This document shows, piece by piece, positions 1 to 41,324 of a stretch of DNA of 41,324 bases (the first letter of the stretch is position 1; the number at the start of each line of letters is the position of its first letter). Both the position numbers and the translations under genes were made by a program. The stretch is from NCBI RefSeq assembly GCF_000359585.1, contig NZ_APMH01000014.1, positions 1 through 41,324 on the forward strand, in the 5' to 3' direction. This DNA is from Clostridium tyrobutyricum DSM 2637 = ATCC 25755 = JCM 11008 (lineage in GTDB: Bacteria; Bacillota; Clostridia; Clostridiales; Clostridiaceae). Under the pieces are notes generated by a model. The model was not told where the DNA came from and did no database searches. It worked only from the letters and a program-made list of their open reading frames with translations.

Positions 1-40
1 TGAATGTTATAACCACATTATACAAGGGGGATTATGTATC

Positions 41-1102
41 ATGGGGATTGCAAAAGAGTTGTTTGGAATATTGCCTGAAGGTAGGAAAGTATATATTTTT
101 ACTTTGAAAAATCATAATGGAATGACTGTAAAAGTATCGAGTTTTGGTGCTGCTCTTGTAGCTCTCATAGTACCGGACAAATATGGTGAATTTGAGGATA
201 TAGTACTTGGATATGATAATTTACAGGGATATTTAGAAGGTAAATTCTTTTTTGGTGCAACTATAGGACGTAATGCCAATAGAATTAGAAATTCCAGAAT
301 AAAAATAAATAACAAGGTATACATTTTAAATAAAAATGAGGGAGAAAATCAACTTCATGGTGGAGTTAAAGGGTTTGACAAAATGTTGTGGTTACCAAAA
401 ACATATATGGATAATGAGAAAAATCAATGTATTGAGTTCTCTTATTTAAGTAGAGATGGTGAGGAAGGGTACCCAGGTAATCTCAATGTCAAAGTTGTAT
501 ACACTATTTTTGATAATAATACACTTAAGATTGATTATTCTGCAATTTCCGATAAGGATACATTGGTTAATATGACTAATCATACTTACTTCAATTTATC
601 AGGATATGCATCTGACAGCATATTGAAACATAAAGTCATGATAAATTCAGACAAGTTTACGGCAAATGATAAAAACAGTATACCAACAGGAGAAATAAGA
701 AGCGTAAAGGGAACCCCAATGGACTTTACAGCCTTGACGAGTATAGATAAAAATATGGATAGCAGCTATGATCAGATAATTTTTGGAAATGGATACGATC
801 ATAACTGGATACTGAATAAGAGTAAAAACAAAATTGAAAAGGCAGCTGAAGTTTTTGACTCTTATAGTGGAAGATTTATGGAATTATATACTACAGAACC
901 TGGAATGCAATTTTATACAGGAAATTATATAAATGAATTTCATAATTGCAAGAACAATGCTTCTTATGGAAAGAACAGTGGACTCTGTCTTGAAACTCAA
1001 TACTTTCCTGATGGATTAAATCATGAAAATTTTCCTTCCCCTATATTAAAATCAGGAAAACGTTATAAACAAACTACAATATACAAATTTTCCATAAGAT
1101 AA
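41..1102 (+). CDS. galM: Aldose 1-epimerase (mutarotase)
   Basis: Interconverts the alpha and beta anomers of aldoses such as galactose, glucose or xylose in the cytoplasm, so that sugars entering through the neighbouring transporter can be metabolised. The 353-residue length fits the GalM family. The expected active-site residues are present: H106 in QLHGGVKGFD, H181 in TNHTYFNLSG and the catalytic-base glutamate E318 in LETQYFPDG. The ATG at 41 has an AGGGGG ribosome binding site about 10 bases upstream; an out-of-frame ATG at 34 is too close to it. Only about 15 bases separate it from the sugar porter, so the two are probably one operon that begins upstream of the window. The true substrate cannot be read from the sequence. 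Confidence 0.93.
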   Translation: MGIAKELFGILPEGRKVYIFTLKNHNGMTVKVSSFGAALVALIVPDKYGEFEDIVLGYDNLQGYLEGKFFFGATIGRNANRIRNSRIKINNKVYILNKNEGENQLHGGVKGFDKMLWLPKTYMDNEKNQCIEFSYLSRDGEEGYPGNLNVKVVYTIFDNNTLKIDYSAISDKDTLVNMTNHTYFNLSGYASDSILKHKVMINSDKFTANDKNSIPTGEIRSVKGTPMDFTALTSIDKNMDSSYDQIIFGNGYDHNWILNKSKNKIEKAAEVFDSYSGRFMELYTTEPGMQFYTGNYINEFHNCKNNASYGKNSGLCLETQYFPDGLNHENFPSPILKSGKRYKQTTIYKFSIR

Positions 1103-1126
1103 AATAAAAAACAGGAGATGGTTTTA

Positions 1127-2503
1127 ATGAAGGTAAAGATTAGTAATCCCTTAATATATATTTTTGGTGCACTTGGCGGTCTTTTGTTTGGTTATGATAC
1201 TGGAGTTATTTCAGGAGCTATCCTCTTTATTCAAAAACAGATGCACCTTGATTCATGGCAGCAGGGATGGGTTGTTAGTGCCGTACTATTAGGAGCTGTT
1301 CTTGGGGCTGCTATTATTGGACCAATGTCTGATAAGTATGGACGTAAAAAGTTGGTTATGCTATCATCGATTATTTTCTTTATTGGTGCACTTGGCTCAG
1401 CGTTTTCTCCAGAATTTTGGACATTGATTATATCTCGTATTGTTCTTGGTATGGCTGTTGGTGCATCTTCTGCCTTAATTCCAACTTATCTGGCTGAATT
1501 ATCACCTGCTGAAAAGCGTGGATCTATGTCTAGTTTGTTCCAGTTGATGGTTATGACTGGAATTCTGATAGCTTATATTACTAATTACAGCTTTTCAGGT
1601 TTATACACTGGGTGGCGCTGGATGCTTGGTTTTGCTTCTATTCCAGCTGCAGTTCTTTTCTTGGGAAGTATTATATTACCAGAGAGTCCTAGATTTCTGG
1701 TTAAAGATGGACGAACTGATGAAGCTCGAGATATACTATATCAAATGAATAAAAATGATGCAGATATTGTCAACACTGAACTTGATCAGATTAAGAGACA
1801 GGCTAAAATCAAAAGTGGTGGAATTAAAGAGTTATTCGGTAAACTTGTTCGTCCAGCATTGATTATTGGAATTGGTCTGGCAATTTTCCAACAGGTTATG
1901 GGCTGTAATACAGTTCTTTATTATGCACCAACTATATTTACCGATGTTGGATTTGGTGTTCAGGCAGCCTTACTTGCACACATAGGAATTGGAATTTTTA
2001 ATGTTATAGTTACTGCTGTGGCTGTCGTTATCATGGATAAAGTTGATCGTAAAAAGATGTTGATCTATGGCGGTATTGGAATGGGTATTTCCTTGCTGGT
2101 TATGAGTTTTTCAATGAAGTTCTCCAGTGGTTCGTTTACTGCTTCAATTGTATGTGTTATTGCATTAACTGTTTATATAGCCTTTTTCTCAGCTACCTGG
2201 GGACCTGTAATGTGGGTAATGATCGGCGAAGTTTTCCCATTGAATATCCGTGGATTAGGAAATTCATTTAGCAGCGTTATAAACTGGGGTGCTAACATGG
2301 TGGTATCATTAACATTTCCTCCATTACTGAATTTCTTTGGTACTGGCAGTTTGTTCATTGGCTATGGTGTAATTTGTTTTGTGGCAATTTGGTTTGTCCA
2401 TTACAAAGTATTTGAAACACGTAATCGTTCACTTGAAGAAATTGAAAATACCCTTAGGAAACGTGTAAGTGACACGGAACAGGAATTTATAACTGGAAAA
2501 TAA
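1127..2503 (+). CDS. MFS sugar porter (XylE/AraE/GLUT-like)
   Basis: Twelve-helix major facilitator of the sugar porter family, a proton symporter or facilitator for a pentose or hexose at the cytoplasmic membrane. Family signatures are clear: GGLLFGYDTGVISGA in helix 1, DKYGRKK in loop 2-3, PTYLAELSPAEKRG after helix 4, PESPRFLV at the end of the first half, QQVMGCNTVLYYAP in helix 7 and GEVFPLNIRGLGNS near helix 10. I chose the ATG at 1127 rather than 1118 because the AGGAG at 1113-1117 directly abuts the first ATG and is correctly spaced for the second. Co-oriented with galM just upstream; a strong terminator follows. The exact sugar is unknown; the galM and ROK neighbours suggest xylose, arabinose or galactose. 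Confidence 0.9.
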   Translation: MKVKISNPLIYIFGALGGLLFGYDTGVISGAILFIQKQMHLDSWQQGWVVSAVLLGAVLGAAIIGPMSDKYGRKKLVMLSSIIFFIGALGSAFSPEFWTLIISRIVLGMAVGASSALIPTYLAELSPAEKRGSMSSLFQLMVMTGILIAYITNYSFSGLYTGWRWMLGFASIPAAVLFLGSIILPESPRFLVKDGRTDEARDILYQMNKNDADIVNTELDQIKRQAKIKSGGIKELFGKLVRPALIIGIGLAIFQQVMGCNTVLYYAPTIFTDVGFGVQAALLAHIGIGIFNVIVTAVAVVIMDKVDRKKMLIYGGIGMGISLLVMSFSMKFSSGSFTASIVCVIALTVYIAFFSATWGPVMWVMIGEVFPLNIRGLGNSFSSVINWGANMVVSLTFPPLLNFFGTGSLFIGYGVICFVAIWFVHYKVFETRNRSLEEIENTLRKRVSDTEQEFITGK

Positions 2504-2520
2504 GTTTAGACTACAATTTT

Positions 2521-2554
2521 AAGTGTTGATGATTTTATTCATCAACACTTTTTA
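2521..2554 (+). terminator. Rho-independent terminator after the sugar porter
   Basis: Perfect 12-bp stem (AAGTGTTGATGA 2521-2532 with its complement 2539-2550) around a 6-base loop, running into a T tract. It ends the galM-porter operon. Confidence 0.85.
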
Positions 2555-2580
2555 ACATTAAATTTTATTTGTAGATTTGT

Positions 2581-2609
2581 TTAAAAAGTCTATCAACTAA
2601 TGTTATACT
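2581..2609 (+). promoter_or_regulatory. Possible sigma-A promoter of the ROK gene
   Basis: A good -10 (TATACT 2604-2609) lies 17 bases after a weak -35 (TTAAAA 2581-2586). The TTTGTTTAAA at about 2577-2586 resembles half of a XylR-type ROK operator, which would fit autoregulation. Both points are inference from pattern only. Confidence 0.4.
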
Positions 2610-2657
2610 AGATTATTATAATGATTAATTCTGAAATGGATAGATGGTGATACTAAA

Positions 2658-3788
2658 ATGATAAGATTATTAAATCAGAAAAAGATATTGAGGTTGCTTT
2701 ACAGAAATAATCAGCTTACAAAGCAGGAAATAGCTCAAATGCTTAATATAAGTATTCCTACAGTTATAAGCAACAGCAGCGAGTTAATAAAACAGGGATT
2801 TCTAGAAGAGGCAGGCGTAGCCGAATCAACAGGAGGAAGGAAGCCTACAATTGTAAAGTTTATTCCGACTTCAAGATATTCTTTTGGAGTATGGGTGACT
2901 AGGGAAAAGATTAGAATTATATTAACTGATTTAAATTTTAAAATAATAGATGAAATAAATTTTAACATGATTGATCAATTATATGATTTTAGAGATATTA
3001 TAGTAAAAGTATCAAAATACATAAGAGATATTATAAATAATTTTAGCATCTCGCCTAATAAAATACTTGGAATAGGATTTTCGCTTCCTGGTACTGTAGA
3101 TGAGTATAAGATGATTTTAAAAAATGTACCGAATTTTGGAATGAAAAACATATGCTTTAATGAATTTAAGGATTATTTTGAATTTCCACTTTACATAGAA
3201 AACGAGGCAAATGCTTCAGCTTATGCAGAAGCTTTTCTTAATTTCAATGATACAAAAAGCAGTCTGGTATTTATATCGATTACAGAAGGTATTGGTACAG
3301 GAATAATTGTAGATGGTGATATTTATAAGGGATTTAACAAGCGTGCCGGTGAATTTGGACATATGACTATAGTAAAAAATGGAAGAAAGTGCAATTGCGG
3401 CAAGAAAGGCTGTTGGGAGTTGTATGCTTCCAAAAAAGCCTTGCTAAATCAATATAAAAAAGCTTTTGATGATGAAAATAAAAATTTGGATGATTTCTTG
3501 GAAATGAGTAAAGTTGATAAAAAGGCACAAAATATACTGAATACTTATATTGATTTTCTGGCAGAAGGCATTAAAAATATAATTTTGATTTTGGATCCAC
3601 AAAATATAGTTATAGGGGGAGAAATATTTTCGTATAGAGATTTAATAGAAAAAAAATTAATGAATAAAATATTTGAGAACAACAGTTTTTATGAAAGAAA
3701 AGACTGCACTATTACATTTTCCAGCTTAAAAGAGAATGCGGCTATATTGGGTGCAGCATTATTGCCTGTTAAAGAGATGCTTTTTTAA
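2658..3788 (+). CDS. ROK-family transcriptional repressor (NagC/XylR type)
   Basis: DNA-binding regulator expected to repress sugar genes until a sugar or sugar derivative binds. The N-terminal roughly 70 residues form a winged helix-turn-helix (LTKQEIAQMLNISIPTVISN). The rest is a ROK sugar-kinase-like domain with the DIG-like ITEGIGTGII segment, the GEFGHM motif and the zinc-binding signature CNCGKKGCWE. The 376-residue length is typical of the repressors rather than the shorter ROK kinases. It stands alone between a terminator and a convergent terminator, immediately downstream of galM and the sugar porter, which are its likely targets. The specific ligand is not deducible; XylR-like is the best guess. 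Confidence 0.88.
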   Translation: MIRLLNQKKILRLLYRNNQLTKQEIAQMLNISIPTVISNSSELIKQGFLEEAGVAESTGGRKPTIVKFIPTSRYSFGVWVTREKIRIILTDLNFKIIDEINFNMIDQLYDFRDIIVKVSKYIRDIINNFSISPNKILGIGFSLPGTVDEYKMILKNVPNFGMKNICFNEFKDYFEFPLYIENEANASAYAEAFLNFNDTKSSLVFISITEGIGTGIIVDGDIYKGFNKRAGEFGHMTIVKNGRKCNCGKKGCWELYASKKALLNQYKKAFDDENKNLDDFLEMSKVDKKAQNILNTYIDFLAEGIKNIILILDPQNIVIGGEIFSYRDLIEKKLMNKIFENNSFYERKDCTITFSSLKENAAILGAALLPVKEMLF

Positions 3789-3872
3789 TAAGTAGAGATA
3801 TTTTATGTCTTAAAGGATATTGTGAATTGGAATCTGTAGGTATAATTCTACTGTAAAAGAGGCAAGTGATTG

Positions 3873-3904
3873 ATAACGACCATTTAAAATGGTCGTTATT
3901 TTTA
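3873..3904. terminator. Bidirectional terminator between ROK and luxR-type genes
   Basis: Stem ATAACGACCAT (3873-3883) with ATGGTCGTTAT (3889-3899) around TTAAA, followed by a T tract on the plus strand. It lies between two convergent genes and probably serves both. Confidence 0.75.
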
Positions 3905-3956
3905 TGATTATATACTATATAGTTTATCTATTACTATTTATCTAATACCAATTTAA

Positions 3957-4727
3957 TTAAATTGTATCATCCCTTTGTATAAATTTAATTAATTGCATCC
4001 TGCTATTTACGCCAATTTTAGTAAATATATTGTACACATGTTTCTTTACAGTGGAGACACTAATGCACAATATTTTACTAATCTCATTGTTACTGGAACC
4101 TTTAATAAGCAATTTTAATATTTCATTTTCACGATTGGATAAATTATATCTTTTAAAATCATCTGATTTAAGACTTTTTCTCCCATCGGTAGCTTTACTG
4201 TTTAGACTTGTAGAAAATAAAATATTATTTAAATGATCCTTTATTATTTCTAAAATACTTAGTTCTCTTTGTGTTATATCACCTAATTCTTTTGAACGAA
4301 AAAGATTGAGTAATCCTAATATTTTATTTTCCTTTACAAATAAAATACCACCACCATAGGGAATATTTTGTGGAAGTAGAAATCCTTGATAAAATTCTGT
4401 TTTTTCTCTTAAATCATCTTCGATAATATCAGTATCTTTAAAAGTAATAGGATTTGTAAAATTAAATATGTAACTTACATAATCTATATTGTAAAAGTAA
4501 TTAATATATCCATTTATATTTTCTTCAGTTACGTTGTAAAAAGAAGAATTTTGTTGATTAATTGATTGATTCTCATTAAATAAAATAAAATATGCCTTGG
4601 AGTAGGGAATGATAGCACGAATTAAACTTAAAAATTCATTTGCAATATCTTTTATATCATCTAATGAATAAATTTCTAAAAGTATATTATTAATTACATG
4701 CCAATCATGTTCACTGACGTTGGCCAT
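3957..4727 (-). CDS. LuxR-type transcriptional regulator (GAF-like sensor plus HTH)
   Basis: About 256 residues. The C-terminal 55 residues are a classic LuxR/FixJ helix-turn-helix (LSNRENEILKLLIKG, then NNEISKILCISVSTVKKHVYN). The N-terminal 170 residues have the mixed alpha/beta pattern of a GAF-type ligand-sensing domain, with no receiver-domain aspartate seen. I start it at ATG 4727 (MANVSEHDW) because the run of six Gs that would be its ribosome binding site overlaps the upstream in-frame ATG at 4742. It is divergent from the DUF1989/carboxylase operon and shares a 174-base promoter interval with it, so it is the obvious candidate regulator of that operon. The ligand is unknown; guanidine or a related nitrogen compound is an inference from context. 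Confidence 0.85.
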   Translation of the reverse strand: MANVSEHDWHVINNILLEIYSLDDIKDIANEFLSLIRAIIPYSKAYFILFNENQSINQQNSSFYNVTEENINGYINYFYNIDYVSYIFNFTNPITFKDTDIIEDDLREKTEFYQGFLLPQNIPYGGGILFVKENKILGLLNLFRSKELGDITQRELSILEIIKDHLNNILFSTSLNSKATDGRKSLKSDDFKRYNLSNRENEILKLLIKGSSNNEISKILCISVSTVKKHVYNIFTKIGVNSRMQLIKFIQRDDTI

Positions 4728-4785
4728 TATTTTTCCCCCCATTAAAGTGAAATGAAATAGAATTGAATATTAATATTTTTATATG

Positions 4786-4814
4786 ATGTTAACATATATA
4801 AGTATAAAAGTCAA
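4786..4814 (-). promoter_or_regulatory. Putative sigma-A promoter of the luxR-type regulator
   Basis: On the minus strand TTGACT (4814-4809) is followed after exactly 17 bases by TAACAT (4791-4786), about 60 bases upstream of the chosen start codon. Confidence 0.6.
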
Positions 4815-4843
4815 AAATATATGTAAAAAATTCGGGTAAAAAG

Positions 4844-4875
4844 TAGAACTTTAGTATTAAAAGTTCTATTTTTTT
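4844..4875. promoter_or_regulatory. Inverted repeat midway between divergent promoters (operator or bidirectional terminator)
   Basis: Perfect 9-bp arms TAGAACTTT (4844-4852) and AAAGTTCTA (4860-4868) are separated by 7 bases. The centre at 4856 is about 42 and 45 bases from the two -35 boxes on either side, an activator-like placement for a dimeric LuxR-type protein. The A5 and T7 tracts flanking the arms also make it look like a bidirectional intrinsic terminator. I cannot separate these readings from sequence alone. Confidence 0.5.
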
Positions 4876-4900
4876 ATTAAAAAATCAATACTTAGTATAA

Positions 4901-4929
4901 TTGTCACTAAATTTTATTTATGATAAAAT
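4901..4929 (+). promoter_or_regulatory. Putative sigma-A promoter of the guanidine/urea carboxylase operon
   Basis: TTGTCA (4901-4906) and TAAAAT (4924-4929) are separated by 17 bases. Transcription would start near 4936, giving an AT-rich leader of about 130 bases. That leader contains no GC-rich structured element resembling a guanidine riboswitch. Confidence 0.6.
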
Positions 4930-5063
4930 TTCATTAAAATTATTATTAAAATAATAAAAAAGCGCAATAAAATAAAATAAATTATTAATTAACTATAAAG
5001 TCTTTTCTACAAAAATAATTTTATTTTGCTATGGATCAAAAATATGGGAAGGTGGAAAATAAT

Positions 5064-5783
5064 ATGCAGAAAATATGGTCTAAAGTTTTAAAACCTGGAG
5101 AGAAGTGGTCTGGTAATATTGGACGAGGAAAGTATATACATTTTAAGGCATTGAAAGGAGGAGCCAATGTATCGGTGCTAATGTATAACATGAGAGACAT
5201 TTCAGAAAGATATAATATGCCGGATACATTAAAAGCACAGTTCACATCACATCTTACCAAAGGCAATGTTTTGATGAGTGATAATGGCAGAGTTTTGGCT
5301 AGCATAGTAGAGGATAGTCTTGGTTGGCATGACAGTATATCCGGTTATAGCACAAGAAAGATGATAGATAAAAAATATGGAAAAACTCAATATCAGGATA
5401 CACGAAATGATTGGTTAAGAAGTGGAGAAGAAAATTTTGCAGTAGAATTGGTTAGGAATAATATGAGTGTGCGAGATTTGGTACCATGTGTAAATCTTTT
5501 TTCTAAAATTTATTGTGAAGATGATGGAAGTTTGCATTATGATGAACAACATTGTACAGAAGGGGCAACAGTAACCCTTCGTACTGAAATGGATGTTATA
5601 TTAATCTTGTCAAATACACCAAACCCGTTGGATAAACGTACTGAATATCCATCTGTTCCAGTATCAGTAGAGGTGTATGATGCACCACCAGTAGATTTAA
5701 ATGATGAATGTGTAAATCATAGACCAGAGAATTATCGTGCATTTGAAAATACATGGGATTATTACAACTTAATGGGATATTAA
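5064..5783 (+). CDS. Urea carboxylase-associated protein 1 (DUF1989), copy 1; probable carboxyguanidine deiminase subunit
   Basis: DUF1989 protein of the UAAP1 type, 239 residues. Pairs of DUF1989 proteins next to urea/guanidine carboxylases have been shown in other bacteria to form carboxyguanidine deiminase (CgdAB), converting carboxyguanidine to allophanate and ammonia. Visible family features are GGANVSVLMYN, RYNMPDTLKAQ, SDNGRVLASIVED, a WHD motif, SRDL-like VRDLVPCVNLF and SNTPNPLD. The start at 5064 has the good site GGAAGGTGG upstream and aligns with the start of the second copy at 6493; an in-frame ATG at 5031 lacks one. It is the first gene of the operon. Where the DUF1989 partners have TC before the His-Asp/Glu pair, this protein has SLGWHD, with no cysteine. 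Confidence 0.85.
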   Translation: MQKIWSKVLKPGEKWSGNIGRGKYIHFKALKGGANVSVLMYNMRDISERYNMPDTLKAQFTSHLTKGNVLMSDNGRVLASIVEDSLGWHDSISGYSTRKMIDKKYGKTQYQDTRNDWLRSGEENFAVELVRNNMSVRDLVPCVNLFSKIYCEDDGSLHYDEQHCTEGATVTLRTEMDVILILSNTPNPLDKRTEYPSVPVSVEVYDAPPVDLNDECVNHRPENYRAFENTWDYYNLMGY

Positions 5784-5820
5784 TTAACTTTATTTTAATA
5801 GCGAAAGGAGATAAATAAAT

Positions 5821-6477
5821 ATGAATGGCTTTATTAGAAAAGAAAGTGATTTAAAAATAGAAGATGCAATATATGATGAAACTTTACTAGCTGGAGATGG
5901 ATGGATGTATGAATTAAAAAAAGGACAGACATTCCGAATTATTGATCTTGGTGGTAATCAAGCAGTAGATACAACTTTTTATGATTTATCCAATCCTCAG
6001 GATCATTATGGGGCAATAACAACAATAACTATGCAGGAAAATATATATTTGACAACAGGCAGTATTTTAAGAACAGAATCCGGTAAACCAATTCTTGAAA
6101 TTACTGCAGATACTTGTGGAAGGCATGATACATTAGGTGGAGCATGCTCTTCTCAAAGCAATACTGTTAGATATGCTAGAGAAAAAGATTATATGCATAA
6201 TTGTCGTGATAGTTTTATGCTGCAGTTTGCAAAAAAAGATGAGTTTTATATGAAGAGAGATTTGGCTCCAAATATTAATTTCTTTATGAATGTTCCAGTT
6301 ACTAAAAAAGGTGGTTTGAAATTTGATGATGGAGTATCTGCTCCAGGTTATTATGTAGAAATGCAGGCTTTGAAGGACGTTATGGTATTAATTAGTAATT
6401 GTCCCCAATTAAACAATCCTTGTAATGCATATAATCCAACACCAGTTAGATTAGTTATATGGGACAAGAAAAATTAG
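5821..6477 (+). CDS. Urea carboxylase-associated protein 2 (DUF1989), copy 1; probable carboxyguanidine deiminase subunit
   Basis: DUF1989 protein of the UAAP2 type, 218 residues, expected to pair with the preceding protein as the second CgdAB-type subunit. Characteristic segments are FRIIDLGGNQAVDTTFYD, IYLTTGSILRTESGKP, the cysteine/histidine motif ADTCGRHDTLGGAC, SNTVRYA and NCRDSFMLQFA. The C-terminal SNCPQLNNPCNAYNPTP matches the SNTPNPLD region of the partner. The Cys-x-x-His-Asp and second Cys are probable catalytic or metal-binding residues, an inference from conservation with the second copy. It follows the first gene by 37 bases with ribosome binding site AAAGGAG. Only 15 bases separate it from the next gene, so co-transcription is very likely. 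Confidence 0.85.
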   Translation: MNGFIRKESDLKIEDAIYDETLLAGDGWMYELKKGQTFRIIDLGGNQAVDTTFYDLSNPQDHYGAITTITMQENIYLTTGSILRTESGKPILEITADTCGRHDTLGGACSSQSNTVRYAREKDYMHNCRDSFMLQFAKKDEFYMKRDLAPNINFFMNVPVTKKGGLKFDDGVSAPGYYVEMQALKDVMVLISNCPQLNNPCNAYNPTPVRLVIWDKKN

Positions 6478-6492
6478 ATGGAGGGAATTTAA

Positions 6493-7212
6493 ATGAATAT
6501 AATATGGAATAAAACCTTGGCTCCAGGAGATCGTTGGTCAGGTAATATTTGTAAAGGAAGACTAATTAAGTTTACTTCATTAGGAGAAGGTGCTAATTTG
6601 TCCATGTTGATGTATAATTTTAGAAATTTATCTGAGCACTACAATGCACCGGATACAATGAAGGCTCAACATTCATTTTTTTTAAAAAAAGGACATGTAA
6701 TTATAAGTGACTGTGGAAGAGCATTGGCAAGTATAGTAGAGGATGATTTGGATGGACATGATACTGCAACAGGTTATACTACTAGGATTATGACAGATAA
6801 AAAATATGGCTTTACCAGTTATCAGAAAGACGGAAATGATTATTTGAAATCTGGACAAGAAAATTTTATTAATGAATTAACCAAAAATGGTATGAGCAAA
6901 AGAGATTTAATGCCTTCAATTAATTTATTTTCTAAAATTGATGCTGATGAAAGAGGAAATTTAATTTTTATTAAAGATTATTGCCCCAAAGAAGCTTCTG
7001 TGACTATTCGTACGGAAATGGATGTATATATAGTCCTTTCAAATACTCCAAATCCATTGGATGAAAAAAAGGAATATCCATCAGTACCAATTAAAATTGA
7101 AATACTAAATGCTCCTCCAATAGATGGATTAGATTATTGTGTAAATTATTCAAAATATACTAGGAGAGCTTTTGAAAATACCTGGGAGTATAATACCTTG
7201 TTGGGAATTTAA
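6493..7212 (+). CDS. Urea carboxylase-associated protein 1 (DUF1989), copy 2
   Basis: Second UAAP1-type protein, 239 residues, the same length as the first copy and colinear from end to end. By eye about half of the residues are identical. Shared blocks include WSGNI, GANxSxLMYN, ASIVED, QENF, NLFSKI, SNTPNPLD, EYPSVP and RAFENTWxY. The central motif reads DDLDGHDTATG where copy 1 has DSLGWHDSISG, so the tryptophan is lost but His-Asp is kept and the Cys is again absent. The duplication is clearly old. It could have a different substrate preference or form mixed complexes with the copy-1 proteins; the sequence does not tell. Ribosome binding site GGAGGG lies upstream. Confidence 0.85.
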   Translation: MNIIWNKTLAPGDRWSGNICKGRLIKFTSLGEGANLSMLMYNFRNLSEHYNAPDTMKAQHSFFLKKGHVIISDCGRALASIVEDDLDGHDTATGYTTRIMTDKKYGFTSYQKDGNDYLKSGQENFINELTKNGMSKRDLMPSINLFSKIDADERGNLIFIKDYCPKEASVTIRTEMDVYIVLSNTPNPLDEKKEYPSVPIKIEILNAPPIDGLDYCVNYSKYTRRAFENTWEYNTLLGI

Positions 7213-7230
7213 TAAAGAAGGGAGAAAAAT

Positions 7231-7881
7231 ATGATTGAGTTTGAAAAAAAATTTAGTGATAAAAAGATAGAAAATGCAATATATGAAAAGATTATACCTG
7301 CAGGAGAAGGATGGATGCATCCACTTGACGAAGGTCAAACTCTAAGAATTGTGGATCTAAAAGGTAATCAAGGTTTGGATTTTCTCTGTTATGATTTACA
7401 TAATCCAGAGGATCATTATAGTGCAACCCAAACAATTGTTCGCCAAAAAAAGTTGTATATTAATACAGGAACGGTATTGGTAACAGAAACTGGGAAAGAA
7501 TTGCTTGAAATTGTTGCAGATACTTGTACCTGTCATGAAACAATGGGAGGTGCATGTGCAACTGAGAGTAATACAGTTAGATATGGACATCATACCCTTA
7601 ATATGAAAACTTGTAGGGATACGTTTTTAATGAAAATTTCAGAACATGCAGACAAGTATTGTAAAGTAGATTTAGTTCCAAATGTAAATCTATTTGCTCA
7701 GATACTAAAACTGGAAGATGGAAGTTTTGAATTTTTAGATGGGATTTCCAAACCTGGTTCTTATGTAGAATTTAAAGCTTTAAATGACACTATGATTTTA
7801 ATAAGTAATTGTCCGCAAATTAATAATCCATGCAGCGGATATGCTCCAACACCTAATGCAATTTATATTTGGGATAAATAA
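7231..7881 (+). CDS. Urea carboxylase-associated protein 2 (DUF1989), copy 2
   Basis: Second UAAP2-type protein, 216 residues, colinear with the first copy (LRIVDLKGNQGLDFLCYD, INTGTVLVTETGKE, SNTVRYG, TCRDTFLMKI, SNCPQINNPCSGYAPTP). Its putative active-site motif is ADTCTCHETMGGAC, so the His-Asp of copy 1 has become His-Glu and an extra cysteine has appeared between the Cys and His. NQAVDTTFYD has become NQGLDFLCYD. These changes near conserved residues suggest altered chemistry or specificity rather than a simple backup copy, but that is inference. It follows copy 2 of the partner by 18 bases and completes the A-B-A-B arrangement. Confidence 0.85.
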   Translation: MIEFEKKFSDKKIENAIYEKIIPAGEGWMHPLDEGQTLRIVDLKGNQGLDFLCYDLHNPEDHYSATQTIVRQKKLYINTGTVLVTETGKELLEIVADTCTCHETMGGACATESNTVRYGHHTLNMKTCRDTFLMKISEHADKYCKVDLVPNVNLFAQILKLEDGSFEFLDGISKPGSYVEFKALNDTMILISNCPQINNPCSGYAPTPNAIYIWDK

Positions 7882-7923
7882 ATTTTAGATTATACAATAT
7901 AAAAATTGAAGGGAGTTAAAATT

Positions 7924-8247
7924 ATGAAAATGATAAAGGCAATAGTAAGGCCTGAAAAAGCAAGTAAAATTTTAAATGCTCTTTGTGATGAAGGGTATAC
8001 TTCAGCAACTAGAATAAGCATATTGGGAAGAGGAAAGCAGCAGGGATTAAAAGTAGGAGATGTATACTATGATGAAATTCCAAAAGAAATGATCATGATG
8101 GTAGTAGAAGATGATTGCGTAGAAAAAATTAAAAAAATTATTATTCAAAGTGCAAGAACAGATAAACAAGGAGCTTTTGGTGATGGTAAAATTTTTGTAC
8201 TTCCTGTCGAAAAGACTGTAACAATTAGTTCTGGTAAGGAAGAATAA
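7924..8247 (+). CDS. PII-family nitrogen regulator, NifI1-like
   Basis: Small trimeric signalling protein of the GlnB superfamily, 107 residues, expected to bind 2-oxoglutarate and ATP/ADP and to control a partner enzyme or transporter. It begins MKMIKAIVRPEKASKIL like the NifI1 subgroup, has the T-loop region LGRGKQQGLKVGDVYYDEIP and the C-terminal GAFGDGKIFVLPVE nucleotide-binding strand. The T-loop is NifI1-like, not the canonical GlnB T-loop with a uridylylated tyrosine. I chose ATG 7924, which has AAGGGAG upstream, over the in-frame TTG at 7906. There is no nif gene nearby. Its position before the ABC importer suggests that it gates uptake or the carboxylase according to nitrogen status. 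Confidence 0.88.
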   Translation: MKMIKAIVRPEKASKILNALCDEGYTSATRISILGRGKQQGLKVGDVYYDEIPKEMIMMVVEDDCVEKIKKIIIQSARTDKQGAFGDGKIFVLPVEKTVTISSGKEE

Positions 8248-8285
8248 AAAATAAACAGTGTTTAAATAAATAATTGGAGGTTCTT

Positions 8286-8639
8286 ATGAAACAAGTATAT
8301 ATTATTTTACGTCCAAATAGATATTATGAAACAAAAGATGCGTTGATAGAAAATAATTTTTTCTCCTTAAGTAGCAAAGATGTTCTTGGAAGAGGCAAAA
8401 GTAGTGTAGATTATGTTGCAAAAAATGGATCGGAACTACCGCAATATAGCAAACATTCTTTTGTTGCAAAAAAATTGATAGAAATATTTTGTAGAGATGA
8501 AGATGTTGAAAAGTTAATTAATATAGTTAAAAGAGTGAATCAAACAGGAAATTCTGGTGATGGTAAAATATTTGTGATTAATGTGGAAGACGGTACAAGA
8601 ATTAGAACTGGTGAAAGCGGGATAAATTCTTTGATGTAA
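8286..8639 (+). CDS. PII-family nitrogen regulator, NifI2-like
   Basis: Second PII-superfamily protein, 117 residues, resembling NifI2: IILRPNRYYETKDALIENNF, VLGRGKSSVDYV, a longer divergent T-loop and the conserved GNSGDGKIFVINVEDGTRIRTGE tail. NifI1 and NifI2 are known to act as a heteromeric pair, and this gene lies directly after a NifI1-like one. I start at ATG 8286, which has GGAGG about 8 bases upstream; the in-frame TTG at 8274 is too close to it. The pair probably responds together to 2-oxoglutarate. The T-loop here (AKNGSELPQYSKHS) shares little with classic PII proteins, so the target is likely a specific one. Confidence 0.85.
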   Translation: MKQVYIILRPNRYYETKDALIENNFFSLSSKDVLGRGKSSVDYVAKNGSELPQYSKHSFVAKKLIEIFCRDEDVEKLINIVKRVNQTGNSGDGKIFVINVEDGTRIRTGESGINSLM

Positions 8640-8674
8640 TATAGAAATTTGAGTAAAAATAAGGAGGAGCAAGT

Positions 8675-9733
8675 ATGAAAAAATTAATTAAGAGGATTGC
8701 ATCAATATCAATTATGTTAGTAATGTTCATGACAATATTTTCTGGCTGTCAAAGTAAGGCAAGCAAAAGTAATAAATCAAGCGAAAACAAGGTTTATAAG
8801 TTGGGAATTTCGGCATATCCAGCCTTTTATACATGGTATATTACCCAGGCTGAAGGACTTTTTAAGAAAAGGGGAATAAATGTAAAGTTGGTTTATTTTC
8901 CAGTGTATAGCGATAGTGTACAGGCGTTTAATACAGGGAAAATTGATATGTTGTCTGCAGCTGTGCCTGATATTATAGCTCCTTATGTAAATGGAATTGG
9001 TTTAGAAACAGTATTATTATTAGATAATTCTAATGGTGCAGATGGACTAGTAGCTAGAAATGGAATAAATAGTATTAAAGATTTGAAAGGAAAATCTGTT
9101 GCTACTGAATATGGAACAATAGAACATTTCTTCTTATTAAATGCATTAAAAAAGGAAGGTATGACAGAAAAAGATATTAATTTTGTGAATTTATCCGTAT
9201 CAGATGCAGCACCAGCATTCCTATCCGGAAAAGTAGATGCAGCATGTTTGTGGGAACCATCACTTAGTAAAGCACTAGCTAAAAAGGACAGTAAACTATT
9301 GATAAGTTCTAAAGATACTCCAGGATTAATTCCAGATGTATTGGTTGCCAACAAGGACATGACTGAAAATGGAAAAGATGATATTAAAAAAGTTGTAAAT
9401 GCATATTATGATTCAATGGAATTTTATGCGAAAAACAAAGATAAAGCTATTCAGGATATGGCAAAAGGAGCTGTAATTTCTGCAAGTGAAATGAAGATTG
9501 CTATGAGTGGTTCTAAGTTGTTTACTGCTGAATCTGCTATAGATGCAATGGATAAAAAACAGGATAACTATTCATATTTACCTTATACAACAGAAAAAAT
9601 TGCGCAGTTTTTGCAAAATGTAAAAATGATTGATGAAATGCCTGATGATACTACAAAAATGTATAACAGTGCTTATTTAAAAGAAGTGATAAAAGATGGA
9701 AAATCTACTTCTGTTCCAGATACTACAAAATAA
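8675..9733 (+). CDS. ABC transporter substrate-binding lipoprotein (NitT/TauT/SsuA family)
   Basis: Extracytoplasmic solute receptor, 352 residues, anchored to the outer face of the membrane by a lipid. The signal peptide is followed by a lipobox IFSGC with the lipidated cysteine at residue 25. The mature part has the NMT1/SsuA pattern: KLGISAYPAFYTWYITQAEGLFKKRGINVKLV, an AFNTGKIDM loop, IKDLKGKSVATEYGT and FLSGKVDAACLWEPS. Members of this family bind nitrate, taurine, sulfonates, cyanate, urea-like or guanidine-like solutes. The permease and ATPase genes follow, and the operon context points to guanidine or urea as ligand. The ligand cannot be read from the sequence. Ribosome binding site AAGGAGG. 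Confidence 0.88.
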   Translation: MKKLIKRIASISIMLVMFMTIFSGCQSKASKSNKSSENKVYKLGISAYPAFYTWYITQAEGLFKKRGINVKLVYFPVYSDSVQAFNTGKIDMLSAAVPDIIAPYVNGIGLETVLLLDNSNGADGLVARNGINSIKDLKGKSVATEYGTIEHFFLLNALKKEGMTEKDINFVNLSVSDAAPAFLSGKVDAACLWEPSLSKALAKKDSKLLISSKDTPGLIPDVLVANKDMTENGKDDIKKVVNAYYDSMEFYAKNKDKAIQDMAKGAVISASEMKIAMSGSKLFTAESAIDAMDKKQDNYSYLPYTTEKIAQFLQNVKMIDEMPDDTTKMYNSAYLKEVIKDGKSTSVPDTTK

Positions 9734-9771
9734 TTTATATTAAGTTTATTACAGGTGGAAGGGGATATACT

Positions 9772-10566
9772 ATGAAGAAATTTCTTAGAATACGAAAGAA
9801 TATTGATAAAAGATTGTATATGATAGTGGCAACTATATCTTTTGTACTTTTTATTGTAGTATGGAATTTTGCAAGTGTTTCCGGTATTGTAAACCCTGTC
9901 TTTTTGCCGGCACCTACAAAAGTTGTTCAAACAATAGTTAGAAGCTTTGCATCGGGAATTATATGGAGCGATTTATATATAAGTTGCTATAGAATATTTA
10001 TGGGCTTTTTATATGCAGTAATTGTAGGTATAATAATTGGAATATTGGTAGGGTGTTTTTCTGAAATTGAAGCATTTATACGTCCGTTAACTGAGTTTAT
10101 TCGTTATCTACCAGTACCAGCATTTGTACCACTTATTATGATATGGTTTGGAATAGGAGAACAAGCTAAAATTGCAGTTATATTTTTAGGAACATTATTT
10201 CAGTTAATTCCAATGGTAGCAGATGATGTTAAAGCAGTACCAGAAGATTTTATAAATGCAGCATATACGTTAGGTGCTTCCAGAGGTAAGGTGCTATGGA
10301 AAGTAATTATTCCAGCTGTACTTCCTAAATTAATGGATACTTTAAGAATGATGATGGGATGGGCATGGACATATTTAGTAGTTGCTGAATTGGTTGCTGC
10401 CAGTTCCGGACTTGGATACAGTATATTAAAAGCTCAAAGATATTTGAAGACAGATGTAATGTTTGCATATATTTTAATTATAGGATTATTAGGACTTGTT
10501 ATTGATAGGACCTTTGCCATTGTCAGCAAGCGAGTATTTGCATGGTCAGAAGGGGGTAATCAATAA
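9772..10566 (+). CDS. ABC transporter permease (SsuC/TauC family)
   Basis: Inner-membrane channel subunit, 264 residues, with about six hydrophobic segments. The cytoplasmic EAA loop that docks the ATPase is seen as LGASRGKVLWKVIIPAVLPK. The ending AWTYLVVAELVAASSGLGY is typical of NitT/TauT permeases. Its stop codon overlaps the ATPase start by one base (TAATG), which indicates translational coupling. It is expected to form a homodimer with two copies of the following ATPase. Confidence 0.9.
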   Translation: MKKFLRIRKNIDKRLYMIVATISFVLFIVVWNFASVSGIVNPVFLPAPTKVVQTIVRSFASGIIWSDLYISCYRIFMGFLYAVIVGIIIGILVGCFSEIEAFIRPLTEFIRYLPVPAFVPLIMIWFGIGEQAKIAVIFLGTLFQLIPMVADDVKAVPEDFINAAYTLGASRGKVLWKVIIPAVLPKLMDTLRMMMGWAWTYLVVAELVAASSGLGYSILKAQRYLKTDVMFAYILIIGLLGLVIDRTFAIVSKRVFAWSEGGNQ

Positions 10567-11408
10567 TGTTTAAAAAAGGTGTTAAAGTAAAAAATCAGGT
10601 GGAAGATGGCGGTAAGCTTGAAGCAACATTGGCTAATAGCAAGCTTTTAGGTAAAAATGTTACTAAAATTTACAAGGGAAAAAAGAAGAGTACTTTGGCT
10701 ATCCAAAAAACCAACTTTGAAATACTGGATAATGAGTTTGTATGCATTGTAGGACCATCTGGATGCGGAAAATCAACATTATTAAAAATGATAGCAGGGC
10801 TGGATGATGTATCCGAAGGATCAATTTTTCTTGATGGAAAACAATTATCTGGTCCGGGAGCAGACAGGGGGGTTGTTTTTCAATCATATTCTCTATTTCC
10901 ATGGATGACTGTTGAGAAAAATATCAAATTTGGGTTAAAACTTAAAAAGATGCCAAATGTTAAAATTGATGAAATTGTAAATAAGTATCTAGGATTAATT
11001 GGATTAACACAATTTAGAAAATGTTTACCTAAGGAATTATCTGGTGGTATGAAACAAAGAGTTGCCATTGCAAGAGCTTTGGCAAATAGTCCTGAAATTC
11101 TATTGATGGATGAGCCTTTTGGTGCATTGGATCCCCAAACAAAATCTAAAATGCAGCTTTTGATGAGGCAAATATGGCAAAAAGAAAAGACAACAATTAT
11201 ATTTATTACTCACGATATAGAAGAAGCGGTATTTCTATCAACAAGAGTTTATGTTATGGGTACTAATCCAGGAAGGATTATATCGGAAGTCCCTGTATAT
11301 CTTCCGTATGATAGAGATCTAGATTTGAAAGATACTAGGGAGTTTATTGAACTGAGAAGAAAGGTTACCAAAATTTTGCACAGTGGTGAAAGTGAAGAAA
11401 CAGTATAA
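10566..11408 (+). CDS. ABC transporter ATP-binding protein (SsuB/TauB family)
   Basis: Powers the importer. It has all ABC motifs: Walker A GPSGCGKST (residues 63-71), Q-loop FQSYSLFPWMTV, signature LSGGMKQR, Walker B ILLMDEPFGALD and H-loop ITHD. The family-typical TNPGRIISEVPV follows. The first 30 or so residues are an extra, charged N-terminal extension before the ABC fold begins. If translation instead begins further in, no better start site is visible, so I keep the overlapping ATG. Its 280 residues are slightly longer than most SsuB proteins because of this extension. Confidence 0.9.
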   Translation: MFKKGVKVKNQVEDGGKLEATLANSKLLGKNVTKIYKGKKKSTLAIQKTNFEILDNEFVCIVGPSGCGKSTLLKMIAGLDDVSEGSIFLDGKQLSGPGADRGVVFQSYSLFPWMTVEKNIKFGLKLKKMPNVKIDEIVNKYLGLIGLTQFRKCLPKELSGGMKQRVAIARALANSPEILLMDEPFGALDPQTKSKMQLLMRQIWQKEKTTIIFITHDIEEAVFLSTRVYVMGTNPGRIISEVPVYLPYDRDLDLKDTREFIELRRKVTKILHSGESEETV

Positions 11409-11435
11409 TACTAATTTGGATCGGAGTGATGATTT

Positions 11436-14400
11436 ATGTTTAATAAAATACTTATTGCTAATCGTGGAGCAATTGCAGTAAGAATTGAAAGAACATTGAA
11501 AAAAATGAATATAAAGTCTGTGGCAGTATATACAAAAGCAGACCAGGACAGTTTACATGTGGATTATGCTGATGAAGCTTATTATCTGGGAGATGGAACA
11601 GTATTAGAAACATATTTGGATTCAGATAAAATTATTGAAATTGCGAAATCTTCCGGAGCCCGAGCTATTCATCCTGGGTATGGTTTTTTAAGTGAAAATA
11701 GCGACTTTGCAAGAAAATGTGAAAAGAACAATATCAAGTTTATTGGACCGCTGCCAGATCAAATGGAATTGTTTGGACTTAAACATTCAGCCCGTAAAAT
11801 TGCAAAGAAAGCAAAGGTTCCAATGTTGGAAGGCACAGGACTTTTAGATAATGTGGAGGAAGCAGTAAAAACAGCAGGTAACTTAGGATATCCGGTTATT
11901 TTAAAAAGTACGGCTGGCGGCGGCGGAATTGGTATGAGAACATGTTTTAATGAGGAAGAGTTGAAGTCAGCATATGTTTCATGTAGTTATTTGGCTGGGG
12001 CTAATTTTAATAATGCAGGACTATTTCTTGAAAAATATTTAGAAAAAGCAAGGCATGTAGAAGTGCAGATATTTGGAAATGAATATGGAGAAGTAATTGC
12101 TTTATCCGAAAGGGATTGTTCTGTACAAAGACGTAATCAAAAAGTATTAGAGGAAAGCCCTGCCTTCGGTATTTCAGAAGTCACTAAAAAATCAATGCAT
12201 GAGGCAGCTAGAAACATTGCACTTCAGGTTGGATACAGAAGTGCAGGAACAGTTGAATTTTTATATGATTCTTCTGAAGAAAAATTTTATTTTTTAGAGG
12301 TAAATACGCGGCTGCAGGTGGAGCATGGAGTTACAGAAGAAACATTAAATATTGATTTGGTAGAATGGATGATAAAGGAAGCAGCTGGCGAGTTAAAAGA
12401 TTTATATGCTTTAGTTGATGAGCCAGAAGGTTTTAGTATTCAGGCAAGAATTTATGCAGAAGATCCAATGAGAAATTTTGCACCTAGTGCAGGAAAACTT
12501 GATAAGGTTAAATTTTCAAAATCTGCCCGTATAGAAACCTGGATTCAAGATAATACAGTTGTTACTTCTAACTATGATCCAATGCTTGCTAAAATTATTG
12601 TAAGATCTGATACCAGGGAAAATGCAATAGAAAAAATGAATTTAGCCCTACAGGAAACCAACATATATGGTGTAACTACTAATATTGATTATCTAAATTC
12701 TTTTATTAATACACAAGACTATAAAAATGGTGATTTAAGTACTCATATGTTAGATGGATTTACTTATAAGGAAAGAAAAATTGAAGTACTGGATGGAGGA
12801 GTTCAGACTACAATTCAAGATTATCCTGGACGGCTTGGATATTGGGATGTGGGTGTTCCACCAAGTGGAGCTATGGATAATTTTTCATTCAGGATTGGCA
12901 ATAGAATACTTGGTAATGATTTAAATGCTCCGGGAATTGAGTGTACTTTGAGAGGAGGAAGCTATAAATTTCGTGATGATATGACAATCTGTCTTACTGG
13001 TGCAGATATGAAAGCCAAATTGGACAATAATATCATCCCTATGTATAAAGCTATTTCGGTAAAAGCTGGTGAAATATTAGAACTTGGCAAAGTAGTAAAG
13101 GGTATGAGAACTTATATATTGATAAAAGGCGGTTTGGATGTTCCAACAATATTAGGCAGCTCATCAACATTTGCATTAGGAGGTTTTGGTGGTCATGGTG
13201 GTAGAACCCTAAAAACGGGAGATTTGATACACGTTAATTTAGAAGGTGAAACTGGCACATGCTCAATAAAAAAAGAAAAATTATATAAATATACTGAAAC
13301 CTGGAATATCGGTGTTGTTCCTGGACCGCATTGTACAACGGAATTTTTAAAAAAAGAGTATTTGGAACAACTTACAAATACTGAATGGGAAGTACACTTT
13401 AATAGTGATAGAACAGGAGTAAGGCTTATCGGGCCCGCACCTTTATGGTCAAGAGAAGATGGAGGTGAGGCAGGGCTGCATCCATCAAATGTTCATGACA
13501 CAGCATATGCAGTTGGTACTATTGATTTAACCGGTGATATGCCTATTATTTTAGGACCGGACGGACCAAGCTTAGGAGGATTTGTATGCCCTGTTACGAT
13601 CCCATCAGGAGAGTTGTGGAAAACAGGACAGCTTGTACCCGGCAATAAAGTTAAATTTTATTTAATTTCCATTGAAACAGCAGAAAAAATTAGAAGAGAA
13701 CAAGAACAGTATTTGGAAAATATTACAATGAAAAAGGAACTAGAACTTCCAGAACTTAATAAAACAGAAGTATTAGATTGCAGGTATCCAATTTTGAAAC
13801 AGATTGACAAAGATAAAGAAATTTCATTATGTATTCGATCGGCAGGAGATGAATATGTATTAGTTGAATATGGTGAAATGAAAATTGAAATGAAACTACG
13901 TATTAGAGTACATGCTTTAATGGAATTAATAAAACAAAATAAATATATTCCGCTAATTGATGCAACCCCGGGTATTCGTTCATTACAAATTCATATTGAT
14001 TCCACTAAAATGTCTATTTGTAATTTAGCAGATGAAATTGTAAAATTGGATAAACAAATTGGTGATTTAAGTAGTTTTAAGATTAAATCACGTAAAATTA
14101 AAATGCCATTATCTTGGAATGACCCAGGTGCACAGTTAGCAATAGAAAGATATTATCAAAACGTAAGACCGAATGCACCTTGGTGTCCAAGCAATATTGA
14201 ATTTATTCGAAGAATAAATGGCTTAGATTCAATAGAAAAGGTCAAGGAAATATTGTATAGTGCAACTTACTTGGTTATGGGGCTTGGAGATGTTTATTTG
14301 GGTGCGCCCGTGTGCCTTCCATTAGATCCGAGACAGAGATTGGTTACAACAAAGTATAATCCAGCAAGAACTTGGACACCTGAGAATGCTGTTGGAATTG

Positions 14401-15029
14401 GTGGAGCTTATATGGGAGTTTATGGTATGGAAGGCCCTGGTGGGTATCAATTGGTTGGGAGAACGATACAGACCTGGAATCCTATAAGATCAACAAAAAG
14501 TTTTAAAAAAGGGAAGCCATGGCTTTTAAATTTCTTTGATCAAATTCAATTTTATCCAGTATCTGCAGAAGAACTTTTGCAAATTAGGGAAGATTTTTTA
14601 AGAGGCAGATATGAAGTAGAGATCGAAAATACGGTTTTTGATTATGGACAATATTTAAGATATTTAGAATCTATTAAAGAAGAAGAAGAGAAGTTTAAAA
14701 AACATCAAGTGGAATTTTTTAATATAGAAAAACAGATGTGGAAAGATAAAGGACTGGATAAGTTCGTTTCACAACATAACGAAGGTGGGGTAGGAGAGCT
14801 GGAAATACCAGAAGGAACTATACCAGTTTATTCAAATATGCCGGGAAGTGTATGGAAAATACTTGTACAAGTTGGGAATAAGGTAAAAAAAGGCGATTCT
14901 ATAATTATAGAGGAAAGTATGAAGATGGAATTTCCTCAAAATGCTCCTTGTGATGGAACTGTACAAGAAATTTATGTTAAAGAAACAGAAAATGTATCAA
15001 GTGGACAAATATTAGTTACTATTAATTAG
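11436..15029 (+). CDS. Biotin-dependent guanidine/urea carboxylase
   Basis: 1197-residue multidomain enzyme that uses ATP and bicarbonate to carboxylate guanidine (or urea). Order: biotin carboxylase at about 1-445 (glycine-rich ATP loop GGGGIGMR, VEVQIFG, ERDCSVQRRNQK, LEVNTRLQVEHGVTE); AHS2/KipA-like carboxyltransferase half at about 448-760 (TTIQDYPGRLGYWDVGVPPS, GPDGPSLGGFVCPVT); AHS1/KipI-like half at about 820-1040 (DATPGIRSLQIH, GLGDVYLGAP, NPARTWTPENAVGIGGAYMG); and a C-terminal biotinyl domain with EESMKMEF, biotinyl lysine near 1163. There is no fused allophanate hydrolase; that is the next gene. Urea and guanidine carboxylases share this architecture. The two DUF1989 pairs upstream favour guanidine. 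Substrate-discriminating active-site residues were not assigned because that needs an alignment. Confidence 0.9.
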   Translation: MFNKILIANRGAIAVRIERTLKKMNIKSVAVYTKADQDSLHVDYADEAYYLGDGTVLETYLDSDKIIEIAKSSGARAIHPGYGFLSENSDFARKCEKNNIKFIGPLPDQMELFGLKHSARKIAKKAKVPMLEGTGLLDNVEEAVKTAGNLGYPVILKSTAGGGGIGMRTCFNEEELKSAYVSCSYLAGANFNNAGLFLEKYLEKARHVEVQIFGNEYGEVIALSERDCSVQRRNQKVLEESPAFGISEVTKKSMHEAARNIALQVGYRSAGTVEFLYDSSEEKFYFLEVNTRLQVEHGVTEETLNIDLVEWMIKEAAGELKDLYALVDEPEGFSIQARIYAEDPMRNFAPSAGKLDKVKFSKSARIETWIQDNTVVTSNYDPMLAKIIVRSDTRENAIEKMNLALQETNIYGVTTNIDYLNSFINTQDYKNGDLSTHMLDGFTYKERKIEVLDGGVQTTIQDYPGRLGYWDVGVPPSGAMDNFSFRIGNRILGNDLNAPGIECTLRGGSYKFRDDMTICLTGADMKAKLDNNIIPMYKAISVKAGEILELGKVVKGMRTYILIKGGLDVPTILGSSSTFALGGFGGHGGRTLKTGDLIHVNLEGETGTCSIKKEKLYKYTETWNIGVVPGPHCTTEFLKKEYLEQLTNTEWEVHFNSDRTGVRLIGPAPLWSREDGGEAGLHPSNVHDTAYAVGTIDLTGDMPIILGPDGPSLGGFVCPVTIPSGELWKTGQLVPGNKVKFYLISIETAEKIRREQEQYLENITMKKELELPELNKTEVLDCRYPILKQIDKDKEISLCIRSAGDEYVLVEYGEMKIEMKLRIRVHALMELIKQNKYIPLIDATPGIRSLQIHIDSTKMSICNLADEIVKLDKQIGDLSSFKIKSRKIKMPLSWNDPGAQLAIERYYQNVRPNAPWCPSNIEFIRRINGLDSIEKVKEILYSATYLVMGLGDVYLGAPVCLPLDPRQRLVTTKYNPARTWTPENAVGIGGAYMGVYGMEGPGGYQLVGRTIQTWNPIRSTKSFKKGKPWLLNFFDQIQFYPVSAEELLQIREDFLRGRYEVEIENTVFDYGQYLRYLESIKEEEEKFKKHQVEFFNIEKQMWKDKGLDKFVSQHNEGGVGELEIPEGTIPVYSNMPGSVWKILVQVGNKVKKGDSIIIEESMKMEFPQNAPCDGTVQEIYVKETENVSSGQILVTIN

Positions 15030-15042
15030 GGAGGAAATTTCC

Positions 15043-16770
15043 ATGATAGATGGTAAATTGACAATTTCATATCTTAAGAGGGGCTATAAGAAAGGTATTT
15101 TTACCCCAGAAAATATATGTTATGAAATTATAAAAAGAGCGAATGAAACAGCTGATATGAATATTTGGATAGTTCCTCCTTCCATGGAATTTATTCAACA
15201 ATATTTAGACAATTTAAAAACTTTGAATAAAGAAAAGGCACTGTTGTGGGGTATTCCATTTGCTATTAAAGATAATATTGATATAAAAGGAATATATACT
15301 ACGGCAGGATGCAGAAACTTTGCATATATGCCAAGAGAGCATGCAACAGTAGTGAAACTTTTAATAAAAGAAGGAGCTATTCCTGTTGGAAAGACTAATC
15401 TTGATCAATTTGCCACTGGACTTGTAGGGACAAGAAGTTTATTTGGAGAAACTCATAATTCTCTTAAACCTGAATTAATTAGTGGTGGTTCCAGCTCAGG
15501 CTCAGCAGTTAGTGTAGCTATGGGACAGGCAGTTTTTTCACTTGGAACAGACACAGCAGGTTCCGGGAGGGTACCGGCAGCATTGAACAATTTAGTAGGT
15601 CTTAAACCAAGTTTAGGTGGATGGTCTACAAAAGGAGTTGTTCCAGCTTGTGCTTCACTAGATTGTATTACAGTTTTTACACATAATTTAGAAGATGCAA
15701 AATTGGTAAATAAAATAGCATGGCATTATGATAAACAATGTTGTTGGTCAAAGAAACTTAATTGGGTAAAAGAAAAAATGCCTGAAAAAATATGTTTACC
15801 TGATAGTGAATTGGAGTTTTATGGTGATTATGCAGAACAATATAAGTACAATTGGAAAATGTTTGTTAAAACTGTAGAAAAAATGGATATTCCTATTGAA
15901 TATGTAGATTATAAAATATTTGCTGAAGCAGCAGCTATTCTATATGATGGACCTTGGATTGCTGAGCGATGGTCAGATCTTGGAGGTTTTGTTGTAAAAA
16001 ATGAAAGTCATGAAATGGTTCCTGTTACTGAAAGTATTTTAAAAAGCGGTAATAAAGACACTTTAAAAGCAGATTCTGTATTTAAAGCAATGCATCGTTT
16101 AGCAAAAATAAAATGTGAGGTAAGAAAAATATTAAAAGACAGTATTTTGCTACTACCAACTTGTGGGGGAACATATACAAGAAAGCAGGTTGATGCAGAT
16201 CCTATTGAAACTAATAGTAATATGGGGCTTTATACAAACCATTGCAATTTATTAGAACTTTCAGCATTGGCATTTCAAGCAGGTTTTATTGAAGAGAAGA
16301 TTCCTTTCGGCGTCACCAGCTTTGCATTGAGTGAAGAAGATGGAATTAATCTAGCATTTGCCAAAGTATGGCAATCAGTTTATTTAGAAGACAGGATGAT
16401 TCCTTTAGCTGTTTGTGGATTGCATATGCGAGGATTGAGTTTAGAGACTCAGCTAATTAATATAGGTGCAAAATTTAAATCAGAAAGGAAAACATCCTCT
16501 AATTATAGATTGATAAAATTACCAACTAACCCCTCTAAGCCGGGCTTGATTAGGGTAGGTAATAATGGACAAAAGATTCAATTAGAAATATGGGATGTTC
16601 CTATAAAACAATTAGGTGAATTTTTAGAAAAAATTCCAGAACCATTATGTATAGGAAAAGTTGAACTTGATGATGGAAGGAGGGTATCAGGCTTTATTTG
16701 TGAAAGTTATATGCAGTCCCAAAGTGAAGATATTTCAAAATTTAAAAGTTGGAGGAATATCAATAAGTAA
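15043..16770 (+). CDS. atzF: Allophanate hydrolase
   Basis: Hydrolyses allophanate to two ammonia and two CO2, the last step of the pathway encoded here. It is an amidase-signature enzyme with the Ser-cisSer-Lys triad: K76 in PFAIKDNID, the cis-serine in SGGSSSGSA (about S150) and the nucleophile S174 in DTAGSGRVPAA. Residues from about 460 match the C-terminal domain of AtzF, which removes the CO2 group from the intermediate (LETQLINIGAKF, YRLIKLP, GLIRVG, GKVELDDGR). The 575-residue length is near normal for two-domain AtzF. It starts 13 bases after the carboxylase with ribosome binding site GGAGG, so the two are translated from one message. A terminator lies 140 bases downstream. Confidence 0.93.
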   Translation: MIDGKLTISYLKRGYKKGIFTPENICYEIIKRANETADMNIWIVPPSMEFIQQYLDNLKTLNKEKALLWGIPFAIKDNIDIKGIYTTAGCRNFAYMPREHATVVKLLIKEGAIPVGKTNLDQFATGLVGTRSLFGETHNSLKPELISGGSSSGSAVSVAMGQAVFSLGTDTAGSGRVPAALNNLVGLKPSLGGWSTKGVVPACASLDCITVFTHNLEDAKLVNKIAWHYDKQCCWSKKLNWVKEKMPEKICLPDSELEFYGDYAEQYKYNWKMFVKTVEKMDIPIEYVDYKIFAEAAAILYDGPWIAERWSDLGGFVVKNESHEMVPVTESILKSGNKDTLKADSVFKAMHRLAKIKCEVRKILKDSILLLPTCGGTYTRKQVDADPIETNSNMGLYTNHCNLLELSALAFQAGFIEEKIPFGVTSFALSEEDGINLAFAKVWQSVYLEDRMIPLAVCGLHMRGLSLETQLINIGAKFKSERKTSSNYRLIKLPTNPSKPGLIRVGNNGQKIQLEIWDVPIKQLGEFLEKIPEPLCIGKVELDDGRRVSGFICESYMQSQSEDISKFKSWRNINK

Positions 16771-16839
16771 CTGAATTTATACATTTTTGTTACTAATGAT
16801 AGGTGAATGTTAATATAAAATTAGAAAATAAAAAATATA

Positions 16840-16860
16840 AAGTTCTATATGCAAGAACTT
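16840..16860. repeat. Inverted repeat with the same half-sites as the operon's upstream palindrome
   Basis: AAGTTCT (16840-16846) and AGAACTT (16854-16860) flank 7 bases. The same two 7-mers occur in the opposite order at 4846-4852 and 4861-4867, upstream of the operon. No T tract follows, so it is not itself a typical terminator. Confidence 0.4.
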
Positions 16861-16907
16861 AGATCTATATAATTAGAGGGCAATTTAATAATTTTATAAA
16901 TTCATCA

Positions 16908-16937
16908 ACCCGGGACTTTTTAAAGTCACGGGTTTTT
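16908..16937 (+). terminator. Terminator of the carboxylase/allophanate hydrolase operon
   Basis: GC-rich 12-bp stem with one mismatch (ACCCGGGACTTT 16908-16919 against AAAGTCACGGGT 16922-16933), followed by five Ts. It also lies at the 3' end of the convergent Rpn gene. Confidence 0.8.
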
Positions 16938-16966
16938 AATCAATCTGAGAGATGATATGAATCTCT

Positions 16967-17872
16967 CTATTTTAAATACTTATAGGTATCTTCAAGCTTT
17001 TTAAAGTCCAGTATTTCATCAACTATTATTTCAAGTACGGTAGTGTCAGAATTTTCTATTTTACCTTTTATATTATCAGGTAAAATACCAAATTTTTTAG
17101 TCAACAACCTGGTAGATGTTCTTATAAGTTCTTGCCTTCTGCCTTCTTTCTTGCCCTCTTTTATGCCTTCTTCCTTACCTTCTTTTTTACCTTCTTCTCT
17201 CAATAGTCTTCCAAGTTCAGTCATTCCAAACACCTCCTTGATTCTATCCATATTATTTCCATCTACGAATTTTTCAGCAAAAGCATATAAGAGAGCTAGG
17301 GAATTCATTTGATTTCGGTTATTTTTTATTTGTTTAGCCAGCCTTATAGATTCCAGTATTCTTTCATTTTTATCTTTAGTACTGCTCATTATAGGTAAAA
17401 ATACGAGAGATAATAAATCATTGCTATTTAAAATATCATTAGATTGTATTTTTTGTTTTAAGTATTCGTATTTTGCATCACCATCTAGATTACTCATATA
17501 GAAAGCATTAACTGAATATTTAATAGATCCTATATTTATATTTGTTTTAGCTTTTTTGATATTAGAAGAATAAACTACAATTGTATTTATAGGCATATTT
17601 TCTTTGTAATATAAAACTGCATCATAGGCAAGAAATCTTGCAAGGTCACTTTTCCTATTTGTAGTTTGAAACTCAAGGTGCAGAAAGGAGTTATCGTCTA
17701 ATAAAAATGTGTAGTCCATAAAGGAAGTATCTATTTGCAGATTTTTTAGTTCAGTTCTAGCAGCAGTAATTATTTTGGATTTTATACCGAAGAATTGAAG
17801 AGCATCTTCTTTGAAAACATCTAGTATACTTTTCATTATAGCATCTTCAATATTTTTGATCTTTTCCGCCAT
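16967..17872 (-). CDS. Rpn-family recombination-promoting nuclease / PD-(D/E)XK transposase-like protein
   Basis: About 301 residues, of the family often annotated as 'Rpn family recombination-promoting nuclease / putative transposase'. The N-terminal half carries a PD-(D/E)XK-type core: SFMDYTFLLDDNSFLHLEFQT with acidic residues and the ExQ motif, followed by LARFLAYDAVLYY. Near the C-terminus is the low-complexity EGKKEGKEEGIKEGKKEG stretch typical of this family. I start it at ATG 17872 (MAEKIKN), which has AAAGGAG 10 bases upstream; the in-frame ATG at 17905 lacks a site. Its cellular role is uncertain; relatives are DNA endonucleases that promote RecA-independent recombination. A broken relative lies just upstream at 17995-18130, so the family has expanded locally. 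Confidence 0.8.
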   Translation of the reverse strand: MAEKIKNIEDAIMKSILDVFKEDALQFFGIKSKIITAARTELKNLQIDTSFMDYTFLLDDNSFLHLEFQTTNRKSDLARFLAYDAVLYYKENMPINTIVVYSSNIKKAKTNINIGSIKYSVNAFYMSNLDGDAKYEYLKQKIQSNDILNSNDLLSLVFLPIMSSTKDKNERILESIRLAKQIKNNRNQMNSLALLYAFAEKFVDGNNMDRIKEVFGMTELGRLLREEGKKEGKEEGIKEGKKEGRRQELIRTSTRLLTKKFGILPDNIKGKIENSDTTVLEIIVDEILDFKKLEDTYKYLK

Positions 17873-17960
17873 AGGGAATAAACTCCTTTGCAATTTAATA
17901 ACCATATCTATGATTATATATTATCATATTTTGTTATCATGGAAAACTATTTTGATAAAT

Positions 17961-18028
17961 ATAATGGGGTCAGTCCCCATGGTAATTGTGGTAAAAAGAG
18001 GAATAGAATTTGATACAATCAAATTCTA
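17961..18028. repeat. Dispersed repeat copy A with two palindromes
   Basis: Starts ATAATGGGGTCAG and contains the inverted repeats ATGGGG/CCCCAT (17964-17980) and AGAATTTGAT/ATCAAATTCT (18005-18027). A related stretch occurs at about 26812-26880, sharing TAATGGGGTC, ATGGTAA, GTAAAAA[A/G]AGGAAT and AATTTGAT in the same order. Nature unknown; perhaps a REP-like element or remnant of a mobile element. Confidence 0.35.
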
Positions 18029-18130
18029 AAGATTTCTTAAGCATAAGTTCTTGCCTTCTATTTTCTTCTTTTCTCTTAAGTCTATCCGTATTACTTCCAT
18101 CTATGAATTTTTCAGCAAAAGCAGTAACTG
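17995..18130 (-). pseudogene. Remnant of a second Rpn-family gene
   Basis: Reading the minus strand gives TAFAEKFIDGSNTDRLKRKEE then NRRQELMLKK. This matches YAFAEKFVDGNNMDRIKE and GRRQELIRTS of the intact Rpn gene next door. The repetitive Lys/Glu/Gly segment between them is almost entirely missing, and no catalytic domain is present. The fragment has no convincing start. It is either the relic of a tandem duplication or of an older copy into which sequence was lost. Confidence 0.65.
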
Positions 18131-18149
18131 AATAAACATAAAGGTTGAA

Positions 18150-18178
18150 TTTACACTTAATATAAAATAACATATACT
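18150..18178 (+). promoter_or_regulatory. Putative sigma-A promoter of the LevR-like gene
   Basis: TTTACA (18150-18155), a 17-base spacer and TATACT (18173-18178), about 49 bases upstream of the start codon. Confidence 0.55.
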
Positions 18179-18226
18179 GAAATTATAATACATAAAAATG
18201 ATAAAATATAAAGTGGAGGGATTTAA

Positions 18227-21169
18227 ATGATAGATAAGCTTATTCAAATAATAGATAATGAAGATAAAAAGAATCCTATGACAGATGAACAAATTTCATC
18301 TATATTGAAAATATCTAGGGAAAAGGTAAATGAATTGAGACAGCAGCTTGGAATCCCCAGTTATTTACACAGAAGAAACAAGCTTTTGATGAACGCCATA
18401 CATGATTTCATAGAGAAAGATACCAGAATATCCTATAGAAAATTGTGTGCTATTTTAAACAAATCAGGTTTTAAAATCTCTACTTTTGGATTGAACAAGT
18501 ATAGGGATTATATTGAAAAGTTAAAAGATAAAGACAAGACTTCTCAAGTAAAAACTACAAATTATAGAAAAAATATGATTCAAAATAAAAATATGGACAA
18601 CTATTTTCAAAATATAATTGGAAACAACGGCAGTCTGAATCATATTATAAAACTTGCAAAGGCGGCCGTACTCTATCCCAAAAATGGACTTCATACTTTA
18701 ATATGTGGAAGTACCGGTGTAGGTAAAAGTCAGTTGGTGGAGCAGATGAATGAATTTGCCAGAAAGGTTAGAAAAAAGGAGGTTCCTTTTGTAGTATTCA
18801 ACTGTGCAGATTATGGTGACAATCCTCAGCTTCTGGTATCCCAGCTTTTCGGATACAAAAAGGGAAGTTTTACAGGTGCCCTTTCAGACAAGCATGGCCT
18901 TATAGAGAAGGCAAACAATGGAATGCTTTTTCTTGATGAGATACATAGATTACCATCAAAGGGACAGGAAATTTTGTTCAGGATAATAGACAAGGGGGAA
19001 TTTACAAGATTAGGAGAAACTGATGTAACAAGAAAAGTAAACGTTATGATAATAGGTGCTACTACAGAGAACGTAGAATCAAATTTGCTCAATACTTTTA
19101 GAAGAAGAATTCCAGTATTAATAGAAATACCAAGCCTTGAAGAAAGACCTACTATTGAAAGAATGCAAATTATAAATAAATTCTTCAAATTGGAGGCACA
19201 GCGTATAAATAAAGCATTTTATATATCAGGAGAAGTAATAAAGAGTTTTTTGTTTTACAACTGCCCGGGAAATATAGGACAACTTAGATCCGATATACAG
19301 GTAACTTGTGCAAAGTCATTTTTAAATCTTATTTCTGATAATTCAGATAAAATGCAGATTAAAATTGAAGATCTCCCTTCCCATATAAAAAAACAATTTT
19401 CCTATATACATGAAAAAGCCATGCAGCTTAATATGATTGACATTGAAGACAAAAATATTGAAATTGATTATAAAAAAGTTTGTGATGATCAAAGCAGTGT
19501 ATTTACTTATAATGTATATGACTTTATAGAAAACAGAATAGAGGAACTAAAGTGCCAGAACAAATTGACAAATGATATAAAAAGTATAGTATCTGATGAA
19601 CTTGAAAAGGAACTTAATGACTATATCTCCAATATAACAAATAGATATTATGGAATGTCCAAGAGACTTCTCAAGGATATAGTAGGAAAAGAAACTGTGG
19701 ATATAGTAGATGATGTTGAAAAAATGCTCTTGTCGGAAATAGGTCAGATTGATTTTTCCATATATAATGTATTGTGCTTGCATATAGGGTCTGCAGTAGA
19801 GAGGATTAGAATGGGAAAGAAAATTGAAAATCCAAAACTTGAAACCATTAAAGACAAGTATAAGAAGGAATTCAAAATAGCATTGAAGATAATTGAAATA
19901 ATAAATATGAAATTAAATATGAATTTTCCCGAAGATGAAGCTGGATTTATAGCTCTTTATTTAAACAAATTTTTAGACAGGGAAAAAAATATAAGTGAAA
20001 GTAAAGTAGGAATAATTATAATTACTCATGGAGATGTATCAAAAACCATGCTTGAAATTTCACAATCAATAATAGGAATACAGCATGGTATTGCTATAAC
20101 TATGAAATTAGATCAAAAGCCGGAGGAAGTTTACATAAAAGTAAGGAATGCAGCAAAAAAGATAAACAGAGGCAAAGGTATACTTCTTTTGGTTGATATG
20201 GGATCCCTTATAAGTTTTGGCACACTTATAACTAGAGATCTTGGAATACCAACGAAAATAGTTTCCAGGGTAGATACACTTATGGTGCTTGAGGCACTTA
20301 GAAAGTCAGCACAAAGTACTGCAACTCTGAAATCCATTTTCAACTCACTTATGGAGCTTGAGAGGGTATTGCCAAGAAGTTTTAGAAATAATGATGATAC
20401 ACAAATCAATTTAAAGAAAAAGGTTATAGTAACCACATGTGTTACAGGAGCAGGAACAGCTATAAAGATAAAAAACATTATACTTTCCAAACTTAAGGAA
20501 AAAAACTATACTGACATGGAAATAATACCTGTTGGTTTGGTAGAACAAAATGGAGATATGAATGAAAAAATAGAAAATATAAGATTGAAAAATAAAATTG
20601 TGGCAATTGTAGGAACTGTAAATCCTGAAATTCATGATGTACCTTTTATGTATATTGAAGAATTTTTGCAGAATAGAGGAGAGGAACTATTGATTAATTC
20701 TATAAACATGAAAGAATTAAAACCAGATAAGGATTTAAATTTAAAAGATCTGTTTGATGTAAACATAGTAAAATTATTTTATTCTATTGGATCCAAGGAG
20801 GAAATCATAAATATAATGGCAAGGTCAATGGAGAGAAAGAACTATGTAAGGCATGAATTCTATGAAGATATACTTGACAGGGAGGATCTTGGAAGTTCAT
20901 ATATAGGAAATGGTGTAGCCATACCTCATGCAAGTTATGAAAGGAACATAATAAAACCAGTTATAGCTGTTGCAGTGCTTAAAAATCCTATTTTATGGGA
21001 AGAAGGCAATAAAGTTGATATAGTATTTATTCTAGCTCTTAACGGTAACAGCAAAAAGTCATTTCTTAAATTATTTAAAACCATAAAAAATACAGATCTG
21101 ATAGAGAGTGTGAAGGATATGAATGATTCCAAATCCGTAATAAATAAAATATTTGAATATATAGAATAA
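18227..21169 (+). CDS. LevR-like sigma-54 transcriptional activator with PTS regulatory domains
   Basis: 980-residue enhancer-binding activator of RNA polymerase-sigma-54, controlled by PTS phosphorylation. Domains in order: N-terminal helix-turn-helix region (1-100); AAA+ ATPase with Walker A GSTGVGKS (161-168), the sigma-54-contacting GSFTGA loop (213-218) and Walker B MLFLDEIH (233-240); one PRD at about 450-590 (LCLHIGSAVERIRMGK); an EIIA-Man-like domain with IITHGD; an EIIB-Gat-like domain with TTCVTGAGTA; and a C-terminal EIIA-Fru/Gat-like domain with GVAIPHA. Phosphorylation by HPr and by the EIIB of the partner PTS is expected at the histidines and cysteine. A -24/-12 promoter and repeats lie directly downstream, ahead of the PTS operon, which is its obvious target. 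Ribosome binding site GGAGGG. Confidence 0.9.
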   Translation: MIDKLIQIIDNEDKKNPMTDEQISSILKISREKVNELRQQLGIPSYLHRRNKLLMNAIHDFIEKDTRISYRKLCAILNKSGFKISTFGLNKYRDYIEKLKDKDKTSQVKTTNYRKNMIQNKNMDNYFQNIIGNNGSLNHIIKLAKAAVLYPKNGLHTLICGSTGVGKSQLVEQMNEFARKVRKKEVPFVVFNCADYGDNPQLLVSQLFGYKKGSFTGALSDKHGLIEKANNGMLFLDEIHRLPSKGQEILFRIIDKGEFTRLGETDVTRKVNVMIIGATTENVESNLLNTFRRRIPVLIEIPSLEERPTIERMQIINKFFKLEAQRINKAFYISGEVIKSFLFYNCPGNIGQLRSDIQVTCAKSFLNLISDNSDKMQIKIEDLPSHIKKQFSYIHEKAMQLNMIDIEDKNIEIDYKKVCDDQSSVFTYNVYDFIENRIEELKCQNKLTNDIKSIVSDELEKELNDYISNITNRYYGMSKRLLKDIVGKETVDIVDDVEKMLLSEIGQIDFSIYNVLCLHIGSAVERIRMGKKIENPKLETIKDKYKKEFKIALKIIEIINMKLNMNFPEDEAGFIALYLNKFLDREKNISESKVGIIIITHGDVSKTMLEISQSIIGIQHGIAITMKLDQKPEEVYIKVRNAAKKINRGKGILLLVDMGSLISFGTLITRDLGIPTKIVSRVDTLMVLEALRKSAQSTATLKSIFNSLMELERVLPRSFRNNDDTQINLKKKVIVTTCVTGAGTAIKIKNIILSKLKEKNYTDMEIIPVGLVEQNGDMNEKIENIRLKNKIVAIVGTVNPEIHDVPFMYIEEFLQNRGEELLINSINMKELKPDKDLNLKDLFDVNIVKLFYSIGSKEEIINIMARSMERKNYVRHEFYEDILDREDLGSSYIGNGVAIPHASYERNIIKPVIAVAVLKNPILWEEGNKVDIVFILALNGNSKKSFLKLFKTIKNTDLIESVKDMNDSKSVINKIFEYIE

Positions 21170-21183
21170 TTTTAAAAACAATA

Positions 21184-21255
21184 TATATCACAACATATAG
21201 TATTATAGTATATTTGTGTAAAAGATATTTAAATATATTGTGAGATATATTGTGA
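21184..21255 (+). promoter_or_regulatory. Putative upstream activating sites for the LevR-like activator
   Basis: Two direct copies of TATATTGTGA (21234-21243 and 21246-21255) are spaced 12 bases apart. The oppositely oriented TATATCACAA is at about 21184-21193. They lie 55-125 bases upstream of the -24 element, a usual place for enhancer sites of sigma-54 activators. Confidence 0.55.
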
Positions 21256-21307
21256 AATATACCATGTAATCGTAATCATAATCCCGTTTTTAAAATTCAA
21301 CTGAAAT

Positions 21308-21323
21308 TGGCATGCAATTTGCT
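21308..21323 (+). promoter_or_regulatory. Sigma-54 (-24/-12) promoter of the PTS operon
   Basis: TGGCATGCAATTTGCT matches the consensus TGGCAC-N5-TTGCW with a single change. GG (21309-21310) and GC (21321-21322) are separated by the invariant 10 bases. It is downstream of a sigma-54 activator gene and 62 bases upstream of the EIIA start. Confidence 0.85.
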
Positions 21324-21384
21324 ATAATAATTAGTGTAAATTAACAATAAATAAATTTAATGCTGGAAAGGAGTTGATGGGTTT

Positions 21385-21864
21385 ATGGAAGAAAGTATTG
21401 GCAAATACTTAATTCAAGATTTAATAACATGTAATTTGGAAGCTAAAAGTGAAGAAGATGTATTTAAAAAAGCTTATCAGATGCTTTATGAAAAACAATA
21501 TGTAAAGTCTTCCTTTTTAAAAGGATTGATTGAAAGAGAGAAAGTTTTTCCAACTGGAATTAAACTTGAAGATTATGGAGTGGCAATACCTCATACAGAT
21601 GCAGTTCATGTACTTAAACCAGCTATTGCACTAATTAAATTAAAACAACCAGTTAGATTTCAGTGTATGGATGGAAATGGACATGTAGATGTAAAACTTG
21701 CTTTTGTAATGGCACTTAAGGAGCCTCACAGTCAGATTTTAATGCTTCAGCAATTGATGAAGCTTATTCAAAATAAAGAATTGATAGAGAAAATATTTAA
21801 AAAAGATAATCAAGAAAGTATATATAATGTAATACTTGAGAGCATATCAATAAAAAATAATTAA
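21385..21864 (+). CDS. gatA: PTS EIIA component, galactitol/fructose type
   Basis: 159-residue cytoplasmic phosphocarrier that passes phosphate from HPr to the following EIIB. The active-site histidine is H70 in DYGVAIPHTD. The hydrophobic strand pattern (AIALIKLKQPVRFQ, VDVKLAFVMALKEPHSQILMLQQLM) fits the PTS_EIIA_2 fold. It is the first gene after the sigma-54 promoter, with AAAGGAG upstream of ATG 21385. The gatA name reflects family similarity only; galactitol as substrate is not shown. Confidence 0.88.
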   Translation: MEESIGKYLIQDLITCNLEAKSEEDVFKKAYQMLYEKQYVKSSFLKGLIEREKVFPTGIKLEDYGVAIPHTDAVHVLKPAIALIKLKQPVRFQCMDGNGHVDVKLAFVMALKEPHSQILMLQQLMKLIQNKELIEKIFKKDNQESIYNVILESISIKNN

Positions 21865-21883
21865 AAATCAGGGGGAAAATATT

Positions 21884-22177
21884 ATGGAAAATTCAAAACA
21901 AAAACTTGTTCTTGTTGCTTGTGGCACAGGTATAGCTACTTCAACTGTAGTTTGTGAGAGGGTGGAAAATCTAATTAAGAAAAACGGTTTAAATGCAAAA
22001 ATTATTCAATGTAAGATTTCAGAAGTAGGTGGATATGAAGATCAGGCAGATCTTTTGGTAACAACTACCATAACACCAAGAGAGTATAAAATGCCTGTAA
22101 TAAAGGCAATGAATTATCTTACAAATATAAATGCAGAAAAAACAGATCAAAAAATTATTGAACAATTGAAGAAATAA
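21884..22177 (+). CDS. gatB: PTS EIIB component, galactitol family
   Basis: 97-residue EIIB with the phosphocysteine loop LVACGTGIATSTVVCERV (C13), characteristic of the GatB family. It receives phosphate from EIIA and transfers it to the sugar bound by EIIC; it may also phosphorylate and so inhibit the LevR-like activator when no substrate is present. Ribosome binding site GGGGG; 22 bases before the EIIC gene. Confidence 0.9.
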   Translation: MENSKQKLVLVACGTGIATSTVVCERVENLIKKNGLNAKIIQCKISEVGGYEDQADLLVTTTITPREYKMPVIKAMNYLTNINAEKTDQKIIEQLKK

Positions 22178-22199
22178 AAATTAGGCAGGGGGGAGCAAT

Positions 22200-23468
22200 A
22201 TGTTATTATCGGCTGTAAAATATATTATAAATTTAGGACCTACGGTAATGCTGCCTATAACTCTCACTATAATAGGCATAATATTTGGACAAGGCTTTAA
22301 AAAAGCCTTTAAATCAGGTATAACAATAGGTATTGGATTTGTTGGAATCAACCTTGTCATTGGATTGCTTACAGGTCCTGGAGGACTTGGTGAGGCAGCA
22401 CAAAAGATGGTAACAAATTTCGGATTGCATTTGAATATTATAGATGTAGGATGGCCTGCAGCTGCAGCAATAGCCTGGGCTTCACCTATAGCAGCAATTA
22501 TGATACCTATAGCAATGCTGGTAAACCTGGGAATGTTATTTACAAAATTAACTAATGTACTTGACGTTGATATTTGGAACTACTGGCATTTTACAGCAGC
22601 AGGAGCTACTGTATATGTTCTCACAGATGGAAACTGGATACTGGCTATTCTTGCAGCAGTGTTATATGAAGTTGTAGTTTTTAAAATTGCAGATAGAACA
22701 GCATCTATGGTTGAGAATTTCTTTGGTCTTGAAGGTGTTTCTCTTCCAACAGGATCTACAGCGGCTTGCGGACTTATAGGAATTCCAATTGTGAAATTGG
22801 TTTCAAAGATACCTGGGATAAAAAATTTAAAGGCAGATCCTGAAAGTATTCAGAAAAAGTTTGGAATATTTGGGGAACCAATGATGCTTGGATTAGTATT
22901 GGGTTTAATCATAGGGGCGCTTGCAGGATATGACATTGGCGGAATATTTAAAATGGGTATTACAATGGGAGCAGTAATGATGCTCATGCTCCGTATGGTA
23001 AAAATACTTATGGAAGGTCTCATACCATTATCCGAATCTGTTAAGAATTTTCTTCAAAAGAGGAATCTTGGAGAGAACAGGAAAATAACCATAGGACTTG
23101 ATGCTGCTGTTTCAGTAGGACATCCGGCAGTAATGGCAACAGCACTGGTACTTGTTCCTATTACAATATTTCTGGCTGTAGTACTTCCAGGAAATCAGGT
23201 GCTTCCATTTGGAGATCTTGCTACAATATGCTTTTATGTGGCATTCATAGTAGGGGCAGCCAAAGGAAATATAATACATTCAGTTATATCAGGTACCATA
23301 GTTATGGCTTTTGTACTTTTAATGGCTACTAATATAGCACCTTTCCATACGATGATGGCTAATCAGGCACATTTTACAATGCCTAAAGGTACCTCGAACA
23401 TTTCAAGTCTTGATCTTGGAGGTAATTTTTTAAATTGGATAATAGTAAAGATATTTCAGTTTATATAA
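22200..23468 (+). CDS. gatC: PTS EIIC component, galactitol family permease
   Basis: Integral membrane substrate-translocating subunit, 422 residues, with about ten hydrophobic segments. Family features include GPTVMLPITLTIIGIIFGQ at the N-terminus, the duplicated GIGFVGINLVIG and FGEPMMLGLVLGLIIGAL helices, and ISSLDLGGNFLNW near the end. The GatC family transports polyols such as galactitol and other small sugar alcohols, so the substrate here is probably a polyol. The downstream enzymes do not include tagatose-phosphate genes, which argues against galactitol itself. Confidence 0.9.
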   Translation: MLLSAVKYIINLGPTVMLPITLTIIGIIFGQGFKKAFKSGITIGIGFVGINLVIGLLTGPGGLGEAAQKMVTNFGLHLNIIDVGWPAAAAIAWASPIAAIMIPIAMLVNLGMLFTKLTNVLDVDIWNYWHFTAAGATVYVLTDGNWILAILAAVLYEVVVFKIADRTASMVENFFGLEGVSLPTGSTAACGLIGIPIVKLVSKIPGIKNLKADPESIQKKFGIFGEPMMLGLVLGLIIGALAGYDIGGIFKMGITMGAVMMLMLRMVKILMEGLIPLSESVKNFLQKRNLGENRKITIGLDAAVSVGHPAVMATALVLVPITIFLAVVLPGNQVLPFGDLATICFYVAFIVGAAKGNIIHSVISGTIVMAFVLLMATNIAPFHTMMANQAHFTMPKGTSNISSLDLGGNFLNWIIVKIFQFI

Positions 23469-23509
23469 TATAGAATAGTGTTTATAAATTAATATATGGA
23501 GGTAATATT

Positions 23510-24556
23510 ATGAAAATTATAACAACTATTGGAGCCGGTCAAATGGCATCAGCCTTATCTTTCCCAGCAGTTGAAAATGGAAATACAGTACGATTGGTTG
23601 GTACACCATTGGATAGAGATATAATCAATACAGGAAAATCTAAAGGATTTCACCCTACACTAAAGCGACAATTGCCTGAAAATGGTATAGAATACTATCA
23701 AATTGAAGATGTAGAAAGAGCATTAAAAGGAGCGGATGTAGTTATATGTGGAGTCAGCAGCTTTGGCATTGACTGGTTTGTAGATAATATACTGCCTATT
23801 ATACCTGAGGACATACCTCTGCTTTCAGTAACCAAAGGAATGCTGGATATGGAAGATGGTACTATGATCAACTATCCTGAGTATTTTGAAAGTAAGCTTG
23901 TTTCAAATAAGAATCTTTCCATTAATGCAATAGGTGGACCATGTACTAGTTATGAGCTTGCAGATAAAGATCATTCTCTTGTTACATTCTGTGGGAAAAA
24001 TATAGAAACCCTTAGAATGCTTAAAAATATTTTCGAAGCTCCATACTATCATATAAGTCTGTCTACAGATGTTAAAGGTGTTGAATGTGCAGTAGCACTT
24101 AAAAATGCATATGCCCTTGGTGTATCACTGGCAATTGGACTGGCAATTGGAAGGGATGGTTCAGGGATAGAACACTATAATTCACAAGCAGGACTTTTTG
24201 GTCAAGGCGTAAGAGAAATGAAGCATCTGCTTAAGATAGCAGGAGGAGGAGAGGATAACATTGTACTTTCTGCCGGTGACTTGTATGTAACTGTATTTGG
24301 AGGACGTACCAGAAAAATAGGAACTTTGCTTGGCCGGGGATTTTCATTTGAAGAGGCCATGGAACAACTAAAAGGTGTGACTCTGGAATCAATAGTTATT
24401 GCTACACGTACTGCAAGAGGAGTACGACACATGGCAGAAAGAGGAATTGTTAAACTTGAAGAATTTCCACTATTGCTTCATGTTGATAACATAATAAATT
24501 CTGGTGCTTCTGCAGCGGACATACCATGGCAGTCTTTTGAAACGGAAAAATTTTAA
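23510..24556 (+). CDS. NAD(P)-dependent glycerol-3-phosphate dehydrogenase-like protein
   Basis: 348-residue protein of the GpsA superfamily. The N-terminal Rossmann motif is IGAGQMASAL. VICGVSSFGID and LLSVTKGM are the typical nucleotide and substrate loops, and the catalytic lysine is K198 in ECAVALKNAYALG. IGGPCTSYEL corresponds to the family's GPSFAxEL. It is more divergent than housekeeping GpsA and is located inside a PTS operon, so it is probably a catabolic polyol- or glycerol-phosphate dehydrogenase acting on the PTS product. The reaction would be sn-glycerol 3-phosphate (or a longer polyol phosphate) to the keto phosphate. Ribosome binding site GGAGG. Confidence 0.78.
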   Translation: MKIITTIGAGQMASALSFPAVENGNTVRLVGTPLDRDIINTGKSKGFHPTLKRQLPENGIEYYQIEDVERALKGADVVICGVSSFGIDWFVDNILPIIPEDIPLLSVTKGMLDMEDGTMINYPEYFESKLVSNKNLSINAIGGPCTSYELADKDHSLVTFCGKNIETLRMLKNIFEAPYYHISLSTDVKGVECAVALKNAYALGVSLAIGLAIGRDGSGIEHYNSQAGLFGQGVREMKHLLKIAGGGEDNIVLSAGDLYVTVFGGRTRKIGTLLGRGFSFEEAMEQLKGVTLESIVIATRTARGVRHMAERGIVKLEEFPLLLHVDNIINSGASAADIPWQSFETEKF

Positions 24557-24574
24557 AAATGGGGGGAAATAACC

Positions 24575-25933
24575 ATGAAAAATTCATCTGATATAACAAT
24601 AGAACATATGCCAGGACTTGATTACAAGTGTTCATGTGGAAAGAGTCATAAAGTCAGAATAAAAAATATAAGTATTGGAAAAGAAATTTTAAATCAGCTT
24701 CCGGATTTAATCAGAGACTATGAAAATAAGAAAGTGTTTATTGTAGAAGATAAACATACCTTTCAGGTAGCTGGAGAAAAGGTTCAGAAAATTTTGAACA
24801 ATAAGTTCAAAGTAACAAAATATATATTTGATGATGAACATTTAGTTCCAAATGAAATAACTTTGGGAAGGTTAATGATGAAAATACCTCAGGATACAGC
24901 ACTTATTATTGCTGTAGGTTCTGGTACAATCAATGATATCTCGAGATTTATAAGTTGTAAAATTGGTATTCCATATGTAATTGTTGGAACAGCACCTTCC
25001 ATGGATGGATATGCTTCTGTAGTGTCACCCCTTGTATGTGATGGTGTAAAGATTACCTATGATGCAGTATATCCAATGTCTATTGTTGCTGATATAGATA
25101 TCATGAAAAGGGCACCTATGCAGATGATTCAGGCAGGACTTGGAGATATTTTGGGAAAATATACAGCCCTTGCAGACTGGCACCTTGCCAATACTTTGAA
25201 AAATGAGCATTTTTGTACTGAAATAGAAAGTCTGGTGTTGCATTCCTTAAAAAAATGTGAAGAAGCAGCACCAGGTTTAACCACAAGAAATGAAAATACT
25301 GTAAAAAATATAATTGATTCTTTGATTTTATCTGGAATTGCTATTGGAATGGTGGGATTATCAAGACCTGCATCAGGAAGTGAACATCAACTTTCTCATT
25401 GTTATGAAATGATTTTTATGAACAGGGGAGGTACTACAAAATGGCTTCATGGCAATACTGTAGGTGTAGGTGTGGGAGCTGCAGCTTATGGATATAAATA
25501 TTTAGAAAATATAGATATAAATGAAGTGTTGAAAAAGGGGGAGTATCTACATCTTGACAGAAGTAAATGGAGGCAAAATATAAAAGATGTATATACAAAA
25601 AGTGCGGAAAATATCATTGAATTCAAGGAAAAGAGCATTGATTTCAAAATAGAAGATAGAAGATCCAATATGGAAAAGATAGTGGAAAAATGGGATAGGA
25701 TACAATCTATTTGTCATATGAATGTGCCGGAACCGGAAAAAATAATTGATATTTTGAAAAAGGCGGATGCAGTATGGAATCCAAAAGATATTGGATTGGA
25801 CAGGGAACTTTTCAGGAAGAGTTTTATTGCGGCAAAGGACATGAGAAATAGATATGGTGTATTTCAGCTTCTTGAAGATATTGGAGAATTGGATAAGGCT
25901 GCTGATTTTGCAGCAGATATTTATTATAGATAA
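24575..25933 (+). CDS. sn-glycerol-1-phosphate dehydrogenase family (AraM/EgsA)
   Basis: 452-residue metal-dependent dehydrogenase of the Fe-ADH/dehydroquinate synthase superfamily, AraM/EgsA type, which in Bacillus interconverts dihydroxyacetone phosphate and sn-glycerol 1-phosphate. Visible motifs are the NAD-binding GSGTINDISRF (115-125), GTAPSMDGYAS (139-149), AGLGDILGKYTALADW and the metal-binding histidine region GSEHQLSH. The N-terminal CSCGKSHKVR with Cys-x-Cys is common in this family. It is paired with a GpsA-like dehydrogenase upstream and a HAD-IIA phosphatase downstream; an AraL/AraM pairing is known from the Bacillus subtilis ara operon. Its exact substrate in this PTS operon is unknown. 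Confidence 0.85.
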   Translation: MKNSSDITIEHMPGLDYKCSCGKSHKVRIKNISIGKEILNQLPDLIRDYENKKVFIVEDKHTFQVAGEKVQKILNNKFKVTKYIFDDEHLVPNEITLGRLMMKIPQDTALIIAVGSGTINDISRFISCKIGIPYVIVGTAPSMDGYASVVSPLVCDGVKITYDAVYPMSIVADIDIMKRAPMQMIQAGLGDILGKYTALADWHLANTLKNEHFCTEIESLVLHSLKKCEEAAPGLTTRNENTVKNIIDSLILSGIAIGMVGLSRPASGSEHQLSHCYEMIFMNRGGTTKWLHGNTVGVGVGAAAYGYKYLENIDINEVLKKGEYLHLDRSKWRQNIKDVYTKSAENIIEFKEKSIDFKIEDRRSNMEKIVEKWDRIQSICHMNVPEPEKIIDILKKADAVWNPKDIGLDRELFRKSFIAAKDMRNRYGVFQLLEDIGELDKAADFAADIYYR

Positions 25934-25962
25934 AAATCAATTGTAAAAAGGGGATATGATAT

Positions 25963-26787
25963 ATGATGGCTAGGACAATTGATAACAGTGAAAGTGCACA
26001 AAGCATTTTAAAGGGGATAAAATGTTTTATACTTGATCTTGATGGAACTTTTTATCTGGGAAATAAAATACTTGATGGTTCCATAGAGTTTTTACACCGA
26101 CTTGAAGATAATAATATCCAATTTAAATTTTTTACGAACAATTCATCTAGAAATGCAAGGTTTTATATAAACAAGATTAAAAAAATGGGATATGATTTGA
26201 GTCTGGATAAAATGCTTATTTCAAATCATGTTATTATAAATTATATCAAAGCAAACCTGAAAGGAAGAAGGGTATTTATTTTAGGCAATGAATATCTTAA
26301 AAATGACTTCATAGAGTCTGGAATTCCTATTGATATGAACAATCCTGATCTAGTTGTTGTAGGATTTGATACTTCACTGGCTTACAAAAACGTTTCAAAA
26401 GCCTGCAGATTTATAAGAAATGGAGCTGGTTTTCTAGCGGTAAATCCTGATCTTAATTGTCCCACTGAAGATGGATTTATACCTGATTGTGGATCAATAT
26501 GCTCCATGATTACAGCATCAACGGGAGTTATTCCAGAGTTCTTTGGAAAACCGTCACATCATACATTGAAATATGTTATTGAAAATACGGGATTTAAAGA
26601 AGAAGAGATTGCTTTTTTAGGGGATAGACTTTATACTGATATAGCTATAGGAAGAGATAATAATTCTGTGACTATTCTAGTCCTTTCAGGTGAAGCAAAA
26701 CTTGAAGATTTAGTTGAATCTAAAGTACAACCTACACTTGTTTTCGAATCACTGGCCAGTATGAAAGATGTTTTGGGATGTTGCTAA
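25963..26787 (+). CDS. HAD-IIA family sugar phosphatase (NagD/AraL-like)
   Basis: 274-residue HAD phosphatase. Motif I is FILDLDGTFYLG (nucleophile D25, acid D27), motif II is FFTNNSSRN, the lysine motif is FGKPSHHTL and motif IV is FLGDRLYTDIAIG. A type-IIA cap lies between motifs II and III. NagD/AraL proteins dephosphorylate small sugar phosphates non-specifically. In this operon it may relieve build-up of PTS-derived polyol phosphates or dihydroxyacetone phosphate, an inference from context. It is the last gene of the operon, followed immediately by a stem-loop. Confidence 0.88.
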   Translation: MMARTIDNSESAQSILKGIKCFILDLDGTFYLGNKILDGSIEFLHRLEDNNIQFKFFTNNSSRNARFYINKIKKMGYDLSLDKMLISNHVIINYIKANLKGRRVFILGNEYLKNDFIESGIPIDMNNPDLVVVGFDTSLAYKNVSKACRFIRNGAGFLAVNPDLNCPTEDGFIPDCGSICSMITASTGVIPEFFGKPSHHTLKYVIENTGFKEEEIAFLGDRLYTDIAIGRDNNSVTILVLSGEAKLEDLVESKVQPTLVFESLASMKDVLGCC

Positions 26788-26796
26788 GTTTAAGGT

Positions 26797-26828
26797 GTCA
26801 GACCCTCGGGTTAATGGGGTCTGACTTT
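26797..26828 (+). terminator. Stem-loop terminator after the PTS operon
   Basis: Perfect GC-rich stem GTCAGACCC (26797-26805) with GGGTCTGAC (26817-26825), then TTT. The T tract is short. The right arm is also the start of the dispersed repeat shared with 17961-18028, so it could be part of that element. Confidence 0.6.
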
Positions 26829-26880
26829 ATGGTAAAAAAAGGAATCTATAGCAAATAATAAATTTGATTGAACATTATAT
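26812..26880. repeat. Dispersed repeat copy B
   Basis: TAATGGGGTCTGAC, ATGGTAA, AAAAAAAGGAATCTATAG and AATTTGATTGAAC follow in the same order as the related segments of 17961-18026. The rest of the interval up to the IS (to about 27094) is AT-rich with no gene I can support. Confidence 0.35.
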
Positions 26881-27094
26881 ATGAAAACATGTGGAAAGAG
26901 ACAATTGTATGGATTATAATAATAGACATGAGCATAATTAAAAAATTAAATACAAGAAAAAGGAAATATTATTGATTGAAGAATAAAAATTACAGCTTTT
27001 TTATGAAAAACATGTTTTACAATTAATGGCAACGTAAAAATAGTCAGACTGGTCCTAAGGTAAAAATAGGTTTTAAAAAATAACAGGTTTTAAA

Positions 27095-28389
27095 TTAAGC
27101 TGTTCTCTTTAATCCCGATAGGGATCTGGTTTTATCAGAGTTACCAGATTTTATAGCTGCTATCGCAGTCGTCAGAAGACATATATGTCCTACAGTATTT
27201 AAGTTTGAGACAGAATTTATATTCTTGACATAAGCTTTTTCCATCTGGAATTATATCTTTCAGATTCTGTCCTCAAGCTGTAGATGGTTTTAAAAAATTT
27301 AGACTCATGATTAATTGAAGCCCTGTAGTCAGTGCCTTTGCTGATATAACGGACACATCCTCTGTTTTTCCTGCCATTGAAATATTTTTCATGCTTGCAG
27401 GGACATAAGGAATCATCTTTAGATTTTTTAAATGGGCAGCAAAATTTTTGTTTGATGTATGAATCAAAATACTGTCGTCCATCTTTATGCATGGCTAGAC
27501 CGCCTTGACATATAATATTGCCAGTGGAAGTTAATTTAGGAGTTTTCTTTCCTCTTTTGTTGATGGCAATAAAAGCAAGTCCTTTCAGGTTGTTTTTTAT
27601 GAAATTATGATTTGATTTTGAATCATAGCCTTTATCTGCGATAACGTAACTTCCATTAAGTGAAGACCAGCTGTTTGTACTTGAAAGAAATTTGGTTAAA
27701 GTAGAAATTTCATTGATATCAGCAGTACTTGTGTATTCATCTATAGGGAGTCCAGATATTGCATCACAGATAACGTGGTTTTTATAACCCCAGTAAAATT
27801 CATATTTTTTACTTAATTTATTATTGGAGTTATCATTGATTTTAATTTTCATGGAATTATTTGCAGTATGTACTCCAAGTTTACAATCTTTATCAGACTT
27901 TGGATGATTCTTCTTTGAAAACTTATTTGATGCGAAGCATTTAAGGTTATTAAGTTTAGTGTTTGCTTTAATTGGAGTTGCATCAACAGATATAAAATTA
28001 TTGTCTATAAAGCCAAGTTTTTTAAGAGTATTTACCTGATATTTCATAATTTCTTTCAAGCAAGAGTTTTCAATATTTTTTATGAACCTTTGAAAAGTTC
28101 TGTATGAAGGAAGTGGTTTAAGAATGTCAAAGCCACAAAGCTGTGCAATGATTAAATTATTTTCTAAAAAATCTTTAAGATCAGTAATTTGAGCAAACTT
28201 CTCACATTTCATGACTATAAAGGCTCTGAAAAGAGCATGTCTTGAGAAGCCGACAGGTCCATATTTAGAAGGAACCCTATCGGGTATAGGAGATAAATTA
28301 AGATTTTCAAAAATGTTAGTATAAAAATTTATAGTATTTTTAGAAGTAAAAAGCTCAATTATGTTAAAGATTTCTTGACGTTGATACAT
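27095..28389 (-). pseudogene. IS transposase (DDE, DUF772 / IS1182-like), frameshifted near its C-terminus
   Basis: The open frame 28389-27217 encodes 390 residues of a DDE transposase with the DUF772 N-terminal domain (PVGFSRHALFRAFIVMKC), SVDATPIKANTKLNN, YEFYWGYKNHVICD, VIADKGYDSKSNHNF and the C-terminal glutamate region RTESERYNSRWKKL. It then ends abruptly with MSRI. Re-reading the minus strand one base back after RWKKL gives YVKNINSVSNLNTVGHICLL and continues in frame to GLKRTA and a stop at 27095, the natural C-terminus of this family. One T appears to be missing at about 27230. The element is therefore probably inactive unless ribosomes shift at the A5G run there. Ribosome binding site GGAGG precedes the start. 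Terminal inverted repeats could not be identified. Confidence 0.8.
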
Positions 28390-28480
28390 AGAGATTTCCT
28401 CCTTTTAGTGTTTTTATTATGTTGTATTTTAAAAATTCGACAAAAGTTGGGGAAATCCTATGATATAAATTTTAGTGATA

Positions 28481-28506
28481 GAAAAAAATAGCCCTTATAG
28501 GGCTAG
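28481..28506 (-). terminator. Stem-loop terminator at the right flank of the IS
   Basis: TAGCCC (28489-28494) pairs with GGGCTA (28500-28505). On the minus strand the stem is followed by a run of seven Ts, so it would stop transcription entering the transposase gene from the right. Confidence 0.55.
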
Positions 28507-28567
28507 AGAAATGAGTGTCTTAGAGTTATGCTCAAGGCTATTATAATAATGTCAATGGGGTGATTTT

Positions 28568-28891
28568 TTGAAACTTGAAGAAAAATTAGGGATAAAAAAG
28601 GAATTATTGATACAAATTCAAAAAACATTTTCAAAATTTAAAAACGTAGACCGTGCAGTTGTTTTTGGTTCTAGGGCAAGAGGAGATTACAAATATAATT
28701 CTGATATAGATATTGCTATTTTAGGAGATGATATTACATCTAGAGATTTCAATTCTATTTGTGATGGATTAAATCAACTGAATACAGCTTTTACTTTTGA
28801 TACATTAAATATGAAGAATATATCCAAAACAGGTTTGAAAGATAATATTGAGAGGGAAGGAATTGTAATTTATGATGCTGGAGAGAGTTAA
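28568..28891 (+). CDS. MntA-like minimal nucleotidyltransferase (antitoxin)
   Basis: 107-residue nucleotidyltransferase with the pol-beta core FGSRARGD (33-40) and the two metal-binding aspartates D46 and D48 in NSDIDIAIL. In characterised MntA-HepT systems this small enzyme neutralises its partner by adding AMP groups to a tyrosine beside the toxin's RNase site. It starts at TTG 28568, preceded by GGGGTGA. Its end overlaps the following HepT-like gene by 20 bases, the usual coupling of these pairs. Confidence 0.85.
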   Translation: MKLEEKLGIKKELLIQIQKTFSKFKNVDRAVVFGSRARGDYKYNSDIDIAILGDDITSRDFNSICDGLNQLNTAFTFDTLNMKNISKTGLKDNIEREGIVIYDAGES

Positions 28892-29273
28892 AGAGAGATA
28901 TATAGATTTTAAAAAAGCTTTTTTTAGATTGAAGAATGCAAGTGAAATAAAAGATAATAGTGATATTTTAGTGGATGCAGTTATTCAAAGATTCGAATTT
29001 ACTTTTGAACTTAGCTGGAAACTCATGAAATCATATCTGGAATATGAGGGTATAGAAGGGGCTGTAAGCCCAAGAAGTACTATAAGACTTGCATTTAAGC
29101 AGGAAATTATTACAGATGGAGATGATTGGATAACCATGATGCTTGATAGAAATAGAACTTCCCATGTATATGATGAAGAACTGGCGCTTGAAATATTTAA
29201 TAATATAAAAACTCATCATGTAAAATTATTGGAATCGCTTGTTACAAAATTTGAAACAATAGTTGTATCTTGA
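28872..29273 (+). CDS. HepT-like HEPN protein (nucleotidyltransferase substrate-binding, HI0074 family)
   Basis: 133-residue helical protein of the HI0074/HEPN family, the usual toxin partner of MntA-like proteins. The RNase motif Rx4HxY is exact: R93-NRTS-H98-V-Y100. Y100 is the expected AMP-acceptor tyrosine. FEFTFELSWKLMKSYLEYEG is the family's conserved helix. HEPN RNases of this type cleave tRNA or mRNA when not modified. The gene sits just beside an IS and overlaps the antitoxin gene; both look intact. Confidence 0.85.
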   Translation: MMLERVKERYIDFKKAFFRLKNASEIKDNSDILVDAVIQRFEFTFELSWKLMKSYLEYEGIEGAVSPRSTIRLAFKQEIITDGDDWITMMLDRNRTSHVYDEELALEIFNNIKTHHVKLLESLVTKFETIVVS

Positions 29274-29327
29274 GAAGTGTTTGTTTCACTTATGATATAG
29301 TTTTATATATTCAGGGAGGAACATTGG

Positions 29328-29594
29328 GTGATATTACCACTAAAAGAATATGAAAAAAGAAAGATCAAGTATAATTCATTACTAAAAAAGCAGCAGAAAT
29401 TCGGTCATAACATAACTAATTTAAGGCTGGCTGTATTTATATTGGGACTTATAACTTTAATAATAATGTATATATTTAAAAAATATATTTTGTTTGATTC
29501 TATAGTGGCAGGTGTGATTGTTTTACTTTTCTATCTCGCTTATCTACATAAAAATATATCAGAATTTTTATTCACACAATTAAGAATAATATAA
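29328..29594 (+). pseudogene. N-terminal stub of a membrane-anchored MutS-like protein
   Basis: 88 residues starting at GTG 29328 with AGGGAGGA upstream. It has a charged N-terminal helix (LKEYEKRKIKYNSLLKKQQK) and two transmembrane segments. This resembles the N-terminus of the clostridial MutS-related proteins that begin with two membrane helices before the MutS core. The reading stops after FTQLRII and no clamp or ATPase domain follows. Either it is a truncated remnant or an independent small membrane protein; I favour a remnant but did not compare it with databases. Confidence 0.5.
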
Positions 29595-29607
29595 TAAAAA
29601 ATGCTAT

Positions 29608-29636
29608 TTGATGCTATAATTTAATTATAGTATAAA
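29608..29636 (+). promoter_or_regulatory. Putative sigma-A promoter of the flavoprotein gene
   Basis: TTGATG (29608-29613), a 17-base spacer and TATAAA (29631-29636), 33 bases upstream of the start codon. Confidence 0.5.
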
Positions 29637-29669
29637 AATCATAAAACTTAAGATAAAGGATGTGTAAAT

Positions 29670-30203
29670 ATGCTTGATGGTAAAAAAATAGTAGTTGGTA
29701 TTACTGGATGCAGTGCGGCTATAAAAACTTTGGATGTGATTTCCAGACTGAAAAAACTTCACGCAGATGTATATGCTTCCATGACCGAAAATTCAACTAA
29801 TTTTATAACACCGCTTATGGTACAGAGAAGTGTTGATCATCCCATTGAAATTGAAGCCTTTGACTTGCCAAAATCATGGGAAAAAGGTCACAAATCCCTT
29901 TCACAAGACGTGGATTTGCTTTTGATTGCACCTGCTTCTGCAAATATTTTAGGAAAAGCAGCTAATGGAATTGCAGATGATTTATTGTCAACAATTATTA
30001 TGTCAACACGTACTCCCAAAGTCATAGCTACACATATTAATAACAAGATGTACAATAGTCCAAGTGTACAGCGTAACGTAAAGACTTTAATAGGTGACGG
30101 TTTTACTTTTGTAGACAATGGGAACAAGGAATATCCTTCAATATTTCCATCTGTTGATCAGATAGTAGATACAGTGGTTAAGGTTTTAGATGCCCAAGCT
30201 TAG
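29670..30203 (+). CDS. Flavoprotein of the HFCD family (CoaC/EpiD/UbiX-like)
   Basis: 177-residue FMN-binding decarboxylase-fold protein. Signatures are the N-terminal VGITGCSAAIKTLDVISRL, the conserved histidine H74 in KGHKSLSQD, the FMN-contacting PASANILGKAANGIADDLLS and NNKMYNSPSVQRN, which corresponds to the PAMNxxMY motif of CoaC. It is a stand-alone protein without the CoaB synthetase domain, so it is unlikely to be the housekeeping CoaBC. Its substrate is not evident; the neighbours give no pathway. Own promoter and terminator make it a single-gene unit. Confidence 0.75.
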   Translation: MLDGKKIVVGITGCSAAIKTLDVISRLKKLHADVYASMTENSTNFITPLMVQRSVDHPIEIEAFDLPKSWEKGHKSLSQDVDLLLIAPASANILGKAANGIADDLLSTIIMSTRTPKVIATHINNKMYNSPSVQRNVKTLIGDGFTFVDNGNKEYPSIFPSVDQIVDTVVKVLDAQA

Positions 30204-30232
30204 AATATGGTTTTCATAATTTATAAAGCTGA

Positions 30233-30280
30233 AAAAAAGTTGGTGCAATACGATGAATGTGTATTACACCAACTTTTTTA
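30233..30280. terminator. Bidirectional terminator
   Basis: GTTGGTGCAATAC (30239-30251) pairs with GTATTACACCAAC (30261-30273) with one mismatch. It is flanked by seven As and followed by six Ts. It ends the flavoprotein gene and the convergent AhpF-like remnant. Confidence 0.85.
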
Positions 30281-30283
30281 TAA

Positions 30284-30935
30284 TTAGTTTCGGATTATAT
30301 GATCAAATGCACTTAAGGCGGCAGTTGCACCTGATCCCATTGAGATAATTATTTGCCTATAGGGACTGTCCGTACAATCGCCTGCAGCAAATACTCCAGG
30401 TATATTTGTTGCACCCTTGTTATCTGTAATGATTTCACCTCGTGAATTGAGTGCTACAGTTCCATTTAGCCAACCGGTATTTGGTACAAGACCAATTTGT
30501 ACAAATACTCCATCAATTTTTACACTGTGTTTTTCTCCTGTAGAGCGGTCAATGTAGGTAATGCCATTTACCTTTTCATTGCCGGTAATTTCTTTTGTCT
30601 CAGCATTGGTTATCACAGTTATGTTAGACAAACTTTTGAGGCGATTTTGAAGTACTTCATCAGCCTTAAGCCCTGGCAGAAATTCAAGAACAGTTACATG
30701 TTCCACGATGCCTGCTAGATCAATGGCTGTCTCGATTCCTGAATTACCTCCGCCGATAACTGCTACATCTTTTCCTTTAAATAGAGGACCGTCACAATGA
30801 GGACAGTGTTACACCTTTGCTTTTCAGCTGAACCTCTATTAAATCCTCTTTTTTTAATCCTGTGGCCAATTGAGATCTTATTATATCTACGTTGTACTCT
30901 TTAACATGTTCTTCAAGGTTTTTTAGTATGGTTTA
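30284..30935 (-). pseudogene. Broken AhpF/thioredoxin reductase-like flavoprotein gene
   Basis: The last 140 or so codons read as a clean C-terminal part of an AhpF-like NAD(P)H:FAD disulfide reductase: [55 protein letters not shown]. Upstream the same frame continues through [17 protein letters not shown] and [13 protein letters not shown], the redox-active Cys-x-x-Cys, and then hits a stop. A second frame gives NLEEHVKEYNVDIIRSQ and KKEDLIEVQLKSKGV, joined to the CPHCDG segment with a frameshift. The roughly 30 residues normally between them (containing the ATG motif region) are missing. The N-terminal FAD-binding part is absent beyond 30935. An inactive remnant. Confidence 0.8.
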
Positions 30936-30938
30936 TAC

Positions 30939-30966
30939 TTGAATAGTTTGATAAAATAAAGATAAT
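30939..30966 (+). promoter_or_regulatory. Putative promoter of the YjbQ-like gene
   Basis: TTGAAT (30939-30944), a 16-base spacer and GATAAT (30961-30966), 60 bases upstream of the TTG start. Confidence 0.45.
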
Positions 30967-31025
30967 ATAGATAGAAATGTAGATTTTGGAATTATACTCA
31001 AGTTTAAAAGTTTGGAGGTACTAAT

Positions 31026-31415
31026 TTGAAATACGAAGTAAAAACTAAAAAGGAACAGGAATTTATAAATATAATATCTCTTGTAAAAGAGGAAGTAAAG
31101 AAAAGTGGCGTTAAAGATAGAATTGCAATAGTTTTTGTTCCGCATACTACAGCAGGAGTAACAATAAATGAAAATGCTGATCCGGATGTAGTAAGGGATA
31201 TACTCTATGCGTTAAATAAAAAATTTCCAGTGAATGATGCATATCTACATGCAGAGGGAAATTCCCATGCTCATATAAAAGCTTCATTGATGGGTTCATC
31301 CTGTAATGTTATTATAGAAAATGGAGAGCTTGTACTTGGAATATGGCAGGGTATCTATTTTTGCGAATTTGATGGCCCGAGAAATAGAAAAGTTTGTATA
31401 AAAGTTATTGGATAA
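31026..31415 (+). CDS. YjbQ family protein (UPF0047, secondary thiamine-phosphate synthase type)
   Basis: 129-residue single-domain protein. The family's conserved blocks are all present: VFVPHTTAGVTINENADPDV with its histidine, DAYLHAEGNSHAHIKASLMG with three histidines, and the ending LGIWQGIYFCEFDGPRNRKV. YjbQ proteins can show weak thiamine-phosphate synthase activity, but their main role is not settled. It starts at TTG 31026 with GGAGG seven bases upstream. It leads a short run of small genes that includes motility-like proteins, probably without functional connection. Confidence 0.88.
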   Translation: MKYEVKTKKEQEFINIISLVKEEVKKSGVKDRIAIVFVPHTTAGVTINENADPDVVRDILYALNKKFPVNDAYLHAEGNSHAHIKASLMGSSCNVIIENGELVLGIWQGIYFCEFDGPRNRKVCIKVIG

Positions 31416-31438
31416 TCAGTATAAAAGGAGGGATTTAG

Positions 31439-31618
31439 ATGGATATAGCATCATTGTCAATTGCCATGAACCAATCAAAGGTTCAACAGAGTGCAGGCAT
31501 AGCACTAATGAAAATGGCTATGAACAATACAAGTGAAAATGCTGGACAAATCATGGAAATATTGGAAGGTGTTTCTTATGATACGAATTTGGGAAATAAT
31601 TTGGATATAAGGGCATAG
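31439..31618 (+). CDS. YjfB family small protein (putative motility protein)
   Basis: 59-residue protein (MDIASLSIAMNQSKVQQSAG, then IALMKMAMNNTSENAGQIME) with the pattern of the YjfB family, which is annotated as putative motility protein in Firmicutes. It is mostly one amphipathic helix; no membrane segment. ATG 31439 has a good GGAGGG site six bases upstream. It follows YjbQ by 23 bases and precedes a flagellin-like gene. The molecular function of YjfB is unknown. Confidence 0.78.
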   Translation: MDIASLSIAMNQSKVQQSAGIALMKMAMNNTSENAGQIMEILEGVSYDTNLGNNLDIRA

Positions 31619-31621
31619 TAG

Positions 31622-31678
31622 AATTATAAGTCAGCTGTTATCTGTAATGAATTTCCAGGTAACAGCTGACTTATAATT
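31622..31678. terminator. Very long perfect stem-loop after yjfB-like gene
   Basis: Nineteen perfect base pairs (31622-31640 with 31660-31678), extended by four more inner pairs (31641-31644 with 31656-31659, including one G-T). There is no proper T tract, only TTAAAGTTTT further on. It may terminate transcription, process the mRNA or regulate the flagellin-like gene whose start lies 58 bases beyond. Confidence 0.5.
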
Positions 31679-31735
31679 AAAGTTTTACTTAATATAGACG
31701 ATAACTCAAGTAAATTAATAGAGGGGATGAATTAA

Positions 31736-32572
31736 TTGATAAATATTGTTTCAAGTGTAATTACCAAACATAATATAATGAATACACAGAGAAAAAACGC
31801 TGGGTTATTGGATAAATTAAATAAAGATCTATTTGGAAATAATAAATTTACTGCAGACGACTTTAAAGTGGATCAATTGAGGACTCAACTTAGAAACAGT
31901 CAAATATCAGAGCAGCATATACAGGAAGGTATGTCTATTCTCCAGGAAAAGAGAAAAGCAGTGACTTCACTTCAAAAAATGTCAAATCAGCTTAAACAAT
32001 TGTCCATACAATATGGAAAAGATAATTGTACAAGTCAAGACAGGCAGTCTATAGAAAAACAGGCAAAAGAAATAATTGAGAACATGAACAGTATAATGAA
32101 TAATACTTTTGGAGATAAAGGTGCTTTTGCAGGAAAAACAGTTTCAGTAGAAACAAGTGATGAATCTAATATCATTGTAGATATGGCTCTTAATATAAGC
32201 CTAGATAAATCCAATGACAAAAAATCTAAAAATAATAAAGCCCATACAGATGATATACACATAGAAGGAAATTTAAGTATAAATGATATACTTAAAAATA
32301 CCAATGCAATAGAAAATAATTTGATAAAACCATTGGATAAATATTTAAATGAAATACATAAACAAATGACAGGATTATTCAATGATGTATTGTATCAGGA
32401 CATGATTTTGGATATGGCAGCTAAAGGGTTGAACTCTCTGGGTGAGCTAGATCAGTATCAAACAAGAACTATTATGGAAAATTCTGATATTATAGTTAAA
32501 AGTGCAGGTAATGCATTGTATTGTCAGAGTGAGAACTTAGATAGAAATACAGTAGGTAAGTTAATCATGTAG
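31736..32572 (+). CDS. Flagellin-like protein
   Basis: 278-residue, largely helical protein starting at TTG 31736 with AGGGGATG upstream. Residues about 75-130 resemble the D1 helices of flagellins: LQKMSNQLKQLSIQYGKDN, followed by DRQSIEKQAKEIIENMNSIM and NTTFGDKGAF, matching the 'leaf-shaped' flagellin pattern LQxMxxLxxQAxNxT, then IxxxIxxIxxxT-FNGxxL. It lacks the canonical flagellin start (MxINxNxxAL) and end (LLR), and its last 100 residues match nothing I recognise. It may be a cryptic or secreted structural protein. No export or hook genes occur nearby. Function is inferred only from the helical motif. Confidence 0.6.
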   Translation: MINIVSSVITKHNIMNTQRKNAGLLDKLNKDLFGNNKFTADDFKVDQLRTQLRNSQISEQHIQEGMSILQEKRKAVTSLQKMSNQLKQLSIQYGKDNCTSQDRQSIEKQAKEIIENMNSIMNNTFGDKGAFAGKTVSVETSDESNIIVDMALNISLDKSNDKKSKNNKAHTDDIHIEGNLSINDILKNTNAIENNLIKPLDKYLNEIHKQMTGLFNDVLYQDMILDMAAKGLNSLGELDQYQTRTIMENSDIIVKSAGNALYCQSENLDRNTVGKLIM

Positions 32573-32607
32573 TTATTGTAAATTACAAATATATTTGAGA
32601 AGGTGAA

Positions 32608-32877
32608 ATGTTGGTAAAAAATTATATGGAAGATATTGTAGATGAACTTATGCCGGGTGTTCTGGAAAAGTATGATGATATTTGCAAATGCCCTAAATGT
32701 TTGAATGATATAAAGGCAATAGTTTTAAATAATCTTTCACCAAAATATATATCCACTGAAAGAGGAATGTTATATACTAAATTAAATGAACTTTCAAGGC
32801 AGTTTAATACAAATATAGTAAAAGAAATTGTTCTTGCCATAAATATAGTGTCTAAAAATCCATCTCATTCCCATTAA
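32608..32877 (+). CDS. ComFB family protein
   Basis: 89-residue protein of the late competence ComFB family: VKNYMEDIVDELMPGVL, the CKCPKCLNDIKAIVLN segment with conserved cysteines, and LSPKYISTERGMLYTKLN. In recent work ComFB-domain proteins of other bacteria bind cyclic dinucleotides and influence motility or competence, which suits the flagellin-like gene 36 bases upstream; a function in this organism is inference. No other competence gene is present here. Ribosome binding site GAAGGTGA. Confidence 0.85.
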   Translation: MLVKNYMEDIVDELMPGVLEKYDDICKCPKCLNDIKAIVLNNLSPKYISTERGMLYTKLNELSRQFNTNIVKEIVLAINIVSKNPSHSH

Positions 32878-32972
32878 ATTTTATTAAGGTATAAAACTTC
32901 TCCAAAGAGATATGATAATAATATAATTATAGTATAACAATCCATATAAAAAATGAAAAGGATGTTTTCTGC

Positions 32973-34304
32973 ATGACACTCAATAAAAAATTATTTAAGA
33001 TAAATGAACTTCAGATTTTAATACTGGGATTTTTATCTATAATATTTATAGGTGCAGTTTTGCTCTCTCTTCCGATATCTTCACAAAAGCATATACATAC
33101 AAATTTTTTGGATTCAGTATTCATGGCTACCTCTGCAACTTGTGTAACAGGGCTTTCAATTGTGGATACAGGAAATTACTGGACCTATTTTGGAAAGTCT
33201 GTAATTTTAACTTTAATTCAAGTTGGAGGATTGGGATTCATGTCATTTTCAACTCTTCTTGCACTGCTTTCAGGAAGAAGGATAACACTTAGAGAGAGGC
33301 TGCTGATTCAGCAGTCTCTGAATTCCTTTAATATACAGGGACTTATAAAGATGTCAAAGTACATATTGATATTTACATTTTTAGTAGAAGCTGTAGGGAC
33401 AGGTATTCTCTCTATACATTTCATACCTGAATTTGGTATTTACAGAGGTCTTTTTTATTCTATTTTTCATTCGGTTTCGGCTTTCTGCAATGCCGGGATA
33501 GAATTGGTTCCATATCACAATAATGCGGATATTGTACTCACCATAAGTGCCTTGATTATTACTGGAAGTTTGGGATTCTATGTATGGAATGAGATATATG
33601 GTTTGAGAAGGGTGAAGGACATAAAGAAAGTATCCCTTCACTCAAAAGTATGTATAACCATGACTATAATACTTTTGGTATCTGGAACCATACTATTTTT
33701 CATGTTTGAATTTAAAAATCCAGATACTATGGGAAAAATGAATTTAGGGCATAAACTCTTGTACTCATTTTTTGCGTCGACTTCATCCAGAACGGCGGGA
33801 TTTGGTTCAATATCTCTCCAGGATATGACAAGAAGCAGCAAGTCCCTTATTGTAATTCTCATGTTTATAGGTGGAGCACCAGGTTCTACTGCAGGTGGAA
33901 TAAAAATAACTACTACTGCTATAATTGTAATGACAGTAATATCTGTAATAAGGGGAAGGCAGAATACTGAAATTTATAAAAAAACTATAAAAAAAGACCT
34001 TGTCTATAAATCTATTGTAATATTAATAATTGACATATTATTGGTATTAGTCTCTTTTATGATATTAGGTGTAATTGAATCCAGAGAATCCTCAGAGACC
34101 ATATTTTTTGAATGTGTATCGGCTTTTGGAACTGTTGGACTGAGTTCAGGATTTACAGCAGGTTTGAGTACTGCCGGAAAGATAATAATAATTGTAGACA
34201 TGTTTTTTGGAAGATTGGGTGGACTTACAATAATATTGTCAATGACAAACAGGAAAATTCCTAATTCTATAAAATATCCTGATGATAGAATGTTGATTGG
34301 ATAA
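32973..34304 (+). CDS. ktrB: Potassium uptake channel subunit KtrB/TrkH family
   Basis: 443-residue membrane protein of the Ktr/Trk superfamily with four repeated M1-P-M2 units. The four selectivity-filter loops are visible as TCVTGLSIVDTG, AFCNAGIELV, SRTAGFGSISL and AFGTVGLSSGF, each with the single central glycine. It conducts K+ (Na+-assisted) into the cell under control of the cytoplasmic RCK ring encoded by the next gene. Length and the short N-terminus fit KtrB better than TrkH. It starts at ATG 32973; the ktrA-like gene follows after 24 bases. Confidence 0.92.
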   Translation: MTLNKKLFKINELQILILGFLSIIFIGAVLLSLPISSQKHIHTNFLDSVFMATSATCVTGLSIVDTGNYWTYFGKSVILTLIQVGGLGFMSFSTLLALLSGRRITLRERLLIQQSLNSFNIQGLIKMSKYILIFTFLVEAVGTGILSIHFIPEFGIYRGLFYSIFHSVSAFCNAGIELVPYHNNADIVLTISALIITGSLGFYVWNEIYGLRRVKDIKKVSLHSKVCITMTIILLVSGTILFFMFEFKNPDTMGKMNLGHKLLYSFFASTSSRTAGFGSISLQDMTRSSKSLIVILMFIGGAPGSTAGGIKITTTAIIVMTVISVIRGRQNTEIYKKTIKKDLVYKSIVILIIDILLVLVSFMILGVIESRESSETIFFECVSAFGTVGLSSGFTAGLSTAGKIIIIVDMFFGRLGGLTIILSMTNRKIPNSIKYPDDRMLIG

Positions 34305-34328
34305 AATTTTTAACTGGAGGTAAACTTT

Positions 34329-34988
34329 ATGGTGAAAAAACAGTATTTGGTTATAGGTCTCGGAAGATTCGGAAAGTCAATGGCCAGGACTTTATATGAG
34401 CTGGGAAATGATGTTCTTGCAGTTGATTCAAATGATGAAAATGTACAGAGTATAAGCAATTATGTGACACAGGCAGTTCAAACAGATGCTACAGAAGAAG
34501 AGAACTTAAATGCACTTGGATTAGATAATTTCGATGCAGCCATAATAGGAATAGGTGACGATATTCAAAGCAGTGTTGTAGTTACACTTTTGTTGAAAGA
34601 AATGGGAATAAAGTATGTACTGGCTAAGGCAAATACAGAACTGCATGCAAAGATATTATACAAGATAGGTGCTGACAAAGTGGTTTTTCCAGAGAAGGAT
34701 ACTGCTATCAGAGTTGCCCATAATCTTGTATCAAATGGCATATTGGATTTTATACAGCTGTCTTCCGAGTATACAGCTGCTGAAATACTTTGTATGAAAC
34801 AATGGATAGGGAAAACTCTAAGTCAAATTGATATAAGAACTATTTATGGGATAAATATTATAGCTATAAAAAGGAAAAATGATGTAAATGTCTCACCTAC
34901 ACCAGATTTCAAGCTCCTTGAAGGAGATATAATTGTAGCTATCGGAAAACAAAGTCAAATTGAAAAGTTGGGAAAAAAGATAAAGTAA
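34329..34988 (+). CDS. ktrA: Potassium uptake regulatory subunit KtrA (RCK domain)
   Basis: 219-residue cytoplasmic regulator. The N-terminal RCK domain binds ATP/ADP or NAD through VIGLGRFGKSMARTL and the acidic residue in LAVDSNDENV. The C-terminal RCK_C domain (FKLLEGDIIVAIGKQSQIEKL) is the usual cyclic-di-AMP-binding part in Firmicutes. It gates the KtrB channel encoded directly upstream. Ribosome binding site GGAGG nine bases before ATG. Confidence 0.92.
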   Translation: MVKKQYLVIGLGRFGKSMARTLYELGNDVLAVDSNDENVQSISNYVTQAVQTDATEEENLNALGLDNFDAAIIGIGDDIQSSVVVTLLLKEMGIKYVLAKANTELHAKILYKIGADKVVFPEKDTAIRVAHNLVSNGILDFIQLSSEYTAAEILCMKQWIGKTLSQIDIRTIYGINIIAIKRKNDVNVSPTPDFKLLEGDIIVAIGKQSQIEKLGKKIK

Positions 34989-35010
34989 CAATATTAAAGG
35001 TGATTTCATT

Positions 35011-35115
35011 ATGAAAATTTATTTGAAAAAGAAAATGAATTATGGATTACTAGCTGCTGTGATGATTCTATTTATATGTACTATAAAAAAGCCAACTTTT
35101 TGGTGTATAATTTAG
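35011..35115 (+). CDS. Small hydrophobic peptide, unknown
   Basis: 34 codons from ATG 35011, with AAAGGTGAT upstream. A basic start (MKIYLKKKMN) is followed by one predicted membrane helix (YGLLAAVMILFICTI). It could be a real small membrane protein co-transcribed with ktrBA or the leftover start of a longer gene. I know of no family match. Confidence 0.3.
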   Translation: MKIYLKKKMNYGLLAAVMILFICTIKKPTFWCII

Positions 35116-35125
35116 ATAAAATAGG

Positions 35126-35163
35126 CAGTTGCTGCTTGTAAAAAAATTTACAAGCAGCAGCTG
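35126..35163. terminator. Strong stem-loop between ktrA and sbcD
   Basis: A 17-bp stem with one G-T pair (35126-35142 with 35147-35163) around AAAA. There is no T tract after it and the sbcD ribosome binding site begins only about 8 bases later. It could be a terminator for upstream transcripts or a 5'-leader structure of sbcD. Confidence 0.5.
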
Positions 35164-35183
35164 TTTGGATAAGGAGGCTACAT

Positions 35184-36407
35184 ATGAGAATTTTACATAC
35201 TTCTGACTGGCATCTTGGGAAAAATCTGGAGGGATATAGCAGAATGGATGAACAGGAGGCTTTTCTCAAAGATTTCATAGGTATAGTTGAAGAAAATCAC
35301 ATAGATTTGATAATTGTTGCAGGAGATATTTACGACAGCTATAATCCACCTGCAAGAGCTGAAAAAATGTTTTATGATACACTTAAAAAGCTGTCATCTG
35401 GCGGGAAGAGAATGACCCTGATCATAGCAGGCAACCATGACAATCCGGATAGACTTGTAGCGGCAGGCCCTCTCGCTAAAGAACATGGTATTATTATGAT
35501 AGGTACTCCAAAAACTATAGTATCTCCTGGGAAATATGGAGATCATACAGTAGTTGATTCTGGAAATGGATATGTTGAAATAGAAATAAATGGAGAAAGA
35601 GCTGTAATTCTCACATTGCCATACCCAAGTGAAAAGAGATTAAATGAAGTATTGTACGATGAAATGGATACTGAGATCAAAAAGGTCCAATCATATAATG
35701 ACAGAATAAAATCAATTTTTGACAACCTAAGTAAAAACTATAGAGATGATACTATAAACCTAGTTGTTTCACATCTGTTTACGATAGGTAGTCAGGAAGG
35801 CGGTTCTGAGAGGAATGTTCAGCTTGGAGGAAGCTTTATAGTAGATGGAAGTTGTTTCCCTGAAAAAGCCCAATATGTTGCACTTGGCCATATTCACAAA
35901 CCTCAAATAGTACCTGGAACAAATGGAATAGTCAGATATTCAGGATCTCCACTTCAGTACAATAAAAAGGAAATTAACTTTAAAAAGAAATGTTTTATAG
36001 TAGATGTAAAACCATGTGAACAATGCAGCGTGGAAGAGATAGAATTTAAAATATACAAGCCTATAGAAATATGGAAATGCAAAAGTGTAGAGGATGCTAT
36101 AAAAAAATGTAAAATCAATAAAGACAGAAATTGTTTTGTATATATAGAAATTATGACTGATACATACATAGGGGAAGAAGCAATAAAATTAATGAAGACA
36201 AACAAGAAGGATATAATTGAGATTGTACCTAAAATAGTGGGAGAAAATGTGGACAACGTAGATATAGGTAGTTTTTCTGAAAAGCCATTTGAAGAAATAT
36301 TTAAGGAGTTTTATTTTAAGGAGAGGAAAGTTGAACCTCAGCAGGAAGTGGTAGATACATTATTATCCATTATGAATGGAGGTGAAGAAGAAAATGAGAC
36401 CAATTAA
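35184..36407 (+). CDS. sbcD: Nuclease SbcCD subunit D
   Basis: 407-residue Mre11-type phosphodiesterase, the nuclease of the SbcCD complex that opens DNA hairpins and processes double-strand ends with Mn2+. Metal-binding motifs are HTSDWHLGK, VAGDIYD, IAGNHDNPDR, VVSHLF and ALGHIHKPQ. The C-terminal cap and the helix binding SbcC follow. ATG 35184 has AAGGAGG upstream. The end overlaps the SbcC start by 14 bases, so the two are translationally coupled. Confidence 0.95.
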   Translation: MRILHTSDWHLGKNLEGYSRMDEQEAFLKDFIGIVEENHIDLIIVAGDIYDSYNPPARAEKMFYDTLKKLSSGGKRMTLIIAGNHDNPDRLVAAGPLAKEHGIIMIGTPKTIVSPGKYGDHTVVDSGNGYVEIEINGERAVILTLPYPSEKRLNEVLYDEMDTEIKKVQSYNDRIKSIFDNLSKNYRDDTINLVVSHLFTIGSQEGGSERNVQLGGSFIVDGSCFPEKAQYVALGHIHKPQIVPGTNGIVRYSGSPLQYNKKEINFKKKCFIVDVKPCEQCSVEEIEFKIYKPIEIWKCKSVEDAIKKCKINKDRNCFVYIEIMTDTYIGEEAIKLMKTNKKDIIEIVPKIVGENVDNVDIGSFSEKPFEEIFKEFYFKERKVEPQQEVVDTLLSIMNGGEEENETN

Positions 36408-39400
36408 ACTTAAAATAAAGGGATTGAACAGCTTTATAGAAACGCAGGAAATAGATTTTCATAAATTGATGTACAGAGGTTTGTTTGGCATATTTGGTCC
36501 TACAGGAAGTGGCAAGTCTACAATACTTGATGGTATTACCCTTGCATTATATGGCGAGGTTGCAAGAAAAAGCTCTAATTTTATTAATACAAATTGCAGC
36601 AATTTATATGTTAGTTTTGAATTTCAGATATCTGCGAAGGAAATAAATATCTATAGAGTGGATAGAGAATACAGGAGAGATAAAGAGGGAAGGATCAGAA
36701 CAAAATCTGCTAGGATTTTAGATATTACTTGTGGAGAAGAAATATTAGAAGAGGGAGTAAAAAGTGTAAACAAAAAGTGTGAAGAAATAATAGGCCTGCA
36801 GCTTGATGATTTTACCAGGACGGTGGTTTTGCCCCAGGGAAAATTCAGTGAATTTTTAACATTGAGTGGAAAAGAAAGAAGGGATATGCTTGAGAGATTG
36901 TTTAATCTTCAGAAATATGGTAATGAACTTTCTTCCAAATTGTCCAGAGAAGTAAGCAGCCAAAAACAGAAGTTTAATGTGCTTCAGGGTGAACTAAAAG
37001 GCTATGATAATATTAATGTAGATATTCTTAAAAATAAAACTGAACAGTTCTCAATAATTAAAGAACAGTGCAGTGAATATGAAAAACAACTTGCAGAAAT
37101 TGAAGTCAAATTCAATGAGGGAAAAGAATTGATGGATCTTCAAAATGATTTGAAACATAAGCTTGTTGAACAGGATTCACTTGAAAAAAATAAAGCCAAA
37201 ATAGAAAGCTACAAAAATAAGATTTTATTGTGTGAAAGTGCACTAAAAGTAAAACCATATGTTGATAACTATGAAAGTACAGTCCAAAAGATTAAAAGTG
37301 TAAAAAATGAAATAATGCATTTGGAAGATGAGATGAAAAAAGTTGAAGAAAATAGAGCTTTAGTATACAAATTTTTAACTGAAGCCAAAGCTGATAATGA
37401 CAATAAATTACCTGAGCTGAGATTGCAGTATCAAAAAATTGTAGATGCCATACAGGAAAGAGATATTTTAAATAGAGTTATATGTGAAAATAATTCAATA
37501 AAAGAAAGCATTGTAAAATTGAGTGACAATATTGATACTTTTAAATATGAAATAGAAAACAATGGCAAGTATATTGAATCAATATATAATAGTATAAGTC
37601 TTAAGGAAAAAAAGTGTGATGAGCTTGAAACTTCAGAACAATACAAGCGAAAAGTCAATGAGGCAATAGTGATTTTAAGTAATTATGAAAATTTAATAAA
37701 GCAAAGAGATGTTTTATGTGGTAAGATAAAAAGCACAGTATATATTATTGAAAGTAATGAAAGGGAAAGTAAGGTATTATTCAATGATTTAAATGAAAAA
37801 AAGCATTTGCTGCAGGAAAAAGAAGATATGTTGGATGAACTGTTAAAAAATTGTCCAGGGGATCAAAATATGCTTCTTGAACTTCAAAAAAAGATATCTT
37901 CTACAGACGACAAATGGACTCAATATAACAGCATTACTTACAATATTAAAAATAGCAGTAATATTATAGAAGATTTTAAAGAAAAATTGAACCAAGATAA
38001 TAAAAAAATTGAGGAATTGGAAAAACATATCAGTAATAGAAATGGTGAGATTGAAAGTATCCATGTTGAAAATCTCGCCCAGACATTGAGAAGTAAATTG
38101 ATAGAAGGTGAGCCATGTCCTGTATGCGGTTCAGTTCATCATATTGGACAAAATATAAAGACGACTGATACTCATAATTTAAAGCAGCTAAAATTGGATT
38201 TGGATAAAAAGAAGAAAGATTATGAATTGTTGACTGCAAGAATTATAAAAATAAAGGCAAATATTGACGGAGAAATCAAAAATATAGAAAAAAACAATGA
38301 GCAATTGGAACAATTGGGGGAAGAGTTTAAATCAGTTTCTGTAGATGAGTTAAAACATCAATTTAGATTGTTGAGGGATAATATTGAAAAATTCAATTCA
38401 GAGAAAACTAGTCTGGAAAGCCAAATTAAAATCTTAACTGAGAATAAAAACAAATTGGAAATAGGATATAGCAAAATGTTTGCCGTTCAGGAACAGAATA
38501 AAAGTCAACTTGTTAATTTGAAAACAGAACTTGAAAAATTGGAAAATGAATATAAGGGTTTATATGATATATTGTCCAATATGAAAACTGAGCTCAAGGT
38601 CCACGACTTCAAGCAGAAGAACATGGAAATATATGAAAGAGAAAAGAAAAGAATTTCCATAGAAAATCGATTAAAAGATTTAAGGGTGGCTTTGAAAAAA
38701 AATCAAAATCAGAGAGAGATTCTAAAAGGAAAATTTACAGATTTGAGAGAAAGATTAAATGAAAATAAAGTCAGATTTGTTGAGAATGAAAAGATAATAC
38801 ATGAGAAAAAAACTAGTATAAAAGCTAAGCTTGAAAACAGTGAGAATATGGAACAACTTGAAAGTGTTAAGGAGAGTATACTCCGCAGGATAGAGCAGAT
38901 AAAAGATACATACATTAGAACAGAAAAACAAAAAAATGACATAGATACCAAATATAATGAATGCAATTCCAATTTGGTAGCATCTCAAAAAAACTTGCTG
39001 AATTTAAAAGAGAGAAATACACAGGAAAGAATAAGTCTTGAAAATATATTGAAAGAACAAAATATAAATAATATAGATGAAGTTAAAAATAATATTGTAG
39101 ATGTACTGGAAATCAAAAAACTAAAAAGTGAAGTAGAAGAATATAATAGATTATCAGCTAAATTGGCAGGCACTCTGGAAGATATTAATAAAAAAATAGG
39201 CAGTAGAAAGATTACACAGGAGCAGTGGGATGAGATAAAAAAGTCTCGAAATGAAAAAAATAAAATATTTGAGGAACTTAAAAATACTAGGATAAAATTA
39301 GAAGATGAGATAAAATATATAAGTTACAAATTAAATGAGTTAAATATACTTTCGAAATCAAAACAAAAACTCAATCATAAATTAAGTATTTTAGATGATC

Positions 39401-39885
39401 TGGATAAATTATTCAAAGGCAAAAAATTTGTAGAATTTGTAGCTGCAAATCAGTTGAAATACATATCTATTGAGGCTAGTAAAAGATTGAGACACATAAC
39501 TTGTGGAAAGTATGGATTGGAAGTTGATGACGAGGGAAAATTCCTCATTATAGATTATAAAAATGGAGGAGAAAAGAGGGATGCTTCAACTCTGTCAGGC
39601 GGCGAAGTATTTGTAACATCACTTGCACTTGCACTGGCATTATCCTCCCGAATACAATTAAAAGGTACGGCACCTCTTGAATTGTTCTTTTTAGATGAAG
39701 GATTTGGGACTCTTGACGATAATTTACTTGAGATAGTTATGGATTCACTGGAAAAAATTCACAATAAAAGATTGTCAATAGGAATAATAAGTCATCTGGA
39801 ATCAATTAAAGACAGAGTTCCGGTAAAGCTTGTTGTTACTCCGGCAGAAGCTGGAATTGGAGGAAGCAGGGTTAAAATAGAATAG
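36394..39885 (+). CDS. sbcC: Nuclease SbcCD subunit C (Rad50-like ATPase)
   Basis: 1163-residue SMC-like ATPase partner of SbcD. The N-terminal half-site has Walker A GPTGSGKST. Two long coiled coils flank a zinc hook CPVC at about residues 575-578 (GEPCPVCGSVHH), which dimerises the complex. The C-terminal half has signature LSGGEVFVTSLAL and Walker B LELFFLDEGFGTLD. I start at ATG 36394 (MRPIKLKIKG): the GGAGGTGA at 36379-36386 is its ribosome binding site, while the in-frame ATG at 36376 sits just before that site. The homoserine dehydrogenase gene follows after 28 bases with no terminator. Confidence 0.95.
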   Translation: MRPIKLKIKGLNSFIETQEIDFHKLMYRGLFGIFGPTGSGKSTILDGITLALYGEVARKSSNFINTNCSNLYVSFEFQISAKEINIYRVDREYRRDKEGRIRTKSARILDITCGEEILEEGVKSVNKKCEEIIGLQLDDFTRTVVLPQGKFSEFLTLSGKERRDMLERLFNLQKYGNELSSKLSREVSSQKQKFNVLQGELKGYDNINVDILKNKTEQFSIIKEQCSEYEKQLAEIEVKFNEGKELMDLQNDLKHKLVEQDSLEKNKAKIESYKNKILLCESALKVKPYVDNYESTVQKIKSVKNEIMHLEDEMKKVEENRALVYKFLTEAKADNDNKLPELRLQYQKIVDAIQERDILNRVICENNSIKESIVKLSDNIDTFKYEIENNGKYIESIYNSISLKEKKCDELETSEQYKRKVNEAIVILSNYENLIKQRDVLCGKIKSTVYIIESNERESKVLFNDLNEKKHLLQEKEDMLDELLKNCPGDQNMLLELQKKISSTDDKWTQYNSITYNIKNSSNIIEDFKEKLNQDNKKIEELEKHISNRNGEIESIHVENLAQTLRSKLIEGEPCPVCGSVHHIGQNIKTTDTHNLKQLKLDLDKKKKDYELLTARIIKIKANIDGEIKNIEKNNEQLEQLGEEFKSVSVDELKHQFRLLRDNIEKFNSEKTSLESQIKILTENKNKLEIGYSKMFAVQEQNKSQLVNLKTELEKLENEYKGLYDILSNMKTELKVHDFKQKNMEIYEREKKRISIENRLKDLRVALKKNQNQREILKGKFTDLRERLNENKVRFVENEKIIHEKKTSIKAKLENSENMEQLESVKESILRRIEQIKDTYIRTEKQKNDIDTKYNECNSNLVASQKNLLNLKERNTQERISLENILKEQNINNIDEVKNNIVDVLEIKKLKSEVEEYNRLSAKLAGTLEDINKKIGSRKITQEQWDEIKKSRNEKNKIFEELKNTRIKLEDEIKYISYKLNELNILSKSKQKLNHKLSILDDLDKLFKGKKFVEFVAANQLKYISIEASKRLRHITCGKYGLEVDDEGKFLIIDYKNGGEKRDASTLSGGEVFVTSLALALALSSRIQLKGTAPLELFFLDEGFGTLDDNLLEIVMDSLEKIHNKRLSIGIISHLESIKDRVPVKLVVTPAEAGIGGSRVKIE

Positions 39886-39913
39886 AGTATAAAAACAGGG
39901 AGTGAAATATATT

Positions 39914-41212
39914 ATGAAAAAAGTTAGAATAGCATTGTTGGGACTTGGAAATGTAGGAATTGGGGTTTGTATAATTTTGTACTCAAATAGAAAAGAGATA
40001 ATGAAAAGATCGGGATATGAAGTTGAAATAGCAAAGATTCTCGTAAGAGATAAAAATAAAGATAGGGATGTATATATACCTGATGGTGTACTTACAACTG
40101 ATTTCAATGATATATTGAATGATGATTCGATTAAGGTTGTAGTGGAAGTCATGGGAGGAATACAACCTTCAAAAGACTATATTCTAAAATGCATGGACAA
40201 GAAAAAGCATATAGTTACTGCAAATAAAATGCTTCTGGCAACTAATGGGGATGAACTATTTCAAAAAGCAGAAAGTAATGGAGTAATGCTGCAATATGAA
40301 GCAAGTGTTGCAGGAGGAATTCCAATAATAAATGGAATAGAGGAAAGCTTGACTGCCAATAAAATTAAAGAGTTATACGGCATAGTAAATGGTACTACGA
40401 ATTATATTTTAACTAAAATGCAGCTTGATAAAATGGATTTTGATACTGCCCTTAAGCAAGCACAGGAAAAAGGATATGCTGAGGCGGATCCAACATCTGA
40501 CATTGAAGGATTTGATGCACAGTATAAGCTTGCAATACTTTCATCACTGGCTTTTGGCACAAAGATAAATATAGATAATGTCTATAGGGAAGGCATTACC
40601 AAAATTTCATCCATAGATATAAAGTATGCCAAGAAATTCAATATGGTAGTTAAGATGCTTGCTATTGCAAAAGATCATTTTGGAAGGCTTGAACTTAGAG
40701 TTCATCCTACAATGATACCTAATGATCATCCTCTTGCTAATGTATATGATTCTTTTAATGCAATATTTATAAAAGGAAATGCAGTGGGGGATCTTATGTT
40801 TTATGGAAGAGGTGCAGGAAGTCTGCCTACCGGAAGTGCAGTGGTAAGTGATATTATTGCCATATTGAGAAAAAATGTAGATTCGCAAAGTAGCTTACCT
40901 GCATTGAAAAATAATCTATGGGATAGAAAGATAGATGATATAGGAAAGAGTAAAGGAAAGTTTTATATTAGAATTACTGTGGAAGATCAATCTGGGGCAC
41001 TTGGAAAAATAACTACAATTTTTGGAAAGTATAGTATAAGCATTCGTTCGGTTATACAGAAGGGAGAAAAAAATTCAAAAGGAGGGGTTAACATAGTTTT
41101 AATTACACATAATACTTGTAAGGAAAAAATAGATTGTGCTGTTAAGGAAATTAATAATTTGGAATCCGTAATTGCAATTAATAATATTATAAGAATAGAA
41201 GATTTTAAATAA
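39914..41212 (+). CDS. hom: Homoserine dehydrogenase
   Basis: 432-residue NAD(P)-dependent enzyme that reduces aspartate semialdehyde to homoserine, the branch to threonine and methionine. Rossmann motif GLGNVGIGV at the N-terminus, VTANKMLL, YEASVAGGIPI, GIVNGTTNYIL and the active-site block ADPTSDIEGFDAQYKLAIL are all present. The last 85 residues form an ACT domain (RITVEDQSGALGKITTIFG), the expected site of threonine feedback. ATG 39914 is preferred over the GTG at 39902, which is part of the GGGAGTG ribosome binding site. Confidence 0.94.
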   Translation: MKKVRIALLGLGNVGIGVCIILYSNRKEIMKRSGYEVEIAKILVRDKNKDRDVYIPDGVLTTDFNDILNDDSIKVVVEVMGGIQPSKDYILKCMDKKKHIVTANKMLLATNGDELFQKAESNGVMLQYEASVAGGIPIINGIEESLTANKIKELYGIVNGTTNYILTKMQLDKMDFDTALKQAQEKGYAEADPTSDIEGFDAQYKLAILSSLAFGTKINIDNVYREGITKISSIDIKYAKKFNMVVKMLAIAKDHFGRLELRVHPTMIPNDHPLANVYDSFNAIFIKGNAVGDLMFYGRGAGSLPTGSAVVSDIIAILRKNVDSQSSLPALKNNLWDRKIDDIGKSKGKFYIRITVEDQSGALGKITTIFGKYSISIRSVIQKGEKNSKGGVNIVLITHNTCKEKIDCAVKEINNLESVIAINNIIRIEDFK

Positions 41213-41324
41213 AAAACCTCTATTTTATAAAAAAAATTAAAAAAATTTTTAAAAAATTTTTTAAAATATATGGTTATTGATTTATTTAATATGTTCTCCC
41301 CCTTAACACGTTGATATTAAAAAA
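41213..41324. other. AT-rich intergenic tail
   Basis: Runs of A and T with self-complementary AAAAAATTTTT segments around 41235-41265, perhaps a weak terminator. No gene start or structured RNA can be supported before the window ends. Confidence 0.4.

What the first reader, a model, noticed from the sequence alone, without database searches (positions are those of the whole stretch)
4743..16937. Probable guanidine-catabolic operon with importer and PII sensors but no visible guanidine riboswitch
The genes give a complete route: ABC import, biotin-dependent carboxylation, DUF1989-type carboxyguanidine deimination and allophanate hydrolysis. Comparable guanidine loci are often controlled by a guanidine-sensing riboswitch. 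Here the roughly 130-base leader after the predicted promoter is AT-rich and featureless, and a divergent LuxR-type regulator with a GAF-like sensor occupies the control position. This may be a protein-based guanidine (or urea) sensor not yet described.
Basis: partly seen in the sequence, partly recalled or inferred. Interest (0 to 1): 0.7.

Follow-up and report, generated by a model that had tools for sequence, protein, structure and literature searches.

The report
LuxR-type switch for guanidine catabolism
An unnamed, probably clostridial bacterium seems to control its guanidine-eating genes with a DNA-binding sensor protein instead of the RNA switch usually described for guanidine, and cousins of that protein sit beside genes for other guanidine-like compounds.

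Summary
Window 5064-16770 encodes a complete guanidine-carboxylase route (importer, carboxylase with the guanidine-type Asp, two CgdAB pairs, allophanate hydrolase) plus two PII proteins. No Rfam riboswitch lies in the window, and the leader folds no better than shuffles. The same genome keeps two guanidine-I riboswitches elsewhere, both before SMR (SugE/Gdx-type) exporter genes.

A LuxR-type regulator with a GAF-fold domain sits beside the operon. Nine genomes found by their carboxylase split by control type: LuxR 5, PucR 2, guanidine-I riboswitch 2. Twelve regulator-plus-carboxylase loci share an AATTG/-10 promoter (12 of 12), and 11 of 12 carry the heptamer TAGAACT/AGTTCTA upstream; 0 of 4 controls have either. 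In a genome without the carboxylase, two regulator paralogs stand beside a creatininase and a full agmatine-deiminase pathway, with matching boxes at both promoters.

Eight of the 12 loci also have an ANTAR-type attenuator in the leader; the window does not, and its genome lacks the glnA-linked ANTAR protein.

Most likely this is a protein-based guanidino-compound switch dedicated to one promoter. Ligand, DNA binding and activation are inferred, not shown.

The parts
3957..4727 (-). LuxR-type regulator, GAF-fold N-terminal domain plus GerE HTH; likely start ATG at 4727 (an in-frame ATG also at 4742)
   Evidence: relatives beside carboxylase operons
4844..4868 (+). candidate operator: three heptamers TAGAACT (4844), AGTATTA (4853), AGTTCTA (4862) in 7-2-7-2-7 spacing
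   Evidence: composite with AATTG occurs once in the 3.0-Mb genome
4868..4885 (.). A/T tract between operator and promoter, conserved in the three aligned loci
4901..4929 (+). promoter-like TTGTCA-17-TAAAAT preceded by AA (AATTG core); AATTG/-10 pattern in 12 of 12 regulator-plus-carboxylase loci
4786..4814 (-). possible promoter of the regulator gene (TTGACT-17-TAACAT, TG before -10)
   Evidence: consensus match only
4936..5063 (+). untranslated leader; no Rfam riboswitch, no ANTAR-type hairpin, no U-tract terminator by the scan used
5064..5783 (+). cgdA1, carboxyguanidine deiminase subunit A (UAAP1, over cut-off)
5821..6477 (+). cgdB1, carboxyguanidine deiminase subunit B (UAAP2, over cut-off)
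6493..7212 (+). cgdA2, second CgdA-type gene (UAAP1, over cut-off)
7231..7881 (+). cgdB2, second CgdB-type gene (UAAP2 254 bits, below cut-off 285)
7924..8247 (+). PII protein 1 (best PDB sequence match 9p1x chain H)
8286..8639 (+). PII protein 2 (best PDB sequence match 9p1x chain G)
8675..9733 (+). substrate-binding lipoprotein of the importer (SsuA family, over cut-off)
9772..10566 (+). ABC importer permease
10566..11408 (+). ABC importer ATPase
11436..15029 (+). guanidine-type carboxylase gca; Asp697 in TIDLTGD
15043..16770 (+). allophanate hydrolase (AtzF type)

Best explanation
The operon imports guanidine and breaks it down by carboxylation, deimination and allophanate hydrolysis. It is controlled at transcription start by the divergent one-component LuxR-type regulator: its GAF domain most likely binds a small guanidino compound (guanidine first), and its HTH binds heptamers TAGAACT/AGTTCTA in NarL-like 7-2-7 spacing, about 80 bp upstream of the presumed start site, to activate the TTGTCA-17-TAAAAT promoter. 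Shown by sequence comparison: the pathway, the guanidine-type residue, the absence of a known riboswitch, the regulator's linkage, its modelled fold, the shared promoter box, and a single such composite site in this genome. Inferred: the ligand, binding itself, and activation rather than repression. The PII pair probably damps importer or carboxylase when nitrogen is plentiful (inferred). Eight of the 12 loci add an ANTAR-type attenuator in the leader, presumably served by a glnA-linked ANTAR protein; the window's genome lacks both.
For: From the carboxylase side: four overlapping surveys (146, 391, 11 and 398 genomes) give nine genomes with the carboxylase. Five carry the LuxR-type regulator beside it, two a PucR-type gene within the cluster, two a guanidine-I riboswitch before cgdA. 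No one operon has two of these. From the regulator side: 8 genomes, 7 with the carboxylase. Cis elements in the 12 loci: AATTG/-10 in 12, exact heptamer in 11 (about 0.05 expected each), 0 of 4 controls for both; operator matrix p<=0.010 in 10 of 12. The composite site occurs once in this genome. Paralogs beside creatininase and a full agmatine-deiminase pathway, boxes at both promoters. Fold. The regulator is divergent in two loci and co-directional in nine, always by the operon, so linkage is not just one inherited arrangement.
Against: No experiment, no ligand. The GAF assignment is from a model built on 9 sequences, with no Pfam hit; full-length Foldseek matches have TM only 0.4-0.5 and rmsd mostly 12-15, so the match is by domain. 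The box was chosen by eye from the same intergenics, and three of its eight training sites are identical, so leave-one-out is not fully independent. It is weak in G518 (p 0.056) and before cgdA in G520 (p 0.062). In G520 the regulator lies about 11 kb from cgdA and a perfect box lies upstream of the regulator gene itself. Spacing phase (p 0.002-0.009) used 8 of 12 loci; the two paralog promoters (80 and 52) do not fit it. The composite pattern missed 6 of 12 regulator genomes and gave seven stray hits. More distant relatives in three genomes stand beside a short-chain dehydrogenase gene, not guanidino genes. Several regulator genomes are metagenome bins.
Confidence: 0.58

Rival explanations
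1. The regulator controls the operon but senses nitrogen status or a pathway product (allophanate, urea, ammonium, 2-oxoglutarate) rather than guanidine.
For: The operon yields ammonia and carries two PII proteins; 8 of 12 loci add an ANTAR-type element of the kind tied to nitrogen genes; GAF domains bind many ligands.
Against: Paralogs keep the box but stand beside creatininase and agmatine deiminase, which share the guanidino group rather than allophanate. Nitrogen status seems to have its own layer in those relatives. Carboxylases are guanidine type in 16 of 16.
Confidence: 0.28
2. A guanidine riboswitch of an undescribed class sits in the leader.
For: Guanidine loci outside the class use guanidine-I; Rfam holds only described families.
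Against: The leader folds no better than shuffles (z -0.11). Eight relatives' structured leaders are explained by terminators with ANTAR-type loops.
Confidence: 0.05
3. The regulator is a repressor, or mainly autoregulates, and the operon is set by another factor.
For: The box lies between two divergent promoter-like sites in the window. In G520 a perfect box lies upstream of the regulator gene.
Against: In G029 and other co-directional loci the box stays with the operon promoter, downstream of the regulator gene. A site well upstream of -35 fits activation better.
Confidence: 0.12

Closest known systems
Riboswitch-controlled guanidine carboxylase operons (Raoultella, Erwinia, Klebsiella, Vreelandella; PMC12186494 and PMC12508155, passages read)
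   Same: Same route: ABC importer, Gca, CgdAB, allophanate hydrolase
   Different: Those use guanidine-I and -II riboswitches; here none, a LuxR/GAF protein instead, two CgdAB pairs and a PII pair
AguR, LuxR-like regulator of the Enterococcus faecalis agmatine deiminase operon (PMC3796520, abstract start and two passages read)
   Same: LuxR-like gene divergent from a guanidino-compound pathway; activates it; agmatine induces
   Different: Recalled: AguR is a membrane protein; ours is a GAF-fold protein of about 256 aa. Homology beyond the HTH not tested
NarL/FixJ-LuxR HTH family and quorum regulators (SdiA, RhlR)
   Same: Same two-domain kind by Foldseek; recalled: NarL heptamers in 7-2-7
   Different: No receiver domain found; dedicated to a catabolic operon; ligand unknown
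ANTAR attenuators (PMC3369931, passages read)
   Same: Eight of the 12 loci have an A1/G4 hexaloop hairpin on the 5' arm of a terminator
   Different: The window, its nearest relative G136, G427 and G520 lack it by the rule used
NifI1/NifI2 PII pairs (PMC9765008, passages read)
   Same: Two different PII genes in tandem; best PDB matches are two different chains of one entry, 9p1x
   Different: Next to an importer and carboxylase, not nitrogenase. That 9p1x is a NifI complex is my guess; no title was seen

Membership tests
Guanidine carboxylase (Gca) pathway | Carboxylase of the urea/guanidine carboxylase family | tested here: met
   TIGR02712 1718 bits, cut-off 1304
Guanidine carboxylase (Gca) pathway | Asp, not Asn, at the substrate-discriminating position | tested here: met
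   D697 aligns with the Asn of K. lactis urea amidolyase; D in 16 of 16 loci; Asp/Asn rule. Which position it is (Asn1330) is recalled; the alignment has an Asn there
Guanidine carboxylase (Gca) pathway | CgdA and CgdB subunits | tested here: met
   UAAP1 and UAAP2 over cut-off for pair 1; pair 2 has UAAP1 over and UAAP2 below
Guanidine carboxylase (Gca) pathway | Allophanate hydrolase | tested here: met
   TIGR02713 586 bits, cut-off 511
Guanidine carboxylase (Gca) pathway | Enzyme activity on guanidine over urea | not testable with these tools
   needs assay
Guanidine riboswitch-controlled locus | Known guanidine riboswitch in the leader | tested here: not met
   positive control
LuxR-type one-component regulator with GAF sensor | LuxR (GerE) HTH | tested here: met
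   PF00196 71 bits
LuxR-type one-component regulator with GAF sensor | GAF-fold N-terminal domain | tested here: met
LuxR-type one-component regulator with GAF sensor | Small-molecule ligand | not testable with these tools
   needs binding assay
AguR (LuxR-type agmatine regulator) | Homology over the sensor part | not tested
   no AguR sequence was fetched
NifI1/NifI2 | PII fold | tested here: met
   PF00543 for both; fold of protein 1
NifI1/NifI2 | Linked to nitrogenase genes | tested here: not met
   operon content; nitrogenase elsewhere in the genome not searched
ANTAR-controlled leader | A1/G4 hexaloop hairpin overlapping a terminator's 5' arm | tested here: not met
   window and G136 negative, 8 of 12 loci positive

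The most novel reading that the evidence does not exclude
A family of LuxR/GAF proteins is a protein-based receptor family for guanidino compounds, with members for guanidine, creatinine and agmatine that read the same kind of DNA box. In these Clostridia it replaces riboswitch control of guanidine breakdown, while in the window's own genome guanidine-I riboswitches still stand before exporter genes, so one cell would read the same molecule with RNA for export and with protein for use.
Probability: 0.45. Interest if true: 0.75.

Novelty: new variant of a known kind. Interest (0 to 1): 0.62.

Why it matters
In the passages read here, bacterial guanidine sensing is described through riboswitches. 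Five searches aimed at protein or ANTAR control of guanidine genes listed no protein guanidine sensor by title or abstract start; two of those lists were capped at 20 (of 44 and 22 papers), and the library lacks most subscription journals. A protein switch with a clear box would give a DNA-binding biosensor for guanidine, and the paralogs beside creatininase and agmatine deiminase would show how one sensor fold changes ligand. It would also bear on how one cell can both export guanidine and eat it.

Tried and rejected
Riboswitch of a known class: searched at gathering score over the window and 16 related loci and at E<=10 around the promoter. Only two loci, with no LuxR-type regulator, had one.

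Terminator or attenuator in the window: the AT-rich inverted repeat at 4838-4874 looks like a weak terminator, but it lies upstream of the promoter-like site and its arms are the conserved heptamers, so I read it as operator DNA. The ANTAR scan of the window leader was negative. G427 has an A1/G4 hexaloop hairpin without an overlapping terminator by my rule, and G520 none; both are counted as negative. The scan rules were written after looking at the leaders; the shuffles are the control.

First regex for the discriminating residue found nothing; the pattern was at fault and was corrected. First tblastn run failed because loci are bundled in files.

A dyad with 11-bp spacing (TAGAACT-N11-AGTTCTA) was my first operator model; it failed in most relatives and was replaced by the 7-2-7 box. 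Its 8 training sites were picked by eye (three are identical), then tested leave-one-out and on two paralog promoters not used in training.

Rows left out: L049 and L050 are not among the 12 loci (L049's genome has no carboxylase; L050 is a frame-broken relative from the same bin as L042). The spacing test used 8 of 12 loci; the others (45, 45, 45, and 67 from an exact heptamer) had their best hit on the other strand or weak. Follow-up of four of these is. In one search the eight relatives' stretches were cut around their hairpins, whereas one search folded the window's whole leader, so the z-scores are not strictly like for like.

Whether 9p1x is a NifI complex: not found in the library, and the 50 rows shown of the fold search did not include it.
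Full report
What is there. The window holds one run of eleven genes on the + strand from 5064 to 16770. Family models give: two CgdA/CgdB-type DUF1989 pairs (UAAP1/UAAP2; the second CgdB is below its cut-off), two PII proteins, an SsuA-family importer (binding protein, permease, ATPase), a urea/guanidine-type carboxylase and an allophanate hydrolase. The carboxylase carries Asp697 where K. lactis urea amidolyase has Asn; a review read in passages says Asp marks guanidine and Asn urea carboxylases (PMC12186494). That this is the position meant is recalled. All 16 carboxylase loci examined have Asp. The substrate is therefore most likely guanidine; no activity was measured.

No riboswitch at this operon. 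Rfam gave 0 matches in the window at gathering score and only two unrelated chance-level hits at E<=10 around the promoter. The leader 4936-5063 has z -0.11 against shuffles. Yet this genome has two guanidine-I riboswitches, each before a small multidrug resistance exporter gene, one over and one just under the SugE cut-off. That riboswitch-linked SMR proteins export guanidine is from the review. So the cell owns the RNA sensor but does not use it here.

Linkage. In 146 genomes of the same family, near full-length matches below E 1e-60 occur in three (G000, G136 91%, G029 47%), and exactly those three have the carboxylase. Surveys of 391 genomes of the class, 11 of a second family and 398 of the phylum (the sets overlap) bring the carboxylase genomes to nine. 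G192 and G427 also have the regulator beside the operon. G526 and G529 have a PucR-type gene within the cluster (the two proteins are nearly identical, and Pfam was run on one) and no full-length LuxR-type homolog. G846 and G884, from outside the class, have a guanidine-I riboswitch directly before cgdA and no such regulator. A scan of named genomes with the regulator alignment found nine loci in eight genomes; the carboxylase is in seven of the eight (split over contigs in one), and next to the regulator in six of the nine loci. In a seventh (L044) the PII and importer genes are next to it and cgdA about 11 kb off. No Rfam match was found in L036 and L041 or L042-L048.

Operator and promoter. 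Aligned intergenics show a -35/-10 pair with AATTG at its start and, upstream, heptamers TAGAACT/AGTTCTA. In the window they read TAGAACT-nn-AGTATTA-nn-AGTTCTA at 4844-4868. In the 12 loci with both regulator and carboxylase, 12 have the AATTG/-10 pattern and 11 an exact heptamer (0.05 to 0.07 expected each); the four control loci (two PucR, two riboswitch) have neither. An operator matrix reaches p 0.002 (the floor of 500 shuffles) in 9 of 12, 0.010 in G519, and misses 0.05 in G518 (0.056) and before cgdA in G520 (0.062) (own site left out where it was in the training set). G518 instead has a perfect 7-2-7 palindrome, TAGAACC-AA-GGTTCTA. The strict composite pattern, over 34 genomes, hits the carboxylase promoter once in each of six regulator genomes, including this one, and gives seven stray hits in the other 28; the reversed pattern, as control, gave two hits in all. 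It misses six regulator genomes whose box or spacing differs. Distances from box to AATTG of 36, 46, 47, 55, 56, 66, 66 and 68 are phased with the helix (p 0.002-0.009, 8 of 12 loci), which suggests contact with polymerase from one face, hence activation. NarL's 7-2-7 heptamer arrangement is recalled, not looked up.

Paralogs. Genome G525 lacks the carboxylase but has two relatives of the regulator. One is followed by a creatininase (TIGR04448 359.5 bits, cut-off 235) and an ABC importer most like sugar importers (below cut-offs). The other is divergent from agmatine deiminase (TIGR03380 497.7, cut-off 381.8), in a cluster with putrescine carbamoyltransferase (551, cut-off 500) and carbamate kinase (404, cut-off 358). 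The operator matrix trained only on carboxylase loci finds a box before creatininase (p 0.004) and before agmatine deiminase (p 0.002), each with AATTG downstream. Guanidine, creatinine and agmatine share the guanidino group, which is the best argument for the ligand class. Against it: more distant relatives in G042, G017 and G125 stand beside a short-chain dehydrogenase gene (Pfam for two of the three).

A second layer, absent here. In 8 of 12 loci the leader holds an intrinsic terminator whose 5' arm overlaps a small hairpin with hexaloop A1 and G4 (0 to 0.7% of shuffles for the 12 loci). That is the ANTAR target described in PMC3369931 (passages: AGCAANGRRGCUY over the terminator's 5' part). 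Both PucR loci have it too; window, G136, G427, G520 and both riboswitch loci do not. Stretches around the hairpins of eight loci fold at z -3.3 to -6.8. ANTAR proteins: 15 of 16 genomes have one. A glutamine synthetase gene is next to it in 12 of the 14 genomes that carry a LuxR- or PucR-type locus (by eye; Pfam for seven). The two exceptions are G000 and G136: there the only ANTAR protein sits with a PdtaS-type kinase, and in G136 also beside a nitrogenase-component-1-type gene, so it may still be nitrogen-linked. Absence of the glnA-linked ANTAR protein and of the leader element thus go together in two near relatives, which may be one event; G427 and G520 lack the element by my rule but keep the protein.

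PII pair. Both proteins are PII. Their best PDB sequence matches are two different chains of one entry, 9p1x. The pair resembles NifI1/NifI2 (my reading), which block nitrogenase by direct contact and are released by 2-oxoglutarate (PMC9765008 passages). I infer a similar brake on importer or carboxylase. A like pair also goes with the riboswitch-controlled operon of G884, so it is not tied to the regulator.

Literature. Ten searches were made; the five on guanidine genes listed no paper on LuxR-type or ANTAR control of guanidine operons by title or abstract start, with capped lists. PMC6598285 (passages) reports an Ethanoligenens cluster of this kind rising under ethanol and assumes guanidine-I control; I did not examine that locus. 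AguR (PMC3796520, abstract start and passages) is a LuxR-like activator gene divergent from the agmatine operon, a precedent in kind.

Verdict. Real, and a good candidate for a protein guanidino-compound sensor in place of the riboswitch. The step from linkage to ligand needs one binding assay.

Noticed in passing
window 6493-7881: Second CgdA/CgdB-type pair, 52-57% identical to the first; found in 5 of 16 loci examined (G000, G136, G427, G526, G529). May serve another carboxylated guanidino compound.
   Followed up: partly
L049 9998-11771 and L124 2444-9575 (genome G525): Regulator paralogs beside creatininase and beside a complete agmatine-deiminase pathway, with a matching promoter box.
   Followed up: yes
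L083 6532-6625 and L084 6463-6570: Guanidine-I riboswitches directly before cgdA in two genomes outside the class.
   Followed up: yes
L061 and L063 (genome G000, contigs 9 and 31): Two guanidine-I riboswitches, each before an SMR exporter gene, in the window's own genome.
   Followed up: yes
L081 2779-4419 and L082 15240-16880: PucR-type regulator inside the guanidine clusters of G526 and G529, apparently in place of the LuxR type.
   Followed up: partly
L108 3-3103 (genome G136): ANTAR response regulator between a nitrogenase-component-1-type gene and a PdtaS-type kinase.
   Followed up: partly
L050 5536-6290: A relative of the regulator broken over two frames, near ribosomal-protein genes (by eye); left as it is.
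   Followed up: no
window 27217-28389 and 16967-17905: Transposase-like gene (by eye) and an Rpn-like/DUF4351 protein (Rpn model below cut-off) near the operon.
   Followed up: no
window 18227-26787: DagR-like activator (best match, below cut-off) followed by PTS and dehydrogenase-like genes (by eye), a separate operon.
   Followed up: no
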